A stretch of DNA of 64,000 nucleotides, taken from Bdellovibrionales bacterium. GTDB lineage: Bacteria > Bdellovibrionota > Bdellovibrionia > Bdellovibrionales > UBA1609. The DNA lies in the NCBI GenBank assembly GCA_019637855.1, contig JAHBUX010000007.1, positions 1 through 64,000 on the forward strand, in the 5' to 3' direction. Shown piece by piece: positions 1 to 64,000 of the stretch. Below the pieces are notes generated by a model. It was given only the letters and a program-made list of their open reading frames with translations. It was not told the origin of the DNA and made no database searches. The position numbers and the translations under genes are program-made. How positions within the stretch are numbered: position 1 is the stretch's first letter; the number at the start of each line of letters is the position of its first letter.

Positions 1-752
1 CGCCTGTCATTGTTCTGAGCTTTCTTAGTCTCAGACATAGTCTCGGCCCCAGCCTTAGTCTTGACCTCCGCCTTAATCTCGATCTCAGCTTTAGCCTCAG
101 CTCCAGCCTTATTCTCAGCTTTGGCCTTAGTCGTATTCTTGCGCACCCGTTGCGCAACGGGTGCAAGTTCATGGTCACAAAGCAGGTGCAGCAGCTGCAT
201 CAAGTCCATATCCGGATGCTTATGAGCATACTGCCCCTTGATACGAAGAAGCTTCTCGCGCAAAAGGTCATCTTCAATATCAGAAAATCCAAGCTTCTTC
301 TTAGCCCGGAACTCAGGAGAAACCGATTGCGCTGTCTTCTGAGCTTCACGAGTAGTTTGATTCTCAATCTTCCTCAAAAACTCAGCCTTATCTTCGGCAT
401 CCATGGTCCGACCAGCCTTACGCTCATGGTTAAACAGAGTCTGAGCCATGCTTAGATTGGTTAACGTTAGTTCTCCCTCGCTAATTTTCTCTTCCACCCG
501 AGCCACTTCCTCAGCGGGGAGTTCTTTAAGTAACCGCATGGCAGATATACGCCGAACAGCTTCGTCGTCTGAATATTTCAGGTGTTTCATCATATAGTCA
601 TGTAGCGATTGATATTTCAAAGTGCAGAACAAGCGCCGTCTTTCGATTTCGCGTAAGTGATGCAGTAGTTCGATCAAAGTGGAGCGCTCTCGATAAGCCA
701 ATTCCGAAGTTTTCTCTAACAGCACCTGATCGCTTAGGTTTTTCAAATTCAT
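1..752 (-). CDS. HNH-endonuclease-family protein, N-terminal part (cut by window edge)
   Basis: An open frame runs on the minus strand from ATG at 752 to the window edge without a stop, so about 250 residues are visible and the C-terminus is missing. The N-terminus reads MNLKNLSDQVLLEKTSELAYRE, followed by helical sequence rich in Arg, Glu and Lys. This layout matches a paralogous family that I associate with Bdellovibrio genomes, in which the missing C-terminus normally carries an HNH nuclease domain; that domain is not visible here. The last 45 visible residues are an Ala/Lys/Glu low-complexity linker encoded by short imperfect repeats (1-140). A good ribosome site (AGGGGG) lies 8 bases before the ATG. 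The gene is less GC-rich than its neighbours. Function is unproven. Confidence 0.75.
   Translation of the reverse strand, partial: MNLKNLSDQVLLEKTSELAYRERSTLIELLHHLREIERRRLFCTLKYQSLHDYMMKHLKYSDDEAVRRISAMRLLKELPAEEVARVEEKISEGELTLTNLSMAQTLFNHERKAGRTMDAEDKAEFLRKIENQTTREAQKTAQSVSPEFRAKKKLGFSDIEDDLLREKLLRIKGQYAHKHPDMDLMQLLHLLCDHELAPVAQRVRKNTTKAKAENKAGAEAKAEIEIKAEVKTKAGAETMSETKKAQNNDR
143..164. repeat. 22-bp perfect palindrome inside the HNH-family gene
   Basis: The 22 bases read identically on both strands (arms GCACCCGTTGC and GCAACGGGTGC). They lie in the coding sequence just before the Ala/Lys/Glu linker and encode the segment APVAQRV. A degenerate copy of the same words (CACCCGTCGCGCAACAGGT) is at about 1335-1353 in the gene-free stretch. 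Purpose unknown. Confidence 0.7.
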
Positions 753-1012
753 ATGACGATCCCCCTTTTGCTAGAGGGGACACTAACATGGGTTTTGAAA
801 AGGAGAATTTCGCTTCATAAATAGTCCCCTCTGAATTTTAGAAATGAAAACACGGCGGGGAGTATTTTATCAAAACAAAGCGAATAGCGATCAATGTTGA
901 AGCGAAGAACACTGCTGTAGAAGCACTTTATATTTTCAATGTGCGCACATGATTCTAGAGGAAAACCTTGTCAAATATTTCTATCAACAACTATCAAATA
1001 TTATTTATTTAA

Positions 1013-1138
1013 CACGAGCTGCCATTTAGCTCGCGATACCATTCAGCTCACAACTCTATTCAACACACGATTCAACTGACGCCACCATCAGGACACGACA
1101 TCATCGGTATACGACACCATCAGTGCACACCACCACTT
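1013..1138. repeat. Degenerate tandem repeat, unit about 16 bp
   Basis: Successive stretches share the words CCATTNAGCTC (two copies near 1021-1050) and then ACGACAYCATCRGT (three copies near 1079-1125), spaced about 16 bases apart. The units are too diverged to fix exact borders by eye. It sits directly before the TCTA microsatellite. Confidence 0.4.
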
Positions 1139-1159
1139 AATACAACACTCAAAACGCGA

Positions 1160-1194
<35 letters not shown>

Positions 1195-1410
1195 CGGCTA
1201 TCTAGATATCCAACACGGACATCACCCTGAAAGGCGTTTCGTTCTCGCCACCAAACTCTATCTGTGCATGGCGTGAGCTTGTCCGGATTAAAAACGCCAT
1301 ACTACTTCACGACAAGATCGACTCGACGAACACCCGTCGCGCAACAGGTATTTCACGAACTATCCGTCTCTATAAGCCGCTCCCTCGCGGAAAGCGCCAG
1401 ACGCCGTCAC

Positions 1411-1461
1411 AAAAAAATACACCCCTCTTGAGCAGCACATCTGCGCTATTCAAGAAGGGTT
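1411..1461 (-). terminator. Rho-independent terminator of trxA
   Basis: Read on the minus strand, a stem formed by ACCCTTCTTGA and TCAAGAGGGGT, with an inner AGCGCA/TGTGCT helix and one G-U pair in each, is followed by TATTTTTTT. It begins about 40 bases past the trxA stop. This is a textbook intrinsic terminator. Confidence 0.85.
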
Positions 1462-1499
1462 AAAACTAAAAACATTTAATGCGGAATTCGGATCGAAAA

Positions 1500-1826
1500 C
1501 TAAGAATGCTTATTCAGCAAAGCAACAATGTTCTCTTTAGGATGGTTGCCGACGATTTGATCCACCTCTTCGCCACCTTTAAATAGAATCATTGTGGGAA
1601 TACCGCGAACGCCATATTTGGCCGGCACGGTCGGGTTTTCATCGACGTTTAATTTTACAATACGGACTTTGTCCTTCATTTCGCCGGCGATCTCTTCGAG
1701 CTTAGGTCCTAACGCGCGGCAGGGGCCACACCACTCCGCCCAAAAATCGACCAAGACTGGGACATTTGCCTGCAGCACGTCCTTTTCAAAACTTTGGTCT
1801 GTAATCGGGGTTGTGTTGTTAGCCAT
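1500..1826 (-). CDS. trxA: Thioredoxin
   Basis: A 108-residue, single-domain thioredoxin of the usual length for the family. The active-site motif WCGPC is at residues 32-36 and the cis-proline loop GIPT has its proline at 77. It acts as a cytoplasmic disulfide reductase kept reduced by thioredoxin reductase, which is not in this window. The start is supported by a strong AGGAGGA ribosome site a few bases upstream. The gene stands alone with its own terminator, divergent from the receiver-fusion gene at 1927. Confidence 0.97.
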   Translation of the reverse strand: MANNTTPITDQSFEKDVLQANVPVLVDFWAEWCGPCRALGPKLEEIAGEMKDKVRIVKLNVDENPTVPAKYGVRGIPTMILFKGGEEVDQIVGNHPKENIVALLNKHS

Positions 1827-1926
1827 AGGATCCTCCTCTGATCGTCTCGATCAATGAGCCCACACGATACTCCTCTACGCGCCGCAGGGTCAACTTAAGG
1901 GCTCAAAATGCCGATAGATTTTAGAG

Positions 1927-3786
1927 ATGAAAAAGAGTCGGATTCACGTCCTTATTGTCGATGACGACACCACTCAAGGCCAGGCTTTGCAGCAGGCGTT
2001 TACACGGGCCGGATATCAGGTCACGTGGTGCAATACTGCGGTCAAGGCACTGACCCATGCCCAGCGCATGGAGTTCCATTGCCTTGTGGTCGACTGCATG
2101 CTGCCTAAAATGAACGGCGTCGACTTAGTGGAAGAGATTCGTCAGATCAACACGGCCACACCGCCTAAGTCGTTTCTGTTTTCAGGTATCTTTCGTGACA
2201 AGAAATTTATCAAAGAGGCTGTCGATCGCACCGGCGCCCTGAACTACTTCATCAAGCCCTTCGATATGGCCGAACTCTTACGCCAAGTGGAAGACGCCTT
2301 CCGCGGCGAAGAAGGGCACGACGATCCGCCCCTGCTGTCGCTCTATTCCAACGACGTCATGAGCGACACCGAGCTTCTACGTTTGATCCAAACAGAAACC
2401 ACGATTCACTCGGTCCACTTGCCTATGCTGTACAAACGTTTGCAAGGAACCGCCTTGTCGGGAGAACTCACTCTCACTTCAGGCGTGGGCGACAACAGCT
2501 CAGTATTGTTTTACAACGGCCAAGTCTTTGCCGTACGTACTCCTGACAAAGACTCCTACTTTGGTGGCTTGGCCGTCGGCTACGGCTTTGTGTCACCGGA
2601 TGAAGTGATCAAAGCGCTCAATAATCCCTCGACCAAACTGCTCGGTCAAAAACTGATTGAGTCGATGTCGCTCTCCCCACACGCCATTCACGTTATTTTA
2701 GAGGAGCAGCTGGCACTGCGCTTGAGCCAAACTCTGCAGAGCGGTGTGGTGAGCCTGCAGTGGACAGGCGGAAAAATGCCGCCACCCGACTACACTCTAC
2801 ACCCGCAGCGTTTTGAAGAGCTGATGGCTGATTGGACGCGCTCGAAAGTGGATCCGACTTGGATCAAAGCCAACTTTGCCCTATGGGGAAGCTACGCCCT
2901 CGAAGGCCATGTGCATCCGCATATCAACGAGGCCAAAACCATCGACGATCTGCTTAGCCATGAAGACTTCGTCGAACGCGAAGACCTGCCCTACTTCTTT
3001 CGCCAATTGCTCTTGGGCAACGCCAGCATCGGTTCGAGCCGCGGCAGCGCCCGCAACTGGACCTTCATGGAAAACCGTCTTTCGCAACTCCTGGTGGAAT
3101 ACAAAAGCGCGAACTTCTTCCAAATCCTCGGCGTCGGTGAAAAGGCGCAGAGCCTGGAGTTGAACAAAGCCTTCAATGACTTGAAAGAGTACTTTGATCC
3201 GCACAATCTTCCGGCTGGCGCTCCTTCCTCAGTGATGGTGAAAGCCAGCAAAGTGTTCCAACAGATTGAGGCGGCTTATAAAACTCTTTCGGAAGAGACC
3301 GCTCGTACGCACTACGTGTTGGTGCAGCAGAATCGTCGAGCTCAGGATATTTTGGAAAACGAGCCTGTGTTCCGCGCCGCCATCTACGAATTGCAAAGTG
3401 GTCACGCCAAAGAGGCGGCAAAACGCTTGCAATCGCTGATTGAAAAGAAAGTGGATTTCAAAGACCTTAAGGCCTACCGCATCTGGGCCGGTCTTAAAGT
3501 CGACAAACGCTACAGCGAAATCACGCTGGATCAAGTGCCACCCGAAGAGCGTCACTCGGCGCCTTATATGATGGCCAAAGGCATCTACCATCGCCAACGC
3601 GGCCAGGTGGTCAAAGCGCTCGAGTGCTTCCGTACCGCTCACATCCTCGATCCCCGCCTTTTAATCTCGCAATCTGAACTGGAACGCTTGCGCGCTGACC
3701 TGGAACGTCGCGGTCATCGCGATCTCTTGCGCGAAGTGACCTCGGTGATCGACAACCTGTTCGGCCGCGGCCGCAGGGTCTCTTAA
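1927..3786 (+). CDS. Receiver / DUF4388 / J-like / TPR fusion protein
   Basis: A 619-residue cytoplasmic signalling protein. Residues 1-125 form an intact receiver domain: acidic pair D12-D13, phosphoacceptor D56, S86 and switch lysine K110 are all present. Residues about 150-290 resemble the PATAN/DUF4388 domain, including SGELTLTSG and LFYNGQVFAV. Residues about 390-465 resemble a DnaJ J-domain (NFFQILGV at the start, AAYKTLS later), but the HPD motif that activates DnaK is missing; the site reads YFDPHN. The rest is TPR-like. There is no DNA-binding output domain, so it probably acts by protein contacts. The gene is convergent with a pseudo-receiver gene, and the two stops share the bases TTAA at 3783-3786. 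Confidence 0.85.
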   Translation: MKKSRIHVLIVDDDTTQGQALQQAFTRAGYQVTWCNTAVKALTHAQRMEFHCLVVDCMLPKMNGVDLVEEIRQINTATPPKSFLFSGIFRDKKFIKEAVDRTGALNYFIKPFDMAELLRQVEDAFRGEEGHDDPPLLSLYSNDVMSDTELLRLIQTETTIHSVHLPMLYKRLQGTALSGELTLTSGVGDNSSVLFYNGQVFAVRTPDKDSYFGGLAVGYGFVSPDEVIKALNNPSTKLLGQKLIESMSLSPHAIHVILEEQLALRLSQTLQSGVVSLQWTGGKMPPPDYTLHPQRFEELMADWTRSKVDPTWIKANFALWGSYALEGHVHPHINEAKTIDDLLSHEDFVEREDLPYFFRQLLLGNASIGSSRGSARNWTFMENRLSQLLVEYKSANFFQILGVGEKAQSLELNKAFNDLKEYFDPHNLPAGAPSSVMVKASKVFQQIEAAYKTLSEETARTHYVLVQQNRRAQDILENEPVFRAAIYELQSGHAKEAAKRLQSLIEKKVDFKDLKAYRIWAGLKVDKRYSEITLDQVPPEERHSAPYMMAKGIYHRQRGQVVKALECFRTAHILDPRLLISQSELERLRADLERRGHRDLLREVTSVIDNLFGRGRRVS

Positions 3787-4475
3787 GCTTTCTTTTTAAA
3801 AAGATGTTCGACGAAAGCGCGGCGCTCGCGCTCGAGATCTTCAAGATCTTCAGGATTCTCGTCCCGGCGCAGAGCTTTGATTTGATCTTGCACTTGCTTC
3901 ACAGAAAAGCCGTGCGACGCCGGTTTGTCGGCATTTACGAACTTATCGTAGCGCGATTTGCGCTCGGCCGCGTCCATAGTGGACGCTTTCAACGATCCGA
4001 AGTTGCCGGCGTTGTCGCCCTTGTCCAACGAGCCACCGGTGACCTCGTTGATTTTGAGAACACGCGCTTCTTCTTCCACTGTCTCTTGCATTTGCAGCTT
4101 GCCGAACTTCTCTTGCAGAATGTTCTTATCGAGCGTGCACAGATCAGCCAGCGCATTGAGCAGATCCTGTGCGCCCAGTGGCGAATCCTTCCACATATCG
4201 ACGTCAGGCTCCTCTTCAGGAGGGTGGCCGGCGTTTTTCAGCAAAAGCACGCGCGGCAGACCGCGCAGTTTCTTAATGGTCTTAACCAGCTCAATGCCTT
4301 TGACGCGTTTTCCGTGAGCCGTCATCACCAGCACATCGGGATTCATACGCAGCAGGCTATCTTGAAAGGAGCGCGGATTTTGGATGGCGTCCACATCGAA
4401 GCCCATCTTTTTGAGCACCGTCTGCAGAAACATGAGTTCGCCATAATCTTCCAGGACCATAAGCACGCGCAACAT
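3783..4475 (-). CDS. Pseudo-receiver domain protein
   Basis: A 230-residue protein. The first 115 residues fold-match a response-regulator receiver (MLRVLMVLEDYGELMFLQTV, then NPDVLVMTAHG, then LPRVLLLK), but the position of the phosphoacceptor aspartate reads MTA, and the acidic pair is reduced to ED. It is therefore unlikely to be phosphorylated in the standard way. The remaining half is charged, probably helical, and matches nothing I recognise. It may bind partner proteins. A long open frame on the opposite strand (3804-4550) is only a shadow of this gene. Confidence 0.8.
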   Translation of the reverse strand: MLRVLMVLEDYGELMFLQTVLKKMGFDVDAIQNPRSFQDSLLRMNPDVLVMTAHGKRVKGIELVKTIKKLRGLPRVLLLKNAGHPPEEEPDVDMWKDSPLGAQDLLNALADLCTLDKNILQEKFGKLQMQETVEEEARVLKINEVTGGSLDKGDNAGNFGSLKASTMDAAERKSRYDKFVNADKPASHGFSVKQVQDQIKALRRDENPEDLEDLERERRAFVEHLFKKKA

Positions 4476-4562
4476 CGTGCTTTATTATCCGGTGCGCACG
4501 TCCAGACGGTCAACTCGACCATGGACAGGAATGCGCTTCGTGACCTATAACTTAGACAGTAA

Positions 4563-5660
4563 ATGCGCGGTCTAAAGGCGATTCGATACATCTTTTTTGA
4601 AACTCTCCCCGCCTTTTTGATGGGGGTTTTGATCTTTGTCGGCATCATTCTTATGATGCAGGCTCTGCGCTTAACCGACTTCGTTATCTCGCACGGCGTG
4701 CCATTGAAGATCATCGCAGAGCTGATGCTGTATCTAAGCGTGAGCTTTCTACCCATCATCTTGCCGATGAGTTTGTTGTTCAGCGTGCTTCTCACCTACG
4801 CACGCCTGTCCAATGACTCAGAGATCGTGGCCTTTAAGTCGCTCGGCCTGAGCATGGCCTATCTGGCCTTTCCCGCGGTGATTTTGTCGGTGGCGGCCAC
4901 CCTGATGTCGGCGCAAACTTCGTTTTACTTAGGCCCTTGGGGCAATCGCCGCTTCGAAGTGCTGATGCATGAGCTTGGTCGGCAAAAGGCCGGCGCCGCC
5001 TTTCGCGATGGCGTTTTTTCTCAAGATTTTTTCGATATGGTGGTTTACGCCAACAAAGTCGATTCGAAGGCCGGTCGCCTGACCGATGTGTTCATTTACG
5101 ACGAGCGCGACGCCAAATCTCCCGTCACCATTATCGCCAAAGAAGGCGACTTGATTCAGGAGAATACCAAAGCGGGGGCTTTCGCCAAACTGCGTTTAGT
5201 CAGCGGCAATATTCACCGCACCCATCAAAACACCTACACCAAGGTGGACTTCCAAACTTTTATTATTGATCTTTTCAATCCCTACGACACCAGCGAGCGC
5301 CAAAAGTCGCCGCCCTCAATGACACTGGATGAATTGCGCAGCGAACTGCGCAAGCCCGATCTGGACGCGGGCTTGAAGAGCAAGCTGCAGGTGGAGTTTC
5401 AACGCCGCTGGTCTTTATCTGGGGCATGCTTGATCTTCGCTTTGCTCGGCGTGGGATTGGGAACCGTGACCAACCGGCGCGCGTCCCGCGGCGGTGGGTT
5501 TGTAATGTGTCTAGTGGTGCTGATCTCCTATTGGGTCTGTTATATGACGGCGGAGAGCGCCGCCCGCAGCGGCTATATCTCCGCTGGCGCCGCCTTGTGG
5601 ACCGTCAACCTGGTCTTCTTGCTGGTGGCTTTGAACACTTTGCGCCGCTCGTGGACCTGA
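4563..5660 (+). CDS. LptF/LptG-family LPS export permease
   Basis: A 365-residue inner-membrane protein of the YjgP/YjgQ family, the usual length for it. Three N-terminal membrane helices (about 10-38, 55-80, 93-118) are followed by a periplasmic beta-rich domain (about 120-275) and three C-terminal helices (about 280-360). The conserved LPMSLLFSVLLTYARLSNDSEI segment marks the coupling region. LptF and LptG, with the ATPase LptB, pull LPS out of the inner membrane. The sequence alone does not tell me which of the two this is, and no partner lpt gene is nearby. Its 3' end overlaps the antisense end of dprA by 150 bp. Confidence 0.9.
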   Translation: MRGLKAIRYIFFETLPAFLMGVLIFVGIILMMQALRLTDFVISHGVPLKIIAELMLYLSVSFLPIILPMSLLFSVLLTYARLSNDSEIVAFKSLGLSMAYLAFPAVILSVAATLMSAQTSFYLGPWGNRRFEVLMHELGRQKAGAAFRDGVFSQDFFDMVVYANKVDSKAGRLTDVFIYDERDAKSPVTIIAKEGDLIQENTKAGAFAKLRLVSGNIHRTHQNTYTKVDFQTFIIDLFNPYDTSERQKSPPSMTLDELRSELRKPDLDAGLKSKLQVEFQRRWSLSGACLIFALLGVGLGTVTNRRASRGGGFVMCLVVLISYWVCYMTAESAARSGYISAGAALWTVNLVFLLVALNTLRRSWT

Positions 5661-6539
5661 GTGCAAACCGCGGTGGCGTTGAAAAAACGCGCTTAAATCC
5701 AACGCATCTCGAATCATGGTCGCTCCACCGCTGGCGATCAGCTCTAGATTCCCTAAACCCTGCATCGAATTGACCGACACAGGCAGCGTCGCAATCTCAC
5801 GCCCTTCTTCGGCAGCCAAACGGGCGGTGAGATAGGAACCGCTGCGCCGATTGGCCTCAGCCACAAACGTCGCATCCGCAAGGCCCGCAATCCAACGATT
5901 GCGTTGCAAGAAGGCGTGCTTGCGCATCGGCTCGTGAATCGGATAGGTGCTGAGCAAGCAGCCGTCTTGCAATGTGATCGCCTCCCACAAATCCTCGCGA
6001 CCCGGCGGATAGGGGTTCGCAATACCACTCGGCAAAACACAGACCGTTGGCAAGCGTTCACCGAGCGCCAATCGATGGGCCCACTGATCCACTCCCCGCG
6101 CACCTCCGCTCACAATGCCGACTTGATTGTCTTGCAGAAAGCGTGGCAATTCGCGCTGAAGCCATAAACAAGTGTCGTTCATCGGAGTGCGACTTCCCAC
6201 AATCGCCAGCAGGGGACGTTCCATCCATACCGGCTGCCCTTGATAGTTAAAAAGCAGCGGCGGATGCCTAAGACTGTACCAACCGCGCGGATAGTCGGAC
6301 TGCCCCACATAGGACCAACGAATGCGCCGCTCTTGCGAACGCTGAAGCACTTCACTCGAATGCCGCCACCAGTCCGGCGTACGCTCTATATATAGACGCG
6401 CCTCTTGGCCGAGGCAGTGCAAGACGTTGAGAGGTTCGTTGCAAGCCAAGTCCTCAAGCCTCATCAGGGCCATCAGATCTGGCGGAGAAAGTTTAAGACC
6501 ACGATAGATATGCAGCAATAAAGCTAAGCGGTAATCCAT
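5511..6539 (-). CDS. dprA: DNA processing protein DprA
   Basis: A 342-residue DprA/Smf protein. The extended Rossmann fold shows the family motifs AIVGSRTP, VSGGARGVDQWAH, PSGIANPYPP, RNRWIAGLADATFVAEA and SGSYLTARLAAEEGRE. DprA binds incoming single-stranded DNA and loads RecA during natural transformation. I place the start at the second methionine (6539, MDYRLALLLH) because the six residues before it look unrelated. The last 49 residues are encoded antisense to the lptF/G gene and show no recognised winged-helix domain, so the original C-terminus may have been replaced by read-through. It is third in a minus-strand run behind the LysM and TPR genes. Confidence 0.9.
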   Translation of the reverse strand: MDYRLALLLHIYRGLKLSPPDLMALMRLEDLACNEPLNVLHCLGQEARLYIERTPDWWRHSSEVLQRSQERRIRWSYVGQSDYPRGWYSLRHPPLLFNYQGQPVWMERPLLAIVGSRTPMNDTCLWLQRELPRFLQDNQVGIVSGGARGVDQWAHRLALGERLPTVCVLPSGIANPYPPGREDLWEAITLQDGCLLSTYPIHEPMRKHAFLQRNRWIAGLADATFVAEANRRSGSYLTARLAAEEGREIATLPVSVNSMQGLGNLELIASGGATMIRDALDLSAFFQRHRGLHSGPRAAQSVQSHQQEDQVDGPQGGASGDIAAAGGALRRHITDPIGDQHH

Positions 6540-6646
6540 GCGCCATAGACAATGCAAAAACAGGCACAGTGGCGAGATCGGTTTTAAGTGGAAGGGAGTG
6601 ACGGATGCGGCGACCCATTCGGACGCCGCCGGCCGAGTTCGGACAG

Positions 6647-8038
6647 TTACAGTTCGTTGGAAATATCCGACTCGATGTCGGTCTCATCCATCTCAAAACG
6701 CAAATCATCGTTGTCGATGGTTCCGCCAGGAACGCTCTTGAGCAATGGGTCTCCCCGACGCTCGGTGTCCCCTTTACGGGCCGAAACCTCTTGCACGCGA
6801 TCACCTTGCAGAATGCCGTCATGGGCATTCAAGATCACAGCGGTGGCAAATTCATTGGACACGCGAACGACTTTCACCGTACCGCTGGGTACAGGAGAAA
6901 ATTCCACCGGCGTTTCAGTGTGACGCGATTTGCGATTCACGAAAATATCCAGCATCTGGCCAGGCTGCACACCGGCCGCCGAACCCTTGTTCAAGAACAC
7001 CAAGTCACCTTGGCCCATCAACATGCTAGAGTTGTGTTTCTCTGAACCCAGAACTTGCGCCACCGTGGTGCCATGCTCGTTGCTCGGAGTAAGATCCACA
7101 ATGGGTAGCTCGCCCGCCACCAAAGCATTGTCTTTCAAACTCAAACCGGTGGTTTTCGTCATCAGTGCGCGGTAGCAGTCGAAGTTTTCGCGATCGCGAC
7201 TGCGATTGAATTTGCAGGTCGCCGTTTCCGTGATCTCAAGTTCACCGGCCACTTGAGTTAGGTAGGCCGGGCGATCATCGTCGTCGAGATATTCACTCAC
7301 GCGGCGAATAGGGCCCGCATCGTGCACGATCATCATCTTCTGACCGACTTGGGCGCGGCCTTTTTTGACTTTTATAAACACATATTGATTGATGACCGGC
7401 AACCCGGCTTCCTTGTCGTTCTCCAGAAAATGGCCTACCGGATCGAGTTCCTTTTCGTCGACCCAGGCGCGCAAGAAGATGCGATCCGGCAGCTTCTTCC
7501 ATTTGAAATCAAGACCGCGGTCATCCAACATGTCCTTCGGCTGCGCCTTGAACACGCTCTGCCATTCTGGGAAGCTGGCCGGCACTTTCAATACCGGTTT
7601 CGGGGGAATTTCAGGCGGCGGAATTTCAATGACCGGATTCGAGCTGCTGGCCACCAGCTCAAGACCATTTTCCTCATCTTCCTCAGTAATACGGAAGGCG
7701 GGAGTGTCATCCTCAGACCCCATCAGGAACTGCAGCGTGTGTCCGGGACGAATCAAGTGCGGATTGGAAATGCCATGGTTTTGCGCCCACACGCGCGGCC
7801 AGTAGGCGCCATCGCCGTAGAGAATGCCGGAAAGAGACCATAGCGTCTCCCCATTTTGAATTTTGTAGCTTTCAACGTAAGCGTCGCGCGCCAATTGAGG
7901 CGTGTCACCCTGCAAGCCCTGACGGCGCATATGTTGGCGATGCAACTCGAGTTCAAAACTCAGATCAGGAGGATCGAACTTAGCGGCGGCGTGTGAAGCG
8001 GCCGCGACCAAACCGGTCGTGAGCAAAAATTTGAGCAT
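6647..8038 (-). CDS. Exported LysM-domain protein
   Basis: A 463-residue protein with a signal peptide ending at a run of alanines (AAASHAAAK, about residues 14-20). A LysM domain spans about residues 56-105 (YKIQNGETLWSLS ... NPHLIRPGHTLQFL), so it should bind peptidoglycan glycan chains. A proline-rich spacer follows (about 138-160). The remaining 300 residues look like several small beta-rich domains that I do not recognise. It lies 27 bases behind the TPR gene at 8066-8563 and is probably co-transcribed with it and dprA. A role in the cell wall or periplasm is inferred from the LysM domain. Confidence 0.88.
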   Translation of the reverse strand: MLKFLLTTGLVAAASHAAAKFDPPDLSFELELHRQHMRRQGLQGDTPQLARDAYVESYKIQNGETLWSLSGILYGDGAYWPRVWAQNHGISNPHLIRPGHTLQFLMGSEDDTPAFRITEEDEENGLELVASSSNPVIEIPPPEIPPKPVLKVPASFPEWQSVFKAQPKDMLDDRGLDFKWKKLPDRIFLRAWVDEKELDPVGHFLENDKEAGLPVINQYVFIKVKKGRAQVGQKMMIVHDAGPIRRVSEYLDDDDRPAYLTQVAGELEITETATCKFNRSRDRENFDCYRALMTKTTGLSLKDNALVAGELPIVDLTPSNEHGTTVAQVLGSEKHNSSMLMGQGDLVFLNKGSAAGVQPGQMLDIFVNRKSRHTETPVEFSPVPSGTVKVVRVSNEFATAVILNAHDGILQGDRVQEVSARKGDTERRGDPLLKSVPGGTIDNDDLRFEMDETDIESDISNEL

Positions 8039-8065
8039 ACCGTGAACGTCCTTGTTCCGTATGTT

Positions 8066-8563
8066 TTAGCGTTTTGTCGAGCCGCCAGCGGCCGTCTGGC
8101 CTGCCACCTTCAACTGCATCCATGCCCGTTGTGATTCTTGGCTGCCCGGATACTCTTTCACAATCATTTGCAACAGGCGCTCAGCCTGAGGTTTCAGTCC
8201 CAGCTTCTCGTAAGTCATGGCTTTGGCGAAGAGGGCCGCCGGTCGCTTGTTGGACTTCGGAAACTTCTCACTCACCACACCAAAGTCGCGCACAGCTTCG
8301 GCGTACTGCCCACCTTGAAACTGCAGCACTCCGCTGAGGTAGTAAGTGTTGTCGAGATGAATGCTGTTCGGATAGTTGCGGACCAAGAGATCGCGCTGTT
8401 TTCTGAGCTCGTTTAGGTCATTTTTGCGAAACGCTTCTACGGCGCGCGTATAGACCAGACGCTCACCTTCCGCAAAGGCGTTGAGTTTTTTGGGGACAGC
8501 GGCATGAACCAAAGTCGATGACAGACACAGCGCGATCAGATTTATGACTGCATGCTTCCTCAT
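8066..8563 (-). CDS. Exported TPR protein, YbgF/CpoB-like
   Basis: A 165-residue exported protein. The signal peptide runs to about residue 22 (SSTLVHAA). Two or three tetratricopeptide-like helix pairs follow, including YYLSGVLQFQGGQYAEAVRDF and PAALFAKAMTYEKLGLKPQAERLL. The spacing resembles the C-terminal repeats of YbgF/CpoB and BamD-type periplasmic proteins, but the N-terminal coiled coil of CpoB is absent. It heads a probable operon with the LysM gene. The ribosome site GGAGGACATC precedes the ATG. Confidence 0.8.
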   Translation of the reverse strand: MRKHAVINLIALCLSSTLVHAAVPKKLNAFAEGERLVYTRAVEAFRKNDLNELRKQRDLLVRNYPNSIHLDNTYYLSGVLQFQGGQYAEAVRDFGVVSEKFPKSNKRPAALFAKAMTYEKLGLKPQAERLLQMIVKEYPGSQESQRAWMQLKVAGQTAAGGSTKR

Positions 8564-8874
8564 GATGTCCTCCCATTTCTATGATAGAGATCCGCTCCGG
8601 TTTTGCAATGTCTGTCGAGAGGTTAAGCATACAGCCGCGCGATAAACTCGACGATGTGCCGAGTTATTGGGATTCGGTTAGTATTTATCCACACAAAATG
8701 TGGACTTCCCACCCACCCACGACCCTGGACTTCTGTATAGACAAGGCTTTCAGCGATTTGCTCAATCATTGAGCACACCTAAGCCCACGTTTTTGTAAAT
8801 GAATCTTTCGAAATGCAGTTTATCTTAAGTGGATAATTCACGTTCTTAAATTCGCTGTTCGGACGCCACGGATT
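8564..8874. promoter_or_regulatory. Divergent intergenic region with operator-like palindromes
   Basis: This 311-bp gap separates two divergent units and must carry promoters for both. TGCTCAAT-C-ATTGAGCA at 8759-8775 is a perfect 8-bp inverted repeat around one base, which is a typical operator shape. TTATCCACA at 8685-8693 matches the DnaA-box consensus and forms a small dyad with TGTGGA at 8699-8704. A near-box (TTATCCACT, minus strand) lies at about 8829-8837. I could not pick -35/-10 boxes with confidence. A 63-codon open frame at 8581 is not convincing. Confidence 0.45.
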
Positions 8875-9744
8875 GTGGCGCATACGCCAAGAAGTTTTGA
8901 ACTGGTTTTTCATTTTGCAAAGACACTGTCATGCATGACTACAATACAGGATTTTGTGCTGCATCAAGGAGTTGAGCTCTGTCGTGCAGCTATCCCAAAC
9001 ACTCTATACGCGCCACTATACGGCGCTTTGGTGTGCGGTATCGATGTGCCAAGCGGACGCGACAAAGCGCTCTTCCTCGATTCAGGTCTGATACATATCC
9101 TTGTGGTTTCCGGCGCGCATTTAGTTTTCATTGAACAGCTATGCGCGTGGTTACCTGAACGAACTCGAACTCCCGTGCTGGTTTTTTACAGTTGGTTGAC
9201 AGGATTTGGGGCGCCCGTGGTGCGAGCTCTGGTGCGTCGACTGTGTGCGAAGCGTGTGACCGGCTGGGGATGGAGTGCTGTGCAGATCGAGTTACTCACC
9301 TCTGTAGTGATTCTGCTTATCGTTCCGTCTTGGCTGCTCTCACGCTCGTTCTTAATGAGTTGGTTGTGCGCTTTGGCCATTCAAGCGCCGGGGCGTTGGC
9401 CACGACATCCTCAACTAACTCTCAGTATGAAGTGCTATTTGTTTTTGTTTCCCTTTTGTCTGACTTCACCTCTGACGGTGGCGTGGAACTGCGTGCTGGC
9501 GCCGGTGATCGCAAGCCTCTTGTTCCCCGTTTGTCTTTTAGCTTTCATTCACCCGCTATTTGCTTCCGTGGGTGATGTGTTTTGGTCAGTGCTGCTGTGG
9601 ATTCTGGAGGCCGGACCGCGAACAGAACCTGCCACGACATTTATCAATACGCGCGCACTGTGCTGGCTACCTCTCACCGTGCATCTGCTTTTACTGATAG
9701 GAGAATTGAAATGGCGGCGCGCAGTTGCGTTTTCGTCTTTGTGA
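8875..9744 (+). CDS. ComEC-type competence channel, membrane domain only
   Basis: A 289-residue, very hydrophobic protein. The segment GLIHILVVSGAHL at about 75-87 and GAPVVRALVRR at about 110-120 match the hallmark motifs of the ComEC/Rec2 Competence domain, which forms the inner-membrane channel for incoming single-stranded DNA. The N-terminal OB-fold domain of full ComEC is absent, and the C-terminal metallo-beta-lactamase domain is supplied by the next gene. The start is a GTG at 8875; an ATG at 8935 is possible. Its 3' end overlaps the next gene by 34 bases in a different frame. Confidence 0.8.
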   Translation: MAHTPRSFELVFHFAKTLSCMTTIQDFVLHQGVELCRAAIPNTLYAPLYGALVCGIDVPSGRDKALFLDSGLIHILVVSGAHLVFIEQLCAWLPERTRTPVLVFYSWLTGFGAPVVRALVRRLCAKRVTGWGWSAVQIELLTSVVILLIVPSWLLSRSFLMSWLCALAIQAPGRWPRHPQLTLSMKCYLFLFPFCLTSPLTVAWNCVLAPVIASLLFPVCLLAFIHPLFASVGDVFWSVLLWILEAGPRTEPATTFINTRALCWLPLTVHLLLLIGELKWRRAVAFSSL

Positions 9745-10430
9745 TTTTGTGGGCCTGGCCCCTAGCTAAGGAATTCTCACACCAACTGATCGTGTGGAAT
9801 GTGGGACAAGGTCAGTGGGTGACCCTGGTGGACAATCGTGGATGTTGGCACTTCGACACCGGTGGTGAGCGACCGCCGTGGAAAGAGGTGATGCGACTCT
9901 GTCGCGCGCGACGCAACTTCCTCACCTACAGCCACTGGGATTGGGATCATATTTCATTCACCGGTGGCTTGAAAAATTTCTTGCCCCAAGTGTGCGTGTT
10001 GCATCCACCCGTAGGCCGGGCCTCGCCGCGCAAAATGCGCCTGTTACGCGGTTTACGCGCGTGCGCCGAGCGCGAAGTCTTTACCTCGTGGTCGGATCCA
10101 CACGGTCGCAACGCCAACGGACTCAGTCGCGTCGTGTGGTGGCGCGGCGTCTTGATTCCCGGAGACTCCACTCGCGTTGAAGAGAAGTTTTGGGTGCATG
10201 CCTTTAAACAATTGCGCGAAACCAGGATTTTGATCCTAGGCCATCATGGCAGTCAGACGTCCACTTCAAATGCGTTGCTCGACCGCATCCCCTACACTCT
10301 TGCCGCCGTGGCCAGCGCGCGCTTTCGCCGCTACCGCCATCCACACAAACGCGTTGAACGCGATCTGCAGCTGCGCGAAATCCCTTTACTGCGCACCGAA
10401 GAGTGGGGCCACCTGATCTTTGATCTCTAG
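9711..10430 (+). CDS. ComEC-type metallo-beta-lactamase domain protein
   Basis: A 239-residue protein. After a short hydrophobic N-terminus it shows the ComEC-type metallo-beta-lactamase fold: LIVWNVGQGQ, the metal motif SHWDWDHI, a GDS turn and the late motif GHHGSQTSTS. In full-length ComEC this domain is the proposed nuclease that degrades the non-transforming strand. I start it at ATG 9711 because GGAG lies 8 bases upstream and the residues before it are just the frame-shifted end of the membrane-domain gene. Together with that gene it makes up a two-piece ComEC. The second His of the usual HxHxDH is replaced by Trp (SHWDWDH). Confidence 0.82.
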   Translation: MAARSCVFVFVILWAWPLAKEFSHQLIVWNVGQGQWVTLVDNRGCWHFDTGGERPPWKEVMRLCRARRNFLTYSHWDWDHISFTGGLKNFLPQVCVLHPPVGRASPRKMRLLRGLRACAEREVFTSWSDPHGRNANGLSRVVWWRGVLIPGDSTRVEEKFWVHAFKQLRETRILILGHHGSQTSTSNALLDRIPYTLAAVASARFRRYRHPHKRVERDLQLREIPLLRTEEWGHLIFDL

Positions 10431-10446
10431 ATTATTCGATCTCTAT

Positions 10447-10478
10447 ATAAAAAAACGGCCTCCATGTCCGGAAGCCGT
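10447..10478 (-). terminator. Intrinsic terminator of ald
   Basis: On the minus strand ACGGC-TTCC...GGAGGCCGT forms a hairpin (5-bp outer stem, 3-bp inner stem across a C-A mismatch) followed by seven T residues and ATATA. It lies about 35 bases past the ald stop, partly inside the repeat shared with the aminopeptidase gene end. Confidence 0.75.
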
Positions 10479-10518
10479 CCTTCAGATCGCGTATATCTCC
10501 GGAAATGTTAGGCCCTAC
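10462..10518 (-). repeat. Gene-end repeat, copy A (after ald)
   Basis: On the minus strand this begins GTAGGGCCTAACATTTCC, with the ald stop codon TAG inside it, and ends TTCCGGACATGG. The first 36 bases differ from copy B (41832-41896) at only three positions. The middle carries an indel of about 8 bases. Its last part overlaps the ald terminator hairpin. Confidence 0.85.
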
Positions 10519-11621
10519 AATTTGAACGGCTTAAATTCCATTCCGAGGTCTTTGGCGACCGGTTCGTAGCAGACGTAGCCGCCGTAGACGTTCAAGCCTT
10601 TGTAGAGGCAGGGGTCTTTGGCGATGGCTTCTTCTACGCCGACTGCGGCCAAGATCGAAGCGTACTTGATCGTGGCGCTGGTCAAAGCGTAGGTCGAAGT
10701 GCGAGCGACCACGCCGGGCATGTTGGGCACGCAGTAATGAATCACGCCGTCGACTTCATATGTGGGATTGGTGTGTGAAGTGGGACGGCAAGTCTCGATG
10801 CAACCGCCTTGGTCCACAGCCACGTCGACCACCACCGAGCCGGGAGTCATGGTTTGCACCATCGCACGCGACACCAGAGTGGGCGCTTTGTGACCCGTAA
10901 TCAACACACCGCCGACCAAGAGATCGCAATCGGCAACGCTCTTCTCGATATTTTGCACGTTCGAGTACAAAGTGGAAACGCGGCCTTGGAAAATATGGTC
11001 CAAGTACTCCATGCGATCGCGGTTCACATCCAAGATGGTGACTTCCGCGCCAAGTCCAACCGCCATTTGAGCGGCATTCACGCCAACGATACCACCGCCA
11101 ATGATGGTGACACGACCGCGGCGCACTCCAGTCACTCCGCCGAGCAGAATGCCTTTACCGCCATGATCTTTTTGTAAGTAGTAAGCGCCGATTTGAGTGG
11201 CCATGCGACCAGCCACTTCGCTCATCGGAGTCAGCAAGGGCAAAGAGCCATCGGGATTTTGAATGGTCTCGTACGCAACCGCCTTCACTTTGCGGTCACA
11301 CAAAACTTTGGTCAGCTTGGGTTCCGCCGCCAAGTGCAGATACGTGTAGAGAATCTGGTTTTCGCGCAAGAGCTCGTATTCGTCGGGTAACGGCTCCTTC
11401 ACTTTGATGATCATGTCGGCTTTGGCGTAGACGTCTTTTTTCGTGGGAAGAATTTTGGCGCCCGCACGCTCGAACTGCTCGTTCGAAATTCCGCTGCCAA
11501 CACCCGCCTCGGTTTCGACGTAAACTGTGTGACCTTCTTTGGTCAGCTGCTTCACTCCCGCTTCGGTCAGACCGACACGGTTTTCACTAATCTTAATTTC
11601 CTTGGGAACCCCAATGATCAT
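10515..11621 (-). CDS. ald: Alanine dehydrogenase
   Basis: A 368-residue NAD-dependent alanine dehydrogenase, the normal length for the family. The N-terminus [20 protein letters not shown], the catalytic region [13 protein letters not shown] and the Rossmann segment [24 protein letters not shown] are all present. It converts L-alanine, NAD+ and water to pyruvate, ammonia and NADH, feeding amino-acid carbon into central metabolism; that fits an organism living on protein. It is a single-gene unit with its own terminator. A GGGGAGGA ribosome site precedes the ATG. Confidence 0.97.
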
Positions 11622-11680
11622 AACGAAATCCTCCCCAGAATGTACTGGAAGGATGGTTTTATCGCTGTAAATTTAGAGCG

Positions 11681-12589
11681 TCAATCGAACATCCAACGGG
11701 AGTTGGATTGCATCGCGCTGTCGGGTAGATCGGCGCCCAGCTCAATGTGTCGATAGCGATCGGGCGACTCAAGGATCTTGCGCACCAAGCGATTCATAAG
11801 GTCATGGCCAGCGCGGTGGAGGACCACATGCCCCATCAACGGCATCCCCAAAGTGACTAGATCGCCGAGCGCATCGAGCACCTTATGGCGCACAAATTCA
11901 TTCTCCCAACGTAACCCCTCAGGGTTCAAAATCTCGCTATGATCCAGTACCACGGCGTTGCTCAGACTGCCGCCACGAGCCAATCCGCGGGCACGCATGG
12001 CCTCCACATCTTTCAGAAAGCCAAATGTGCGAGCGCGCGCGATCTCACGGGCGAATGAAGGCTCGGTGATATCGATATCAAAGGTCTGATGCCCGATCTT
12101 GGGATGAGCGAAGTCGATGGTCGCGGTGATGCGCAAGCCGTTGTAGGGATTCACGTACGCGTGTTTGTCTTGATCGCCCATATAGATAGGCTGCGTGATG
12201 TAGGCGTAGCGCCGCGGCTCATTCTGCTCGGCTAACCCCGCTTTGAGAATGGCCTCCAAAAAAGGAGCGGCGCTGCCATCGCCGATCGGAATCTCTGGGC
12301 CATCCAATTCGATAAAGAGATTGTCTATTCTCAGAGCAGCCAGTGTCGACAAACAATGCTCAACTGTGGAGACCGAAAACGCTTCGCCACCAAGGGTCGT
12401 GGCCATGGTGGTGGCAGTCACGCGATCCGCCTGCGTGGAGATCGCCGGGCTGCCAGGCAGGTCACGCCGAACAAAATAAATGCCCGTGCCCTCGGGCGCG
12501 GGACAAAAGGTCAAGCACGCGGGGGCGCCGGTGTGGAGACCGATTCCTTCGACGGAGACACGCTGGCGGATGGTTCGTTGCAAAAACAT
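11681..12589 (-). CDS. lpxC: UDP-3-O-acyl-N-acetylglucosamine deacetylase
   Basis: A 302-residue zinc deacetylase that carries out the committed step of lipid A synthesis. Visible motifs are RTIRQRVSVEGIGLHTG at the start, the zinc-ligand motif TVEHCLSTL (H78), EIPIGDGSA, and the second zinc pair in VRHKVLDALGDL. The length is typical. The gene stands alone, 60 bases from ald on the same strand. A perfect 8-bp inverted repeat lies 35-56 bases upstream of the start and may affect its expression. Confidence 0.97.
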   Translation of the reverse strand: MFLQRTIRQRVSVEGIGLHTGAPACLTFCPAPEGTGIYFVRRDLPGSPAISTQADRVTATTMATTLGGEAFSVSTVEHCLSTLAALRIDNLFIELDGPEIPIGDGSAAPFLEAILKAGLAEQNEPRRYAYITQPIYMGDQDKHAYVNPYNGLRITATIDFAHPKIGHQTFDIDITEPSFAREIARARTFGFLKDVEAMRARGLARGGSLSNAVVLDHSEILNPEGLRWENEFVRHKVLDALGDLVTLGMPLMGHVVLHRAGHDLMNRLVRKILESPDRYRHIELGADLPDSAMQSNSRWMFD

Positions 12590-12623
12590 GCTTCTCTCTT
12601 ATTACAAGCTCTATGCCGACCAC

Positions 12624-12645
12624 TAAGACCTCGAGTAAGGTCTTA
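12624..12645. promoter_or_regulatory. Inverted repeat upstream of lpxC
   Basis: TAAGACCT and AGGTCTTA are perfect complements around a 6-base centre. The dyad sits 35-56 bases before the lpxC start codon and could be an operator or a leader hairpin. There is no T-run after it on either strand, so it is not a standard terminator. Confidence 0.4.
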
Positions 12646-12791
12646 ATGGCGCGAGTTAACTGTTGGGAACATCTCAACTTAGCCCATGGGCCGGGAGTTG
12701 ACCAGTGGTTGTTTTTTCGTCACAGGTGTTGCGAAAAAACAAGTGGTACGGTCCAGGTCCTTGCGTCGCGCTCACGTGCTAAACTTAAAGA

Positions 12792-13052
12792 ATGTTTCGC
12801 GCCTTTTTGTTCTGCGTTTTTTTACTGAGTGTGAGCGGTTGTGCCTCCGATCCCTATCTGCTGCCCGAAAGCGATAGTGAGAGCACCGCTCCCGGCGCCG
12901 CTTTCACCGGCGCCGGAATGTACATGCGCAAACCCATGCCCGATCGCCGTGACGCCAAGCCTTGGGAGTTTTACTACAAACGCTGCTCGATGAGCGGCGA
13001 CTCTTCGGCGTTCTCGCGCACGGTTTATGAATGCTCGGGTCCGTTTTACTGA
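12792..13052 (+). CDS. Small lipoprotein
   Basis: An 86-residue predicted lipoprotein. The signal peptide MFRAFLFCVFLLSVSGC ends in a good lipobox with the lipidated cysteine at 17. The mature part is short and rich in charged and aromatic residues (WEFYYKRCSMSG) and holds two further cysteines. I do not recognise the family. It is the first gene of a three-gene coupled operon: its TGA stop overlaps the ATG of the next gene as TGATG. Confidence 0.75.
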   Translation: MFRAFLFCVFLLSVSGCASDPYLLPESDSESTAPGAAFTGAGMYMRKPMPDRRDAKPWEFYYKRCSMSGDSSAFSRTVYECSGPFY

Positions 13053-13426
13053 TGTGGTGGCGAGTTTTTATTCCCAGCTGGCGGTTCTTCGATCGCCCCG
13101 GCGTAGGGGCTCGACTGTGGGCGCGCGAGCACGGAACAGAGGAATGGCTGGAGTTGCTACAGCCACCCCCACGCAATTGGCGCCATCTGCTTTTAAATCC
13201 GCAAGGCAATCTCTATCATGCGCGACAGAACCTATTGGAACGCTTGGCTTTGGAACTCGATCCGCAGGCCGACGCCGCCAATTTGGTCTCCTACCGACTA
13301 ACGCAAAATCTGGTGCGCGAGGAGCTGATCGCGCGCGGGTGCGCTGCATCTCGCGATTTTGAATTCAAGCTTGTGGTCGAAGATGAGGATATTCTGCGCG
13401 GAGTTTCCCAAGGCGGACACACATGA
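13052..13426 (+). CDS. Soluble protein of unknown function
   Basis: A 124-residue protein without signal peptide or membrane segment. It is rich in Trp, Arg and Leu near its start (MWWRVFIPSWRFFDRPGV) and looks mostly helical. I place the start at the ATG at 13052, which overlaps the upstream stop as TGATG; that implies translational coupling. It also overlaps the following membrane-protein gene by 4 bases (ATGA). The tight coupling suggests that the three proteins work together, but the function is not recognisable. Confidence 0.75.
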   Translation: MWWRVFIPSWRFFDRPGVGARLWAREHGTEEWLELLQPPPRNWRHLLLNPQGNLYHARQNLLERLALELDPQADAANLVSYRLTQNLVREELIARGCAASRDFEFKLVVEDEDILRGVSQGGHT

Positions 13427-14118
13427 ATGAAGCATTGCTGTGGACCGGTCGATTGATCGCACTCGCGCTGATCTTGCAATCTCTGGAACTCCTGCGCGTA
13501 AAGCCCTATGCCTGGTCCGTCGTTCAGCGCGAAATTCCCCTATGGTTACGGCCTTTCGTACGCCCCTATTCCGCACTCTTGTGGCTGCGCCTTTTGAGTG
13601 GCGTTGCGGTCCTAATATTTCCGACAGGGACACTAGCAGTTTTGCTTTTACTAACCACTTGGCTGACCGCTGTGCGCTGGCGCGGGACCTTCAACGGCGG
13701 CAGCGACACGATGGCCGTGCAGATCCTTTTGGCTTGGTCCGTGAGTTTGTTGTTTCCGGCCACACAAACAGCATGTGTGTTGTACATCGCTTTGCAAGTT
13801 CTGTTGTCGTATGTGGTGGCCGGTGTGGCCAAACTGCGCGAACCGGAGTGGCGTGACGGCCGCGCGCTGATGCAATTTACCGCTGGCGGATTGGGCGGCG
13901 GCAGCGTTTTGGTCGCGCGCGCTCCGGCATTGTGGTCCTGGCTGGTGATCGCGTTTGAGTGCTCGTTTCCTCTGGCACTTTTAGGTCCGACGATGTGCCT
14001 CGGCTACATCAGCGCAGCCCTTGTGTTTCATATCGCAAATTTTTATATCTTTGGCTTAAATCGTTTTGTTTTTGTGTGGCTGGCGGCCTATCCGGCTCTG
14101 TACGCAAGCGCAGCATAG
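13423..14118 (+). CDS. HTTM-like integral membrane protein
   Basis: A 231-residue membrane protein with about six hydrophobic segments. The pattern FNGGSDTM, then VAGVAKLREPEWRDGRAL, then FECSFPL and a late FHIANFYIFGLNRF resembles the HTTM/vitamin-K-dependent-carboxylase-like membrane domain, in the short form that lacks the extra C-terminal lumenal domain. The enzymatic activity of such short proteins is not established. It is the last gene of the lipoprotein operon and starts within the stop codon of the previous gene. Confidence 0.7.
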   Translation: MNEALLWTGRLIALALILQSLELLRVKPYAWSVVQREIPLWLRPFVRPYSALLWLRLLSGVAVLIFPTGTLAVLLLLTTWLTAVRWRGTFNGGSDTMAVQILLAWSVSLLFPATQTACVLYIALQVLLSYVVAGVAKLREPEWRDGRALMQFTAGGLGGGSVLVARAPALWSWLVIAFECSFPLALLGPTMCLGYISAALVFHIANFYIFGLNRFVFVWLAAYPALYASAA

Positions 14119-14144
14119 CCGCGCTTGCATACCACCAATCCTAT

Positions 14145-15065
14145 CTACTTCGCGGGGCAATTCACGTCTTGGATTAAAGCCTCCGGTAGGCGCTTACGGG
14201 CGGCAGCGGCTTTTTCATGACAACGCAAATCACTGAAGGCGGCGTCTTCACGGTAAGCTCTTGTGGTGGCCACCGGATCTATCTTTAAGGCTTTTTCTAC
14301 CAACGCCACGGCCCGCTCATAGCCGATACCTGAGGACGCCAGCTTCAATAACGGCCGCGCGGCTCGGGCATCTAAGCGCGTAACAACTTCGTACATCATG
14401 CGAGCCTTGTCGGAGTTTTTCTCGGACGCTGTTTTTTCCATCACTTTTGCCGCAACTGTCCGCGCCTCTTTACTGGCGACTTGCGGCTTTAACTCCGTGG
14501 CGATCACCAAAGCATCATAACTATCGAGCCAGTTGCCATCCTCAGCTTCGGTCGTGCCAAGCTCGAAAAGTTTATCCGCTAAACCAGGAGCATAGGCAGG
14601 CCGCTCTTTGCGTAACCACTGACCAAAGGAGTTCACTGTCTTGTCTTTGAAGCCTTCAATGGGCTGGCTCCAGTTGGAGGAGTTGTAGCCCTCATACTTT
14701 GATTTTTCCTCAGCACTCATGGTCTTTGCGGTTTTGAGTTTGATTTCGAGCTGCGCATCGAAAGAGCGCAACTGACAGGAAGAGCGTTCGTCGTCTTCTC
14801 CGAGCGCCACCACCGCCTTGGCGATATCCGGCTGCGCTCTTAAAACAAAACGGATCTTTTTGCTGAAATCCAGAATATAGCTCACGCATTTGCCGTTGTC
14901 GGGGACACCATAGACCTGCGCAAATAAAGCGCCGAGCTCAGGCGAGTATCCCATCACTTCGGTCTCGGTGGTCGGTGGATCGGCAGCATGCGCACAGAAC
15001 GAAAATGCCAACAGCGACAACAAACGTACGGCCCAAGAGCGGCGCGAATTGCAAGTCTTAAGCAT
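14145..15065 (-). CDS. Exported protein of unknown function
   Basis: A 306-residue protein with a signal peptide ([14 protein letters not shown], cleaved near residue 28). The mature part has an N-terminal region with three cysteines and a helical C-terminal half with a TPR-like segment ([17 protein letters not shown]). No family is recognised. Its start overlaps the ruvB stop by 8 bases, so it is probably the last gene of the ruvC-ruvA-ruvB transcript, although nothing links it to recombination. Confidence 0.75.
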
Positions 15066-16062
15066 TGTCCCCTAGCTCTTTCAAATGCTGACGACAAAGA
15101 TCGGTAATCACGCGACCACGCGGCGTCTTTTGCAGCAATCCCTCTTGCAACAAGAAAGGCTCATAAACTTCTTCCAGCGTGTCGACCTCTTCACTGATCG
15201 CAGCCGATAGGGTTTCAATGCCTACCGGGCCGCCGGCGAATTTGGTGGCGATCAAAGTCAGGATGCGACGATCCATCATGTCCAAGCCCAGCTGATCGAC
15301 CTCGAGCTCATTGAGCGCATAATCAGCCAGAGCCGCTGTGATCACGCCATCGCCGTGGACATCGGCATAGTCACGCACCCGCTTGAGCAGACGATTGGCC
15401 ACGCGTGGAGTACCGCGGGCTCGACGGGCGATTTGCCGCCCGCCCTCTTCATCCAAACGGATGCCAAGCAGTTCGGCCGAGCGTTTGAGGATATGGACCA
15501 GGGATTCGCGGTCGTAAAAACTCAAGCGTTCAACAATGCCGAAGCGGTCGCGAAACGGCGCCTTCAGTAAGCCCGCGCGCGTGGTGGCGCCGACCAACGT
15601 AAAGGGACTCAACTGAAAGCGCATCGAACGCGCGCCCAAACCTTCACCCGTGACGATGTCGATGTAGTAGTCCTCCATCGCCGAGTACAGATACTCTTCG
15701 ACGTCGCGGTTTAAGCGATGGATTTCGTCGATAAAGAATACCGAACCGGGGCGCAAGCCGGTCAGTATCGCCGCTAGGTCACCTTTGCGATGCAAAGCTG
15801 GTCCACTGGTGGACTTGAAGTCCGCGCCCAGAGTGTTGGACACGATATGCGCCAAAGTGGTTTTGCCCAAGCCCGGGGGCCCGCACAAAAGCACATGATC
15901 CATAGGCTCGCTGCGCTTTTTTGCCGCCTGCGTGAAGACCAAAAGTTTTTGCTTCACTTTGTCTTGACCGGGAAACTCGTCAAACGACTTTGGGCGCAGA
16001 CTGACTTCAAGGCTCGCCTCTTCGCCGTGTTGTTCGCCGTCGATAAAACGTTCTAATTCCAT
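15058..16062 (-). CDS. ruvB: Holliday junction branch-migration ATPase RuvB
   Basis: A 334-residue AAA+ ATPase of standard length. Walker A GPPGLGKT is at residues 61-68 and Walker B FIDEIHRL follows; the sensor segment GATTRAGLL and the C-terminal winged helix ([15 protein letters not shown]) are clear. RuvB hexamers drive branch migration of Holliday junctions bound by RuvA. It lies 13 bases after ruvA in the classic ruvC-ruvA-ruvB order. Confidence 0.98.
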
Positions 16063-16075
16063 GTTGTCATATCCT

Positions 16076-16645
16076 CTAGCTGGTTAACGCGGACAGCCCC
16101 TGACGTAAGCCGCCCTCCAAATCCGTGTCGACCGACATCTGATCGACGACTTTCTCGACATCGCCCAAACGGAAGCCCAAGTTGACTAGAGCCGAAACAA
16201 TCTGCGGGCGCGCCACAAAACGCGAGCTCACCATACTGTCGGCTCCACGCACCAGTTTGCCCTGCAACGTCAGCACAATCTGCTCGGCCGACTTCTTACC
16301 GATCTTGGGCAGCTTGGTGAGGGCCGACACATTGGCCGCTTCAATCCACTCAACGATTTGCGCCGTGGATGCCCCTGACAGTGCAGTCACCGCGCTCTTA
16401 GGTCCGATGCCATTGACCTTCAACAGGGATAAAAACAAAGCGCGCTCGATCTCGGTGGCGAAACCGAACAGTTGCAAAGCATCCTCGCGCACATGCGTAT
16501 GCACCCAAACTTCGACGAAGGCGCGGCCTTCCAGAGCCGCGAGCGTTTGGGCCGAGCAATGCAGTTCATAGCCTACACCTTGCACCAGCAAAATGACCTG
16601 ATCGCTGCTGAAACGCAGCGGGCGGCCTTGCAAATATCCAATCAT
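16076..16645 (-). CDS. ruvA: Holliday junction-binding protein RuvA
   Basis: A 189-residue RuvA. The OB-fold start [10 protein letters not shown] and the helix-hairpin-helix motifs [16 protein letters not shown] and [20 protein letters not shown] are evident, followed by the C-terminal domain that contacts RuvB ([17 protein letters not shown]). RuvA tetramers hold the junction open for RuvB. Its start overlaps the end of ruvC by 4 bases. Confidence 0.97.
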
Positions 16646-17157
16646 ACAGAGCCTTCCATTGCGCGCTTCAAACGCGCCTCGACCTCGCGCACCCGCGAGT
16701 GAGTGAGTGCCAGAGCCAAAGCATCGGAAGCATCGAACTTAGCCACACTTTGCGCCACACGCAGGAGATTAAAAACCACCATTTGCACATGATCTTTCGA
16801 CGCTGCACCCGAGCCTGTCACACATTTTTTTACATAACGGGCGGCGTATTCAGCCACCTCACTGCCATGTTGCGCCGACACGAGCAGACAAACGCCGCGC
16901 GCGTGTCCTAGCTTAAAAGCACTGTCGGCGTTTTTACCGAAAAAGATCTTCTCCACCACCGTGGTGCGGATTTCGTAACGTGTATAGAGATTGTGCAGCT
17001 CCGCCTGTAGCTGCTTAAGGCGCTCGGGCAACGGCCATGACTCTTTCAGCGTAATCACCCCATGCTCCACATGGCTCACCCGCGAACCGGAGACCTCCAC
17101 CACACCAAAACCGGTGTTCCTGCTGCCGGGGTCAACTCCGAGGATTAAATCTTTCAA
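16642..17157 (-). CDS. ruvC: Holliday junction resolvase RuvC
   Basis: A 171-residue endonuclease of the RNase H-like fold. The first catalytic aspartate lies in ILGVDPGSRNTGFG; the glutamate in VVEKIFFG and the late acidic pair in KFDASDALALALTH complete the active site. It cuts Holliday junctions symmetrically after RuvAB migration. It is first in the ruvC-ruvA-ruvB unit and divergent from the TPR gene at 17203. Confidence 0.97.
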   Translation of the reverse strand: MKDLILGVDPGSRNTGFGVVEVSGSRVSHVEHGVITLKESWPLPERLKQLQAELHNLYTRYEIRTTVVEKIFFGKNADSAFKLGHARGVCLLVSAQHGSEVAEYAARYVKKCVTGSGAASKDHVQMVVFNLLRVAQSVAKFDASDALALALTHSRVREVEARLKRAMEGSV

Positions 17158-17202
17158 GGACGCTCCTTGCCCAAAAGAGATTATGGTGGGACGATTTTAG
17201 TG

Positions 17203-18009
17203 ATGCAAGACATCCAACCGGAACTTGTCGAACGTTATCAGATCTTACTGCAGAAGGACCCTAAGTCCCAGGTTTTTGCGCCGCTCACCGAAGCGTATCG
17301 CAAAATGGGTTTGTTAGAGGAGGCCTTCCGCATTGCCGTGCGCGGCGTGCAGTTCAATCCCACATTCGGTGGCGGGCGCATAGCGTTAGCCAAAGTCTTT
17401 TTGGATCGCGAGAACCTGCAAGCAGCCATGGACGAGTTGGAAAAGGCCGTTGAGTACTCGGCCGACAACATCTTGGCGCACAGTCTGTTGGCCGAATGCT
17501 ATTTGCGCTGCAAGCGACCTAAAGATGCTTTGCGCTCATTTAAAATGGTTCTGTTTTTAGCGCCGGCGAATGAAAAGGCCGCCAAGGCCGTGCGCAAACT
17601 AGAGTCCCTCACCGCCGACGAGTACGAGGACGACATCTTTGAAATGAAACCGCTGCCACAGGTGGATGAGTTGAAGACTGTGGACGCTCAACCACTTAAG
17701 CCACTGCCTGGCAGTGGCGCGACAGTGACTTCGGATTTAGAACGCACGCTGTCTTTGGTGGATGCGTACATTGTTCGTAACGATATCGAAAAGGCGCTTT
17801 TATCCTTGCGCCAAGCTGAGGGCTATTTTGGTTCGCATCCGGAGCTGGTCAAGCGGATGAAGCTGGTCAGCCAGCGCACCATTGAGCGCGACGAGCTTCC
17901 GGCTGAGCCACCACCCAGCCGTAAGAAGGCCGCCTTGGACGATAAGATCCTGTTTCTGCGCCGCCTTTTGGATCACGTGCACCGCAATTCCGGTTTACTT
18001 AGCCCTTAA
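17203..18009 (+). CDS. Cytoplasmic TPR protein
   Basis: A 268-residue protein with no signal peptide. The N-terminal half holds three clear tetratricopeptide repeats (for example FAPLTEAYRKMGLLEEAFRIAV and AHSLLAECYLRCKRPKDALRSFKMVL). The middle is acidic and proline-rich, and the C-terminal half has another helical pair. I start at ATG 17203, MQDIQPELVERY, rather than the upstream ATG at 17167, which would be only ten bases from the divergent ruvC start. It lies 46 bases before efp and may be co-transcribed with it. Function unknown. Confidence 0.78.
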   Translation: MQDIQPELVERYQILLQKDPKSQVFAPLTEAYRKMGLLEEAFRIAVRGVQFNPTFGGGRIALAKVFLDRENLQAAMDELEKAVEYSADNILAHSLLAECYLRCKRPKDALRSFKMVLFLAPANEKAAKAVRKLESLTADEYEDDIFEMKPLPQVDELKTVDAQPLKPLPGSGATVTSDLERTLSLVDAYIVRNDIEKALLSLRQAEGYFGSHPELVKRMKLVSQRTIERDELPAEPPPSRKKAALDDKILFLRRLLDHVHRNSGLLSP

Positions 18010-18055
18010 GATCAACTATCACTCTTAAACTTCCGCCACATATTCTGGAGTACCT

Positions 18056-18622
18056 ATGTACGATTTAAGCGATTTCAAAAAAGGTCTTAAAATTTTGATC
18101 GATGGCGAGCCGTGGTCCGTCGTGGATTTCCAACACGTGAAGCCAGGTAAGGGCAACCAGTTCACCCGCACCAAGTTAAAGCATCTGATCAACGGCAACA
18201 ATCTCGAGCGCACCTTTAAATCGGGTGAGAAATTCGGTGTTCCCGATGTGGCGTTCAAAGACATGGACTATCTGTACAAAGACGAAAACGGTTTCAATTT
18301 TATGGACCAAAGTTCGTATGAACAGATCTCTCTAGATGCGGATTTCTTAGGCGATGCAGCCAACTACCTGACTGAAAACCTGCAAGTGAAAGTGGTGTTC
18401 TTTAACGAACGCGCTGTCGGTGTGGAATTGCCCAAGTCTGTGGTCCTGAAAGTCACACAAACGGACCCGGGACACAAAGGCAACACGGTAACCAACACCT
18501 ACAAACCCGCCACGCTCGAAACCGGTCACGTGGTGCAAGTGCCTCTACACATCGCTGAAGGCGATATGCTCAAGGTCAACACCACAGACGGGGCCTACGT
18601 CGAGCGCGTGAATTTGAAGTAG
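18056..18622 (+). CDS. efp: Elongation factor P
   Basis: A 188-residue EF-P with its three beta domains. It binds between the P and E sites of the ribosome and relieves stalling at proline runs. The loop that is post-translationally modified reads HVKPGKGNQF with the key lysine at residue 32; a lysine here fits lysylation by an EpmA/EpmB-type system, which is not in this window. An exceptionally long perfect hairpin begins nine bases after the stop codon. Confidence 0.97.
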   Translation: MYDLSDFKKGLKILIDGEPWSVVDFQHVKPGKGNQFTRTKLKHLINGNNLERTFKSGEKFGVPDVAFKDMDYLYKDENGFNFMDQSSYEQISLDADFLGDAANYLTENLQVKVVFFNERAVGVELPKSVVLKVTQTDPGHKGNTVTNTYKPATLETGHVVQVPLHIAEGDMLKVNTTDGAYVERVNLK

Positions 18623-18630
18623 AGGAAAGG

Positions 18631-18717
18631 AGGAAAGGTACCAGCTTCCTTTTTGGCATGCAGTGCAGCCACATGCGTGGCGCACTGCATGCCAAAAAGG
18701 AAGCTGGTACCTTTCCT
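18631..18717. repeat. Perfect 36-bp inverted repeat downstream of efp
   Basis: The arms 18631-18666 and 18682-18717 are exact reverse complements. The 15-base centre itself forms a GCCAC/GTGGC stem around ATGC. Weaker pairing extends outwards (GGAAAGG before, CCTTTTCT after). Transcribed, it would give an almost unbroken hairpin of about 41 bp. No T-run follows directly on either strand, so it is not a standard terminator, although it could stop ribosomes or exonucleases and protect the efp message. It may instead be a palindromic mobile element. Confidence 0.95.
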
Positions 18718-18799
18718 ACCTTTTCTGGTCTCCCGCCCCTCCCTCAACCCTTAGACAATTATTATATAGATATATTGCGTTGTTTTAGGGGATGCACCT

Positions 18800-19855
18800 T
18801 TGGACATTATCAACGAGCTTGAGCTGCGGCGGATTCTGAAGAAACGGCAGACAGGCAACAAATTCACCGGCGCTCTGATCAAAAAGATTTTGGACGAATC
18901 TCTGCCTTGGGAAGAGAAGAGAGCCTTCTGGCATTTTCTTTTTAACAGCGGACGTATTGAGATTTTGGCGCACACGTTAACTCAAGCGTTGAAAGGCAAA
19001 GCACGTATTCCTTTTGATCTCTTTGTTCAGATCTGCACGCATGCCGGCTTGAAACCAAAGTCCACCGTGGTGGCTTCGGTGTTGAAAGGCGCGCGCAAAC
19101 AGGCCGCCACCGATGAACTGATCGGCCCACGGGGCTGGGATCGCTTCGATACGCGCTTTCAACAGATCCGCACGCACCTGCTCAAACAAAAAACCTCCGA
19201 ACAAAAGCACTTCAAAGACGGACTGCTGGAGAAGTTCGAGTTTCTGCAAAGTCAGCGCATGACCGAGCAAGCAGGCCGCGTGCTACGCCGAATGGTGGAG
19301 CTTTACCCCGAAGACATTCAGTTTCGTAAACTCAAGGATAACTTCGAAGAGCAATGGGCGCGCGACGTACTCTCGACCCATATGGCGGCGTTGAGCAGCG
19401 AGAAATTAGATCGCACGCTAACCGCCCCTTCCACTTCCGACCAAGAAATGCTTAAGTGCTTTGCGACAGAGGGCGAGAAGATCAGCCTCGAGCACCGCGA
19501 ATTTGCGGCCGATCTGGCGATCGGATTCTGGTTCTTAGAGGATTACTCCAAGGCGCTTGAATCTTTGGCTTGGGCAGCTCCCTCACTCGCCAGCGACTGG
19601 ATGAAGGCGGAACTGCTGTTTGAGTCGCGCCGCTTTATTGAATGCATCGAGCTTTTGAACGTGTTGGAAGTGAAATACATCGAAGATCCTGAATCCACAT
19701 TCTCTGTATCTTACCTGCGCGCGCAGTGCTTGTACCTGTGCGGACAACAGGCTGCCGGTCTTGAAATGCTGCAATCGATTGCACGCGTGCGGCCCAACTA
19801 TCGCTCAGCCAGCGCTTTGATTCTGCAATGGACGGAAGGAGCCCCCTGGGAATGA
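18800..19855 (+). CDS. Helical-repeat protein upstream of tamB
   Basis: A 351-residue, apparently cytoplasmic protein with TPR-like helical repeats in its second half (ALESLAWAAPSLASDWMKAELLFESRRFIECIELL is the clearest stretch). The start is a TTG at 18800 preceded by AGGGG. I do not recognise the family. It ends in ATGA shared with the start of tamB, so it is translationally coupled to the tamB-tamA pair and may serve envelope assembly; that role is inference from position only. Confidence 0.75.
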   Translation: MDIINELELRRILKKRQTGNKFTGALIKKILDESLPWEEKRAFWHFLFNSGRIEILAHTLTQALKGKARIPFDLFVQICTHAGLKPKSTVVASVLKGARKQAATDELIGPRGWDRFDTRFQQIRTHLLKQKTSEQKHFKDGLLEKFEFLQSQRMTEQAGRVLRRMVELYPEDIQFRKLKDNFEEQWARDVLSTHMAALSSEKLDRTLTAPSTSDQEMLKCFATEGEKISLEHREFAADLAIGFWFLEDYSKALESLAWAAPSLASDWMKAELLFESRRFIECIELLNVLEVKYIEDPESTFSVSYLRAQCLYLCGQQAAGLEMLQSIARVRPNYRSASALILQWTEGAPWE

Positions 19856-22800
19856 TCTTACGCCGTCCACTTGTCCGCATGGGCCTCATTGCCGGTTTCT
19901 TTTTTTTGCTGGGGTTTTCCTATAACTACCACCTCCCGCGCATTGAATCGTTCTTGCTGATCGAAGTGGAGCGCCTAAGTGAGAAGCACTCGCCCGTCCG
20001 CATCTGGGCACAGCGCCTGCATTTTCACCTTCTTCCGTTGGGCATCGTGCTGGAAGATGTTCGCCTCTTGCCGCAAAAACCGCTCGACAACTATCTAGCG
20101 CCGGCCCGTTTGAAAGAGGCTGGTGCGCGACTTGCCGTCTTGCCGCTTTTGCGCGGTGAAATCCGCTTGAGCTCGGTCTTTATCCGCGATTCCGAATTGA
20201 GCGTGTTCCTTAGACCAGAATTGTTTGAGCGCAAGTCCACTCCAAATTCTAAGGGCGTGAAGCTCGATTTTGAGGAGATCTATCGCCTACCGGTGGATGA
20301 GATCGCTTTGGAACGCGTGAATCTTCAAGGCCGTTTGGATCCGCAAAATGTCGTCTTTCGCGTCACCGACTTCAATTTGGTGATCGAGAACCGCTACAAA
20401 TCTCTGTTTGTCGAAATGCAAGCCCCTAGCGTCCAGATTAAGCCGAGCGGGCCCATTCGACCGCTGAATGCACAGCTCGAGCTACGCACGCTCGTGGAGG
20501 CGCATGAAATGCAAGTCTCGGCGTTAAAGGCGAAGGCCGACGACAGCTTTATCGTAGCCAGTGGTCGCTTTAACGGGGACATTGCTGCAGGTCAGATCGA
20601 CAATGGCGCCTTCGATGCACGTATGAAGGTGCAACTGAGCGACGTGAACATTTGGGAAAAAGTTTTCGTCATGAAACCGCAACTGCCCCAGCTGCAGGGC
20701 CGCGCCGAGATGGACTTCGCCATGGAGGTACGCCAAGGCAAAGGCTACATGATCGAAAGTGACGTGAAAAGCGAAGGCATCGCGATCGATAAGTTCAAGA
20801 TTGGTAGCGTGCAAGGTCGTATCGCTTCCAATTTGAAGAGCATCACGAGCGAGCGCCTGCAAATCGCCAACAACGCCGGCAAGGTGCAGCTATCAAAAGT
20901 GAAAGTCAATCTGGAGGGCACGCCCTCCTTTAGCGCAGCGGTAGTCCCCGACCTGGAAGTGCGTCAACTGTTGGAAAATATAAACGTCAAAAAAGTACCG
21001 ATCCTGGTACCGCTTAAAGGCGATACGGAATGTCAGGGCACCTTGGGCGAAAAACCCGAGATGACCTGCAAAGGCAAGTTACTGGCCTCGCGTATCTGGG
21101 TGCATAGCGGGGCTCCGAAGAACAGCACCATCGTGGACCTCGAAGACGCGCGTATTGAAGGCGATGTGAAAGTCACTGCCAAAGATGTGCAGTACAAAGC
21201 GGAAGCGCAGCTGGGCAAAAACAGCAAAGGGCGCTCGTCAGGCATCATCGATTACGACAAAGGTTTTAAAATTCTTTACACCGGCGACAATCTGAACTTC
21301 GGCGATGTGAAAAATCTGAGTGATTTGAAGCTCGAAGGCGAAGCCAAAATCGACGGCATTACCGAGGGCGACTCGGACGCCGCCACCTTGACGTTGAATG
21401 CGGAAGCCAAAGACCTATGGCTCGAAGACTATCCGCTTGGCCGCGTGAACTCCAAAGTGACTTACAAAGATGGTCATCTAGGCTTCAGCGGCGTTCAAGG
21501 ACAGTACGGCACGTCGCAGTTCACCGGTCAGGTGAATTTGGATTTGGACAAACACCAGATCGCGATCAACGGCAATATCCCCTTTGCCGATCTGCACGAC
21601 CTAAAACAGATATTCCAACGTAAGATCGACCTGCCATTTGACGTTTCGGGAACCGGCCAAGGCACAGTGGAAGCGCACGGACCCTTGCGCTTTCAAGACA
21701 TGAGCTACAAGGTACGTTCAAGCTTCTTCCGCGGCGAGATCGCCGGCGAGACCTTCGATGAGCTGGTGTTCAATGTGAACTCGAAAGATGGCTTAGTCAC
21801 CACCGAGCGTTTTACTTTGAGCAAATCCAGCGGCGGCGCTGAAGCCAAAGGGCAAATCACACCCAAAGGTGAGATCGATCTCGTCGTGGTGGCGCGCGGG
21901 ATGCGCCTTGAGCAGTCCGAAAATGTGTTGAAATACGGTTTGGACCTGCAGGGTATGGCTGACTTCACTATGCTGGTGCGTGGTCAGCTGCCCAAACCGC
22001 GTATCGAGTTGAACGGTCGTCTGTCACGCGTGGTTTTAGCCGACCAGCCGGCTGAGGATTCGGTGTTCAAACTGAACTTTTTGTCGGATCGTGTGGAAGG
22101 CAGCGGTCAGTTTCTGGGCAGTACACTTTTGGTCGATGCAACATATCCCTACTCCAATGAAGCTCCGTTTTTGCTGAAGCTGAAGGCGCGCAAGTGGGAT
22201 TTCACTTCGCTTTTCTCTCTGGTGTCCAAGTCGGCCCGTCAACTTGACTTCTCGACCTCGGTTTCAGCCAACATCAACTTGGCCTCACCACAAGGCGGCT
22301 TCTGGGCCGCAAGCGGCCAAGCAGAGATCGATGAATTTGTGATTCGCAAGGCTTCAAAAAGCATGCAAGCGAACAAACCGATGTACTTGACGATGCGTAA
22401 CGGAGAAGTGAATTCGAACAACTTCACCATCTCCTCGGGTGATAGCTTTTTGAAGCTCGATGTCTCTGGACTCACCTATGATCGTCTGAACGCTTCACTC
22501 AACGGAAAATTGGATCTTAGCCTGCTCGGCTTGTTCACGCCGTTTATCTCGGATTTGCGTGGCAACATGGCCATCTCGATGGACTTGGCAGGCAGTGTGC
22601 CCCATCCGAATCTAAGTGGCTCAGCCTACATCGATCGCGGTTACGCGAAGTTTGTCGACTTCATCCACCCGTTCTCAAACGTGCGGGCTGATATTCTGTT
22701 CAACGACAATCAGGTGCTGCTCAACTCGGTCCGTGGTGATACGGCCAGCGGTAAACTCTCAGGCGATGGCAAGATCACGTTCTCGGGCAAAACGCGTCCG

Positions 22801-23844
22801 ATTGACGTGAAAGGCACTTTTTCCGACGTGAAGATCAATGTACCAGAAGGTTTTCGCACCAATGGAAGCGGTACGATCGCTATCACCGGCAACAACTTCC
22901 CCTACACCATGTCGGTCGGATACAACGTCACCGGCGGTGAGGTAACCTATGAATTCGGTGAAGACGCCGGTGGTGCCACCACAGTCAAAGCGAGCTCCTA
23001 TCTACCGCGTTTCTTGTACCAGGATTCCTTTCACCCGTTCACGTTCGACATCGACATCGATTTGAAAAACCCGGTATTCGTGAACAACTCGCTCGCACAA
23101 GTGCAAGCCTTGGGACATATTCAGGCGACTGGCACCCCGGATCACCTTCTTCTGACGGGAACGCTGACGCCCAATCCGGGCGGAAAAGTTTTCTTTAACG
23201 AAACCCCGTTCGATATCTCATCAGCCTTTATCGAATACACTGGCAATCCACCGGCCAATCCCAGGATCTATCTGACCGCTTCCACCCGAGTGACCGAAAT
23301 TTCGCAAGACGATAACCAGCGCGCCACAGAGATTCAGTACGATGTGAATATGCTGGCGCAAGGACGCGGGCCGATCCCGCAGATTCTTTTGTCGTCACAA
23401 CCACCGCTCTCTCAGCGCGAAATCGTGTCCTTGCTCGCCCTCGGCGTCACCAGTGGCGCGATGGACAAAAGCACAACGACCAGTGCACAAGCCGCAAGCA
23501 ACACCTCAACAGCACTTGGTGCCGCCATCCTGCAAAAGGCGGGCAGCAAACGCTTAAAAGAGAGTCTGGGCCTGGATGTGAAAGTGTCCTCTTCCTCACC
23601 GGCGCCCGACAACGCCTCGACGCCTAAAGTGACGCTGTCCAAGCAGTTCACTCCGAAGCTAGGCGCATCGGCCAGTAGCACACTGCAGGCCAACCCGTCC
23701 AACTCAGTCCGTTTGGAATACAAAATGAACAAGAGCATGTCAGTGATCGGTTCCTGGGAAGGCCGCGAATATGTGCGCGAGCAAACCCAACCCGTCACCA
23801 ATGTGTTAGGCTTGGATTTGGAGTACAAGTTAAACTTTAAATGA
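19852..23844 (+). CDS. tamB: Translocation and assembly module protein TamB (AsmA/DUF490 type)
   Basis: A protein of 1330 residues with one N-terminal membrane anchor (LVRMGLIAGFFFLLGFSYNY) and a very long periplasmic region of repetitive beta strands, the form of the bridge-like TamB/AsmA lipid-transfer proteins. The C-terminal DUF490 region carries the family signature around LSQREIVSLLALG. I start it at ATG 19852, where ATGA overlaps the previous stop. It overlaps tamA by 4 bases. TamB and TamA together link inner and outer membranes in OMP insertion or phospholipid transport. Confidence 0.93.
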   Translation: MILRRPLVRMGLIAGFFFLLGFSYNYHLPRIESFLLIEVERLSEKHSPVRIWAQRLHFHLLPLGIVLEDVRLLPQKPLDNYLAPARLKEAGARLAVLPLLRGEIRLSSVFIRDSELSVFLRPELFERKSTPNSKGVKLDFEEIYRLPVDEIALERVNLQGRLDPQNVVFRVTDFNLVIENRYKSLFVEMQAPSVQIKPSGPIRPLNAQLELRTLVEAHEMQVSALKAKADDSFIVASGRFNGDIAAGQIDNGAFDARMKVQLSDVNIWEKVFVMKPQLPQLQGRAEMDFAMEVRQGKGYMIESDVKSEGIAIDKFKIGSVQGRIASNLKSITSERLQIANNAGKVQLSKVKVNLEGTPSFSAAVVPDLEVRQLLENINVKKVPILVPLKGDTECQGTLGEKPEMTCKGKLLASRIWVHSGAPKNSTIVDLEDARIEGDVKVTAKDVQYKAEAQLGKNSKGRSSGIIDYDKGFKILYTGDNLNFGDVKNLSDLKLEGEAKIDGITEGDSDAATLTLNAEAKDLWLEDYPLGRVNSKVTYKDGHLGFSGVQGQYGTSQFTGQVNLDLDKHQIAINGNIPFADLHDLKQIFQRKIDLPFDVSGTGQGTVEAHGPLRFQDMSYKVRSSFFRGEIAGETFDELVFNVNSKDGLVTTERFTLSKSSGGAEAKGQITPKGEIDLVVVARGMRLEQSENVLKYGLDLQGMADFTMLVRGQLPKPRIELNGRLSRVVLADQPAEDSVFKLNFLSDRVEGSGQFLGSTLLVDATYPYSNEAPFLLKLKARKWDFTSLFSLVSKSARQLDFSTSVSANINLASPQGGFWAASGQAEIDEFVIRKASKSMQANKPMYLTMRNGEVNSNNFTISSGDSFLKLDVSGLTYDRLNASLNGKLDLSLLGLFTPFISDLRGNMAISMDLAGSVPHPNLSGSAYIDRGYAKFVDFIHPFSNVRADILFNDNQVLLNSVRGDTASGKLSGDGKITFSGKTRPIDVKGTFSDVKINVPEGFRTNGSGTIAITGNNFPYTMSVGYNVTGGEVTYEFGEDAGGATTVKASSYLPRFLYQDSFHPFTFDIDIDLKNPVFVNNSLAQVQALGHIQATGTPDHLLLTGTLTPNPGGKVFFNETPFDISSAFIEYTGNPPANPRIYLTASTRVTEISQDDNQRATEIQYDVNMLAQGRGPIPQILLSSQPPLSQREIVSLLALGVTSGAMDKSTTTSAQAASNTSTALGAAILQKAGSKRLKESLGLDVKVSSSSPAPDNASTPKVTLSKQFTPKLGASASSTLQANPSNSVRLEYKMNKSMSVIGSWEGREYVREQTQPVTNVLGLDLEYKLNFK

Positions 23845-26708
23845 TGAAGTCTGTAGGCGTTCTTTTGGCATTGCTGTTTTCTGTTTCCGCCTTTGCGGCG
23901 CCGCCGCTTTTGCGTGAGCTCAATCCGAAGGACGATGAGTTACTGAAGAAGAGTCTGCCCTCCCTATTTAACGGCGGAACTCCCGAGCTGTCTGTGCTCG
24001 ACGAAGCCATCCGCCTACTGATGGCTAAGGGAACCTACGAAAACGTTTTTGTGGAAAAGCGCAAAGACGGCGTTTATGAAATCATTGGTAAGCCTGTTCG
24101 TACGGTGGAAGCAATTGAGTTCACCGGCACCCGCAGAATCGAAGAAAGCGAACTACGCGACTTGCTCGAGATCAAAATCGGCGAACGTTTCGATCGTAAG
24201 CGTGCGGTGGCCTCGGCCGAAAAGATGAAGACCTATTACGGTGAGAATGGTTTTTTCAATACCATCATTGAAGTCACCTTCGACAAACTCCCCAGCAAGA
24301 ACATGAAGATCACCTATGCCATCCAGGAGAAAGAGCCCTGCATTATCTCAGGCCTGGATTTCACCACCGAGAACAAAGACCTGCACGTCCGTCTGGAAGC
24401 GCGCTTCCGCGATGTACGCAAGCGACGCCTGACCACGGACCGCGCGCGTCGCCTTTCGAATGACCTGAACGAGTTCCTCATCAACTCACGCTATCTGACC
24501 GCCGAGATCAGCGGACCTGAGGCCACATACAATAAAGAGAAGACGAAAGCCTACTTGAAGTTCGAAGTGCGCGAGCCTTACCGTTGGGAATTCTTCCTCA
24601 GCGGCTTTCGTTGGCCCGAAACCGAAACCTCGATGCTGCAGGCTCTGGACTTGCGCAACCGCGAACGCAAGAACGTGGACCCTCCTGGCGAAGGCGCAGA
24701 TCGCCTGCGTCGCTACTATTTGGAAAAAGGGTTTCCTAACGTTCAGATAGAAACCAAAGTGGTCAATCCCCCAGGCACTTTTTTGCGCCGAGTGTACTTT
24801 ACGATCAATGAAGGCGCCCGCGTTCGCATCAAAGCCATCGAGGTACAAGGGCGGATCTCCCGCAGCTCGAAATACTATGAGAAGTTTATTTTGGAGAATA
24901 GCTCCCCACTGATCGCGCGCGGTTACTACAATCGTTCTGACCTGGAGATCGGCTTTAAGAACTTGGTGACCAGCCTGCGCAACGAAGGCTACCTACGTGC
25001 CCGCGTGCTATCCTCACGCGTTGAGTTCAACGACAAACGCGATATGGCCACCATCGTTCTGCTTTTAGAAGAAGGACCGCAGACCCAGATCCGCGCCTTG
25101 GATTTTGAAGGCAATAAGTTTGTGTCCAGCTTTGAGCTGGCGCAGGTCACTGGCCTTGAGACCAACTCACCCTTACGTTTGAATCAGTTTGAAGCCAGTT
25201 TAGAAAAGCTGAGAGAGTTTTATCACAATCAAGGTTTTCTCGAGATGAAGCTGCTGAATGAGAAAGATGACATCATTCAGTACAACGACAAGGGCACGCA
25301 AGCGCGCATTCTGTTCCGTATTTACGAAGGTCCGCGTATTCGCGTGCACTCAATTGCGGTTGAAGGCAACACAATCACCAAAACGCGAGTGATTCTAAAA
25401 GAAGCCGACTTCCGCGTAGGCGAGGTTTTGACGCTGAAGAAGATTGATGACGCCACGATTCGGCTGAACAAACTCGGCTTATTCTCACGCGTCGACATTC
25501 ACACTTTGGAAGAAGGCACCAATGTGGCCGAGCGCACGCTGGTGATCAACGTCACCGATCGTGATCCTGGCACGTTCCGTATCGGTCCCGGTATCACCAA
25601 TGAGCGCAATCTCACCGTGCGCGGGGTGGCGGGGTTAAGCTATCAAAACTTAGGCGGTACGGGTCGTGGAATCAGCCTGCGCGGTGAGATCAAGCAGAAC
25701 GTTGCGCAGATCAACTATCCCGAGCATGAGTTCACGATCGGCTACTTCGAACCGTTCTTACTCAATACCCGCACGCGTGGGCGCATGAGTCTTACCCGTT
25801 CGGAGCATGTCTTCGACTATCAGCATGAACATCGCTTAACCAAGCTGACCACCACCAATCGTTTGGATTTGATGGCCGAGCGTGACCTTTCCTCCCGTAC
25901 CCGTTTGGCGTGGAAGGTGTGGAGTTTGGAATCAAACACCGATTGGGAACGCCAGGGCCGCTGCGTAGTGGATCCTTCCGATCCGAATTCAGGCGCACCT
26001 TACAATCCGGCTTGGGGTAAGTGCGCTTCCGACACCATGCAAGTGGCCACCATCGGCCCGATCTTGGATATCGACTATCGCGACAACCCCTTCTTGCCGA
26101 CCCGCGGTTCCAACACCCGCCTGTCGATTGACTATTCGCACCCGTCACTCGGAAGCTCGGCGGGTGTTAAGTTTATTCGCACGGAAGGCAGCTATTCGCA
26201 TTATTTCCGTCTGCCGTGGAAGCGTTGGATTTGGGCCAACTCGGTGCGCTCGGGCTATGTGAAAAATTTGAGCGATGATCCCAGCAGCGGTGTGCCGTCC
26301 AACTACGCCTTCTTACTGGGTGGGATCAACACTCTGCGCGGCTTCGACTTAGCCAGCGACAATGAACGTGTGCCAAAGCAAGGTGATGGCGTCAGCGATT
26401 CTCATCCCAATGGTTTCCAACTGGAAAAAGGCAACCAACGGCTGATCCAAAACGATTCCTATTACTATTTGTTGAAGACTGAGTTGCGTTTTCCGATCTA
26501 CGGCGAACATGGCGGTGTGGTGTTCTACGATGGCGGCGCCGTGGGCGTGAGCGGCTACAAGTTCAAACGCCCGTATCGGGATGCGGTCGGTGTTGGCTAT
26601 CGTTACGAGACACCTGTTGGTCCGGTGGCGCTGGACTTCGCGTTTAAGGTGCGGCCTGAGGTTAACGAGGAGCTTTTTCGTTTTCATCTGTCCATCGGTA
26701 CCTTCTAG
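23841..26708 (+). CDS. tamA: Omp85-family protein TamA with seven POTRA-like repeats
   Basis: A 955-residue outer-membrane protein. A signal peptide (LLALLFSVSAFAA) is followed by a periplasmic region of about 560 residues and a C-terminal beta barrel ending in a typical OMP signature (FRFHLSIGTF). By eye I count about seven POTRA-like units, each ending in a motif such as YAIQEKEP, FEVREPY, FTINEGA, LLLEEGP or FRIYEGP. That exceeds the three POTRAs of enterobacterial TamA and the five of BamA. The partner tamB directly precedes it, which favours the TamA name over BamA. Confidence 0.88.
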   Translation: MMKSVGVLLALLFSVSAFAAPPLLRELNPKDDELLKKSLPSLFNGGTPELSVLDEAIRLLMAKGTYENVFVEKRKDGVYEIIGKPVRTVEAIEFTGTRRIEESELRDLLEIKIGERFDRKRAVASAEKMKTYYGENGFFNTIIEVTFDKLPSKNMKITYAIQEKEPCIISGLDFTTENKDLHVRLEARFRDVRKRRLTTDRARRLSNDLNEFLINSRYLTAEISGPEATYNKEKTKAYLKFEVREPYRWEFFLSGFRWPETETSMLQALDLRNRERKNVDPPGEGADRLRRYYLEKGFPNVQIETKVVNPPGTFLRRVYFTINEGARVRIKAIEVQGRISRSSKYYEKFILENSSPLIARGYYNRSDLEIGFKNLVTSLRNEGYLRARVLSSRVEFNDKRDMATIVLLLEEGPQTQIRALDFEGNKFVSSFELAQVTGLETNSPLRLNQFEASLEKLREFYHNQGFLEMKLLNEKDDIIQYNDKGTQARILFRIYEGPRIRVHSIAVEGNTITKTRVILKEADFRVGEVLTLKKIDDATIRLNKLGLFSRVDIHTLEEGTNVAERTLVINVTDRDPGTFRIGPGITNERNLTVRGVAGLSYQNLGGTGRGISLRGEIKQNVAQINYPEHEFTIGYFEPFLLNTRTRGRMSLTRSEHVFDYQHEHRLTKLTTTNRLDLMAERDLSSRTRLAWKVWSLESNTDWERQGRCVVDPSDPNSGAPYNPAWGKCASDTMQVATIGPILDIDYRDNPFLPTRGSNTRLSIDYSHPSLGSSAGVKFIRTEGSYSHYFRLPWKRWIWANSVRSGYVKNLSDDPSSGVPSNYAFLLGGINTLRGFDLASDNERVPKQGDGVSDSHPNGFQLEKGNQRLIQNDSYYYLLKTELRFPIYGEHGGVVFYDGGAVGVSGYKFKRPYRDAVGVGYRYETPVGPVALDFAFKVRPEVNEELFRFHLSIGTF

Positions 26709-26735
26709 AACTGGCTGACCAGCCTGTGGTTTTTA
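26709..26735 (+). terminator. Hairpin after tamA, possible terminator
   Basis: Directly after the tamA stop, CTGG-CTGA-CCAG (or the alternative GGCT-GACC-AGCC) can pair, and TTTTT follows at 26730-26734. The stem is only 4 bp, so termination would be weak. It starts with the CTGGCTGAC motif that also follows two other stop codons in this window. Confidence 0.4.
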
Positions 26736-27023
26736 GACGGAGCGATGATCTCTCACATAGCTCTCCTAAAAAAATAAGCCTTCTTGCAATGGTGGTTCTG
26801 TCCGGACGATCGTCCGAGAATCGATCACATAATCACATGAAAGCTCACAATAAGGGCAGCTGAGGTGCATGACCCTAAGACTAAGCAAGCCTTAAGCCCA
26901 CTGGTCGACCACACAGTGGTCGACCAGTTCTTGAGAACACCCCTCGAAACTCCGAAGAGACTCCATACATAATAAAGGTCGAAGTTCCAACTTGGCACTC
27001 GACCGAAATCCAGGAGTTTCAAC
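26736..27023. promoter_or_regulatory. Intergenic region before the secreted protease
   Basis: This gap holds two palindromes: CGGACGATCGTCCG at 26803-26816 (14 bp, perfect) and a 13-bp inverted repeat around ACA at 26900-26928. They could be operators for the protease gene at 27024. A 66-codon minus-strand frame at 26825-27025 is not convincing. I cannot place a promoter with confidence. Confidence 0.4.
26900..26928. repeat. 13-bp perfect inverted repeat around a 3-base loop
   Basis: ACTGGTCGACCAC and GTGGTCGACCAGT pair exactly around ACA. Each arm contains GGTCGACC, itself a palindrome, so the site offers two identical half-sites, which is a classic dimer-operator shape. It lies about 95 bases upstream of the protease start. 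There is no T-run. Confidence 0.85.
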
Positions 27024-27881
27024 ATGACTACGCAGCTTAGCCTTCTCCCCCTGCTGCTCGTCGTTTCCTTTAACGCTCAGGCGTTAGGTATGAACGTGAT
27101 CTACGGCGGCGATGATCGTGCCGACTACTATCAAATCAGTAACAGCGCCGTACGGAAACGAGCCGACGCCACCGTCGCACTTATGCGGGCAGCCACGCTG
27201 CGCGTGAGCGGCGAGACGACATACATCACTACAAACCCCTTTGGCCAAAGCTTCGGTCTTTGCGCCAGCGAGCCGTTTTACAATCAAGAGACGGCGGCTT
27301 ATTGCTCGGGATTTTTGATTGCGCCAGACACTGTCGTGACCGCAGGTCACTGCGTGCGCAATGAAGCCTCGTGCAACAACACACGCTTCGTATTTGGTTT
27401 TGCAATGCCGAACTCGCAAAACGTACCGCGAACAGTACCTAGTGCGATGGTCTTTTCCTGTAAACAACTCGTACACTCTGTTTCATATGCTCAAGGCGAA
27501 GACTTCGCGGTTGTACGGCTTGATCGCCCAGTCACGCACGTAGCACCACTGAGCTTTCGTACTCAAGGCTCAGTATCGGTCGGCGAAGACTTGATGGTGA
27601 TCGGCTATCCGCTCGGTCTGCCTGTGAAAATTGCCGGCGGCGCGCAAGTGCGCGAAGTGCGCAATGAACATATGGTCGCCAACTTGGATACCTATGGCGG
27701 TAACTCAGGTTCGGCAGTCTTCAATTCGGTGACTGGAGCAGTTGAAGGCGTTTTGGTGCGCGGTGAGATGGATTGGGATATTGAAAACGGCTGCCGCATC
27801 TCCAAACGCTGTAGCAACAACGGTTGCCGTGGCGAAGATATAACTCTGATTGAACGCGTTTTGCCCTACTTAAACAACTAG
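27024..27881 (+). CDS. Secreted trypsin-like serine protease
   Basis: A 285-residue exported protease of the S1 (chymotrypsin) fold. The signal peptide is LLPLLLVVSFNAQA. The catalytic triad is visible as H110 in TAGHC, D160 in EDFAVVRLD and S228 in GGNSGSAVF. Several cysteine pairs suggest disulfides, in keeping with export. The S1-type oxyanion segment is closer to the V8/glutamyl-endopeptidase style (YGGNSGS) than to trypsin (GDSGG). It probably degrades extracellular or prey protein, which is inference. A GGAG ribosome site precedes the ATG. Confidence 0.9.
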   Translation: MTTQLSLLPLLLVVSFNAQALGMNVIYGGDDRADYYQISNSAVRKRADATVALMRAATLRVSGETTYITTNPFGQSFGLCASEPFYNQETAAYCSGFLIAPDTVVTAGHCVRNEASCNNTRFVFGFAMPNSQNVPRTVPSAMVFSCKQLVHSVSYAQGEDFAVVRLDRPVTHVAPLSFRTQGSVSVGEDLMVIGYPLGLPVKIAGGAQVREVRNEHMVANLDTYGGNSGSAVFNSVTGAVEGVLVRGEMDWDIENGCRISKRCSNNGCRGEDITLIERVLPYLNN

Positions 27882-27895
27882 TAGGGCGCCCGTTT

Positions 27896-29479
27896 CTAAC
27901 GGCAGTTGAGTTTGCCTAGCTGACAGCGATTGCGGATCACCTGCGAGCCTACCGCAAACACACTCGGTCCAAACTGACCTTGTATGTCCGATGCGGGGCC
28001 AGCTACAGCACTGGTCGGTTTGTAACCGCCACCGCCGGCAGAGGCCACGTCACGCGCTGAACCGGTGCCGCCTCCTTGGCTTGCTGGTCTATAACCACTA
28101 CCACCAACCGAACCATTCGAACCACCGTAGGCCGCTTGTGAGCCTTGACCGGAACCCTGGCCCTCGCGCGGGGCTTGACCGTTGGCCGAACCGCCCGCGG
28201 CTTGGCCTTTCACCGATTGCACCGACATCGTCGACACACCACCGCCGGTCGACGCCGTCAAATTTACATTGAGATTGCTGTTGGTGGCGGCAGGATCAGT
28301 ACCGCTCGGCAAGGTTACTGTCGGAAGGCTTGCGCCCGAGTTCAACTCTAAGGCCACCTGCGAGCCCGTCTTTATGGCATCCGGATTGGCAAAGATGGGA
28401 TCCGTGGGACAGCTGACCTTCGCTTGGTTGAGCTGTTCAGCTGAGTTCTGCGCCATACATAGAGCCGGATTGGCCGCGCAACCCGGGGCCTGGTTGGCCA
28501 CTAACTGCAAACAGCTCGGACAGCCGGAGCGACCACTCTGTTTGCAAAAATTGTGAGCCAAAACCGACTGGCAAAAACTGGGATCATAGGTAAGCCCCTC
28601 ACCAACCACCCCAACGGGCGGGGACGACTGCACCACCAAACCATCACCTAAATCCACGCCGCTGCCGCTGGATATCGGAACGATGGCGGAATCCGTTGTT
28701 GAAGCGCCACCACAATAACGTTGTGAGAAGTTTTGGCAAGCAGGGTCACTCGTGAAGGTGTTGGCCGTCATTTTCTGTTTACACAGATTCGAGAGATAGC
28801 CGTTACAATCGGAATAGTTGAAAGCATCCGGTTTACTGCAATCAATAGTGCCGTTTTCCTGCAAAGCACCGTAATATTCCTGGTTCTTTTTGTCATCGCT
28901 GCTGTTCTTACCCAGCATATAACCGAGCAGTCCACCTGCGGCCGCACCCATCAAAGCCGCGCCCATGCCACCCAGACCGCCACTGCCACTGGACTGCGGC
29001 TGAGACGAGCTGCCCTCGGCACCGCTCTGAGTCGCTACCTGCTGCGATTGAGTGGAGGTGCTAGCGAAATTTGTAGACTGAGCCTGATGACCTTCGGCAG
29101 CGGCAATAAGAGCCGCCTTACACTTGTTCTCTTCGGCTTTGCGTTTTTGGGGCGGTTGGCTTGCGCATTCTTTCGCGCACTGATCTTGACTCTTACGGCA
29201 GCTTTCCGCCACGGTCGCCATATCGGCCGCAGCCGCTCCGGTCACCTGCGCTTGTCCTTTGCCCAAACCAAAACTGCCGCCACTACCGTTTTTATCCGCT
29301 AGGTTCTGCATCCCCTGATTGGTCGCGCTTAAGGCCGCCGCAGCAGCCGCATTGCATTGATCAACGAGCTTTTGGCCGCACATCAGTTTCTGCGAGCCAC
29401 CAGAACCATCAGCAGCGGCAGGCATTCCGGTGGTCAGACTCATTGTCATGGTCAAAGCGAACTTAAAGAAACGGTTCAT
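27896..29479 (-). CDS. Cys-rich, Gly/Ser-rich exported protein
   Basis: A 527-residue exported protein I do not recognise. The signal peptide is MNRFFKFALTMTMSLTTGMPAAA, and the start at 29479 is set by a GAGAGG ribosome site. The mature protein has an N-terminal Ala/Gln/Ser-rich region with a few cysteines, a glycine-rich hydrophobic stretch (MGAALMGAAAGGLLGYMLG) that may insert in a membrane, a central part with more than ten cysteines (for example CKQSGRSGCPSCLQL), and a long Gly/Ser tail. It is convergent with the protease gene, their stops being 14 bases apart. Multiple disulfides and surface exposure are likely. Confidence 0.75.
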   Translation of the reverse strand: MNRFFKFALTMTMSLTTGMPAAADGSGGSQKLMCGQKLVDQCNAAAAAALSATNQGMQNLADKNGSGGSFGLGKGQAQVTGAAAADMATVAESCRKSQDQCAKECASQPPQKRKAEENKCKAALIAAAEGHQAQSTNFASTSTQSQQVATQSGAEGSSSQPQSSGSGGLGGMGAALMGAAAGGLLGYMLGKNSSDDKKNQEYYGALQENGTIDCSKPDAFNYSDCNGYLSNLCKQKMTANTFTSDPACQNFSQRYCGGASTTDSAIVPISSGSGVDLGDGLVVQSSPPVGVVGEGLTYDPSFCQSVLAHNFCKQSGRSGCPSCLQLVANQAPGCAANPALCMAQNSAEQLNQAKVSCPTDPIFANPDAIKTGSQVALELNSGASLPTVTLPSGTDPAATNSNLNVNLTASTGGGVSTMSVQSVKGQAAGGSANGQAPREGQGSGQGSQAAYGGSNGSVGGSGYRPASQGGGTGSARDVASAGGGGYKPTSAVAGPASDIQGQFGPSVFAVGSQVIRNRCQLGKLNCR

Positions 29480-29652
29480 ATTACCTCTCTCAAATATATC
29501 GGACCTGAATCGACATGACTTTAGTTGAGACAGCGCCTCATTTTGAGATTTTAACGGCAAGAGTTAGATCGCCACTCAGGCTTCAAAATTCCGCGCCCCG
29601 TCTCATTTTGAAACAGTTGACTGGCGCGGCCGAGCGGCTAAGCTTTGCGCCC

Positions 29653-30960
29653 ATGTTGTACAGGTTCATGGCTCTGTTCGGACTGCTCGCTCTGATCGGC
29701 ATCGCCTGGGTGTTCTCCAATAACCGCCGTCACTTTCCGACCCGCGTGGTGGTTTGGGGCGTGATCCTGCAGATCACCTTTTGTGTGTTGGTCCTCGGCA
29801 TCCCCGCAGCCGGCTTCGATGGCCCTCTGCGCTTTATGTTTGAAGCCGCGAATCAGGCGATCAACGCCACTCTAGATTTCACCCTTGAAGGCAGCCGCTT
29901 TATCTTCGGTGACCTTCTCGACAGCAAGAAGTTTGGCTTTATCTTCGCCTTTCAAGTTCTGCCCACGATTATTTTTATCGGCTCGTTAATGTCCGTGCTC
30001 TATCACCTGCGCATCATGCAGAAGGTCACCAAGTTTTTCGCGGTGATTATGCAAAAGACCATGCGCACTTCCGGAGCGGAGACACTTGCCGGGGCGGCCA
30101 ATATCTTTGTTGGCCAAACGGAAGCGCCATTGGTGATCAAGCCCTTCGTGCGCGGGATGACCAATAGCGAACTATTGTGCGTGATGATCGGCGGAATGGC
30201 CAACACGGCCGGTGGCGTGATGGCGGCCTATGTGGGCCTTTTGCGCGAACGTATGCCCGATATCGCCGGGCACCTGCTCACAGCTAGCATTATGAGCGCA
30301 CCCGCCGCACTTTTAATCGCCAAAGTCTTAATGCCGGAAACCACGGTGCCGCAAACCTATGGACGCATTCCGAAAGAATCCAATGACAGTCCCCACGCCA
30401 ATATTATCGACGCGGCCGCCAGTGGCGCGGCGGAGGGTTTGACCCTGGCTCTGAATGTGGGCGCCATGTTGATCGCCTTTGTGGCGCTGATGGCGCTGGT
30501 GAACTCCGTGCTCGGCACCTTTGGTCATTGGATCGGGTTTGAAACCTGGGGCGCAGCTTTAGTGCCTCAGACTTTTATGACTCCCGACAAGCCAGTGACA
30601 CTTTCACTGCAGCTTGTCCTCGGTTGGATTTTTTCTCCCATTGCCTGGTGCATCGGAATCCCGGCGGCGGAGATTTCCACCGCAGGCGCTCTACTGGGTG
30701 AGAAAACAATTTTGAATGAGTTTGTGGCGTACGTGCATTTAGCCGACTTGTCGAACCAGATCAGCGATCGCACATTTATCTTGCTCAGTTATGCGTTGAG
30801 TGGTTTCGCCAACTTTTCGTCCATTGCGATACAGATCGGTGGTATCGCTCCGTTAGCGCCTGAACGTCGCGGCGACTTAGCTCGTATGGGCCTAAAAGCC
30901 GTACTCGGGGGCACGCTAGCTTCGTTAATGACCGCGACTGTGGTCGGTATTTTCTTATAG
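29653..30960 (+). CDS. Concentrative nucleoside transporter (NupC/CNT family)
   Basis: A 435-residue inner-membrane symporter of the CNT family. The defining substrate-site motif GQTEAPLVIKPF is present, followed by MIGGMANTAGGVMAAYV, EGLTLALNVGAML and FANFSSIAIQIGGI. It imports nucleosides with cations, a sensible activity for an organism that salvages nucleic acids. I start at ATG 29653 because the 46 residues before it are not hydrophobic and resemble no CNT. A tRNA-like fragment just upstream (29620-29640) is chance. Confidence 0.92.
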   Translation: MLYRFMALFGLLALIGIAWVFSNNRRHFPTRVVVWGVILQITFCVLVLGIPAAGFDGPLRFMFEAANQAINATLDFTLEGSRFIFGDLLDSKKFGFIFAFQVLPTIIFIGSLMSVLYHLRIMQKVTKFFAVIMQKTMRTSGAETLAGAANIFVGQTEAPLVIKPFVRGMTNSELLCVMIGGMANTAGGVMAAYVGLLRERMPDIAGHLLTASIMSAPAALLIAKVLMPETTVPQTYGRIPKESNDSPHANIIDAAASGAAEGLTLALNVGAMLIAFVALMALVNSVLGTFGHWIGFETWGAALVPQTFMTPDKPVTLSLQLVLGWIFSPIAWCIGIPAAEISTAGALLGEKTILNEFVAYVHLADLSNQISDRTFILLSYALSGFANFSSIAIQIGGIAPLAPERRGDLARMGLKAVLGGTLASLMTATVVGIFL

Positions 30961-31016
30961 ATATAAGTCATTTTGATCGATCTTGACACTGGGGCATGCG
31001 ACTTCAGATTGTCATC

Positions 31017-33419
31017 ATGAAGAAGAATACACGACTTCCTATAGGTCCCTTCCCTGTGATTCCGATGCGCAATATGGTGCTTTACCCCGGGCAAACCATG
31101 CCTGTTGTGGTAGGGCGTCCCCGTAGCCGATTGGCGCTCGAAGCGGCTTTGCAATCCGACAACGAATGGGTTGTGTTGGTGGCGCAAAAACACGACATCG
31201 GCGATCAGGAACCGGCCGCGACCGATCTGTATCAGATCGGGGTTGTGGCCCGCATTGACCGTACCGAGAACGCCTCGGGCAGCTATCAACTGTTACTGAC
31301 CGGATTGAACCGTTTTTCGATATCGCGCTTTGAAGAGCAAGAGGGTTTTTTGCGCGCCCACGGTGAAAACTTGGACGACGTCCGCGACGTCGAAGGCGAC
31401 ACGCTGTCTTCTCTCACTCAGAATTTAAAAACTCTCGCGGGTGAGATCTTTGATCTATTACCCGGAAATACCGATCGGTACTCCAGCGTCTTACATGCCA
31501 TTGAAGATCCAGTGCTGATGACTCATCTGGTGTCGCAACATTTGGATGTAAAGATCACGCGCAAGCAAGAGTTGCTGGAGATGACCTCGCTGAAAAATCG
31601 CCTGCTTTCGCTGCTCGAACAAATGGTTCATCTGCGCGAAGAGCTGCGTTTGCAAAAAGAGGTCAATCAAAAGCTGTCTTCCCGCCTCGGCAAACAGCAT
31701 CGCGACGCGATTTTGCGCGAGCAGATCCGCACCTTGCAGGAAGAGCTCGGTGACAAGAGCTCCGGCGGACAAGGCGATGACTTGCGCAGCAAAATCACGG
31801 CAGCGCAAATGCCTGAAGACGTTGAGAAGATCGCACTCGAACAGCTGCAACGCCTAGAGACCATCGGCCAACAATCTCCGGAAAGCCATGTGATTCGCAA
31901 TTACTTGGATTTGCTGGTGGCTTTACCGTGGAATGTGCACGCCGATAGCAAGATCGATCTGGATCAAGCGCGTAAGATTTTAGAAGAAGATCACTACGGT
32001 CTAGAGAGAATCAAAAAGCGCATTCTTCAGCACTTGGCCGTGCTGAAGCTAAGAGAGAAAAAAGGCAGCATTCTGCTGTTCGTCGGTCCTCCCGGGGTCG
32101 GCAAGACCTCGCTTGGCAAAAGCATAGCCCGCGCCATGGGTCGGAAATTCGTGCGCGTCAGCCTGGGCGGCGTGCGCGATGACGCAGAAATTCGTGGTCA
32201 CCGCCGCACCTATGTCGGTGCCCTCCCTGGCCGCATTATCGACGGCATCAAACGTGCCGGTGAAAACAATCCTGTCTTTATGCTCGATGAGATCGACAAG
32301 ATGACGCGCGGTTGGGGCGGCGATCCTGCAGCCTCTATGCTTGAGGTTTTGGATCCTGAGCAAAACGCCAAGTTTTTGGATCACTATTTAGATGTATCCT
32401 TCGACTTGTCGAATGTGTTCTTTATCGCGACCGCCAACACGACGGAAACCATTCCGGCGCCGTTGCTGGATCGAATGGAAGTGATTCAATTGAACGGCTA
32501 CACCATAGCGGAAAAGCTGCACATTTCGCGCAACCATTTGGTGCCGAAACAGCTCGAAGACCACGGGGTGAAAGCCGAGCAACTAGAGATCGGCGAAGCC
32601 GCTCAGCTGCGTATGATTCACTCCTACACTCGCGAAGCCGGTGTGCGCGAACTGCAAAGGATCGTGGGTTCCGTTGTTCGCGCCAGCACCGAAAAAGTTT
32701 TGGCCAACACCACGGGACAGCCGGTGAAGGTTGATATTCAAGATCTCGAAGAGATTCTTGGTCCTGAACGCTTCGTGCACGAGTTGGTCGGGGCGCACAA
32801 CCCTCCCGGTGTCGTCACAGGCTTGGCTTGGACTCCGATGGGTGGCGATATCTTGTTTATCGAATCGAGCCATATGCCCGGTCGAGGCAAACTGATCCTC
32901 ACCGGTCAGTTGGGCGATGTGATGCGCGAGAGCGCGCAGATCGCATTGACTTTGGTACGGTCACGCTTGGCTGCAAGCAGCACGGCTCTGGCTTATGATC
33001 GTGAGGACTTGCACGTGCACGTACCTGCCGGCGCCATTCCCAAAGATGGACCGTCAGCGGGTGTGGCCATGCTCTCGGCGATCGCAAGCCTGGTGCTGAA
33101 CAAACCCGTCAGCTCCAAGATGGCCATGACCGGAGAGATCACTTTGCGTGGAGCCGTGACCCCCGTCGGCGGTATCAAAGAGAAAGTGATCGCTGCCCAC
33201 CGCGCCGGTATCGAGAAAGTGCTCTTGCCGAAACGCAATGAACGCGATCTCAAAGAGGTGCCGGATGAAGTGAAGAAAGGTTTGCAGTTCGTGTTTGCGG
33301 AGACGGTCGAAGAGGCGCTTCATCACGTGCTCGGCATTGAGCCGGAGCAGTGGTCGACTCCAAGACCTCCGGTTGGAGCTGAGACGACAACGACGAAGTT
33401 AAGTTCGGATTGTCACTAA
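31017..33419 (+). CDS. lon: ATP-dependent protease Lon
   Basis: An 800-residue LonA. The N-terminal substrate domain begins PVIPMRNMVLYPGQTMPV, Walker A is GPPGVGKTSLGK, Walker B MLDEIDKM, and the proteolytic domain shows the catalytic Ser680 in PKDGPSAGVAM and Lys721 in GGIKEKV, close to the E. coli numbering of 679 and 722. It degrades misfolded and regulatory proteins in the cytoplasm. The start at 31017 is chosen over 30996 because MKKNTRLPIGPFPV fits the family start. A perfect TTGACA is at 30983-30988 but the -10 is poor. Confidence 0.97.
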   Translation: MKKNTRLPIGPFPVIPMRNMVLYPGQTMPVVVGRPRSRLALEAALQSDNEWVVLVAQKHDIGDQEPAATDLYQIGVVARIDRTENASGSYQLLLTGLNRFSISRFEEQEGFLRAHGENLDDVRDVEGDTLSSLTQNLKTLAGEIFDLLPGNTDRYSSVLHAIEDPVLMTHLVSQHLDVKITRKQELLEMTSLKNRLLSLLEQMVHLREELRLQKEVNQKLSSRLGKQHRDAILREQIRTLQEELGDKSSGGQGDDLRSKITAAQMPEDVEKIALEQLQRLETIGQQSPESHVIRNYLDLLVALPWNVHADSKIDLDQARKILEEDHYGLERIKKRILQHLAVLKLREKKGSILLFVGPPGVGKTSLGKSIARAMGRKFVRVSLGGVRDDAEIRGHRRTYVGALPGRIIDGIKRAGENNPVFMLDEIDKMTRGWGGDPAASMLEVLDPEQNAKFLDHYLDVSFDLSNVFFIATANTTETIPAPLLDRMEVIQLNGYTIAEKLHISRNHLVPKQLEDHGVKAEQLEIGEAAQLRMIHSYTREAGVRELQRIVGSVVRASTEKVLANTTGQPVKVDIQDLEEILGPERFVHELVGAHNPPGVVTGLAWTPMGGDILFIESSHMPGRGKLILTGQLGDVMRESAQIALTLVRSRLAASSTALAYDREDLHVHVPAGAIPKDGPSAGVAMLSAIASLVLNKPVSSKMAMTGEITLRGAVTPVGGIKEKVIAAHRAGIEKVLLPKRNERDLKEVPDEVKKGLQFVFAETVEEALHHVLGIEPEQWSTPRPPVGAETTTTKLSSDCH

Positions 33420-33448
33420 AAAAGGCGACCGCGAGCGGTCGCCTTTTA
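33418..33448. terminator. Bidirectional terminator between lon and gpmA
   Basis: GGCGACCG and CGGTCGCC pair perfectly around CGAG, with A residues before and TTTT after. It can end both the lon transcript on the plus strand and the convergent gpmA transcript on the minus strand. Confidence 0.9.
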
Positions 33449-33482
33449 AGTTCGCTAACAAACAACGGGCTTACCAGGGCCA

Positions 33483-34229
33483 CTATTTCTTCTTCGTCTG
33501 ATTGGCCACAGCCGCCGCCGCCCGCGCAATCTCCTCCGGATCTCCAAGATAGCGCTTCGACTTCACATTCAGCGCATCATCTAGCTCATAAACTAACGGC
33601 GTACCAGTCGGGATATTGAGCTCCATAATTTCTTCCGGCGACATTTTCTCCAAATGCTGAACCAACGCACGCAAGGAATTGCCATGGGCGACGATCAACA
33701 CCCTCTCGCCTTTGCGAATACGAGGGGCAATCTCTCCGTTCCACAGCGGCAACAGGCGGTCGAGAGTGGTTTTCAAGGTCTCGCCACGCGGGAGATCGGC
33801 ACTGGGAATGCTGCGAAAGCGCGGCTCTTCGCGCTGCTTCGCTTGCTCCGCATCACTCAACAAAGGCGGCGGCGTATCGTAACTGCGGCGCCAAATCTTC
33901 ACTTGATCTTCGCCGTACTTTTCCGCCGTCTCAGTTTTGTTCAAACCTTGTAAAGCGCCATAGTGACGCTCATTCAAACGCCACGAAGTGAGGATCGAGA
34001 GGAACATGCTGTTCATTTCTTCAAGGCCGATCCACAGAGTGCGGATAGCGCGCTTTAAAATCGAGGTGTAGGCGATGTCGAAAACAAAACCCTCCTCTTT
34101 CAAAAGGCGACCCGCACGGCGGGCTTCTTCGCGACCGGTTTCGCTCAGATCGATATCGACCCAACCGGTGAAGCGGTTCTCTTTGTTCCACTGGCTTTCG
34201 CCATGACGAATAAGGACTAAACGATGCAC
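33483..34229 (-). CDS. gpmA: 2,3-bisphosphoglycerate-dependent phosphoglycerate mutase
   Basis: A 248-residue glycolytic mutase that interconverts 3- and 2-phosphoglycerate. The phosphohistidine motif is [10 protein letters not shown] (His9), followed by [20 protein letters not shown] and the second catalytic histidine in [10 protein letters not shown]. Length and motifs match the dPGM/GpmA family. It is the last gene of a minus-strand run behind the YceI-like gene, 3 bases apart, so it is probably co-transcribed. Confidence 0.96.
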
Positions 34230-34232
34230 AGT

Positions 34233-34880
34233 CTACTCGGCTTTCTTGTCGTTGGGCTTAGCTTCATTCTTGTCCATGACGTTGGCTAAGCGGATGCTGT
34301 CAGCGCCTAAAATCCGGTGGCTTTGTAAGTGAAAATGAAGTTCCAGTTCGGGTTTAGCCTTGGCCAAAACTCCTCCTCCCACTGTGGGCAGAGGAATATC
34401 GAAATCTTTAAATTGCACTCTGGCGACACCATCAACCTCGGCCGCATCAGGCTTAGGCAAATAGGTCGAGCGCACTTTCAATGGGAAGCTACGGTTACCG
34501 ATAAACAGCTCGCCTTCCAAGTCGAAGTTGATTTTACCGAAGAGTTTTTTCCACTCTTCGGCCGTCATCGCTTTGGTGCGAAAAGTTAGCTCGGGACGTT
34601 CTTCCGCCTTCAAGATCTTCATCACGTCTTGATCACGATCGGGATCGTCGCTCTTAAAGCTGCGCACCGGAATATTCACTTCAATATGATAGAGGCCCCC
34701 GACTTCCGGCAACACTTGCGCCGAAACATCGCAGTTTTTGCCGATCACGGCCGACTTGGAGACAAAAAACACAACTTTCTCAGCTTTGTAGGCGACGCAG
34801 TGGGACTCGTCTTCGAGCAGCGCCTTATCAGACGCCGCCCAAGCGGAAAAGGCCAGCATTAGGCTAATTATTAGCTGCAC
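34233..34880 (-). CDS. YceI-like periplasmic lipid-binding protein
   Basis: A 215-residue exported protein. The best start is a GTG at 34880, which follows AAGGAG by 10 bases and gives a signal peptide MQLIISLMLAFSAWA; longer starts would add a basic, out-of-place head. The mature part shows the YceI/lipocalin-like pattern of long beta strands (LYHIEVNIPVRSFKSDD, LTFRTKAMT, FDLEGELFI). Such proteins bind polyisoprenoid lipids in the periplasm; the ligand here is unknown. The start lies inside the end of the upstream lipoprotein gene. Confidence 0.75.
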   Translation of the reverse strand: MQLIISLMLAFSAWAASDKALLEDESHCVAYKAEKVVFFVSKSAVIGKNCDVSAQVLPEVGGLYHIEVNIPVRSFKSDDPDRDQDVMKILKAEERPELTFRTKAMTAEEWKKLFGKINFDLEGELFIGNRSFPLKVRSTYLPKPDAAEVDGVARVQFKDFDIPLPTVGGGVLAKAKPELELHFHLQSHRILGADSIRLANVMDKNEAKPNDKKAE

Positions 34881-35442
34881 TCGACTGACTCTCCTTCTTG
34901 GCCTTGAGGTCGGCATCGCAAATCTCGAGCTTCTCTTCGTACTCGTCTTGGCGCTTCAACAAAGTTTGCTTGTACTTGGCAAAACGACCGATGCGGTCTT
35001 TGAGGAACTCTTCACTCACCGCCACGATTTTGTCTTTTTCATCGATGCCGATATTGAACTCATCCTCTTTGTCAGTCACACGATCCACCGGCTCGGTCCA
35101 AATCAGCTTGCCGTCGCCACCGAACTTCTTAGACACGATCTGCTCGCGACAGGACTTCAAAGCGCCATAAAGACCTTTAGAACCGTATTTGCGATTGCCG
35201 TACACACGGTCTTCAAGCTCATAGACTTCATACTGCAAGCGGCGCAACTCTTCGTTCATTTGCACCTTTTTTTGCACGATCATATTGCCATCTTTGATAC
35301 CGATTTTCTCTTGGCCGTTTAAAGCCTGTTCTTTGGACAATTCAGTTTCGATCTTCTCGGCCTTGTGCGGATTGGACTTACAGGCCGCAAAAAGACCCAG
35401 GGTGAGAGCAGCCATAAAAAATTTAAAGCTGAGACTCAGCAT
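34864..35442 (-). CDS. Lipoprotein of unknown function
   Basis: A 192-residue predicted lipoprotein. The signal peptide MLSLSFKFFMAALTLGLFAAC has a good lipobox with Cys21, and AGGAG sets the start at 35442. The mature part is highly charged and helical (EELRRLQYEVYELEDRVYG, then KYKQTLLKRQDEYEEKLE), consistent with coiled coil. It is the first gene of a lipoprotein-YceI-gpmA run. Family unknown to me. Confidence 0.78.
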   Translation of the reverse strand: MLSLSFKFFMAALTLGLFAACKSNPHKAEKIETELSKEQALNGQEKIGIKDGNMIVQKKVQMNEELRRLQYEVYELEDRVYGNRKYGSKGLYGALKSCREQIVSKKFGGDGKLIWTEPVDRVTDKEDEFNIGIDEKDKIVAVSEEFLKDRIGRFAKYKQTLLKRQDEYEEKLEICDADLKAKKESQSSAANN

Positions 35443-35546
35443 ACGTTTTCTCCTACTTCCCGAGCGTGCAGTGAACGCACGCTTCTGCATATAGAGGCCC
35501 ATTATTGAGTGGAGCGCAGACGCAATCAAGTGCCGTTCACGCGAGC

Positions 35547-36194
35547 TTAAGTGCGCGAGGAGATTCGCAAACTTTGTTGACCACCCAAGTCAATGTCGAC
35601 TGTGCGTAGGCTCTTGACTTTAATTTGAAGCGCCGCAAATAGACGTTTCCCCCAATCGGCGATCGACTCGCTTTGAGGTGTGGCAAACTGGGGGAAGATT
35701 GCGCGCACGGCTGACGGCAAAATGCCGCGTCGAAGAGCCACACCGTTCTCATCCACATCGGCTTGCAGAGTGCAAGTCAGATTCAAATGCCTTTCGATCA
35801 GCTCAACACCCTCGCTATCGGGCTTCAGGCGGCACGCCAGATGATCGTCTTCGGCCACGGTCAAGGAGCTCCAACGACCATCACTGATGGGTTCTGCAAA
35901 CAATTTTGCGCCTAAATAAAGTGTGATGGTTTCCAGTGTGGAGGGTTTTTCTTGGAACTCAGGGATATCGCGAAAAAAACAACGGTGATCACAAAGATTC
36001 TTAAGAAATCTGAGCGACTCGGTGAAATCGACGGAATTGGCACCAATAATCGCGACCGTCAGGCGTAGGTTGCTTCCCACGCCCTCAGGCGAAGCGTTAC
36101 GACCATAGATTTCACTGTTGCGTTCCGCGCTCCACTGGGGATTCCAGTAGCGATGGGCGACGCTTACGTAAACACTTTGCGACTGCTCGATCAT
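35547..36194 (-). CDS. Tandem T-fold protein, degenerate PTPS/QueD homologue
   Basis: A 215-residue protein. Residues 8-115 align with 6-pyruvoyl-tetrahydropterin synthase: AHRYWNP, then SAERNSEIYGRN, a D-x-x-x-SLRFLKNL helix, CDHRCFF for the LDHxxL motif, and STLETITLYL for STxENxAxYI. The first zinc His (in AHRY) and the DH pair are kept. The catalytic Cys after the YGK/YGR turn is Asn, and the zinc HGH is GVG. So two zinc ligands and the nucleophile are lost, and catalysis by the usual route is unlikely. Residues 125-215 look like a second, shorter T-fold copy (LTCTLQADVDENG, SESIADWGKRLF, LRTVDIDLG). It stands alone between a lipoprotein gene and fadD. Confidence 0.7.
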   Translation of the reverse strand: MIEQSQSVYVSVAHRYWNPQWSAERNSEIYGRNASPEGVGSNLRLTVAIIGANSVDFTESLRFLKNLCDHRCFFRDIPEFQEKPSTLETITLYLGAKLFAEPISDGRWSSLTVAEDDHLACRLKPDSEGVELIERHLNLTCTLQADVDENGVALRRGILPSAVRAIFPQFATPQSESIADWGKRLFAALQIKVKSLRTVDIDLGGQQSLRISSRT

Positions 36195-36289
36195 GAAGCT
36201 CTTATGCCGCTGTTTTACTCATTCCTTCAAGCATTTTGACTTGAATTTACTGCTGTTTCTGAGAACCTCAAAACTCCGGAGGAAGAGCG

Positions 36290-37966
36290 ATGAACAAACC
36301 TTGGCTGCAGCACTATCCGAAGGGCGTTTCGCCCACCATCGACAGCAATCGTTACAATTCGATCAACGACCTGTTCGACGAGAGTATTCAGAAGTACCGC
36401 GACCGCACCGCTTTTATCAATATGGGCTGCGAGCTCAGCTTTGAAGATTTGAACTATCTCACCGCTGACTTCGCCTCATTCTTGCAAAATGTCGCCGGTC
36501 TGAAGAAGGGCGATCGCATCGCCATTCAGATGCCCAATTTGCTACAGTATCCGATTGCCATGTTTGGGGCCCTGCGGGCCGGGCTGGTAGTGGTCAACAC
36601 CAATCCACTCTACACCGCGCGAGAAATGAAGCATCAGTTCAAGGATTCGGGCGCCAAAGCCATTGTGATTTTGGCAAACTCGGCTCATCTGCTGCAGGAG
36701 ATTGTCGCCGAGACCGATATCAAGACCGTCATCGTGACCGGCGTGGGCGACATGCTGGGTTTTCCGAAGAGCTTCCTGGTCAACAGCGTGGTTAAGTACG
36801 TAAAAAAAATGGTCCCGTCCTATAGCCTGCCCGGTGCCTACTCGTTCTATCAGGCACTGGATCTAGGCTCTGAGGGACGCTTTAAGCCGGTGACTTGCTC
36901 TCCTGAAGACACTGCCTTCCTGCAATACACTGGAGGCACAACGGGTGTGGCCAAAGGCGCTCAGCTTTCGCATCACAATATTCTCTCCAACATGTTGCAA
37001 ATCGCCGAGTGGATGAAGCCGCTGTTGAAGCCCGGCGAAGAGCTCGCCGTATTGGCTCTGCCGCTCTATCATATCTTTTCTCTGACGGTGAACGGTCTGG
37101 CCATGATGTATTATGGCGGTACCAACCTGATGATCACCAATCCGCGCGACATCAAGGACTACTTGGGAACTTTGCGCAAATACCCTTTCACCGTCGTGAC
37201 GGGTTTGAACACACTTTACAACGGAATGATGAATCACCCTGACTTCACTAAGATTGATTTTTCGCACCTGAAAATCAGCGTGGCTGGAGGTATGGCTTTG
37301 CAACGGCCCGTTGCCGAACGCTGGATCAAGCTGACTAAGACTCCTTTGGTGGAAGGATATGGTTTGACCGAAACTTCGCCGGTCGCTTCGTGCAACCCCA
37401 TCGACGGTACCGATCGGGTCGGAACCATCGGCCTTCCCCTGCCCTCGACCGAAATGGACCTATGGAGTGATGAAGGCAAGCCGGTGAAACAAGGCGAGCC
37501 AGGTGAGATCGTGATCCGCGGCCCGCAAGTGATGAAAGGCTATTGGAACAAACCGGAAGAGACGGCGCAAATGCTGACCACCGATGGCTGGCTTAAAACC
37601 GGTGACATCGGTGTAATGGATGCGGAAGGCTTTATTAAAATCGTCGATCGCAAAAAAGATATGATCTTAGTGTCGGGCTTTAACGTCTACCCGAACGAAA
37701 TCGAAGAGATCGTGGTTGGCCATCCTAAAGTTTTAGAGTGTGCAGCTATTGGCGTTCCCGACGCGCATTCCGGCGAAGTGGTGAAGATTTTTGTGGTACC
37801 GAAAGACTCTTCGCTCACTGAAAAGGAAGTCTTGGATTTCTGCAAGGCCAACCTGACCGGTTATAAAATGCCAAAGCAGGTGGAGTTCCGCAAAGAGCTG
37901 CCTAAAACCAACGTGGGTAAGATTTTGCGCCGCGAACTGCGCGATCAATCGAAGGCAAAGAGCTAA
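36290..37966 (+). CDS. fadD: Long-chain fatty acid-CoA ligase
   Basis: A 558-residue adenylate-forming enzyme that activates fatty acids to acyl-CoA for beta-oxidation or lipid synthesis. The AMP-binding motif YTGGTTGVAKGAQLSH, the GYGLTETSP motif and the FadD signature GWLKTGDIGVMDAEGFIKIVD with the downstream catalytic lysine in KTNVGKILRREL are all present. The length matches FadD. A GGAGG ribosome site sits before the ATG. It is a single gene. Confidence 0.95.
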   Translation: MNKPWLQHYPKGVSPTIDSNRYNSINDLFDESIQKYRDRTAFINMGCELSFEDLNYLTADFASFLQNVAGLKKGDRIAIQMPNLLQYPIAMFGALRAGLVVVNTNPLYTAREMKHQFKDSGAKAIVILANSAHLLQEIVAETDIKTVIVTGVGDMLGFPKSFLVNSVVKYVKKMVPSYSLPGAYSFYQALDLGSEGRFKPVTCSPEDTAFLQYTGGTTGVAKGAQLSHHNILSNMLQIAEWMKPLLKPGEELAVLALPLYHIFSLTVNGLAMMYYGGTNLMITNPRDIKDYLGTLRKYPFTVVTGLNTLYNGMMNHPDFTKIDFSHLKISVAGGMALQRPVAERWIKLTKTPLVEGYGLTETSPVASCNPIDGTDRVGTIGLPLPSTEMDLWSDEGKPVKQGEPGEIVIRGPQVMKGYWNKPEETAQMLTTDGWLKTGDIGVMDAEGFIKIVDRKKDMILVSGFNVYPNEIEEIVVGHPKVLECAAIGVPDAHSGEVVKIFVVPKDSSLTEKEVLDFCKANLTGYKMPKQVEFRKELPKTNVGKILRRELRDQSKAKS

Positions 37967-37977
37967 GACATAGTGTT

Positions 37978-39651
37978 TTAGGCGGCTTTCGCCGCCGCAT
38001 CGAGCTCGCCACTAGTGGAATAAGGCAGAACGATATGAAACGTCGTGCTCTGTTCGGGCACAGAACTCACCGTAATGCTCCCGCCTCGCAGCTCGACCGA
38101 AACACGCAAAGCTTCAAGGCCAATACCACGGCCAGATAGCTCCGTGACCTCAGTGGCAGTAGAAAATCCCGGCGCGAAAATAAGATTCATAATCTCTTGT
38201 TCAGGCAAATCCGTCGTGTCGATACCTTGGCTCTCTGCCTTGGCCGCGACTGCTTGAACATCAATCCCATTACCATCATCGCTAATCCACATGTGCAAGT
38301 AGCGACGACCTTGGCTTTCGCGCAGATCACTCTTTACGGAAATACGGCCAAGCATGGATTTACCGCGCTTACGGCGGATTTTCGGTGCTTCGATGCCATG
38401 ATCGACCATATTGACAAAGACGTGGCTAAGACTCGCGAATACACCGGCGTAAAGCTCGTGCACAACCGGTACGTTCCTGCCCTCAAAGACCAGTGCAGCG
38501 ATGGGCTTTTTCATGTCTTCGGCAATGCTTTGAACGGTAAGGTTGAAGCCTTCAAGGATGCGCCATAAGGGTGTAGCGACGAACTGCTCTTCGAACTCTT
38601 TGCGCAGTGTCGGATTCGGTTCCAGCCGATGAGCAAACGCCATCAAATCCTGCAGATCAATTTCCCGGGTGGGGCGCGTGTCACCAATGACTTCGCGTAA
38701 AATCTCGCGGTGTTCGGAGAGAATGGACTCAAAGCGTTCTCTCAGCTGCGTCACACCTTGCAGCAGGTAGTTTTGCGCTTCAGCCAGACCGGTCAGATTC
38801 TCGATATGACTTTCCACTTCGTGAATATCATCCTTCAACTGGCGAAAGCCGAAGCTCGAAGTGGCTCCCTTGATCGTATGAATTCCTCGACGGATGGCAT
38901 TGATGTCCTCGATACCGAAGTGCGGACTGTTCGCATGCTTCAGCGCTTCATCCAAAAGACTGCGAGCCGCGGCGATAAAGCGCTTCAATTCGGTTTTGTT
39001 TTTCAACACCTGCATCACCAAGGTCACATAACCTTGCAGCCGCGAGGTCTCCTGTTTTGCGCGCGCCTCGTCGGTGTAGTCGGTGGCGATAACCAACACT
39101 TGGGTCAAACGGCCACTAGTGTCACGCACGGCGCGATAGCTGAGTTCGATGGCGCGACCTGAAGAGTGTGGAAATACGGCGGGCGCGATGTCGATTAAGC
39201 TTTCAAAACCAACGCGCTCTCCAAACAGCAGCGTGCACCACTCTTTGAACGTATCCAGCTCGGCGTCGGGCACGCGCAAAACCTCGGCCACAGCGCGGCC
39301 GGAAGGCATCGCCTCCAATAAGTCGGCGCACACCTGCGAACACACAGAATGACAAATGCCATCCGGACCGAACAAAAAGAAGCCCTGGCCTAAGCTGTTC
39401 ATCATGGCATCTAAAGTGTGATTGAGGTCGATCAGGCCGCCGTTCCCTTCGGCCTTGTCATCAAGTCGCATATAGGACTCATCGACGGTCTGTAAAAAGT
39501 CAGGAAAGCGAATCAGAAAGAGTTCGAGCTCAGCTTTTATCTCAGCCGTGGCTTCCCCAGACAGAACCGAGCGAAAGGCCGAGAGACGATTTTCAATGGA
39601 TTTGTCGCCAAACACACGTTTGAGTTGGCGACTCAGTTTCTTGCTGCTCAT
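37978..39651 (-). CDS. CheA-like histidine kinase without CheW domain
   Basis: A 557-residue cytoplasmic kinase. A PAS-like domain occupies about 80-190. An Hpt domain at about 230-325 has the phosphorylation motif RRGIHTIKGATSSF (His near 257). A CheA-type ATPase domain covers about 360-545, with NMVDHGIEAP, DDGNGID and GRGIGLEALR. It lacks the C-terminal CheW-like P5 domain and any obvious P2 domain, so it is not a standard chemotaxis kinase. It has no membrane segments. The phosphate acceptor is unknown, and no receiver gene is adjacent. It is convergent with fadD, their ends 11 bases apart. Confidence 0.85.
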   Translation of the reverse strand: MSSKKLSRQLKRVFGDKSIENRLSAFRSVLSGEATAEIKAELELFLIRFPDFLQTVDESYMRLDDKAEGNGGLIDLNHTLDAMMNSLGQGFFLFGPDGICHSVCSQVCADLLEAMPSGRAVAEVLRVPDAELDTFKEWCTLLFGERVGFESLIDIAPAVFPHSSGRAIELSYRAVRDTSGRLTQVLVIATDYTDEARAKQETSRLQGYVTLVMQVLKNKTELKRFIAAARSLLDEALKHANSPHFGIEDINAIRRGIHTIKGATSSFGFRQLKDDIHEVESHIENLTGLAEAQNYLLQGVTQLRERFESILSEHREILREVIGDTRPTREIDLQDLMAFAHRLEPNPTLRKEFEEQFVATPLWRILEGFNLTVQSIAEDMKKPIAALVFEGRNVPVVHELYAGVFASLSHVFVNMVDHGIEAPKIRRKRGKSMLGRISVKSDLRESQGRRYLHMWISDDGNGIDVQAVAAKAESQGIDTTDLPEQEIMNLIFAPGFSTATEVTELSGRGIGLEALRVSVELRGGSITVSSVPEQSTTFHIVLPYSTSGELDAAAKAA

Positions 39652-39764
39652 GCTTAAGATTTATCGGAGTCCGCTGCTTAGACATTAAAGATTTAGACGC
39701 CAAAGCTAGGCTGGACTTTAGGTGAGGCGCTTTGTAAATTCCCCTACACCTGGGGAGGGAAGTC

Positions 39765-40343
39765 ATGAGAACTATCGTTTTGTGTGTTTCGCTTTTGTTC
39801 AGCTCGGTTGTTTACGCAGGACCGGTAGAGTCTGTCGGCGTGGCCATCGGCAAAGTGTTGCAGGTTATGCAAAACCCTAGCGACTCCGCTCGCGCCACTG
39901 GACTCTGTCAACTCGCTCGCACTTACGTCGATTCGCAAACCATCGGTGCTGACCTTTTAGGCCGACAGTATATGACTTTGCCCAATGATCAGGACGGCGT
40001 GCGCCAGTTTATGGCGTTGGTCCCGTCCATCATCGTGTCGGAATTCTACGACCGATTGGACGGCTTAGGAACGGAATATACGGTGAACCCGAACCTCATT
40101 CCCAAAGGTTCATCACGAGTGGGTGTGCAAGTGACTGTCGGTAGCAAGCGCCTCACGGTCACCGCCAACCGTGGCAACAACAAAGTGTTGGACGTCGAAT
40201 ACATGGGCATTAGTATGGTGAATAACAAGCGCTTCGAGTACCAGCGCGATCTGCAACGTTGGTTGGGTGGTGGCAATCCCAAACCGGTCACGCAGTTAGT
40301 AAACTCTTTGATCAATTCGCGAGCGCTCATCCGCTGCAACTAG
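39765..40343 (+). CDS. MlaC/Ttg2D-like periplasmic phospholipid-binding protein
   Basis: A 192-residue exported protein with a signal peptide (IVLCVSLLFSSVVYA). The mature part resembles MlaC: an N-terminal helix region with a Cys and a VDSQTIGADLLGRQYMTL segment, and a C-terminal half with VQVTVGSKRLTVTANRG strands and a VEYMGISMVNNKRFEYQ segment of the type in which MlaC proteins describe a maturing lipid pocket. MlaC shuttles phospholipids between membranes, but no mlaABDEF genes lie nearby, so the assignment is tentative. The GGAGGGAAG ribosome site is strong. Confidence 0.65.
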   Translation: MRTIVLCVSLLFSSVVYAGPVESVGVAIGKVLQVMQNPSDSARATGLCQLARTYVDSQTIGADLLGRQYMTLPNDQDGVRQFMALVPSIIVSEFYDRLDGLGTEYTVNPNLIPKGSSRVGVQVTVGSKRLTVTANRGNNKVLDVEYMGISMVNNKRFEYQRDLQRWLGGGNPKPVTQLVNSLINSRALIRCN

Positions 40344-40382
40344 ACTTTGTCTTTGTCGCGGAGTCGGTTACGCTAACAAGTA

Positions 40383-41783
40383 ATGGAACTCCGCGACTAT
40401 AGTCCCACCAAGAAAGCTCTGCAGGTCAATTTGGACGACACCATCTACGGCACCTTTGCCGAGATTGGCGCGGGGCAAGAGGTCGCTCGTCACTTTTTCC
40501 AAGCTGGGCGGGCTTCACACACCATTGCGAAGACGATTTCTGCCTACGACATGACCTTCAGTGACGAGATTTACGGCAAAGCCGGCCGCTATGTGTGTGA
40601 GGAGCGCGTAGTCAGCATGCTCGACTACGAGTTCGGTTTGCTGCAAGAGCGCTTGCGCGCAAAGCGGGGCTCGAACACTCGCTTCTTCGCTTTCGCCAAC
40701 ACGGTGGCCACCGCTTCGTCGGATGAAGAGCTTGGCAAGTCGCACGGTTGGATGGGCGTGCGCTTTCAGGTCGAACCGGGCGGCGCCTACAACGACATTA
40801 TCCTGCACGTAAAGCTCTGGGATCGTTTTCGTCTGCAGCAGCAAGAGACGTTGGGAATTTTGGGCGTAAACTTGATCCACATGGCGTTCTTTCCGCCCGA
40901 GAAGCCAGAGGATCGCATCGCCTATTTGATCGAGGCTTTGAACACCAAGCGCGTGGAAGTGAATATGATTCGCTTCCGTGGCCCTGACTTGCAGCATTTG
41001 GACAATCGTTTGATGAGTTTGGAGTTGGTGAAATCGCATCTCACCGAAGCGGTGATGTTCGATGCGAAGTCGCAGGTGCAACACGTGGGCGATGCGCTTT
41101 TTCGCAAAGCGGTTTTGGTTCAACGTGGAACCTATCGGCCGATCACCTCTAGCAATCTCGAGATCGCGCACAAGGTGACGGACCAATTCAAGCGTCATCC
41201 TTTGCTTGAAGGTGCAGAGCCCAAAGTGCTGTTTGAAATCACGATGAACAGCCTTACCGGTGATGCCGGTGCGGTGGATGACGAAGACTTCTTGCATCGA
41301 GTGGACACCCTCACTGCCTTGGGGCAGGAAGTGTTGGTTTCCAACTTCAGTCTATTCTATCAAATGAAAAGCTTCTTGCGCCAATACACCGATCGTGCCA
41401 TCGGCATCGTGGTGGGCGCTTCATTGCTCCCGAAAATGTTCGACGAGCAGTTTTACAAAGAGCTCCCGGGCGGAATTCTCGAAGGCATGAGTCGTTTGTT
41501 CGACGACAAAACTCGTATGTTCGTCTATCCGTTCAAAGACGACACTCTGTGCAGCACGGCCAAGACCTTCAATCCGGAGCCTAAGCTACAAAGTCTTTAT
41601 AAGTACCTCACCGGCAATGAGATGATCACCGATATCCTTCAGTGCGATGATATCGACACATCCGTGCACTCTTCCGACGTGCGCGAAATGCTAGCGAAGC
41701 GCGACCCCCAATGGATCAACCTCGTCCCACCGGAAGTGCGCAAGCTCATCGAAGAGCGCCAACTTTTCGGCTACCGCCCCTAG
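40383..41783 (+). CDS. Conserved soluble protein of uncharacterised family
   Basis: A 466-residue cytoplasmic protein with strong sequence style but no known motif. Its start (ELRDYSPTKKALQVNLDD, then YGTFAEIGAGQEVARHFFQAG) and the segments SAYDMTFSDEIYG, LGVNLIHMAF and DNRLMSLELVK recall a well-conserved bacterial family that, as I remember it, carries borrowed names in databases such as nucleotide adenylyltransferase. I see no HIGH-type or other nucleotidyltransferase motif, so I give no function. It is a single gene, 39 bases after the MlaC-like gene. A 260-codon antisense frame inside it is a shadow. Confidence 0.8.
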   Translation: MELRDYSPTKKALQVNLDDTIYGTFAEIGAGQEVARHFFQAGRASHTIAKTISAYDMTFSDEIYGKAGRYVCEERVVSMLDYEFGLLQERLRAKRGSNTRFFAFANTVATASSDEELGKSHGWMGVRFQVEPGGAYNDIILHVKLWDRFRLQQQETLGILGVNLIHMAFFPPEKPEDRIAYLIEALNTKRVEVNMIRFRGPDLQHLDNRLMSLELVKSHLTEAVMFDAKSQVQHVGDALFRKAVLVQRGTYRPITSSNLEIAHKVTDQFKRHPLLEGAEPKVLFEITMNSLTGDAGAVDDEDFLHRVDTLTALGQEVLVSNFSLFYQMKSFLRQYTDRAIGIVVGASLLPKMFDEQFYKELPGGILEGMSRLFDDKTRMFVYPFKDDTLCSTAKTFNPEPKLQSLYKYLTGNEMITDILQCDDIDTSVHSSDVREMLAKRDPQWINLVPPEVRKLIEERQLFGYRP

Positions 41784-41831
41784 ATTCCACCTACCACCGC
41801 GAACATTATTACTGCGCTGAGAGTTGTTGCC

Positions 41832-41896
41832 CCATGTCCGGAATTCCGAAATCCGAACCTCAAATCGCGTATAACTCCGGAAATGTTAGCCCCTAC
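41832..41896 (-). repeat. Gene-end repeat, copy B (after leucyl aminopeptidase)
   Basis: On the minus strand this begins GTAGGGGCTAACATTTCC and ends TTCCGGACATGG. The first bases form the last codons and the TAA stop of the aminopeptidase gene, so the repeat runs into coding sequence. It matches copy A at 10462-10518, which follows ald. No terminator-like T-run is seen here. Confidence 0.85.
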
Positions 41897-43373
41897 CTTT
41901 TAGCCACTCGATGAGGGTGAATACGGCTTGGCCGCTGCCTCCGCTCTCTAGGCAGGCGCCTTCGGGGCTGTCCTTCCAAGCGTAGATGTCTAGGTGTGCC
42001 CACGGGATGTCTTTGGCGAATTTCTCGAGGAAAAGTGCGGCCGTGATCGCGCCGCCGAAGCCGTCAACGGCGTTGACTACGTCCGCGAAGGGCGTGTTGA
42101 AGGTGCTGCGATACTTTTGCATCAGCGGCATCACCCAGGAAGGATCACCGGCGCGCTGGCCTGCCGCCGCAAGAGCCGCACCGAGTTTTGTGTCGTTGGA
42201 GAAGAGGCCCGTGAGACCTGCGCCCAAGGCCACTTTGATCGCGCCAGTTAAAGTGGCGACGTTGATCACTGCACTTGGAGTTTCTTTGTTGGTCACCGCT
42301 ACGTCTAAAGCGTCGGCCAAGACCAGGCGCCCTTCGGCGTCGGTGTTGTGGATCTCAACGCTCATGCCGCTACGAGCAGTGATGACATCCGATGGGCGAA
42401 AGCTCGAATCACCGATCGCATTTTCCGCTAGAGCCAAATAGAAATCAGCGTTGCCCTTAAAGCCCGAATATACAGCCCACGAAGCCAAGCCCAACACCGC
42501 GGCCGAACCTCCCATGTCTTTCTTCATCAAACGCATGCCCGACGCCGGCTTGATATCCAAACCGCCGGTGTCAAAGGTTATGCCCTTACCGACAAAGGCC
42601 AGTGGGGGATTCTTCGCACCGCCACCACGATAACGAATGTGCACAAGGCGAGGAGGAAACTTCGAGCCTTGCCCCACCGCAAGATGCAGCCCCATGTTTT
42701 CTTTCTTCAAACGCTGTTCATCCCAAATGCTCACACTCACGTTCTTCACGCCGCCAAAGAGCTGCTTCACAAAGTCCGCATAACTGACCGGATTTAAATA
42801 GTTCGGCGGCAGATTCACCAGATGGCGCGCCAGATTCACCGCGCGGCCCATGTTCACTCCGTCGCCCAGGCGTGACGCCGTCAAAGGTTTGCCTTTATGT
42901 GAAAGCGAAATCTGAATTTTAAAGTCTTCACCCTTCAAAACACGTTTGTAACGGTAAAGCGCCATCTCTAGGCCAAGAATGGCAGCCGGCAAATTTTCAC
43001 TGGGCAGTTCAAAACCAAAATGGACACGCTTCACATCCAAGCGCTCCAACTGGCCCACCGCCTGCCCGACCACATCGCGGATACGCGTGTCCAGAGAGGT
43101 TAATAGGCGCGCGTCGGTTTCAATTTCAATCGCAGCCCGCGGGGCAACCAGCATCTTGACGCCCTCTGCGGAGTCGGCGACGCGAATCACAGTGTTCATC
43201 GAAGCGTCGCTATCCGCGAAGCTTGCGTTCCAATCCTTAGGCACCGTTGCGCTTTTACCCAAATGAACAAAGACCTCGGCGCGCCGCCCCTCTTTGGCTG
43301 TCAAGCCCATTGCGCGAGTAAGCAGCGATTCGTTCGACCATCCCCAAGAATTTTTTGCTGTTTTTGCGGCCAC
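41886..43373 (-). CDS. pepA: Leucyl aminopeptidase, M17 family
   Basis: A 495-residue aminopeptidase of normal length. The two-metal active site is clear: VGKGITFDTGGLDIKPASGMRLMKKDMGGSAAVLG carries one Asp and the catalytic Lys, and NTDAEGRLVLADAL carries the Asp, Glu and Arg ligands. It removes N-terminal residues from peptides in the cytoplasm. I start at GTG 43373, six bases behind AAGGGG; a TTG at 43394 is the alternative. It is divergent from the EEP-family gene with only 40 bases between starts. Confidence 0.92.
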   Translation of the reverse strand: MAAKTAKNSWGWSNESLLTRAMGLTAKEGRRAEVFVHLGKSATVPKDWNASFADSDASMNTVIRVADSAEGVKMLVAPRAAIEIETDARLLTSLDTRIRDVVGQAVGQLERLDVKRVHFGFELPSENLPAAILGLEMALYRYKRVLKGEDFKIQISLSHKGKPLTASRLGDGVNMGRAVNLARHLVNLPPNYLNPVSYADFVKQLFGGVKNVSVSIWDEQRLKKENMGLHLAVGQGSKFPPRLVHIRYRGGGAKNPPLAFVGKGITFDTGGLDIKPASGMRLMKKDMGGSAAVLGLASWAVYSGFKGNADFYLALAENAIGDSSFRPSDVITARSGMSVEIHNTDAEGRLVLADALDVAVTNKETPSAVINVATLTGAIKVALGAGLTGLFSNDTKLGAALAAAGQRAGDPSWVMPLMQKYRSTFNTPFADVVNAVDGFGGAITAALFLEKFAKDIPWAHLDIYAWKDSPEGACLESGGSGQAVFTLIEWLKGRG

Positions 43374-43413
43374 GAGGTTCCCCTTTAGAATCAATTGGGG
43401 CTACTATAGTCAT

Positions 43414-44439
43414 ATGGACGGGGTTCGGCCAAACACTTTTAAAATCGTACAGTTGAACGCAGAAAATCTATTCCTGTTCTTAGACGAGCAGAGCGACCGC
43501 GACTGGCGCAAGATGTCTGAAAAGGAGTGGCAGAAACTCTCTGTGGCCACGGTACCGAACAAGTCGCTAAGCAAAACTCTATGGCTGGCCGATACCCTAC
43601 TGGACATCAATGCCGACATCGTTTGCGTCAATGAGGTGGGTGGTGAAGAGTCGTTGCGCAACTTCTGCCGCTACTTTCTGGGCGACACGTACACACCCCA
43701 TTTGCTTGAGGGCAACTCGGATCGTGGCATCGATATCGGTTACTTGGTCAAAAAGGATTTTAACGCTCAAATCGAACTGCGCACGCATAAAAATCGTCCG
43801 CTGCAGTTCCTCTACCCGCACGATATACAGAGCAATGCCCATCACGCCACGAGCGCACCTGAAAAAGTCATCAAAACGCATTACTTCTCGCGCGATTGCG
43901 CTGAACTGAGAGTCACGGCGCCCGGCTCCGACCGTCCCGGCCTGATCGTCTTGCTGGCACACTTGAAATCAAAACTCGATCCCGACGGCATTGATCCCGA
44001 GGGCAAGAGCCGCCGTACCGCCGAGTTACGCACTCTTATGGACATTTACAAAGAGATCCGCCAAGAGTTTCAACCGGCCGTGCCAATGATTGTGGCCGGC
44101 GACTTCAACGGCTGCGCCCGTCGCTCAAATCTGACCGAAGAGTTTCAAGAGATGCTGACTACGGATCTGGAAAGTGTAATCGAATTGGCCGGTCACGAGG
44201 GTGAAAACGCGGCCACGCAGATTATCTTCTCGCGTTCAGGTGGAGTGTCTTGCATGGAGATCGACTTTATTTTCGTATCGCCCGAGTTAAAGCCGCATCT
44301 GCTGACCGAAACTGTCGAAGTCTACCGCTATCGCAGCGACCTCAGAGTGCCGCTGCCCTTACCGAAGACATTGGAGCAGCGGACCTACTTGCCGTCGGAT
44401 CACTATCCGGTTGTGGCGACTTTCACGAACTTTCTCTAG
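43414..44439 (+). CDS. Endonuclease/exonuclease/phosphatase-family hydrolase
   Basis: A 341-residue EEP-superfamily protein. The metal and phosphate motifs appear in order: LNAENLFLF, VNEVGG (metal Glu), DRGIDIGYLVKK, HLKSK, VAGDFNG (Asp/Asn) and SDHYPVVATF (catalytic Asp-His). The fold is shared by DNases, sphingomyelinases and inositol phosphatases, so the substrate cannot be told. No signal peptide is visible from the ATG at 43414, although hydrophobic sequence upstream is absent too. The gene is divergent from pepA. Confidence 0.85.
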   Translation: MDGVRPNTFKIVQLNAENLFLFLDEQSDRDWRKMSEKEWQKLSVATVPNKSLSKTLWLADTLLDINADIVCVNEVGGEESLRNFCRYFLGDTYTPHLLEGNSDRGIDIGYLVKKDFNAQIELRTHKNRPLQFLYPHDIQSNAHHATSAPEKVIKTHYFSRDCAELRVTAPGSDRPGLIVLLAHLKSKLDPDGIDPEGKSRRTAELRTLMDIYKEIRQEFQPAVPMIVAGDFNGCARRSNLTEEFQEMLTTDLESVIELAGHEGENAATQIIFSRSGGVSCMEIDFIFVSPELKPHLLTETVEVYRYRSDLRVPLPLPKTLEQRTYLPSDHYPVVATFTNFL

Positions 44440-44442
44440 AAT

Positions 44443-45156
44443 CTATTTCTTGCGCGGGCCTGGCGGCTTCGAATGCGAAGGCATCTTCGGCGCCGGCTTG
44501 ATATCCAGCAATTCCACATCAAAAATCAAGGTGGCGTTGGGCGGGATCTGCTGACGAGCACGATCGCCGTAGGCCAGTTCAGGCGGAATATAAAACATCG
44601 CCTTGCCGCCTTTTTTCATCAACTGCAACCCTTCCGTCCACCCGGGGATAACTCCACGAATGGGAAACTCAGCAGGCTGACCGCGCTTTGAGCTTGAATC
44701 GAACTCAGTGCCGTCGATCAAAGTACCGCGATAGTTAACGACCACCATATCTTCCAAAGTCGGCGAAGGACCGCTGCCCGGTGCGGTGATCTTATATTGC
44801 AAACCGCTTTCAGTGACCTTGATGCCTTCGGCATTTTTGTTTTTCGCTAAGAACTCATCGCCCTTAGCCTTATTGGCGTCGGCCAACTTCTTGGCCTCCT
44901 CTTGGCGCATGCCACTGAGCTTAGTCATTGCTTGCTGCATCTCTTCGTCGGACAAGCTTGTCTGTTCGCCTTTGTAGCCGTCGGCGATTCCGCGCGCGAC
45001 CATCTTCATGTTCAAATCGATGTTCTGTGATTTCAGGCTCTGACCGAACTTCGCACCGATGGTGTAACTCACCTGATCTTTGTGTTCTTTCGGTTTGCGA
45101 TTACAACCAACCATCAGCACGGCTAAAATCAATGGGACTGCCAACCAAATACGCAT
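44443..45156 (-). CDS. FKBP-type peptidyl-prolyl isomerase lipoprotein
   Basis: A 237-residue isomerase. The signal peptide MRIWLAVPLILAVLMVGC has a lipobox with Cys18, and GGAGGAAATT sets the start at 45156. Residues about 30-115 form the FkpA/Mip-type N-terminal dimerisation helices (SYTIGAKFGQSLKSQN), and residues about 125-222 form the FKBP domain (VVVNYRGTLIDGTEFDSS, GWTEGLQLMKKGGKAMFYIPPELAYG). It should help periplasmic or outer-membrane proteins fold. The tail is proline- and lysine-rich. Confidence 0.93.
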   Translation of the reverse strand: MRIWLAVPLILAVLMVGCNRKPKEHKDQVSYTIGAKFGQSLKSQNIDLNMKMVARGIADGYKGEQTSLSDEEMQQAMTKLSGMRQEEAKKLADANKAKGDEFLAKNKNAEGIKVTESGLQYKITAPGSGPSPTLEDMVVVNYRGTLIDGTEFDSSSKRGQPAEFPIRGVIPGWTEGLQLMKKGGKAMFYIPPELAYGDRARQQIPPNATLIFDVELLDIKPAPKMPSHSKPPGPRKK

Positions 45157-45234
45157 AATTTCCTCCAACACCTCCGATGCTAACGAGTCCGTCCGCTTGA
45201 CACAAGCTCTTTACTCGCGCAACTTTAGCCAGAC

Positions 45235-45618
45235 ATGTTTCAAGCGACGACTCATAACATTCGTATTGAAGTGCAGCCGGCCTATCTCAGCGAGCAGTCC
45301 AATCCGGCACAGAATTACTTTTACTTTTCCTATCGCGTGCGCATTGTGAACGAGGGCTCTCGCCGTGTGCAGCTGCTTAGCCGCCACTGGATTATCACCG
45401 ATGCCTACGGCAAAGTGGAAGAGGTGACAGGGGCGGGAGTTGTGGGCAAGCAGCCCACGTTAAAGCCGGGAGAAAGCTTCGAATACTCGAGCTTTTGCCC
45501 CCTAGCCACTCCCACCGGCAGCATGACCGGCACTTATCTGATGATCGACGCCCAAGGGGAGCAACTCGAAGTTGAGATTCCTAAATTTATTCTGACTGAA
45601 CCCAACCATTATCACTAG
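45235..45618 (+). CDS. apaG: ApaG protein
   Basis: A 127-residue protein of the ApaG family, the usual length. The fibronectin-like fold motifs YFYFSYRVRIVNEGSRRVQLLSRHWIITDA and VVGKQPTLKPGESFEYSSFCPLATPTGSMTG are unmistakable. Its biochemical role is poorly known; genetic work in enterobacteria links it to Co/Mg handling and diadenosine-phosphate metabolism. It is convergent with thpR, sharing the bases CTAG at the stops. Confidence 0.95.
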   Translation: MFQATTHNIRIEVQPAYLSEQSNPAQNYFYFSYRVRIVNEGSRRVQLLSRHWIITDAYGKVEEVTGAGVVGKQPTLKPGESFEYSSFCPLATPTGSMTGTYLMIDAQGEQLEVEIPKFILTEPNHYH

Positions 45619-46166
45619 AGCGCTTTGCGCCAACGGGGAACATACTTGATGATGTTCCCCTGCAGCACCGATTCAAACAGAATCACCTCACGAATTTTAT
45701 AGTCGCCAAAGTGCTTGCGACCGCCAAGCTTCACCAAGTCCGTGACCGAAACTAGATTGCGCGAGCGTGCCAAGGTCAAATGGGGAGCATAACCTCGCTC
45801 GTCAGGAGGAAATCCCAAGCCTTTCAAACGAGCCCCCAGATCGGCCTGCAGATCAAGGAGCTCCTGACTGGCCTGCACGCCGACCCGCAAAACGCGGGCC
45901 TGATCAGGTGCGGGGAACGCTCCCAATCCCTGCAGCCGCAAAGTAACCGGCGGAGGGCTCCACTCCTCTAAGAGTTTTACCAGGCGTGTCTCCTCGGCGG
46001 GCACTTCCCCTAAAAAATATAGCGTCACATGCCACAGATCGGGAGGCGTGAATCGCACTTCTTGATCGCGTTCACGCATCGTGCGTTTAAGTTTGCCCAA
46101 TAGCTGCGCCAACTCTTTATTGTCTTTTAAACCTTCGGGAACAACGGCCAGAAACTGATTGCCCAT
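45615..46166 (-). CDS. thpR: RNA 2',3'-cyclic phosphodiesterase
   Basis: A 183-residue 2H-phosphoesterase. The two catalytic HxTL motifs are HVTLYFLG and HLTLARSR. ThpR/LigT opens 2',3'-cyclic ends of RNA to 2'-phosphate. I start at ATG 46166 (MGNQFLAVVPE), because the 12 residues before it need a TTG start. A clear ribosome site is missing, which makes the start the weakest part of this call. Confidence 0.9.
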   Translation of the reverse strand: MGNQFLAVVPEGLKDNKELAQLLGKLKRTMRERDQEVRFTPPDLWHVTLYFLGEVPAEETRLVKLLEEWSPPPVTLRLQGLGAFPAPDQARVLRVGVQASQELLDLQADLGARLKGLGFPPDERGYAPHLTLARSRNLVSVTDLVKLGGRKHFGDYKIREVILFESVLQGNIIKYVPRWRKAL

Positions 46167-46296
46167 AAAGGGGAATATGGCCTCACGGAAGGCCACCCGC
46201 AAGTGCGTAAATAGGCCTCATGCAGCGCCCAAATCCAATATAAGCATGGCATAGATCTTGTTCTCTCGATGGTATCAACAAACGAGGTTTGGAACT

Positions 46297-47343
46297 ATGA
46301 AAGCCACTATTGTCTTGCTGGCGTTGATGGCCCTGAAAGCGGAAGCTTTTCCGATCAATACCGGTCAAATGGGAGCCGTTAAGAGTCTTTCTGGACAAAA
46401 CTTCTCCACAGTGGAATCCGAACCTCAACCCGAAGGTCCTAAAGAGGACTCAACCGGCGATCGTAAATACCCCTCGATTTTGCCCAACGTGGACCCCTAC
46501 CCGGGCAATACGGACGGCACGCTCAATCGCAACCCGAAGCAACCGCACCCGCTCAATCCAAGTGCGCCAGTGTATCCCCCGCTACCCCCGATTCCCGGCG
46601 TGCCGCGTTCACAACCGGCCCCAACACGCATGGATCCACGAGTCGAAATCCCCCTCGATGAATTCATCGGCGTCGGTCAACTCAGTGAGGAGATGGATGC
46701 AGATGGACTAGGCAACGATGCCGTCTATTTGTATCGCGTTTCTAATCCAGAAGTGTTCGTCGTGATCGATAAAGACACGCAAACAATCACCGTCCGCTCT
46801 CCGGAAACCGAAGCCACGCAACAGAGCGGCGAAGTCACGCGCTATGTATCGACCGGCGGTGGCTGGAAAAATCCGGTGGACCCGACCTCAGGCCAACCCG
46901 ACGAACCCTACTGTGCCGACAACGTCACTCCCAACGTCACCAATCTTTTTATCCCCGCCACCGAGGGACAGACTTTGTTCAAGAATAAACGCTCGAACCG
47001 CTTCACTTCAGCCAACGGCGTTGGCGTGGCCATGCCCTATGCGATTCACGTGATCGGTCACGGCGGTATTTTTCTGCATCAGGTCCCCAGTGGAAAAATG
47101 GCCGACGGTCGCCGCTATAGCGATCTTCTCGGCGACAATGTGAGCGGAGGCTGCATTCGCCTCGACGCCGAAATGGCTCCATGGCTCTATGACCTAGCCA
47201 AAAAACACGGCGGCATTCAACTTACGATCCAAGGTACAAGCCCGGCCAAGTGTCGCCAAGCACAGAGACGACAACCGCAGCAACAATATCCGCGCCAACA
47301 AAGACCGAAGACGTTAGGCGATTTCTTCCGCGATTTTTTCTAA
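46297..47343 (+). CDS. Exported L,D-transpeptidase (YkuD family)
   Basis: A 348-residue exported enzyme. The signal peptide is MKATIVLLALMALKAEA. A proline-rich spacer spans about 40-110, and the YkuD catalytic domain is at about 150-320. The active site shows HVIGHGGIFLH and then NVSGGCIRL, containing the nucleophilic Cys. L,D-transpeptidases cross-link peptidoglycan or attach proteins to it. In predators such enzymes also rework prey wall, but nothing here decides that. A GAGG ribosome site precedes the ATG. The 3' side carries a large palindromic element. Confidence 0.9.
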   Translation: MKATIVLLALMALKAEAFPINTGQMGAVKSLSGQNFSTVESEPQPEGPKEDSTGDRKYPSILPNVDPYPGNTDGTLNRNPKQPHPLNPSAPVYPPLPPIPGVPRSQPAPTRMDPRVEIPLDEFIGVGQLSEEMDADGLGNDAVYLYRVSNPEVFVVIDKDTQTITVRSPETEATQQSGEVTRYVSTGGGWKNPVDPTSGQPDEPYCADNVTPNVTNLFIPATEGQTLFKNKRSNRFTSANGVGVAMPYAIHVIGHGGIFLHQVPSGKMADGRRYSDLLGDNVSGGCIRLDAEMAPWLYDLAKKHGGIQLTIQGTSPAKCRQAQRRQPQQQYPRQQRPKTLGDFFRDFF

Positions 47344-47366
47344 CAAAGACGACATACGAATGAAGC

Positions 47367-47523
47367 CCGAAGGCCTGAAGAAAAGGGTGCAGGAGAGCTC
47401 ACGGGACCTCACTTGCGGGCAGCCCGCGCAGCGGGCCGAGCGCAGGATGCGCGAGCCGCAAGTGCGAAGGCAGGAGGCCTGCGTCCCGGGAGGTCTCCTG
47501 CCCCCTTTTCTTCAGGCCTTCGG
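47367..47523. repeat. 157-bp cloverleaf-like palindromic element
   Basis: The outer arms (47367-47387 and 47503-47523) are exact 21-bp complements. Inwards, GCAGGAGA/TCTCCTGC, CTC/GAG and CGGGAC/GTCCCG continue the stem across single mismatches. Further in, CACTTGCGG (47410-47418) pairs with CCGCAAGTG (47456-47464), enclosing two small hairpins GCCCGC-GCA-GCGGGC and GCGCA-GGA-TGCGC. A side hairpin GCAGG-AGG-CCTGC lies on the right. The folded form is a branched cruciform. Open frames crossing it are not genes. It lies between the transpeptidase gene and the motility-type operon. Confidence 0.9.
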
Positions 47524-47534
47524 ATTCGAGCGCA

Positions 47535-47577
47535 AATCGTCACCTGTAGCCTGCCAATGCCAAGAATCGTCACCTGT
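47535..47577. promoter_or_regulatory. Two 13-bp direct repeats upstream of the motility-type operon
   Basis: AATCGTCACCTGT occurs exactly at 47535-47547 and 47565-47577. The 30-bp spacing is about three helical turns, so both copies face the same side of the DNA, as expected for paired binding of a regulator. They lie 76-118 bases upstream of the first gene of the operon. Confidence 0.6.
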
Positions 47578-47652
47578 CCGAACTCAAGACGAAGAAGACG
47601 GAATCTCGCGGCGGCATATGGCTCGCAAGAAGGCATGCAGTTCGTGGGGTGT

Positions 47653-50637
47653 ATGATGACCAGGCTTTATAAAATTCTGCCGATCCTATTAGTGACAAGT
47701 TCACTCGCGCACGCCGTGAAGATGGACGAAACCACTCACGATATGATCATCCAGCGTTTAGAGCTGGGCATCGATACCATGGGCAAGAACGAACCCGAAC
47801 GTAACGGTATCCTTCTGCGACTAGCTGATCTCTATGCAGATCGCGCCCGCTTAAAAGCTATCAATGAAATGGATAGCAACTGCACCAGCTGTAAAGGTGC
47901 CCGCAACGATCGCAAACGCGCGATCGCGCTCTTGAACGAGGCTTTGCCCAAGGCTCCTGCTGATCGTCAAGGTCCGGCCGTACTGCAAATCGCTCACTTG
48001 AATGGCTTGAACGACGAATCGACCAAAGCCACTCAACTCTATAAAGGCGTCTTGAAGAACAAGAGCAAGTATAGCTCGGAAGTTTTAGCTATTGCGAACG
48101 CCAATGTGGCCGAGATCTATTTTAAGAAGGGCGATTTCAAAACCGCTCTCTCTTATTATGAAGCCGCTCGCCGTGAGAACTTGAAAACCCGTGCCTTGGT
48201 GGAATACCGCATCGCTTGGTGCCATTTGAACATGGGTAAAAATGAGCAAGCCATCAAGACCATGACCGGTCTGCTGCGCAATCCGGAAATGCTGGCCACA
48301 CAAACGACCGATGGCAAAACCGTGGACCCGACCTTCGTGGCCGATGCTTCGCGCGATCTCGCCCGCTTCCTAGCGCGCACGACCATCACTCCCAGCCAAA
48401 TCGAATTGTTACGCGGTTTAAGTCCAGATGGCGCACGCAAAACCAATTTGCACACACTCGGCACAGAGGCCGATCGCTTGGGCAAAAAACAAGAGTCTCT
48501 GATTGTGTGGGCCGCCTATGTGGACGAAGGCGATGTCCAAGCCAACGAGAAACTTGAGATTCAAATCCGTGTGGCTCGCATTTTTTATGATCTGAACAAA
48601 CAAGATCTCGCCATCAACGCCTTTGAAAAAGCTTTGGACCTGTGGTCAAAGAACGGTTGCAAAAACAATGAGGAACTGTGCAAAGAACTGAAGTCGCGCG
48701 TACGCGCCATGGTTCTGGCCTGGAACAAGGCTCAAAAAGAAGAGCCCACCACTCATCTGTTCCGTGCCTATGTCGCCTACACCAATGTCTTCCAAGACGA
48801 CGTCGAGATGCTGCATTGGGGAGCCGTAGTCGGTCACGATTTGAAGAAACACAAAGAGTCCATCACTCTGTTCCGTCGCGCCTCGACTCTCGCCGCCGCG
48901 CAATTGGCCAAGAATGCAAACGACAAGAACCTGAAGAAGATCTTTGAAGGTTCGTTGCTCGGTGAGATCGAAATGGCCGAAGCGAGCAAAGATGCAAAAG
49001 CTCAAGAGGCCGCCTACAACTTCTATCTACAGATGAACCCGAATGGCGAACAAGCTTTCCAAGTGCGCTACCAGCGCGCGCAAACGTACTATAGCAGCAA
49101 TCGCTTTCAAGAAGCGTTCTCCGAATTCCATTACCTGGCTTCACAACCGGGAAAGAACGATCGCGATCTAAAAGTGAAATCGGCCGACTTGGCTTTGGAC
49201 AGCTTGGCCGCCTTGAAAGACGACAAAAACATCCAAGTGCGCAGCCTTGAGTACGCCCGTCTGTTCCCCGAACGCAAAACTGAGTACTTGAAGATCTCGC
49301 GCAAAGCCTCGATGAATCTCGTGGCCGCCAACCTAAAGAATGGCAAAGAGACCGATCGTTCGGACTATCGCTCAAGCTTAGCCGCTTTGGACAAAGTGAA
49401 CATGGAAGGCGCCGACGACGCCGAGAAGATCAAGTTCTACAAAAACAAACTGACCGTGGCGCAAAAAGCTCTCGCTTTAGATAGCGTCAACGACACCTGC
49501 AATCGCCTATTGCTGGTTAAATCCCTCTCCAAAGAGGACCACGAATGGGTCCTCGAACAGAAGGTCTGGGTTGCCGAATTGCAACTGAATTTCTCTTTGG
49601 CCTACGAGATCACGCAAGCGATGAAGCTTCCCAACCTGAGCAAAGCCGAGCGCGAGCTGCGTTTGGCTCTCCTGGCCGAACTCTCTGGCCAAAGCTCACG
49701 CCAGCACAACGAAGCTTTCTTACGCCACAACAAAAACGCGCGGGCCGGCAACTTGGTTCGCATCACTCTGATCAAAGACTCATCGAATCCGTGGCGCGAA
49801 CTCGACAAGCATCTCTCTTCGCTCAAGCAAACTCCAGATCTCCTGGCCGGAATCACGCTTGAGACCTTCGCTCGCGACAAAAACTTCACCAAAGCCGAAC
49901 GCCTTTTGCGCACCACACGCATTGGCCAATACCCGGCAGGCCTGACTCTGGCCCGACATTTGGAAATGCGCGATTTCCACGCTTTCGATCGCAAGATCCG
50001 CTCGCACCGCGTGCAGGGCTTTAGCGATGTGGTCATGCAAAAGACTTTGAAAGAGCGCCTTAAGCTCTTAAATCAGAGCGAGAAACAAGCTCAAGCCGCT
50101 ATCGGCAAACGCGATTGGACGCTGCAGGTATTGACCCTCAGCCAGCTAGCTCGCGAGAACCGCCGCCTGTACAAAGACATTCTCTCCCTTCCCGTACCGC
50201 GCCGCCTGAGCGCTGAGGACAAACAGAAGTACCTGCAGATCCTCAAGGCCCAGAGCGAACCCTACTTAGCCCGCGCCGAGAAGATCGAGAGCGAACTGAA
50301 CGCCATGTGGGGCAATTCCAACTCAGTTCAAAACCTACAGGCAACCTATATGACTTCGACGCCTGAGTTGCAGAAGTTCTATCGCGACGAGATTAAAGAG
50401 CTTGCCGCGATTGCGCCTAGCAGAGCCGGAAATCGTCTCAACAACTTGCTCAACACGCCCTTCCGCCGTCCCTCGCAAAAAGACATTCTGACAGCCCGCC
50501 GTGACCTGCAAAAGGACCCCTTTGATATCTCAAAAGCTCAAAGTTTGCGCGAACTTGAAGCGCAAAATGGCAAGGCCGCGATGGTCGTTTATCTCGATGC
50601 CCGCATCTCCCAACTCAAAAAAGGTAAGGATTTATGA
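47653..50637 (+). CDS. Large exported TPR protein, first gene of motility-type operon
   Basis: A 994-residue protein made almost entirely of helical TPR-like repeats (for example SYYEAARRENLKTRALVEYRIAWCHLNMG and EAAYNFYLQMNPNGEQAFQVRYQRAQTYY). The signal peptide is MTRLYKILPILLVTSSLAHA. The frame is open back to 47413, but that part lies in the palindromic element, so the start is at 47653 or 47656. Large periplasmic TPR proteins also head the gliding operons of Myxococcus. It overlaps the next gene by 4 bases. Confidence 0.85.
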   Translation: MMTRLYKILPILLVTSSLAHAVKMDETTHDMIIQRLELGIDTMGKNEPERNGILLRLADLYADRARLKAINEMDSNCTSCKGARNDRKRAIALLNEALPKAPADRQGPAVLQIAHLNGLNDESTKATQLYKGVLKNKSKYSSEVLAIANANVAEIYFKKGDFKTALSYYEAARRENLKTRALVEYRIAWCHLNMGKNEQAIKTMTGLLRNPEMLATQTTDGKTVDPTFVADASRDLARFLARTTITPSQIELLRGLSPDGARKTNLHTLGTEADRLGKKQESLIVWAAYVDEGDVQANEKLEIQIRVARIFYDLNKQDLAINAFEKALDLWSKNGCKNNEELCKELKSRVRAMVLAWNKAQKEEPTTHLFRAYVAYTNVFQDDVEMLHWGAVVGHDLKKHKESITLFRRASTLAAAQLAKNANDKNLKKIFEGSLLGEIEMAEASKDAKAQEAAYNFYLQMNPNGEQAFQVRYQRAQTYYSSNRFQEAFSEFHYLASQPGKNDRDLKVKSADLALDSLAALKDDKNIQVRSLEYARLFPERKTEYLKISRKASMNLVAANLKNGKETDRSDYRSSLAALDKVNMEGADDAEKIKFYKNKLTVAQKALALDSVNDTCNRLLLVKSLSKEDHEWVLEQKVWVAELQLNFSLAYEITQAMKLPNLSKAERELRLALLAELSGQSSRQHNEAFLRHNKNARAGNLVRITLIKDSSNPWRELDKHLSSLKQTPDLLAGITLETFARDKNFTKAERLLRTTRIGQYPAGLTLARHLEMRDFHAFDRKIRSHRVQGFSDVVMQKTLKERLKLLNQSEKQAQAAIGKRDWTLQVLTLSQLARENRRLYKDILSLPVPRRLSAEDKQKYLQILKAQSEPYLARAEKIESELNAMWGNSNSVQNLQATYMTSTPELQKFYRDEIKELAAIAPSRAGNRLNNLLNTPFRRPSQKDILTARRDLQKDPFDISKAQSLRELEAQNGKAAMVVYLDARISQLKKGKDL

Positions 50638-50930
50638 GGATCTTAATCCTGCTCGCCGCCCTTGGTCTGGCGGTTGCAAGTTCTAACCCGGTTGCAGCTG
50701 CGCCCAAAAAGGCTATTGCGAAGAAATCGCAAAAAGCCAAAGGCAAGGCCGCGAAGCCGCGTGGAGATTTGAAGACGGACGTGCGTTTTGACGACTCCGT
50801 CCTTTATGGGGAATACCAGTCGCCGCAAGAAGCGGTGGCGCGCGTGGAAAACGAGAAGGGTTTGAGTGATCTCTTAGGAGTTCGCAAACACTTCAAAGAC
50901 CGCCTCTCTGAGGCGGCGGAACAAGAGTGA
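50634..50930 (+). CDS. Small basic exported protein
   Basis: A 98-residue protein with a signal peptide (ILILLAALGLAVASSNPVAAA) and a lysine-rich first part of the mature chain (KKAIAKKSQKAKGKAAKP). It has no recognised domain. It overlaps the upstream TPR gene by 4 bases (ATGA) and the downstream gene closely, so it is a true member of the operon. Confidence 0.75.
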   Translation: MRILILLAALGLAVASSNPVAAAPKKAIAKKSQKAKGKAAKPRGDLKTDVRFDDSVLYGEYQSPQEAVARVENEKGLSDLLGVRKHFKDRLSEAAEQE

Positions 50931-50938
50931 GGTCGGGT

Positions 50939-52174
50939 ATGATCGCCGGGCGTTTCGTACTAGAAAATCAAAAGGGAGAAGTGGTTCGCACGTTCTCCAT
51001 CGAATCCGAAGAACTCTTTCTGATCTATCGCCATGATATGCGTCGTGTGGAACTGGTCTCCAGCCTCAAAGCTTTGGACAAAGAAGAGGTTCAATACGAC
51101 CTTCTAAAGAAGACGACGGCAAACGCCGTTAAACGCCGCTCGGTGGATTTGGGCAACGGTGGAAAATTCCGTTTCGCCAAAGAGATCGAGAAACTGGCCA
51201 GCCTGGTTCAAGTCAAAGACGACTCTGAAGAACAAGAGCAAGCCATCTACAAGCGCACGGTCTACACCCAGGCCGGCGCCATGCTGTTCATCTTGATCGT
51301 GGGTCTGTTGATCGAGCCCTTGTTCATGAAGAAACAAGAAGAGCCGGTCGTCGTTGTCATCCCGCAAGAATTCATTCAGAAAAAAGAAGCCGTAACGGTT
51401 CAAGCCACTCAGAAAAAGATCGATCCTGTTAAGAAAGTGGCCAACAAGCGCGTAGAAAGCAAAGTGAAGCCGGTCACCAAGACTCTCACTCAGCGTGTGA
51501 AGACCGCGCGCAAAGAGAACGCTCCTTTGCGCACCAAAGTGAAGGTTGAAAACGTCGGCGCCTTAGGCGTGCTCGGCGGTATGAAGAACGGTTCGAAAAA
51601 TTCGGCCGGCTTCAATATGAAAGCTCTTAACGACTCACGTGGCACTTCATGGAATGGCGCCGGTAGCGGCGGTGTCGGTGGTATGGAGCGCGCGGTTCCG
51701 GGCGCAGGTCTCGTGGCTTCGGCCATGGGTAACGGCGGTCCGGTTGAAGGTGGTGGCGGTTACGGTACGCGCGGCAAAGCCGGCGGCGGTCGCCCCGGTT
51801 ACGGCACCATGGGCATGGGCGGAACTGCAGCGGCCTATTTCGAACCCGTACAAGAAGAGGCTCTGGTCGAAGGTGGCTTGAGCATGGATCAAATCGCGGC
51901 TGTGATCAACCGTCATAGAGGCGAGTGGATCAATTGCTACGAAAAAGGCCTGCAAGTGAAGTCGGGCTTGAGCGGTCGCGTGAACGTGAAGTTCACCATC
52001 AACGGCAGCGGTATCGTGACCGCTTCGGGGATCGGCGAAAGCTCTTTGAACAGCGCACAAGTTGAAGGCTGTATCGCCAGCCGCATCCGTACCTGGAAGT
52101 TTCCCAAACCCGTCGGTGGCGTGAACGTGAAAGTTCAATACCCCTTCGTGGCGAAACGGATGAACCATGGATAA
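50939..52174 (+). CDS. AgmX/PglI-type TonB-like inner-membrane protein
   Basis: A 411-residue protein. A soluble cytoplasmic part of about 110 residues is followed by one membrane helix (AGAMLFILIVGLLIEPLF), a long Lys/Pro/Gly-rich periplasmic spacer, and a C-terminal TonB-like domain (INCYEKGLQVKSGLSGRVNVKF ... VEGCIASRIRTWKFPKP), which matches the AgmX/PglI C-terminal domain of gliding-motility proteins. Such proteins transmit inner-membrane energy to the outer membrane. The start is ATG 50939 (GAGG upstream); a GTG at 50927 overlapping the previous stop is also possible. Confidence 0.88.
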   Translation: MIAGRFVLENQKGEVVRTFSIESEELFLIYRHDMRRVELVSSLKALDKEEVQYDLLKKTTANAVKRRSVDLGNGGKFRFAKEIEKLASLVQVKDDSEEQEQAIYKRTVYTQAGAMLFILIVGLLIEPLFMKKQEEPVVVVIPQEFIQKKEAVTVQATQKKIDPVKKVANKRVESKVKPVTKTLTQRVKTARKENAPLRTKVKVENVGALGVLGGMKNGSKNSAGFNMKALNDSRGTSWNGAGSGGVGGMERAVPGAGLVASAMGNGGPVEGGGGYGTRGKAGGGRPGYGTMGMGGTAAAYFEPVQEEALVEGGLSMDQIAAVINRHRGEWINCYEKGLQVKSGLSGRVNVKFTINGSGIVTASGIGESSLNSAQVEGCIASRIRTWKFPKPVGGVNVKVQYPFVAKRMNHG

Positions 52175-52184
52175 GGAGCAACGT

Positions 52185-53171
52185 ATGTTCACGAAGAACA
52201 TTCTAGCTTTGGTGCTCTTGGGTGTGGCGGTGTTGCTTACCGCTTGTCAGGGCGAAAACACGTTCCGCCGCCCGTCCAACCCGTATTCCGAATACCAACA
52301 CGTGTACGACGATTCGTTGGCCTATGACGTCAACAACCGCCCGAAACCGCAAGTGGCCAATCCCACGCCGTACATTCAGACTCCCGCTTGCACAGAGCCG
52401 TTCAAAATGACGATCGAAGGCAGCAAAGACGGCGGAAAGTCGGTTGAGTTCGTACAGAACAAACAAAAGTCGATCACCATCACCGTCGAGTCGCGTATCG
52501 AAGCGGATCGTCAATGGGATGTTCGTCCCATGGTAAGCCCTTGTGAAAACTGCTTCAAAACCGTTTCGAAAACACAAGACAAAGCTGAGTACAAATTCAC
52601 TTGGAAGCCCGGCAAGATCGGTAAGTTTCAAGATCAGTTCTTAGTCTTGCGCTACGACTACCTGATGGACACGCGTTGCACGAATGCTTCGCCGAACCAA
52701 CAGATCGCTCTGATCATCACCGACGGCAAAGTGCAAGAGCCCTCCGTGGCTTTCTCTGAAATCAAAAGCGAAGGCCTCAAGTTCGGCGATTCCTTTAAGT
52801 TCCAGATCAAGATCAGCGACACTGAGGGCAGCGTTGAAAAAGCTCCCGACGTCGCCGCGATCACTTACATGATCGACGGCAAAAAAATCAGCAGTAAAGC
52901 GCAAGCGCCGGTGGACTGCGAAAAAAACGGTGAGTTGCTCGAGACTCCCGGTGAAGCTCCGACTTGGGTGTTCCAGTGCGCCTTCGAATCGCGCTTGATC
53001 GGCCTGACCGCGGCACAAATCAAAAAGTTAAGCGGTAGCGGTAAAACCGTTGTCGCCTCATTTAAAGTCAAAGCTCAATCGAATGCCAGCTCGTTGGTTG
53101 GCAGCGCCTCAGCCGAAGTCCCGGTTCTTTTCGAAAAGACCGGTGCAGTGGCGAAAGCTCAAGGAGAATAG
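52185..53171 (+). CDS. Operon lipoprotein with beta-rich domains
   Basis: A 328-residue lipoprotein. The signal peptide MFTKNILALVLLGVAVLLTAC has Cys21 in the lipobox, and AAGGAG sets the start at 52185. The mature part is beta-rich with several cysteines (PMVSPCENCFKTV) and resembles one or two immunoglobulin-like folds. It sits between the TonB-like protein and the OMP gene. I know no name for it. Confidence 0.8.
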   Translation: MFTKNILALVLLGVAVLLTACQGENTFRRPSNPYSEYQHVYDDSLAYDVNNRPKPQVANPTPYIQTPACTEPFKMTIEGSKDGGKSVEFVQNKQKSITITVESRIEADRQWDVRPMVSPCENCFKTVSKTQDKAEYKFTWKPGKIGKFQDQFLVLRYDYLMDTRCTNASPNQQIALIITDGKVQEPSVAFSEIKSEGLKFGDSFKFQIKISDTEGSVEKAPDVAAITYMIDGKKISSKAQAPVDCEKNGELLETPGEAPTWVFQCAFESRLIGLTAAQIKKLSGSGKTVVASFKVKAQSNASSLVGSASAEVPVLFEKTGAVAKAQGE

Positions 53172-53172
53172 T

Positions 53173-53883
53173 ATGAAACGCTTAAGCCTTATCCTCTTAA
53201 GCCTGTTTGCGATCAACGCTTTCGCCGCCAAGGGCGATCTCACGTCGGAGATGGACGCCCTCGGCGCCAACAAAGACCTGATGAAAAAAGCCCGCGCCAT
53301 CGATCCTGAGAACCGCATTCGTGTGGTGCAGAATCGCGACGTGGACCGCCGCTTGCGCTTGGAGATCGGTGTCAACGCCGCTCTCGTCGAAGGTGGTGAC
53401 CCGTACGTGAACACCAACACGCTTGGCGCCAACTTGGACTTCCACATCACTCCCCGCTGGTCGGTGGGTGCTCGCTACTCGAACTACACGAACACATCGA
53501 CGGCCGAAGGCAAACGCGTTTACGAAGACGCCGCCAAAGACAAAACCCTGCGCTTTCCTGGTTTTGACTACGCCAAGAACTCCTGGATGGGCGTTGTGAA
53601 CTGGTATCCCATCTATGGCAAGCTGAACATGTTCGACCTCGGCATCTCGCAATTTGACATCTATTTCCTCGGCGGCGCGGGCCAAGTTTTCTTGGGTTCG
53701 GGCACAGAGCCGATCTACACCGCCGGTGGCGGCGCGGGCATCTGGCTGGCGCAGCACTTGTCGATGCGTTTAGAAGCGCGCTGGCAGGGTTTCACCGACC
53801 ACCCGCAAAACGGCAATGGCGGAGTAGAGAATCGTTCGATCAATGAAACTGTTTTGGGTCTTTCGTTTGGATTCCTCCTCTAG
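53173..53883 (+). CDS. Outer-membrane beta-barrel protein of the myxobacterial motility type
   Basis: A 236-residue protein with a signal peptide (LILLSLFAINAFA). The mature chain begins with a short helix and then alternating hydrophobic strands (LRLEIGVNAALVEGGDPYV ... LDFHITPRWSVGARYSNYT), ending in LGLSFGFLL. This is the pattern of the short barrel family found beside gliding genes in Myxococcus and relatives. AAGGAG precedes the start. Confidence 0.85.
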   Translation: MKRLSLILLSLFAINAFAAKGDLTSEMDALGANKDLMKKARAIDPENRIRVVQNRDVDRRLRLEIGVNAALVEGGDPYVNTNTLGANLDFHITPRWSVGARYSNYTNTSTAEGKRVYEDAAKDKTLRFPGFDYAKNSWMGVVNWYPIYGKLNMFDLGISQFDIYFLGGAGQVFLGSGTEPIYTAGGGAGIWLAQHLSMRLEARWQGFTDHPQNGNGGVENRSINETVLGLSFGFLL

Positions 53884-53895
53884 GAGGGAGAGATT

Positions 53896-55374
53896 ATGTT
53901 ACGGGCAGGAAGCTTAGTACTTATATCTATGTTGAGCTGGCAAACGTGGGCAGGGAATTTCGATTTCCTCCCCGGCACTGAGGGACCGGAAAAGGAATTT
54001 CAGTCCCTTATGAATGCTGGCAACTACCGTCAAGCCTTGGTGGCTTGGACACCGGCCCATTCGGGCTCGGCTTTCGGCACATCGCAGAGCGGTGTGGCCA
54101 CCTATGCTTACTTGCTCTATCAAAATGGTTTGCCCTACAACGCTCTCGATCTTTTGACCAAAGCCACCAAACCCGCGGCGCTAAAGCCGCAGCTTCTCAA
54201 GATCTGGAGTGCGGAGCTTAAAAGCTCCGTGTGGATCCAGCGCGGTTGGATCTCATCCGGCAACTGGCGCTCCATCGTCAACAACGATGCGGTTGTTTTG
54301 AAAATCGCAAACAAGAAAGACGTGCAAGCGGCATTTGCTCGCGCCTCGCGCTTGAGCGCCGATCAAACCAACGCCAAAGCTCGCGTGTGGTGGCAAATCG
54401 CGACTCTGGCTCCGCAGATCGGTGACGTGGACTCCTCTTTGAAAGCCTTGAAGCTTTTAAAAGAGTCGGGTCAAACGGCGATCGGTCAAGATATGATCTT
54501 GTCGGCCTATGGTCGTGTGACTTACCAAAAAGGTGACACCACGGCTGCGGCTGAATACTTCAACCAGATTCCGAAAAACTCAAACCTTTGGGTGGAGTCG
54601 GTGGAAGAACGCGCATGGGCTCACCTGCGCGCCGATGATTTCGACAAAGCTTTAGGCGAAGTGACCACCCTGATGTCACCCGCTCTGGTTGCTTTGGTCG
54701 GTCCAGAGTCCTATTTCCTGTCGAACTTGATGAGCCTGAAGACTTGCGACTATCCCCGTCTCTTCAAGACCAGCGAAACCTTTAAGAAACGTCATCGCGA
54801 TCGTCTGATCGATATGCAAGAGCTTGCCACCAATGGCAGCAACAAGAACTTAAGCGCTCTGCTTGAGCGTTTCGACAAAAATGGCGTCAGCATTGAGTCC
54901 TCCGGCCCGATCGTGTCTTCACTCCCACGCGCCGGATTGCGCGACAGCAAATTTGTACGCTTGATGGAATCTCGCCGCCAACTTCTGGCGGAGGTTGAAA
55001 AGTTGAACGAACTGAAGTCGGCGACCGCGGCCCTGGGCGGCGCAGGCGAGCTCGAGCGTTTCTCCATGGCCTCACGCCGTCTTGCCGATCGCAACCGTCA
55101 GCAGGCCGTCTCGCGTCTGCGCGTGTTGGCGCAAGGTGAAGTGAAAGAATACCGCATGGTCTTAAACAAGATGCACATCCTCGAAGGCGAAGTCATCGAG
55201 CGCTTGCACTTAGATGAAAACTTGAAAGGCGAACGCAGCAAACTGGCCAAGGTCGAAGACCAAGGCGATGTGTTGGTGTTCCCCTATAAGTCCGATGAAG
55301 TCTGGTTCGACGAACTGGACAACTACAAAGCCCGGGTGAAGGATTGCCCGACGCTTAAGGGAGCTAGCTTATGA
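53896..55374 (+). CDS. Second exported TPR-like protein of the operon
   Basis: A 492-residue protein with a signal peptide (LVLISMLSWQTWA). The body is helical repeats of TPR type (ILSAYGRVTYQKGDTTAAAEYFNQIPKN), and the C-terminal third forms a coiled-coil-like stretch (SRRQLLAEVEKLNELKS). It overlaps the next gene by 4 bases. The role is inferred from the operon only. Confidence 0.8.
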   Translation: MLRAGSLVLISMLSWQTWAGNFDFLPGTEGPEKEFQSLMNAGNYRQALVAWTPAHSGSAFGTSQSGVATYAYLLYQNGLPYNALDLLTKATKPAALKPQLLKIWSAELKSSVWIQRGWISSGNWRSIVNNDAVVLKIANKKDVQAAFARASRLSADQTNAKARVWWQIATLAPQIGDVDSSLKALKLLKESGQTAIGQDMILSAYGRVTYQKGDTTAAAEYFNQIPKNSNLWVESVEERAWAHLRADDFDKALGEVTTLMSPALVALVGPESYFLSNLMSLKTCDYPRLFKTSETFKKRHRDRLIDMQELATNGSNKNLSALLERFDKNGVSIESSGPIVSSLPRAGLRDSKFVRLMESRRQLLAEVEKLNELKSATAALGGAGELERFSMASRRLADRNRQQAVSRLRVLAQGEVKEYRMVLNKMHILEGEVIERLHLDENLKGERSKLAKVEDQGDVLVFPYKSDEVWFDELDNYKARVKDCPTLKGASL

Positions 55375-56918
55375 AAAACCTAATGATCCGACTTCCGCTG
55401 AGCGCAGCCCTGGTGCTGGTTTTGGCGAACTGCAAGTCCGAATCTCCGGCTTTGACTGGCCCCGGCCCCAAGCCAACACCGGCGTCTTACGCTACTCCCC
55501 GCCCAGATGCGAAGAACTTCAGCAAGGCCTTCGCGTTTGAAACGGCGGAAGCAACCGCCACTCAAGAGCGTTACGACGAGAACCAAGTTTCGGTTCTGTT
55601 CCAAGTGACCAAGGATGGGCAGTCGGTCAACGGACTGACTGAGCGCAATCTGCGCGTGACTGAAAACGGAATTCCCGTGACGCCGTTTAAAATCTTCGCC
55701 GACACTCAGAAGCTGGATCAAGTCGCCGACATCGCCTTCGTAGTGGATGTGACAGGATCGATGGGTCCATTTATCGAGAGCGCGAAGCAAGTTCTGACTC
55801 AGTTCATCCGCACCACCAAGAACAAAGGCTACCATGTGCGCATGTGCCTTTCGACTTTCGGCGATCTGGTCACTCAGAAATGCGATCGCTTTTATGACAA
55901 CACCAGCGAGAGTCAAGTGAGCGAGTTCGTCACTCGTTTGACCGGCCTACAGGTGTCTAAGGGCAATGCCGAAGTAAAGCCCTACATCGACAAAGAAGAA
56001 AACTCCATGCGCGCTCTGTACGAAGCCACAGGTTCTCCCTGGGAGGCCGGATCGCAACGCTTTGTGATCTTGGTGACTGACGCCGATTTTTATTCGCCCG
56101 ACAAACCGGGCCGTTTCTTAGAAGGTCACCAATCCAATCCGGAGACCGTGGCTCCCTCGATGAAGCAAGTGAACGAAGTGATCGCCGGCTCTCAGGTACG
56201 CGTGTTTGCAGTAACTCCGTCGGCGGCAGGTTACAATTCTCCTCTGGCTGGACAAAAAGGCGTTGTGCAGTCGAGCCGCGGTGAGCATTTTGACTTCTTC
56301 AAGGTGAACAAACGTCAGATTTCGCTAAACTCGATCTTGGACCGCATTCTTCACAGCATCAACACCACGTACAAACTGATGTACACCGTCGACAAAGTCA
56401 CCGGTCTGGATCCGACATTGGCTGTTGGCGCACGCAAAATCAGCGTGACCACGGATGCGGGAACAGTGACCGGCAAGGGAATTACTAGCAGCATGCCGAA
56501 TGGCCGCCCGAACTACAAAAAGGAGTTCACGATCTCGAGCTCGCCGGTGCAACCTGATTCAGTGCAGGTATTTATTGATGGCGCCGCGGTCAATCCGAGC
56601 GATTTCTCGGCCACGGGTGGTGTTGTGATCTTCAAGAACGTGCCGAAAGCAGGTTCCAGCTTACGCTTTGTGTATCTGTACGAAGCTATCGACAAGAACT
56701 TGCGCGTGGAGCCGATCATGATTCCCGGGCACACCGATGCTCGCACCACGAAAGTTTGGCTGAACGGTCGCGAGGCCAAGGCTGAAGATTTGACTTTCGG
56801 TCGCGATATGTCGGGCAACACGACCCTTTCGATCGCGCCCTCGGCAATGGCTTCCAATGATCCCTACGATATCCGCCGTAATAATGGGGTGAAGATGCAG
56901 GTTGTAACCAACCTATAA
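55371..56918 (+). CDS. VWA-domain lipoprotein
   Basis: A 515-residue lipoprotein. The signal peptide MKNLMIRLPLSAALVLVLANC gives Cys21 as the lipidated residue. A von Willebrand factor A domain at about 115-320 holds the metal site DVTGSMG; the C-terminal part is beta-rich. VWA domains bind proteins or surface ligands through the metal. It is the last gene of the operon and is followed by a hairpin. Confidence 0.88.
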   Translation: MKNLMIRLPLSAALVLVLANCKSESPALTGPGPKPTPASYATPRPDAKNFSKAFAFETAEATATQERYDENQVSVLFQVTKDGQSVNGLTERNLRVTENGIPVTPFKIFADTQKLDQVADIAFVVDVTGSMGPFIESAKQVLTQFIRTTKNKGYHVRMCLSTFGDLVTQKCDRFYDNTSESQVSEFVTRLTGLQVSKGNAEVKPYIDKEENSMRALYEATGSPWEAGSQRFVILVTDADFYSPDKPGRFLEGHQSNPETVAPSMKQVNEVIAGSQVRVFAVTPSAAGYNSPLAGQKGVVQSSRGEHFDFFKVNKRQISLNSILDRILHSINTTYKLMYTVDKVTGLDPTLAVGARKISVTTDAGTVTGKGITSSMPNGRPNYKKEFTISSSPVQPDSVQVFIDGAAVNPSDFSATGGVVIFKNVPKAGSSLRFVYLYEAIDKNLRVEPIMIPGHTDARTTKVWLNGREAKAEDLTFGRDMSGNTTLSIAPSAMASNDPYDIRRNNGVKMQVVTNL

Positions 56919-56920
56919 AG

Positions 56921-56988
56921 AGCTGGCTGACCACTGTGTGGTTGGCGGATATGCGTCCGCCAACCGGACAGCGATTCACAAGTTTTTT
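56921..56988 (+). terminator. Hairpin region after the operon
   Basis: GGTTGGCGGA and TCCGCCAACC pair perfectly around TATGCG at 56940-56965. Just before it, ACCAC-TGT-GTGGT forms a smaller stem behind the CTGGCTGAC motif. The T-run at 56983-56988 comes 17 bases after the main stem, so termination efficiency is uncertain. Confidence 0.5.
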
Positions 56989-57107
56989 TGGGTTATTAGC
57001 AATGGCTTCTACCTTGGCGTCCGAAATTCTCGGACAACATAGCCACCAAAGAGCCTCATTTCTCCTCTGATTCTTTGAGGACAAAACCACAGGCAGGTAG
57101 GCCAGCT

Positions 57108-57800
57108 CTAGGCGGCAAACTTCTTGATTTGATCAAGCTTGTCACGCAAACCGCGAACTTCTTCTTTCAAAGCCTTATTCTCTTTAAGCATCAGCGCCAA
57201 CGTGCGCTGAAGCTGCGCCACTTCCAGAGTGGGCGCCTTGCCCGGATCGGCAGTGGCAGCGGCGACCGCGGCCACCGCATCGTTAACGGCAGCGGAAGAA
57301 TGCCCGCTGCTGCTACCTGAGCCTTGCTCTTCCAAACGTGCTTCTAAGTCTTCCGGGATCAAGAGCTTCTGGTCAAATTTCTCAACGTGCAGCTGTCTCT
57401 CGTGGATCATACGACGGGCCGTTTCGACCACTTTCACCAAAGTGGAAGAGATCTCTTCGGGCTTCGGCTTGCTCTCAGTCAACACATCAGTCAAACGGCG
57501 TTGTTCCGCATGCGACAAAAACTTCGTGATGCGCGCCTTTTGCTCTTCTTTCAAACCTTCAAGAGCGAAAGCCAAACTCTTCGGCTGCATCTCTTTAAAA
57601 ATTTCGATGATAACTTCATCAGGCCACGTGAAAATACGCTCGAGGGTGAGCATCTTGTCGCGCAAAGCTTGGGCCCATGCCGCGCTTTCGGCCTCGATCA
57701 TTTCCATGAATTTTTCTTTTTTCTGCGGACCGAAAGTTTCGATCAAAGACAGAAGTTGATAAAAGCCGCCGGATTTTTTGTATCTTGATAGTGAGCTCAT
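57108..57800 (-). CDS. FliG-C-like protein with coiled-coil tail
   Basis: A 230-residue cytoplasmic protein. Residues about 10-125 align by eye with the middle-to-C-terminal domain of FliG: ALRDKMLTLERIFTWPDEVIIEIFKEM matches the IRxxMFVFEDIxxLDDRSIQxILREV region, and LAFALEGLKEEQKARITKFLSHAEQRRL matches LAxALKGAxEExxxKIxxNMSxRAA. Residues about 125-195 are linker, rich in Ser and Ala, and 197-228 form a coiled coil (LQRTLALMLKENKALKEEV). No flagellar gene is nearby. Full FliG is about 330 residues, so this is a truncated or separate relative. It is convergent with the motility-type operon. Confidence 0.78.
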   Translation of the reverse strand: MSSLSRYKKSGGFYQLLSLIETFGPQKKEKFMEMIEAESAAWAQALRDKMLTLERIFTWPDEVIIEIFKEMQPKSLAFALEGLKEEQKARITKFLSHAEQRRLTDVLTESKPKPEEISSTLVKVVETARRMIHERQLHVEKFDQKLLIPEDLEARLEEQGSGSSSGHSSAAVNDAVAAVAAATADPGKAPTLEVAQLQRTLALMLKENKALKEEVRGLRDKLDQIKKFAA

Positions 57801-57875
57801 ACCCCACTTTCGGAGTAAATTCGCCGAGTCTTGAGCCGCCGGATCTTAGGTCTAGTCCGGCAGCTGATAGACGTT

Positions 57876-58550
57876 TTAGAGCATTACACTTCCATTCAGC
57901 ATGATGGTCTGATTGATGACGTCCGCACTGTCACTGGAGATACTTTGCAAACTGCGATTGATGGAAATATCGACATTGAGATCGGTACTGTCAAACGGGA
58001 TGACCACACCGGCCGCAAATGTACCGCCGATATGCAGACCACGGACGTCCTTTTTAAAATTGAAGGTTTGACCCAACACCTTCGCCTTGGCGTCCAAAAC
58101 CACGTTGGCCGTCAATCCATAACGCAAATAGGGCTCGAAACCGCCATTGTCGAAACGAGTTTTGGCCTGCAAAGGGATCACGAGATAATCCTGCGTTACA
58201 TCCAAGGTAATATTTGTATTTAGTAACTCTACAGCTTGAGTGCGGCTGGAGTTGAGCTGCGTATAGATCAATCCGCTATAGAACACCGTCGTACCAAGGC
58301 CGTACTCCACAGCAAGGCCAGCGTTAAAACCGGTGTCGCTGGAGGCCTCGAAATCACCGCTTATAGAATTGAAGGTCACACCCAACAACGGGCTCAACAT
58401 CAACTCCTCACGCTGAGCAGGCTTGTAGGTATAAGTCGTTTTTGAGGTACTCGCAGACTTCGCCGGCTTCACTGATTGAGTGCGAGCCTGAGCAAAAGCG
58501 AACGACGACGTGAACAAAACAGCCACAGCCGTGGCTATCAGAATGCGCAT
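57876..58550 (-). CDS. Outer-membrane beta-barrel protein
   Basis: A 224-residue protein with a signal peptide (LIATAVAVLFTSSFAFA). The mature chain is alternating strands typical of an eight-stranded OmpA/OprF-like or PF13568-like barrel (LMLSPLLGVTFNSISGDF ... LGTTVFYSGLIYTQL), ending in NQTIMLNGSVML. The ribosome site GGAGGATTTA lies before the ATG. It shares its strand with the FliG-C-like gene, 75 bases upstream of it, and could be co-transcribed. Confidence 0.85.
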   Translation of the reverse strand: MRILIATAVAVLFTSSFAFAQARTQSVKPAKSASTSKTTYTYKPAQREELMLSPLLGVTFNSISGDFEASSDTGFNAGLAVEYGLGTTVFYSGLIYTQLNSSRTQAVELLNTNITLDVTQDYLVIPLQAKTRFDNGGFEPYLRYGLTANVVLDAKAKVLGQTFNFKKDVRGLHIGGTFAAGVVIPFDSTDLNVDISINRSLQSISSDSADVINQTIMLNGSVML

Positions 58551-58681
58551 TAAATCCTCCTAAATTGGAAGGCGCCAACATGTCTCAAAATAGGACACAC
58601 GTCTAGCGCCAAGGAGGTCGCGCTATAAATCATGAAAATCCTGCGCTGCTCCAAGGTATTCTAAGAGTCAGGAGGCCTCGC

Positions 58682-59140
58682 GTGCGGCCCTGGGGCTTGC
58701 TCCCCTTATTCTCAATACTTATCGCCCTACCTGGGTCAGCGGAAGAGTGCGCCACGCGCCTTTCAGAGCTATCTAAAAGTGAGCGTTTAACTGCGGTTAA
58801 AGCTCTATTCAAAGCCGGCGGTCCTGTCGGCTTCGTCAATGAGACCAAAGGCTCTTACTTTATATTGGAAGAACGCGACGGGGAATTCCGCATCACCTTT
58901 TTCACCTCCGGCTTGTTTGATCTTTATCCTATCAAGCGTGATGGTCCGTTGTCCTTTTGCGACACTGGGGAGGAGCTACAGGTCGTGGGCTTAGGTCGGC
59001 GTGACGATCTGCGGTTAACTGGTACGGAGCTGCAGCTTGGCGGCGGTGGTCCCAAACGCCACTTCGCTCCCGGTCCCATGCCAGGCTTGTTGATCGACCT
59101 GCACAAAGTTCCACAGCGAGGCATTGCCTCAGAGAACTGA
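58682..59140 (+). CDS. Small exported protein of unknown function
   Basis: A 152-residue protein starting at a GTG (58682) behind AGGAGG. The signal peptide is LLPLFSILIALPGSA. The mature part has two cysteines far apart (EECATRLSEL and SFCDTGEEL) and beta-rich sequence. No family is recognised. Its end overlaps the end of the convergent lysR-type gene by 12 bases. Confidence 0.75.
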   Translation: MRPWGLLPLFSILIALPGSAEECATRLSELSKSERLTAVKALFKAGGPVGFVNETKGSYFILEERDGEFRITFFTSGLFDLYPIKRDGPLSFCDTGEELQVVGLGRRDDLRLTGTELQLGGGGPKRHFAPGPMPGLLIDLHKVPQRGIASEN

Positions 59141-60019
59141 GCGAATCAAATCCGTTGCCACTTCAATAAATGCCGCCGTCTTGGGCGCGACAAACTTCTG
59201 CGCCGGATAAACAAAATGAACCGGTCGCACTTCAGTACGCCATTCCGGTAGAACACGAACCAATCTTTCGCTCTTCAATTCGCCGGCGCAAAAAAACATC
59301 GGCAGCAGAGCCACACCCATCGCCGCAGTGGTCAGATTTTTAATCATGTTTAAATCGCCCACCACCAGTTGCCGATTCAAACATACCACTTGCCGTCCCC
59401 GCGAGCTGGAGAGCTGCCACTCGTCCAAACCAAGCGGCGGAAACTGCAAACACACGTGGTTTTCTAAATCCTTGGGTGAACGCAAGACGCCGGCCGCTTT
59501 CAGATATTTGGGACTCGCCACAGCTGCAAAGTACACCGCGCCCAGCTTCTTGGCGATAAGACTCGAGTCTCTTAGTTCGCCCGCACGAATGGCTAAATCC
59601 ACGCCTTCCGCCACCAGATCGACCGTGTCATCTCTCAAAATCAGCTCAAGGTTCACGCCTGGATAGCGCTTTCGCATGGCCGCGACCGCCGCAGGTAGCA
59701 CTACACTGCCCAGCTCAATAGGCGCTGTTATTTTAAGTGCGCCCTGAGGCTCCCTCTGCGTAGCCGTCAAGTGTTGCTCAGCTGCTTGAATTTGAGTGAG
59801 CCCAGCCAGCGCTTGCTTGTAATAGGCGCGACCGGCCTCGCTAATATGCAGTCGTCGCGTGGTGCGCGTGATCAGAGTCACGCCTAAACGTTTCTCCAAC
59901 GCCGAAACCTTAGCGCTCACCGTCGATTTAGGCATACCCAGTTGGCCCGCGGCCTTGACGAAGCTACCGGTCTCAACCACCTTTAAAAACACCGCGATTT
60001 CATTTAAATCCATATTCAT
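59129..60019 (-). CDS. LysR-family transcriptional regulator
   Basis: A 296-residue regulator, the usual LysR length. The N-terminal winged helix (FLKVVETGSFVKAAGQLGMPKSTVSAKVSALEKRLGVTLITRT) and the C-terminal co-inducer domain are clear. It is divergent from the pirin gene, the classic arrangement for a LysR protein and its target. An inverted repeat TTCATA-N12-TATGAA overlaps its own start, which suggests autoregulation. The inducer cannot be told from the sequence. Confidence 0.93.
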   Translation of the reverse strand: MNMDLNEIAVFLKVVETGSFVKAAGQLGMPKSTVSAKVSALEKRLGVTLITRTTRRLHISEAGRAYYKQALAGLTQIQAAEQHLTATQREPQGALKITAPIELGSVVLPAAVAAMRKRYPGVNLELILRDDTVDLVAEGVDLAIRAGELRDSSLIAKKLGAVYFAAVASPKYLKAAGVLRSPKDLENHVCLQFPPLGLDEWQLSSSRGRQVVCLNRQLVVGDLNMIKNLTTAAMGVALLPMFFCAGELKSERLVRVLPEWRTEVRPVHFVYPAQKFVAPKTAAFIEVATDLIRSVL

Positions 60020-60038
60020 AATTGTACATTAGTATGAA
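60015..60038. promoter_or_regulatory. Dyad TTCATA-N12-TATGAA at the lysR start
   Basis: A perfect 6-bp inverted repeat with a 12-base spacer overlaps the first codons of the LysR gene and lies about 90-115 bases upstream of the pirin start. This fits a LysR box, although it deviates from the strict T-N11-A form. Confidence 0.45.
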
Positions 60039-60128
60039 CTATAAATCCACATTATGCAGTCTAATCAAACAATAGGAAAAGCCGTAGAGTGCTTGGAGTA
60101 GCCCAGATGTGGCACATAGGAGGACTGT

Positions 60129-60827
60129 ATGATGAAAATTAGAAGATCTCACGAGCGCGGCCACGCGGATCATGGTTGGCTGAAGTCCTACCACAGCTTT
60201 TCTTTTGCCGACTACTATGACCCCGACAATATGGGCTTTCGCGACCTTCGCGTCATCAATGAGGACATCATCGCGGGCGGCGGCGGTTTTCCCACTCATG
60301 GCCATCGTGATATGGAGATCGTCTCGTACGTTCTAGAGGGAGCGCTGGAGCATCAGGATTCAATGGGCAACAAAGCTCAGATCTTGCCGGGTGAAGTTCA
60401 GTATATGAGTGCCGGCACAGGCGTACAGCACTCGGAGTACAATCCGCGGCCGACGGAGGCCACTCATCTTCTGCAGATTTGGATTCTGCCAGAGCAACGT
60501 GGTCTGAAACCGCGCTATGGGCAAAAGTCGTTCGCACGGGAACTGGAAGGCGGCGAACTAACTCTTGTCGTTTCCCGCGATGGACGCCAAGGCTCGATTG
60601 CGATTTCGCAAGATGCAGACCTGCACATCGCACGTCCACGCGCCGGCACAGAGACCGCGTTCAACCTGCGTGAGGGTCGCTACGTCTACTTACAGGTGCT
60701 GCGAGGCGAACTGAACGTGAATGGCGAGAAGCTCAACCCGGGCGATGCCGTGGCCGTCGCCAAAGAGCAAGAGCTTAAAATCCGCGCCAATGTGGATAGC
60801 GAGTACTTACTCTTTGATCTGAATTAA
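60129..60827 (+). CDS. Pirin-family protein (quercetin-2,3-dioxygenase-like)
   Basis: A 232-residue bicupin of the pirin family, with the standard YhhW/pirin length. The metal ligands are in FPTHGHRDMEIVSY (two His) and GVQHSEYNP (His and Glu). YhhW of E. coli oxidises quercetin in vitro, but the natural substrate is unclear. A strong AGGAGG precedes the two ATG codons at 60129 and 60132. It is divergent from the LysR gene, probably its regulator. Confidence 0.93.
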   Translation: MMKIRRSHERGHADHGWLKSYHSFSFADYYDPDNMGFRDLRVINEDIIAGGGGFPTHGHRDMEIVSYVLEGALEHQDSMGNKAQILPGEVQYMSAGTGVQHSEYNPRPTEATHLLQIWILPEQRGLKPRYGQKSFARELEGGELTLVVSRDGRQGSIAISQDADLHIARPRAGTETAFNLREGRYVYLQVLRGELNVNGEKLNPGDAVAVAKEQELKIRANVDSEYLLFDLN

Positions 60828-60833
60828 ACTAAT

Positions 60834-60855
60834 GAGCTGGCTAGTCAGCCAGCTC
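60834..60855. terminator. Hairpin between pirin and the small acidic gene
   Basis: GAGCTGGCT and AGCCAGCTC pair perfectly around AGTC. On the minus strand the stem starts inside the stop codon of the small acidic gene; on the plus strand it lies 6 bases past the pirin stop. There is no T-run, so it is a weak or Rho-assisted end at best. Confidence 0.5.
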
Positions 60856-60998
60856 TACTCCGATTCTTCGTCCCACCCACGTAGCTTTTCGTGTTCAGGC
60901 TCCCGCTCCCCCTCATCCTTGGGAATGTCCGTGACGGGCGCCGGTTTACCCGGCGCCTGTAATGGAGTTTTCTTCTCGTCGATCTTCTGAACGATCAT
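60855..60998 (-). CDS. Small acidic protein coupled to the DUF883-like gene
   Basis: A 47-residue protein (MIVQKIDEKKTPLQAPGKPA ...) with an acidic, proline-rich C-terminal half. It begins with the ATG in TGATG shared with the previous stop, which is strong evidence for translational coupling. A longer frame to 61124 exists but would overlap the upstream gene in another frame and looks wrong. Function unknown. Confidence 0.6.
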   Translation of the reverse strand: MIVQKIDEKKTPLQAPGKPAPVTDIPKDEGEREPEHEKLRGWDEESE

Positions 60999-61456
60999 CA
61001 CACAGCCTGGCTGCGATTTTGAGAGTTGAAGGTGGTCGAAATCCATTGCGACACCACGGGTACGGCGCGGGCCGCGCCAAGATCGAAGATTTGACGACCA
61101 GGTTTGGTGAACAGCAAAGCCCAAGCGGCCATACCTAGGGAAGCACCAATCATCATAGCTTCGCGCGGATTTTCGTTTACGTACTCACGAGCGGCCTCAT
61201 AATATTCGCTCACCTGATCCATCACTCCGTCCACACGTTCCTGAGTGCCGGCCGCAAGGTTTTCCGCAATCACGGCCCCGATCGTTTTACCCGACTCTTG
61301 GCGGTCGCCGTCAAATTGACGTTGCCCACCACGTTCACCGCGCTCACTACGTTCATTGCGCTCAGATGACTTATTGTTTTTACCTTTGAAGCCCGCCGAG
61401 CTCACCGATTTGTTGTTGGACCGATTTTTACCGCTTTGTTGTGTAGAATTTTGCAT
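60998..61456 (-). CDS. DUF883/ElaB/YqjD-like membrane-anchored protein
   Basis: A 152-residue protein. The first 60 residues are charged and disordered (KSSERNERSERGERGGQRQF). A helix (ERVDGVMDQVSEYYEAAREYVNENPREAM) and a hydrophobic segment (MIGASLGMAAWALLF) follow, the layout of the ElaB/YqjD family of ribosome-binding, stress-induced membrane proteins. Unlike those, about 30 residues come after the anchor. GAGGG precedes the ATG. Confidence 0.7.
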   Translation of the reverse strand: MQNSTQQSGKNRSNNKSVSSAGFKGKNNKSSERNERSERGERGGQRQFDGDRQESGKTIGAVIAENLAAGTQERVDGVMDQVSEYYEAAREYVNENPREAMMIGASLGMAAWALLFTKPGRQIFDLGAARAVPVVSQWISTTFNSQNRSQAV

Positions 61457-61616
61457 GTTTGTACCCTCATTGGTTAAGCGTGGACCTTGTCAAAGCTCAC
61501 TATCTCTTGTTGGGTTTTGCAGATTGCGTGCCTTGGTCAATATGCGGCTTTGACCGTTACCAGAGGGATCTCTTCGTCCGCTTCTGCCCCGGGGCGCGGC
61601 CATACACGTCCATGAC

Positions 61617-61645
61617 TTGACCTCGGTGGAGTCTACACGCACAAT
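61617..61645 (+). promoter_or_regulatory. Possible promoter of the two-component operon
   Basis: TTGACC and CACAAT are separated by 17 bases. The start codon follows the -10 by only 5 bases, so the transcript would be leaderless, which agrees with the lack of a ribosome site before the response-regulator ATG. The -10 match is four of six, so this is tentative. Confidence 0.35.
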
Positions 61646-61650
61646 CAGCT

Positions 61651-62325
61651 ATGGCCAAAATTCTGCTGATTGAAGATGACCCGGTTCTGGCCAAGAGCCT
61701 TTTTTTCTATTTACGTTCAGAGAATCATGAAGCGCATTGGGTGCAAACTCTGACGGAAGGCCGTTCGCGAATGTCGCGCGAGCCTTTCGAATTGCTTTTG
61801 GTGGATATTCATCTGCCCGATGGCAATGGTACGGAGTTCTGCGCCCAGTTGCGCATGCAGGGCCTTAAAACCCCAGTGATTATATTGACGGCCGTCGACA
61901 CTGCTGATTCGGCCGTTAACTCTTTGCGCTCGGGCGCCAACGACTATGTACGTAAGCCCTACAGCATCGCTGAACTTCTGATGCGTATTCAGATTCAGGT
62001 GCATGGGGTGCGAGCCGAAGCGCCAGAGATTCGACACTTTCGCGGCCTTGAAGTCGACTTCACACGCGGACTTCTGCGCTATCGTAAAAGTGAACTCTCT
62101 CTCAGTCAGACCAAACTGAAGATTTTAGATTTTCTCATTAGTCACAACGGTCAGATCGTCAGCCGTGAGTCCTTGCTGCAACACTTGAATAAAGATTCGG
62201 TCGTACATGATCGCACCGTGGATTCGCACATCTCGCAGCTACGGCGAGCTTTGCGCGAGAAAGGTATGGAGCGCGTGCAAATCTCTTCCATCTACGGTTC
62301 CGGGTACAAAATTGAAATTGCTTAA
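61651..62325 (+). CDS. OmpR-family response regulator
   Basis: A 224-residue regulator. The receiver domain has the acidic pair in IEDD, the phosphoacceptor Asp in LLLVDIHLPD and the switch Lys in YVRKPYS. The C-terminal winged helix (LSLSQTKLKILDFLISHNGQIVSRESLL ... VQISSIYGSGYKIE) is of OmpR/PhoB type. It precedes a kinase gene in an overlapping pair. The stimulus is unknown. Confidence 0.95.
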   Translation: MAKILLIEDDPVLAKSLFFYLRSENHEAHWVQTLTEGRSRMSREPFELLLVDIHLPDGNGTEFCAQLRMQGLKTPVIILTAVDTADSAVNSLRSGANDYVRKPYSIAELLMRIQIQVHGVRAEAPEIRHFRGLEVDFTRGLLRYRKSELSLSQTKLKILDFLISHNGQIVSRESLLQHLNKDSVVHDRTVDSHISQLRRALREKGMERVQISSIYGSGYKIEIA

Positions 62326-63685
62326 AAACCATCCGCTATTTGCCAGCTACGTGGTGCTGCAAATGCTAGCCTTCACTTTGGCTTTCGCTTTAGGGTTGGC
62401 CTTTGTTTTCATCTACGTGCCACATAAGAAGAGCGAACTGATCATTGATGAGCTGAGTAAAGGCTGTGAGATCTTACGCCGTCTACAGACCGATCAAGCA
62501 CTTTCGACGGAACAGGCACTCGAAAAATTCATCGCCATCAACAAAGGTTTCTTTGTTCATGCCACAGTCCTGAAAAACTCGGTGGGCACGGAACCGGTAT
62601 GCACCCCCCAGAAACTGGCAAACAGTCCCGGCTTCATTCAAATGCGAATCGACAACAGTACGGTTTTGGAAACCGACGTACGGCCCCCCACTCCAGCCCA
62701 GTTGGAAATGAGAGCCGCCAATGAGACCGAATATGAAATCCAACACCACCATCCCGTCATCTGGGGCATGACCCCTGAGGGGGTTTCAGCAATGGTATTG
62801 GGCATTTTTCTTCTGGCTGGATTTCTTTCCTCCTTCGCCGGTGGCCTGATGATCGTGAAAAAGGCTACCCGCGAAGCTGGTGAAGTCATCGATCGTATGA
62901 AAAACGGAGATCTGCAAGCGCGCTTCCCTTTCGGTAATAATCGCCTAGCGCAAAACTTCAACGAAATGGCTAGCGAAATTGAAAAACTAGTGCAGCTTCT
63001 GCGCGCCAGCGAGGATGTGCGCGTACGAATCCTGCAAGAACTCACGCACGATTTAAAAACACCGGTTGCGAGTCTTCGGTTGCTGCTCGAATCCCTGCGC
63101 GACAAGAGCGCAGAAATGTCCAAAGAACAGATGGATGATTTCTTCAACACAAGTATCCAAGAGACGCACTATTTCTCACGCTTGGTGCAAGATCTGCTGT
63201 TTATCTCCGGCGTCAACGACCCACAGTTTAAGAAGGGTACAAAGCGTATCGACCTCGCACAGTTAGTCGCCGCGGAACTGACCGTCTTCGCCACCCACGA
63301 TGAAATTAAAAGCATGTTTCACTGCGAATCTGACCCCGCCTTCGTGTATGGCGAAGAGCTCCTTCTACAGCGCCTGGTCCGAAACGGCATCGACAACGCT
63401 TTTTCTTTCGCCGAACACGAAGTCGAAGTGCGACTTAGCGCCACTCCCACCCATTGGTGGATTGATATTTCAGAGGATGGTCCCGGCGCCAGTGAGGAAG
63501 ACATGGCTTTGTTCGGCAATAAAAGATCATCACGCCATCTCCGCACCGATCAACAACGAATTTCTTTGGGGTTGGGCTCTGTGATTATGCGCAAGATCGC
63601 CACCTCTTACGGCGGCGACGTGGCCTTGCAGCGCTCACAAGGACGGCTGAAAGGCGCAACACTGCGTATTTCGTTGAGCCGCTAA
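62312..63685 (+). CDS. Membrane sensor histidine kinase
   Basis: About 457 residues if it starts at TTG 62312, or 455 from TTG 62318; no ATG lies near, and the frame overlaps the response-regulator stop. Two membrane helices (about 12-35 and 160-185) enclose a periplasmic sensor region. A HAMP-like segment follows, then the dimerisation motif LTHDLKTPVASL and a catalytic domain with RNGIDNAF (N box), SEDGPGAS (G1) and LGLGSVI (G2). It pairs with the regulator just upstream. Confidence 0.9.
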   Translation: MKLLKNHPLFASYVVLQMLAFTLAFALGLAFVFIYVPHKKSELIIDELSKGCEILRRLQTDQALSTEQALEKFIAINKGFFVHATVLKNSVGTEPVCTPQKLANSPGFIQMRIDNSTVLETDVRPPTPAQLEMRAANETEYEIQHHHPVIWGMTPEGVSAMVLGIFLLAGFLSSFAGGLMIVKKATREAGEVIDRMKNGDLQARFPFGNNRLAQNFNEMASEIEKLVQLLRASEDVRVRILQELTHDLKTPVASLRLLLESLRDKSAEMSKEQMDDFFNTSIQETHYFSRLVQDLLFISGVNDPQFKKGTKRIDLAQLVAAELTVFATHDEIKSMFHCESDPAFVYGEELLLQRLVRNGIDNAFSFAEHEVEVRLSATPTHWWIDISEDGPGASEEDMALFGNKRSSRHLRTDQQRISLGLGSVIMRKIATSYGGDVALQRSQGRLKGATLRISLSR

Positions 63686-63694
63686 GACTGCGAA

Positions 63695-64000
63695 CTACTT
63701 CAGTTTAAGCTGGTATCTTGGAGATGCTATGCATTTAAGGCCTATAGACTCGAAAAAAGGACCGATAAAGAACGGGTCAGCATCGATCTGAGCTTGAGAG
63801 ATCTCATCTGAGTAGAACCCCTTAATGAACTTCAAGGTATCACGAGTTTTCGCTAAAGAGTCTTGGCTGTCTTGAGCAAGAATGACAAAATTCCTAGCTA
63901 CACATTTACAAACCGCTGGGATGTTTGGCCCCTCAAATACAGCTGCGCAAGCTTGATCAATCTCGGTTACCCAGCGAGCCTTTTCTTGCGAACTTAAAGG
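63695..64000 (-). CDS. Unknown protein, C-terminal part (cut by window edge)
   Basis: An open minus-strand frame of 101 codons runs from the window edge to a TAG at 63695-63697. The visible end reads GFYSDEISQAQIDADPFF and finishes YQLKLK. It has several cysteines (VCKCVARNF). No family is recognised. It is convergent with the kinase gene, their ends only 9 bases apart. Confidence 0.6.
   Translation of the reverse strand, partial: PLSSQEKARWVTEIDQACAAVFEGPNIPAVCKCVARNFVILAQDSQDSLAKTRDTLKFIKGFYSDEISQAQIDADPFFIGPFFESIGLKCIASPRYQLKLK

Follow-up and report, generated by a model that had tools for sequence, protein, structure and literature searches.

A free-standing FliG-C paralogue with a sigma-28-type promoter candidate beside a Glt-like operon in a Bdellovibrionales bacterium

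Does a FliG-type protein encoded next to a gliding-type operon serve that operon, the flagellum or something else? The question is raised by a gene on contig C24 of a 3.37-Mb, 26-contig Bdellovibrionales genome, analysed here within a stretch of 64,000 nucleotides (the window). The first-pass annotation had described a FliG middle/C-terminal-like protein away from any flagellar genes, and had proposed its recruitment to a gliding or envelope machine. The following features were assigned to the gene, with positions referring to the window.

57108..57800, minus strand: gene of the FliG-C-like protein, 230 aa (open frame, Pfam, phmmer, AlphaFold model, orthologue profile)
57369..57776, minus strand: FliG ARM_C plus C-terminal (torque) module, residues 9-144, equivalent to FliG 192-328 (8umx_B, Z 13.6)
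57474..57512, minus strand: counterpart of the FliG torque helix, residues 97-109 (model and charge comparison)
57231..57314, minus strand: Ser/Ala/Gly-rich disordered linker, residues 163-190 (pLDDT <50 at 163-188)
57114..57227, minus strand: C-terminal coiled-coil helix, residues 192-229, ending in a conserved (Q)IKKIA-type tail (model and alignment)

Residues 34-136 matched Pfam FliG_C (PF01706) with an E-value of 5.3e-13 and 49.6 bits, the curated gathering cut-off being 23.3. Using phmmer, the only solved structures matched were FliG chains, and a profile of 24 orthologues matched A. aeolicus FliG at 1.8e-16. The AlphaFold model had a mean pLDDT of 86, with block means of 93-97 across residues 11-150, and was superposed on FliG residues about 192-328 of 8umx (Z 13.6). 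It likewise matched 1qc7 (Z 13.6, rmsd 1.6 Å over 88 residues), and its C-terminal part matched the MotAB-bound FliG 8ucs_H (Z 11.0, rmsd 2.1 Å over 87). Both the Pfam search and the structural comparison suggested in the first-pass annotation therefore recovered FliG. The Ser/Ala-rich linker and coiled coil read there by eye are borne out by the model, which is disordered at 163-188 and forms a long helix at 192-229. As to the domains, the C-terminal part stands (49.6 bits, Z 11-13.6) and the middle domain does not, the protein beginning at the GG linker.

Against the NCBIfam fliG equivalog TIGR00207 the protein scored 34.4 bits (cut-off 226.7), covering model positions 191-295 only. The FliF-binding FliG_N and the FliM-binding middle domain (ARM_M) are absent, as is an EHPQR-type motif, and the protein starts at approximately FliG residue 192. 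In the orthologue alignment, M-S-M-L-x-RYKK-x-GGF forms the N-terminus of the family from residue 1; since the GG linker marks the border between middle domain and ARM_C in FliG, both ring-anchoring parts are gone. No signal peptide was seen in the protein, which is thus most likely cytoplasmic. Kinship with MotE or the magnesium transporter MgtE was considered and rejected, as MgtE_N reached 23.4, below its cut-off of 25.9, and FliG scored far better. A chance or frame artefact was rejected because orthologues occur across families with 12 invariant columns. The protein belongs to the FliG_C family, yet is not a FliG: a paralogue that stands alone, it comprises the ARM_C and torque domains and has an additional coiled coil. 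It shares with FliG the ARM_C and C-terminal torque-domain fold over ~192-328 and the conserved GG linker. It differs in lacking FliG_N and ARM_M, in having lost most torque charges, in its extra linker and coiled coil, and in being encoded outside a flagellar operon.

Torque charges were compared at E. coli FliG positions K264, R281, D288, D289 and R297, which we take to be the charged positions that matter for MotA contact. All five are retained in the flagellar FliG of the host. In the FliG-like family, K264 is replaced by H, E or others, R281 by S, I or A, D289 by L, V, I or M and R297 by P or A; the one position largely retained is D288 (D or E in 32/43). R281, D288 and D289 map within the torque-helix counterpart and K264 and R297 flank it. 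The MFxF hinge is lost as well. With most MotA-meshing charges gone, the protein most likely carries no torque.

Orthologues were matched in 31/40 relatives, and the gene is widespread among 141 genomes of the order; scanning genome contigs yielded a single orthologue. Nine of the 12 invariant columns lie within the first 42 residues. This segment corresponds to the part of FliG that packs against the neighbour's middle domain, and here it may face a partner of its own. Outside the family of the window, in other families and classes and phylum-wide, a form of ~150 aa without the coiled coil is found. At E-values of about 1e-7 to 1e-10 the wider-phylum search mixed true FliG with the FliG-like family, so that only stronger matches were taken as members. 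The short phylum-wide forms adjoin unrelated (housekeeping) genes. Several further loci were recorded. Two short FliG-C-like genes (171 and 164 aa) stand in tandem in one of the phylum's more distant families (L086:7132-8154, plus strand). Short genes at L056, L058, L064, L083 and L088, from several families, have similar neighbour sets, the one at L083 being flanked by tRNA-synthetase genes and, on its opposite side, by a T2SSE ATPase/secretin-domain pair. One genome of the Bdellovibrio-type family encodes three more FliG_C proteins, all within 60 kb (G076:C1:465554-523742) and in frames of 295-415 aa scoring 103-120 bits, perhaps belonging to a second flagellar-type system.

The housekeeping surroundings of the short forms, the lost torque charges and hinge and the weak MgtE_N match, which indicates reuse of the fold elsewhere, would all suit an ARM-like helical scaffold of FliG descent that has since drifted into some unrelated function in the cytoplasm, its ancestry then being silent on function. 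We consider such drift rather unlikely, since the gene is restricted to genomes with flagellar genes. Its own genome has a normal full flagellar FliG on another contig (C14), where fliF precedes it and fliH/fliI-like genes follow. The first-pass annotation was thus right that the gene lies away from flagellar genes, as far as location goes, and no flagellar cluster surrounded the FliG-like gene in the loci examined. Across 103 high-quality genomes of the order, 81 had both FliG and the FliG-like gene, 11 FliG only, 2 the FliG-like gene only and 9 neither. Carriers without flagella were sought and rejected: four candidates (2 high-quality, 2 less complete) seemingly without FliG/FliF all have flagellar rod/hook genes, and are therefore read as flagellated genomes with assembly gaps. 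The corrected table for the 103 genomes (83/11/0/9) gave a Fisher value of 7e-8, relatedness being ignored; the flagella-less genomes are small and clustered in one family, so that a single shared history explains part of their absences, which cannot be counted as independent events. Where this could be checked, the gene was present in 0 genomes shown to lack flagella. Given the 11 high-quality flagellated genomes without it, the gene is an accessory, dispensable for having a flagellum.

Upstream of the gene a promoter candidate was located, ending 7 nt before the ATG.

57808..57834, minus strand: sigma-28/FliA-type (attack-phase) promoter candidate TCAAG-N16-CCGAAA

In B. bacteriovorus, the attack-phase consensus TTAAG-N16-CCGATA accounts for 92/140 attack-phase promoters (PMC3627812). 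The site in the window departs from it by 2 mismatches, at the exact spacing. Orthologue upstreams were scanned with this consensus, allowing a spacing of 15-17 and <=2 mismatches, with other genes of the same loci as background. Sites were found in 37/52 orthologues versus 38/609 other genes (Fisher 1e-27, relatedness ignored), the background starts having been set by mechanical start codons, which may lose some true sites. Three hundred scrambled consensuses gave a mean of 1.9 and a maximum of 21, none reaching 37. By median member, 23/35 genera passed the scan. With the E. coli-type sigma-28 consensus the outcome was the same (19/53 orthologues versus 30/624, 1e-10), and CCGAW lay within 90 nt upstream of 45/53 orthologues and of 106/625 others. 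At many loci only 6-9 nt separate the end of the -10 box from the ATG, and the site-to-ATG position of the window recurs across several genera; a box so near the ATG implies either a leaderless transcript or a start codon further in. Promoter candidates in most genera also argue against the drifted scaffold. Neither in this genome nor in one Bdellovibrio-type genome did the stretches examined show clear class-3 promoters at basal-body genes, and the sigma-28 motif therefore rests on the published B. bacteriovorus consensus. The FliA motif is the mark of the entire B. bacteriovorus attack-phase programme (PMC3627812), to which surface, protease and many non-flagellar genes belong. The promoter candidate is accordingly no proof of a flagellar role; it places the gene in the swimming/attack programme.

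Two other genes of the window have comparable sites. At 37978-39651 (minus strand) a CheA-like kinase with Hpt and HATPase_c parts is preceded by TTAAT-N16-CCGATA, a sigma-28-type site close to the consensus; it ends at 39662, 10 nt from the ATG. A response regulator with DnaJ and TPR parts at 1927-3786 (plus strand) is preceded by TCAAC-N16-CCGATA, ending at 1916.

The adjoining operon, listed as context and not as part of the unit, was annotated as follows.

47656..50637, plus strand: TPR protein, first gene of the Glt-like operon
50634..50930, plus strand: CglF-like small protein (NF033764, 22.4 bits, below the cut-off of 90)
50927..52174, plus strand: short GltG-like protein with AgmX/PglI C-terminal domain
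52167..53171, plus strand: lipoprotein-like protein
53170..53883, plus strand: outer-membrane barrel, OMP_myx
53896..55374, plus strand: GltC-like TPR protein
55371..56918, plus strand: VWA/MIDAS lipoprotein, last gene, convergent with the FliG-like gene

A gliding-type operon had been reported alongside, and it is indeed of the Agl-Glt kind described for Myxococcus and Bdellovibrio (GltC, GltG, CglF; PMC3169522), including the short GltG-like AgmX/PglI protein. The best GltG and GltC of the genome are on C21, making the window operon (47656-56918) a paralogous Glt-like copy; Bdellovibrio is known to have more than one Glt set (PMC3169522). Just upstream of the operon, at 46258-47343 (plus strand), a protein was seen by eye to contain HGG...SGGCIRLD, a stretch characteristic of YkuD L,D-transpeptidases, and at 19828-26708 (plus strand) the window encodes a TamB-like and Omp85/BamA-like pair, a translocation/assembly module.

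AglR/Q/S-type motors are relatives of MotA and TolQ (PMC3169522), and if the adjacent Glt-like gliding/envelope machine had recruited a FliG-type module, that module could touch a stator of this type. The gene adjoins the operon in 7 genomes of 4 genera (G000-G003, which represent the genus of the window, G014, G013 and G124), and this adjacency is retained down to ~33% identity of the neighbour although the other flanking genes are reshuffled. All seven genomes belong to one family, however, and no such adjacency was seen at the loci inspected in the order's other families. Gene content provides no tie either, because the Glt core is near-universal in the order (GltG in 141/141, GltC in 139/141 genomes) and present in all nine high-quality genomes that have neither FliG nor the FliG-like gene. 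The two units are convergent and hence not one transcript, no sigma-28-type site was found upstream of the operon when the window was scanned, and the torque-helix charges are mostly lost. The FliG-like gene corresponds to no known Glt/Agl component, and neither its distribution nor its promoter follows the operon. Recruitment to the gliding or envelope machine is therefore abandoned as the main reading, in view of the limited adjacency, the Glt genes in genomes without the gene and its own promoter candidate, and is now judged quite unlikely. The gene is conserved largely without relation to the motility-type operon. A link is kept in consideration by the adjacency at ~33% identity and by VWA/MIDAS neighbours in two families. 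Taken together, the gene very probably both encodes a FliG-C paralogue under a sigma-28-type promoter and forms no fixed part of the Glt-like operon; it looks like an accessory of the swimming/attack phase rather than part of the adjoining gliding-type operon.

Beyond a VWA/MIDAS neighbour, no conserved operon partner of the long form was found. In the Bdellovibrio-type family, an NF052240 MIDAS adhesin lies <=1.2 kb from the FliG-like gene in 40/56 genomes, usually directly upstream on the same strand. Adhesins of genus g34 scored up to 738 bits against this Bdellovibrio MIDAS adhesin equivalog model (cut-off 700), and we equate them with the Bd0875 family; judging from genomes of the Bdellovibrio-type family, the FliG-like gene would adjoin bd0875 in HD100. 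Many members of a genus of large single-contig genomes within the order reach that cut-off, in keeping with Bdellovibrionales. The adhesin is distantly similar to the VWA/MIDAS lipoproteins that end the Glt-like operon in several relatives. B. bacteriovorus that has lost Bd0875 still kills prey and cannot invade (PMC11003981). The FliG-like protein might accordingly be an attack-phase contact adaptor, acting with the MIDAS/VWA adhesin system in prey or surface handling with no role in a rotary motor. The VWA lipoprotein as nearest operon gene in the family of the window fits such a role, as does a FliA motif that marks attack-phase genes. We nevertheless hold it to be unlikely: the adhesin (PMC11003981; NF052240) is a different protein, a surface lipoprotein connected by linkage only within an attack-phase setting, and contact with a protein predicted to be cytoplasmic would need a relay. 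MIDAS genes are moreover numerous (1-18 per genome), so that a single adjacency could be accidental. The linkage in the Bdellovibrio-type family may be one inherited arrangement, and gaps of 100-1130 nt together with a separate promoter speak against a single operon. Given its persistence over several genera and the VWA lipoprotein nearest to the gene in the family of the window, a functional link with the adhesin is plausible.

The explanation we favour, tentatively and at somewhat less than an even chance, is that the product works as an accessory under sigma-28 control, which would dock at the flagellar rotor or close to it and tune the motor or bring it to a stop. The highly conserved N-terminal half (RYKKxGGFxQLLxLIE...) is the counterpart of the FliG segment whose usual contact is the middle domain of the neighbouring FliG, and could dock on FliG in the rotor or on a partner related to it. 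The coiled coil would oligomerise the protein or recruit a second one. Bound in this manner, it might cap, tune or brake the flagellar C-ring in the swimming/attack phase or on contact. EpsE and YcgR are flagellar clutch or brake proteins that act on the rotor; by its proposed action alone, as a cytoplasmic accessory at the rotor, the FliG-like protein may resemble them. A bolder version, which we regard as improbable, is that a lineage-wide, rotor-free torque-domain protein couples surface or prey contact, by way of the MIDAS/VWA adhesin systems that are its recurrent neighbours, to the flagellar motor or a gliding stator, forming an exchangeable clutch with which predatory bacteria would pass between swimming and attachment.

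The free-standing FliG-type module is real and conserved and looks like a previously undescribed accessory; the literature searched for FliG-like genes in Bdellovibrio yielded no description of it. FliG is normally a subunit locked in the rotor ring, and the family conserved here retains only its stator-facing half, free of the ring, which makes it a handle on the regulation of rotor/stator contacts. Should its site of action be the motor, the protein might help to account for the way predators of the Bdellovibrio type cease swimming on prey attachment.
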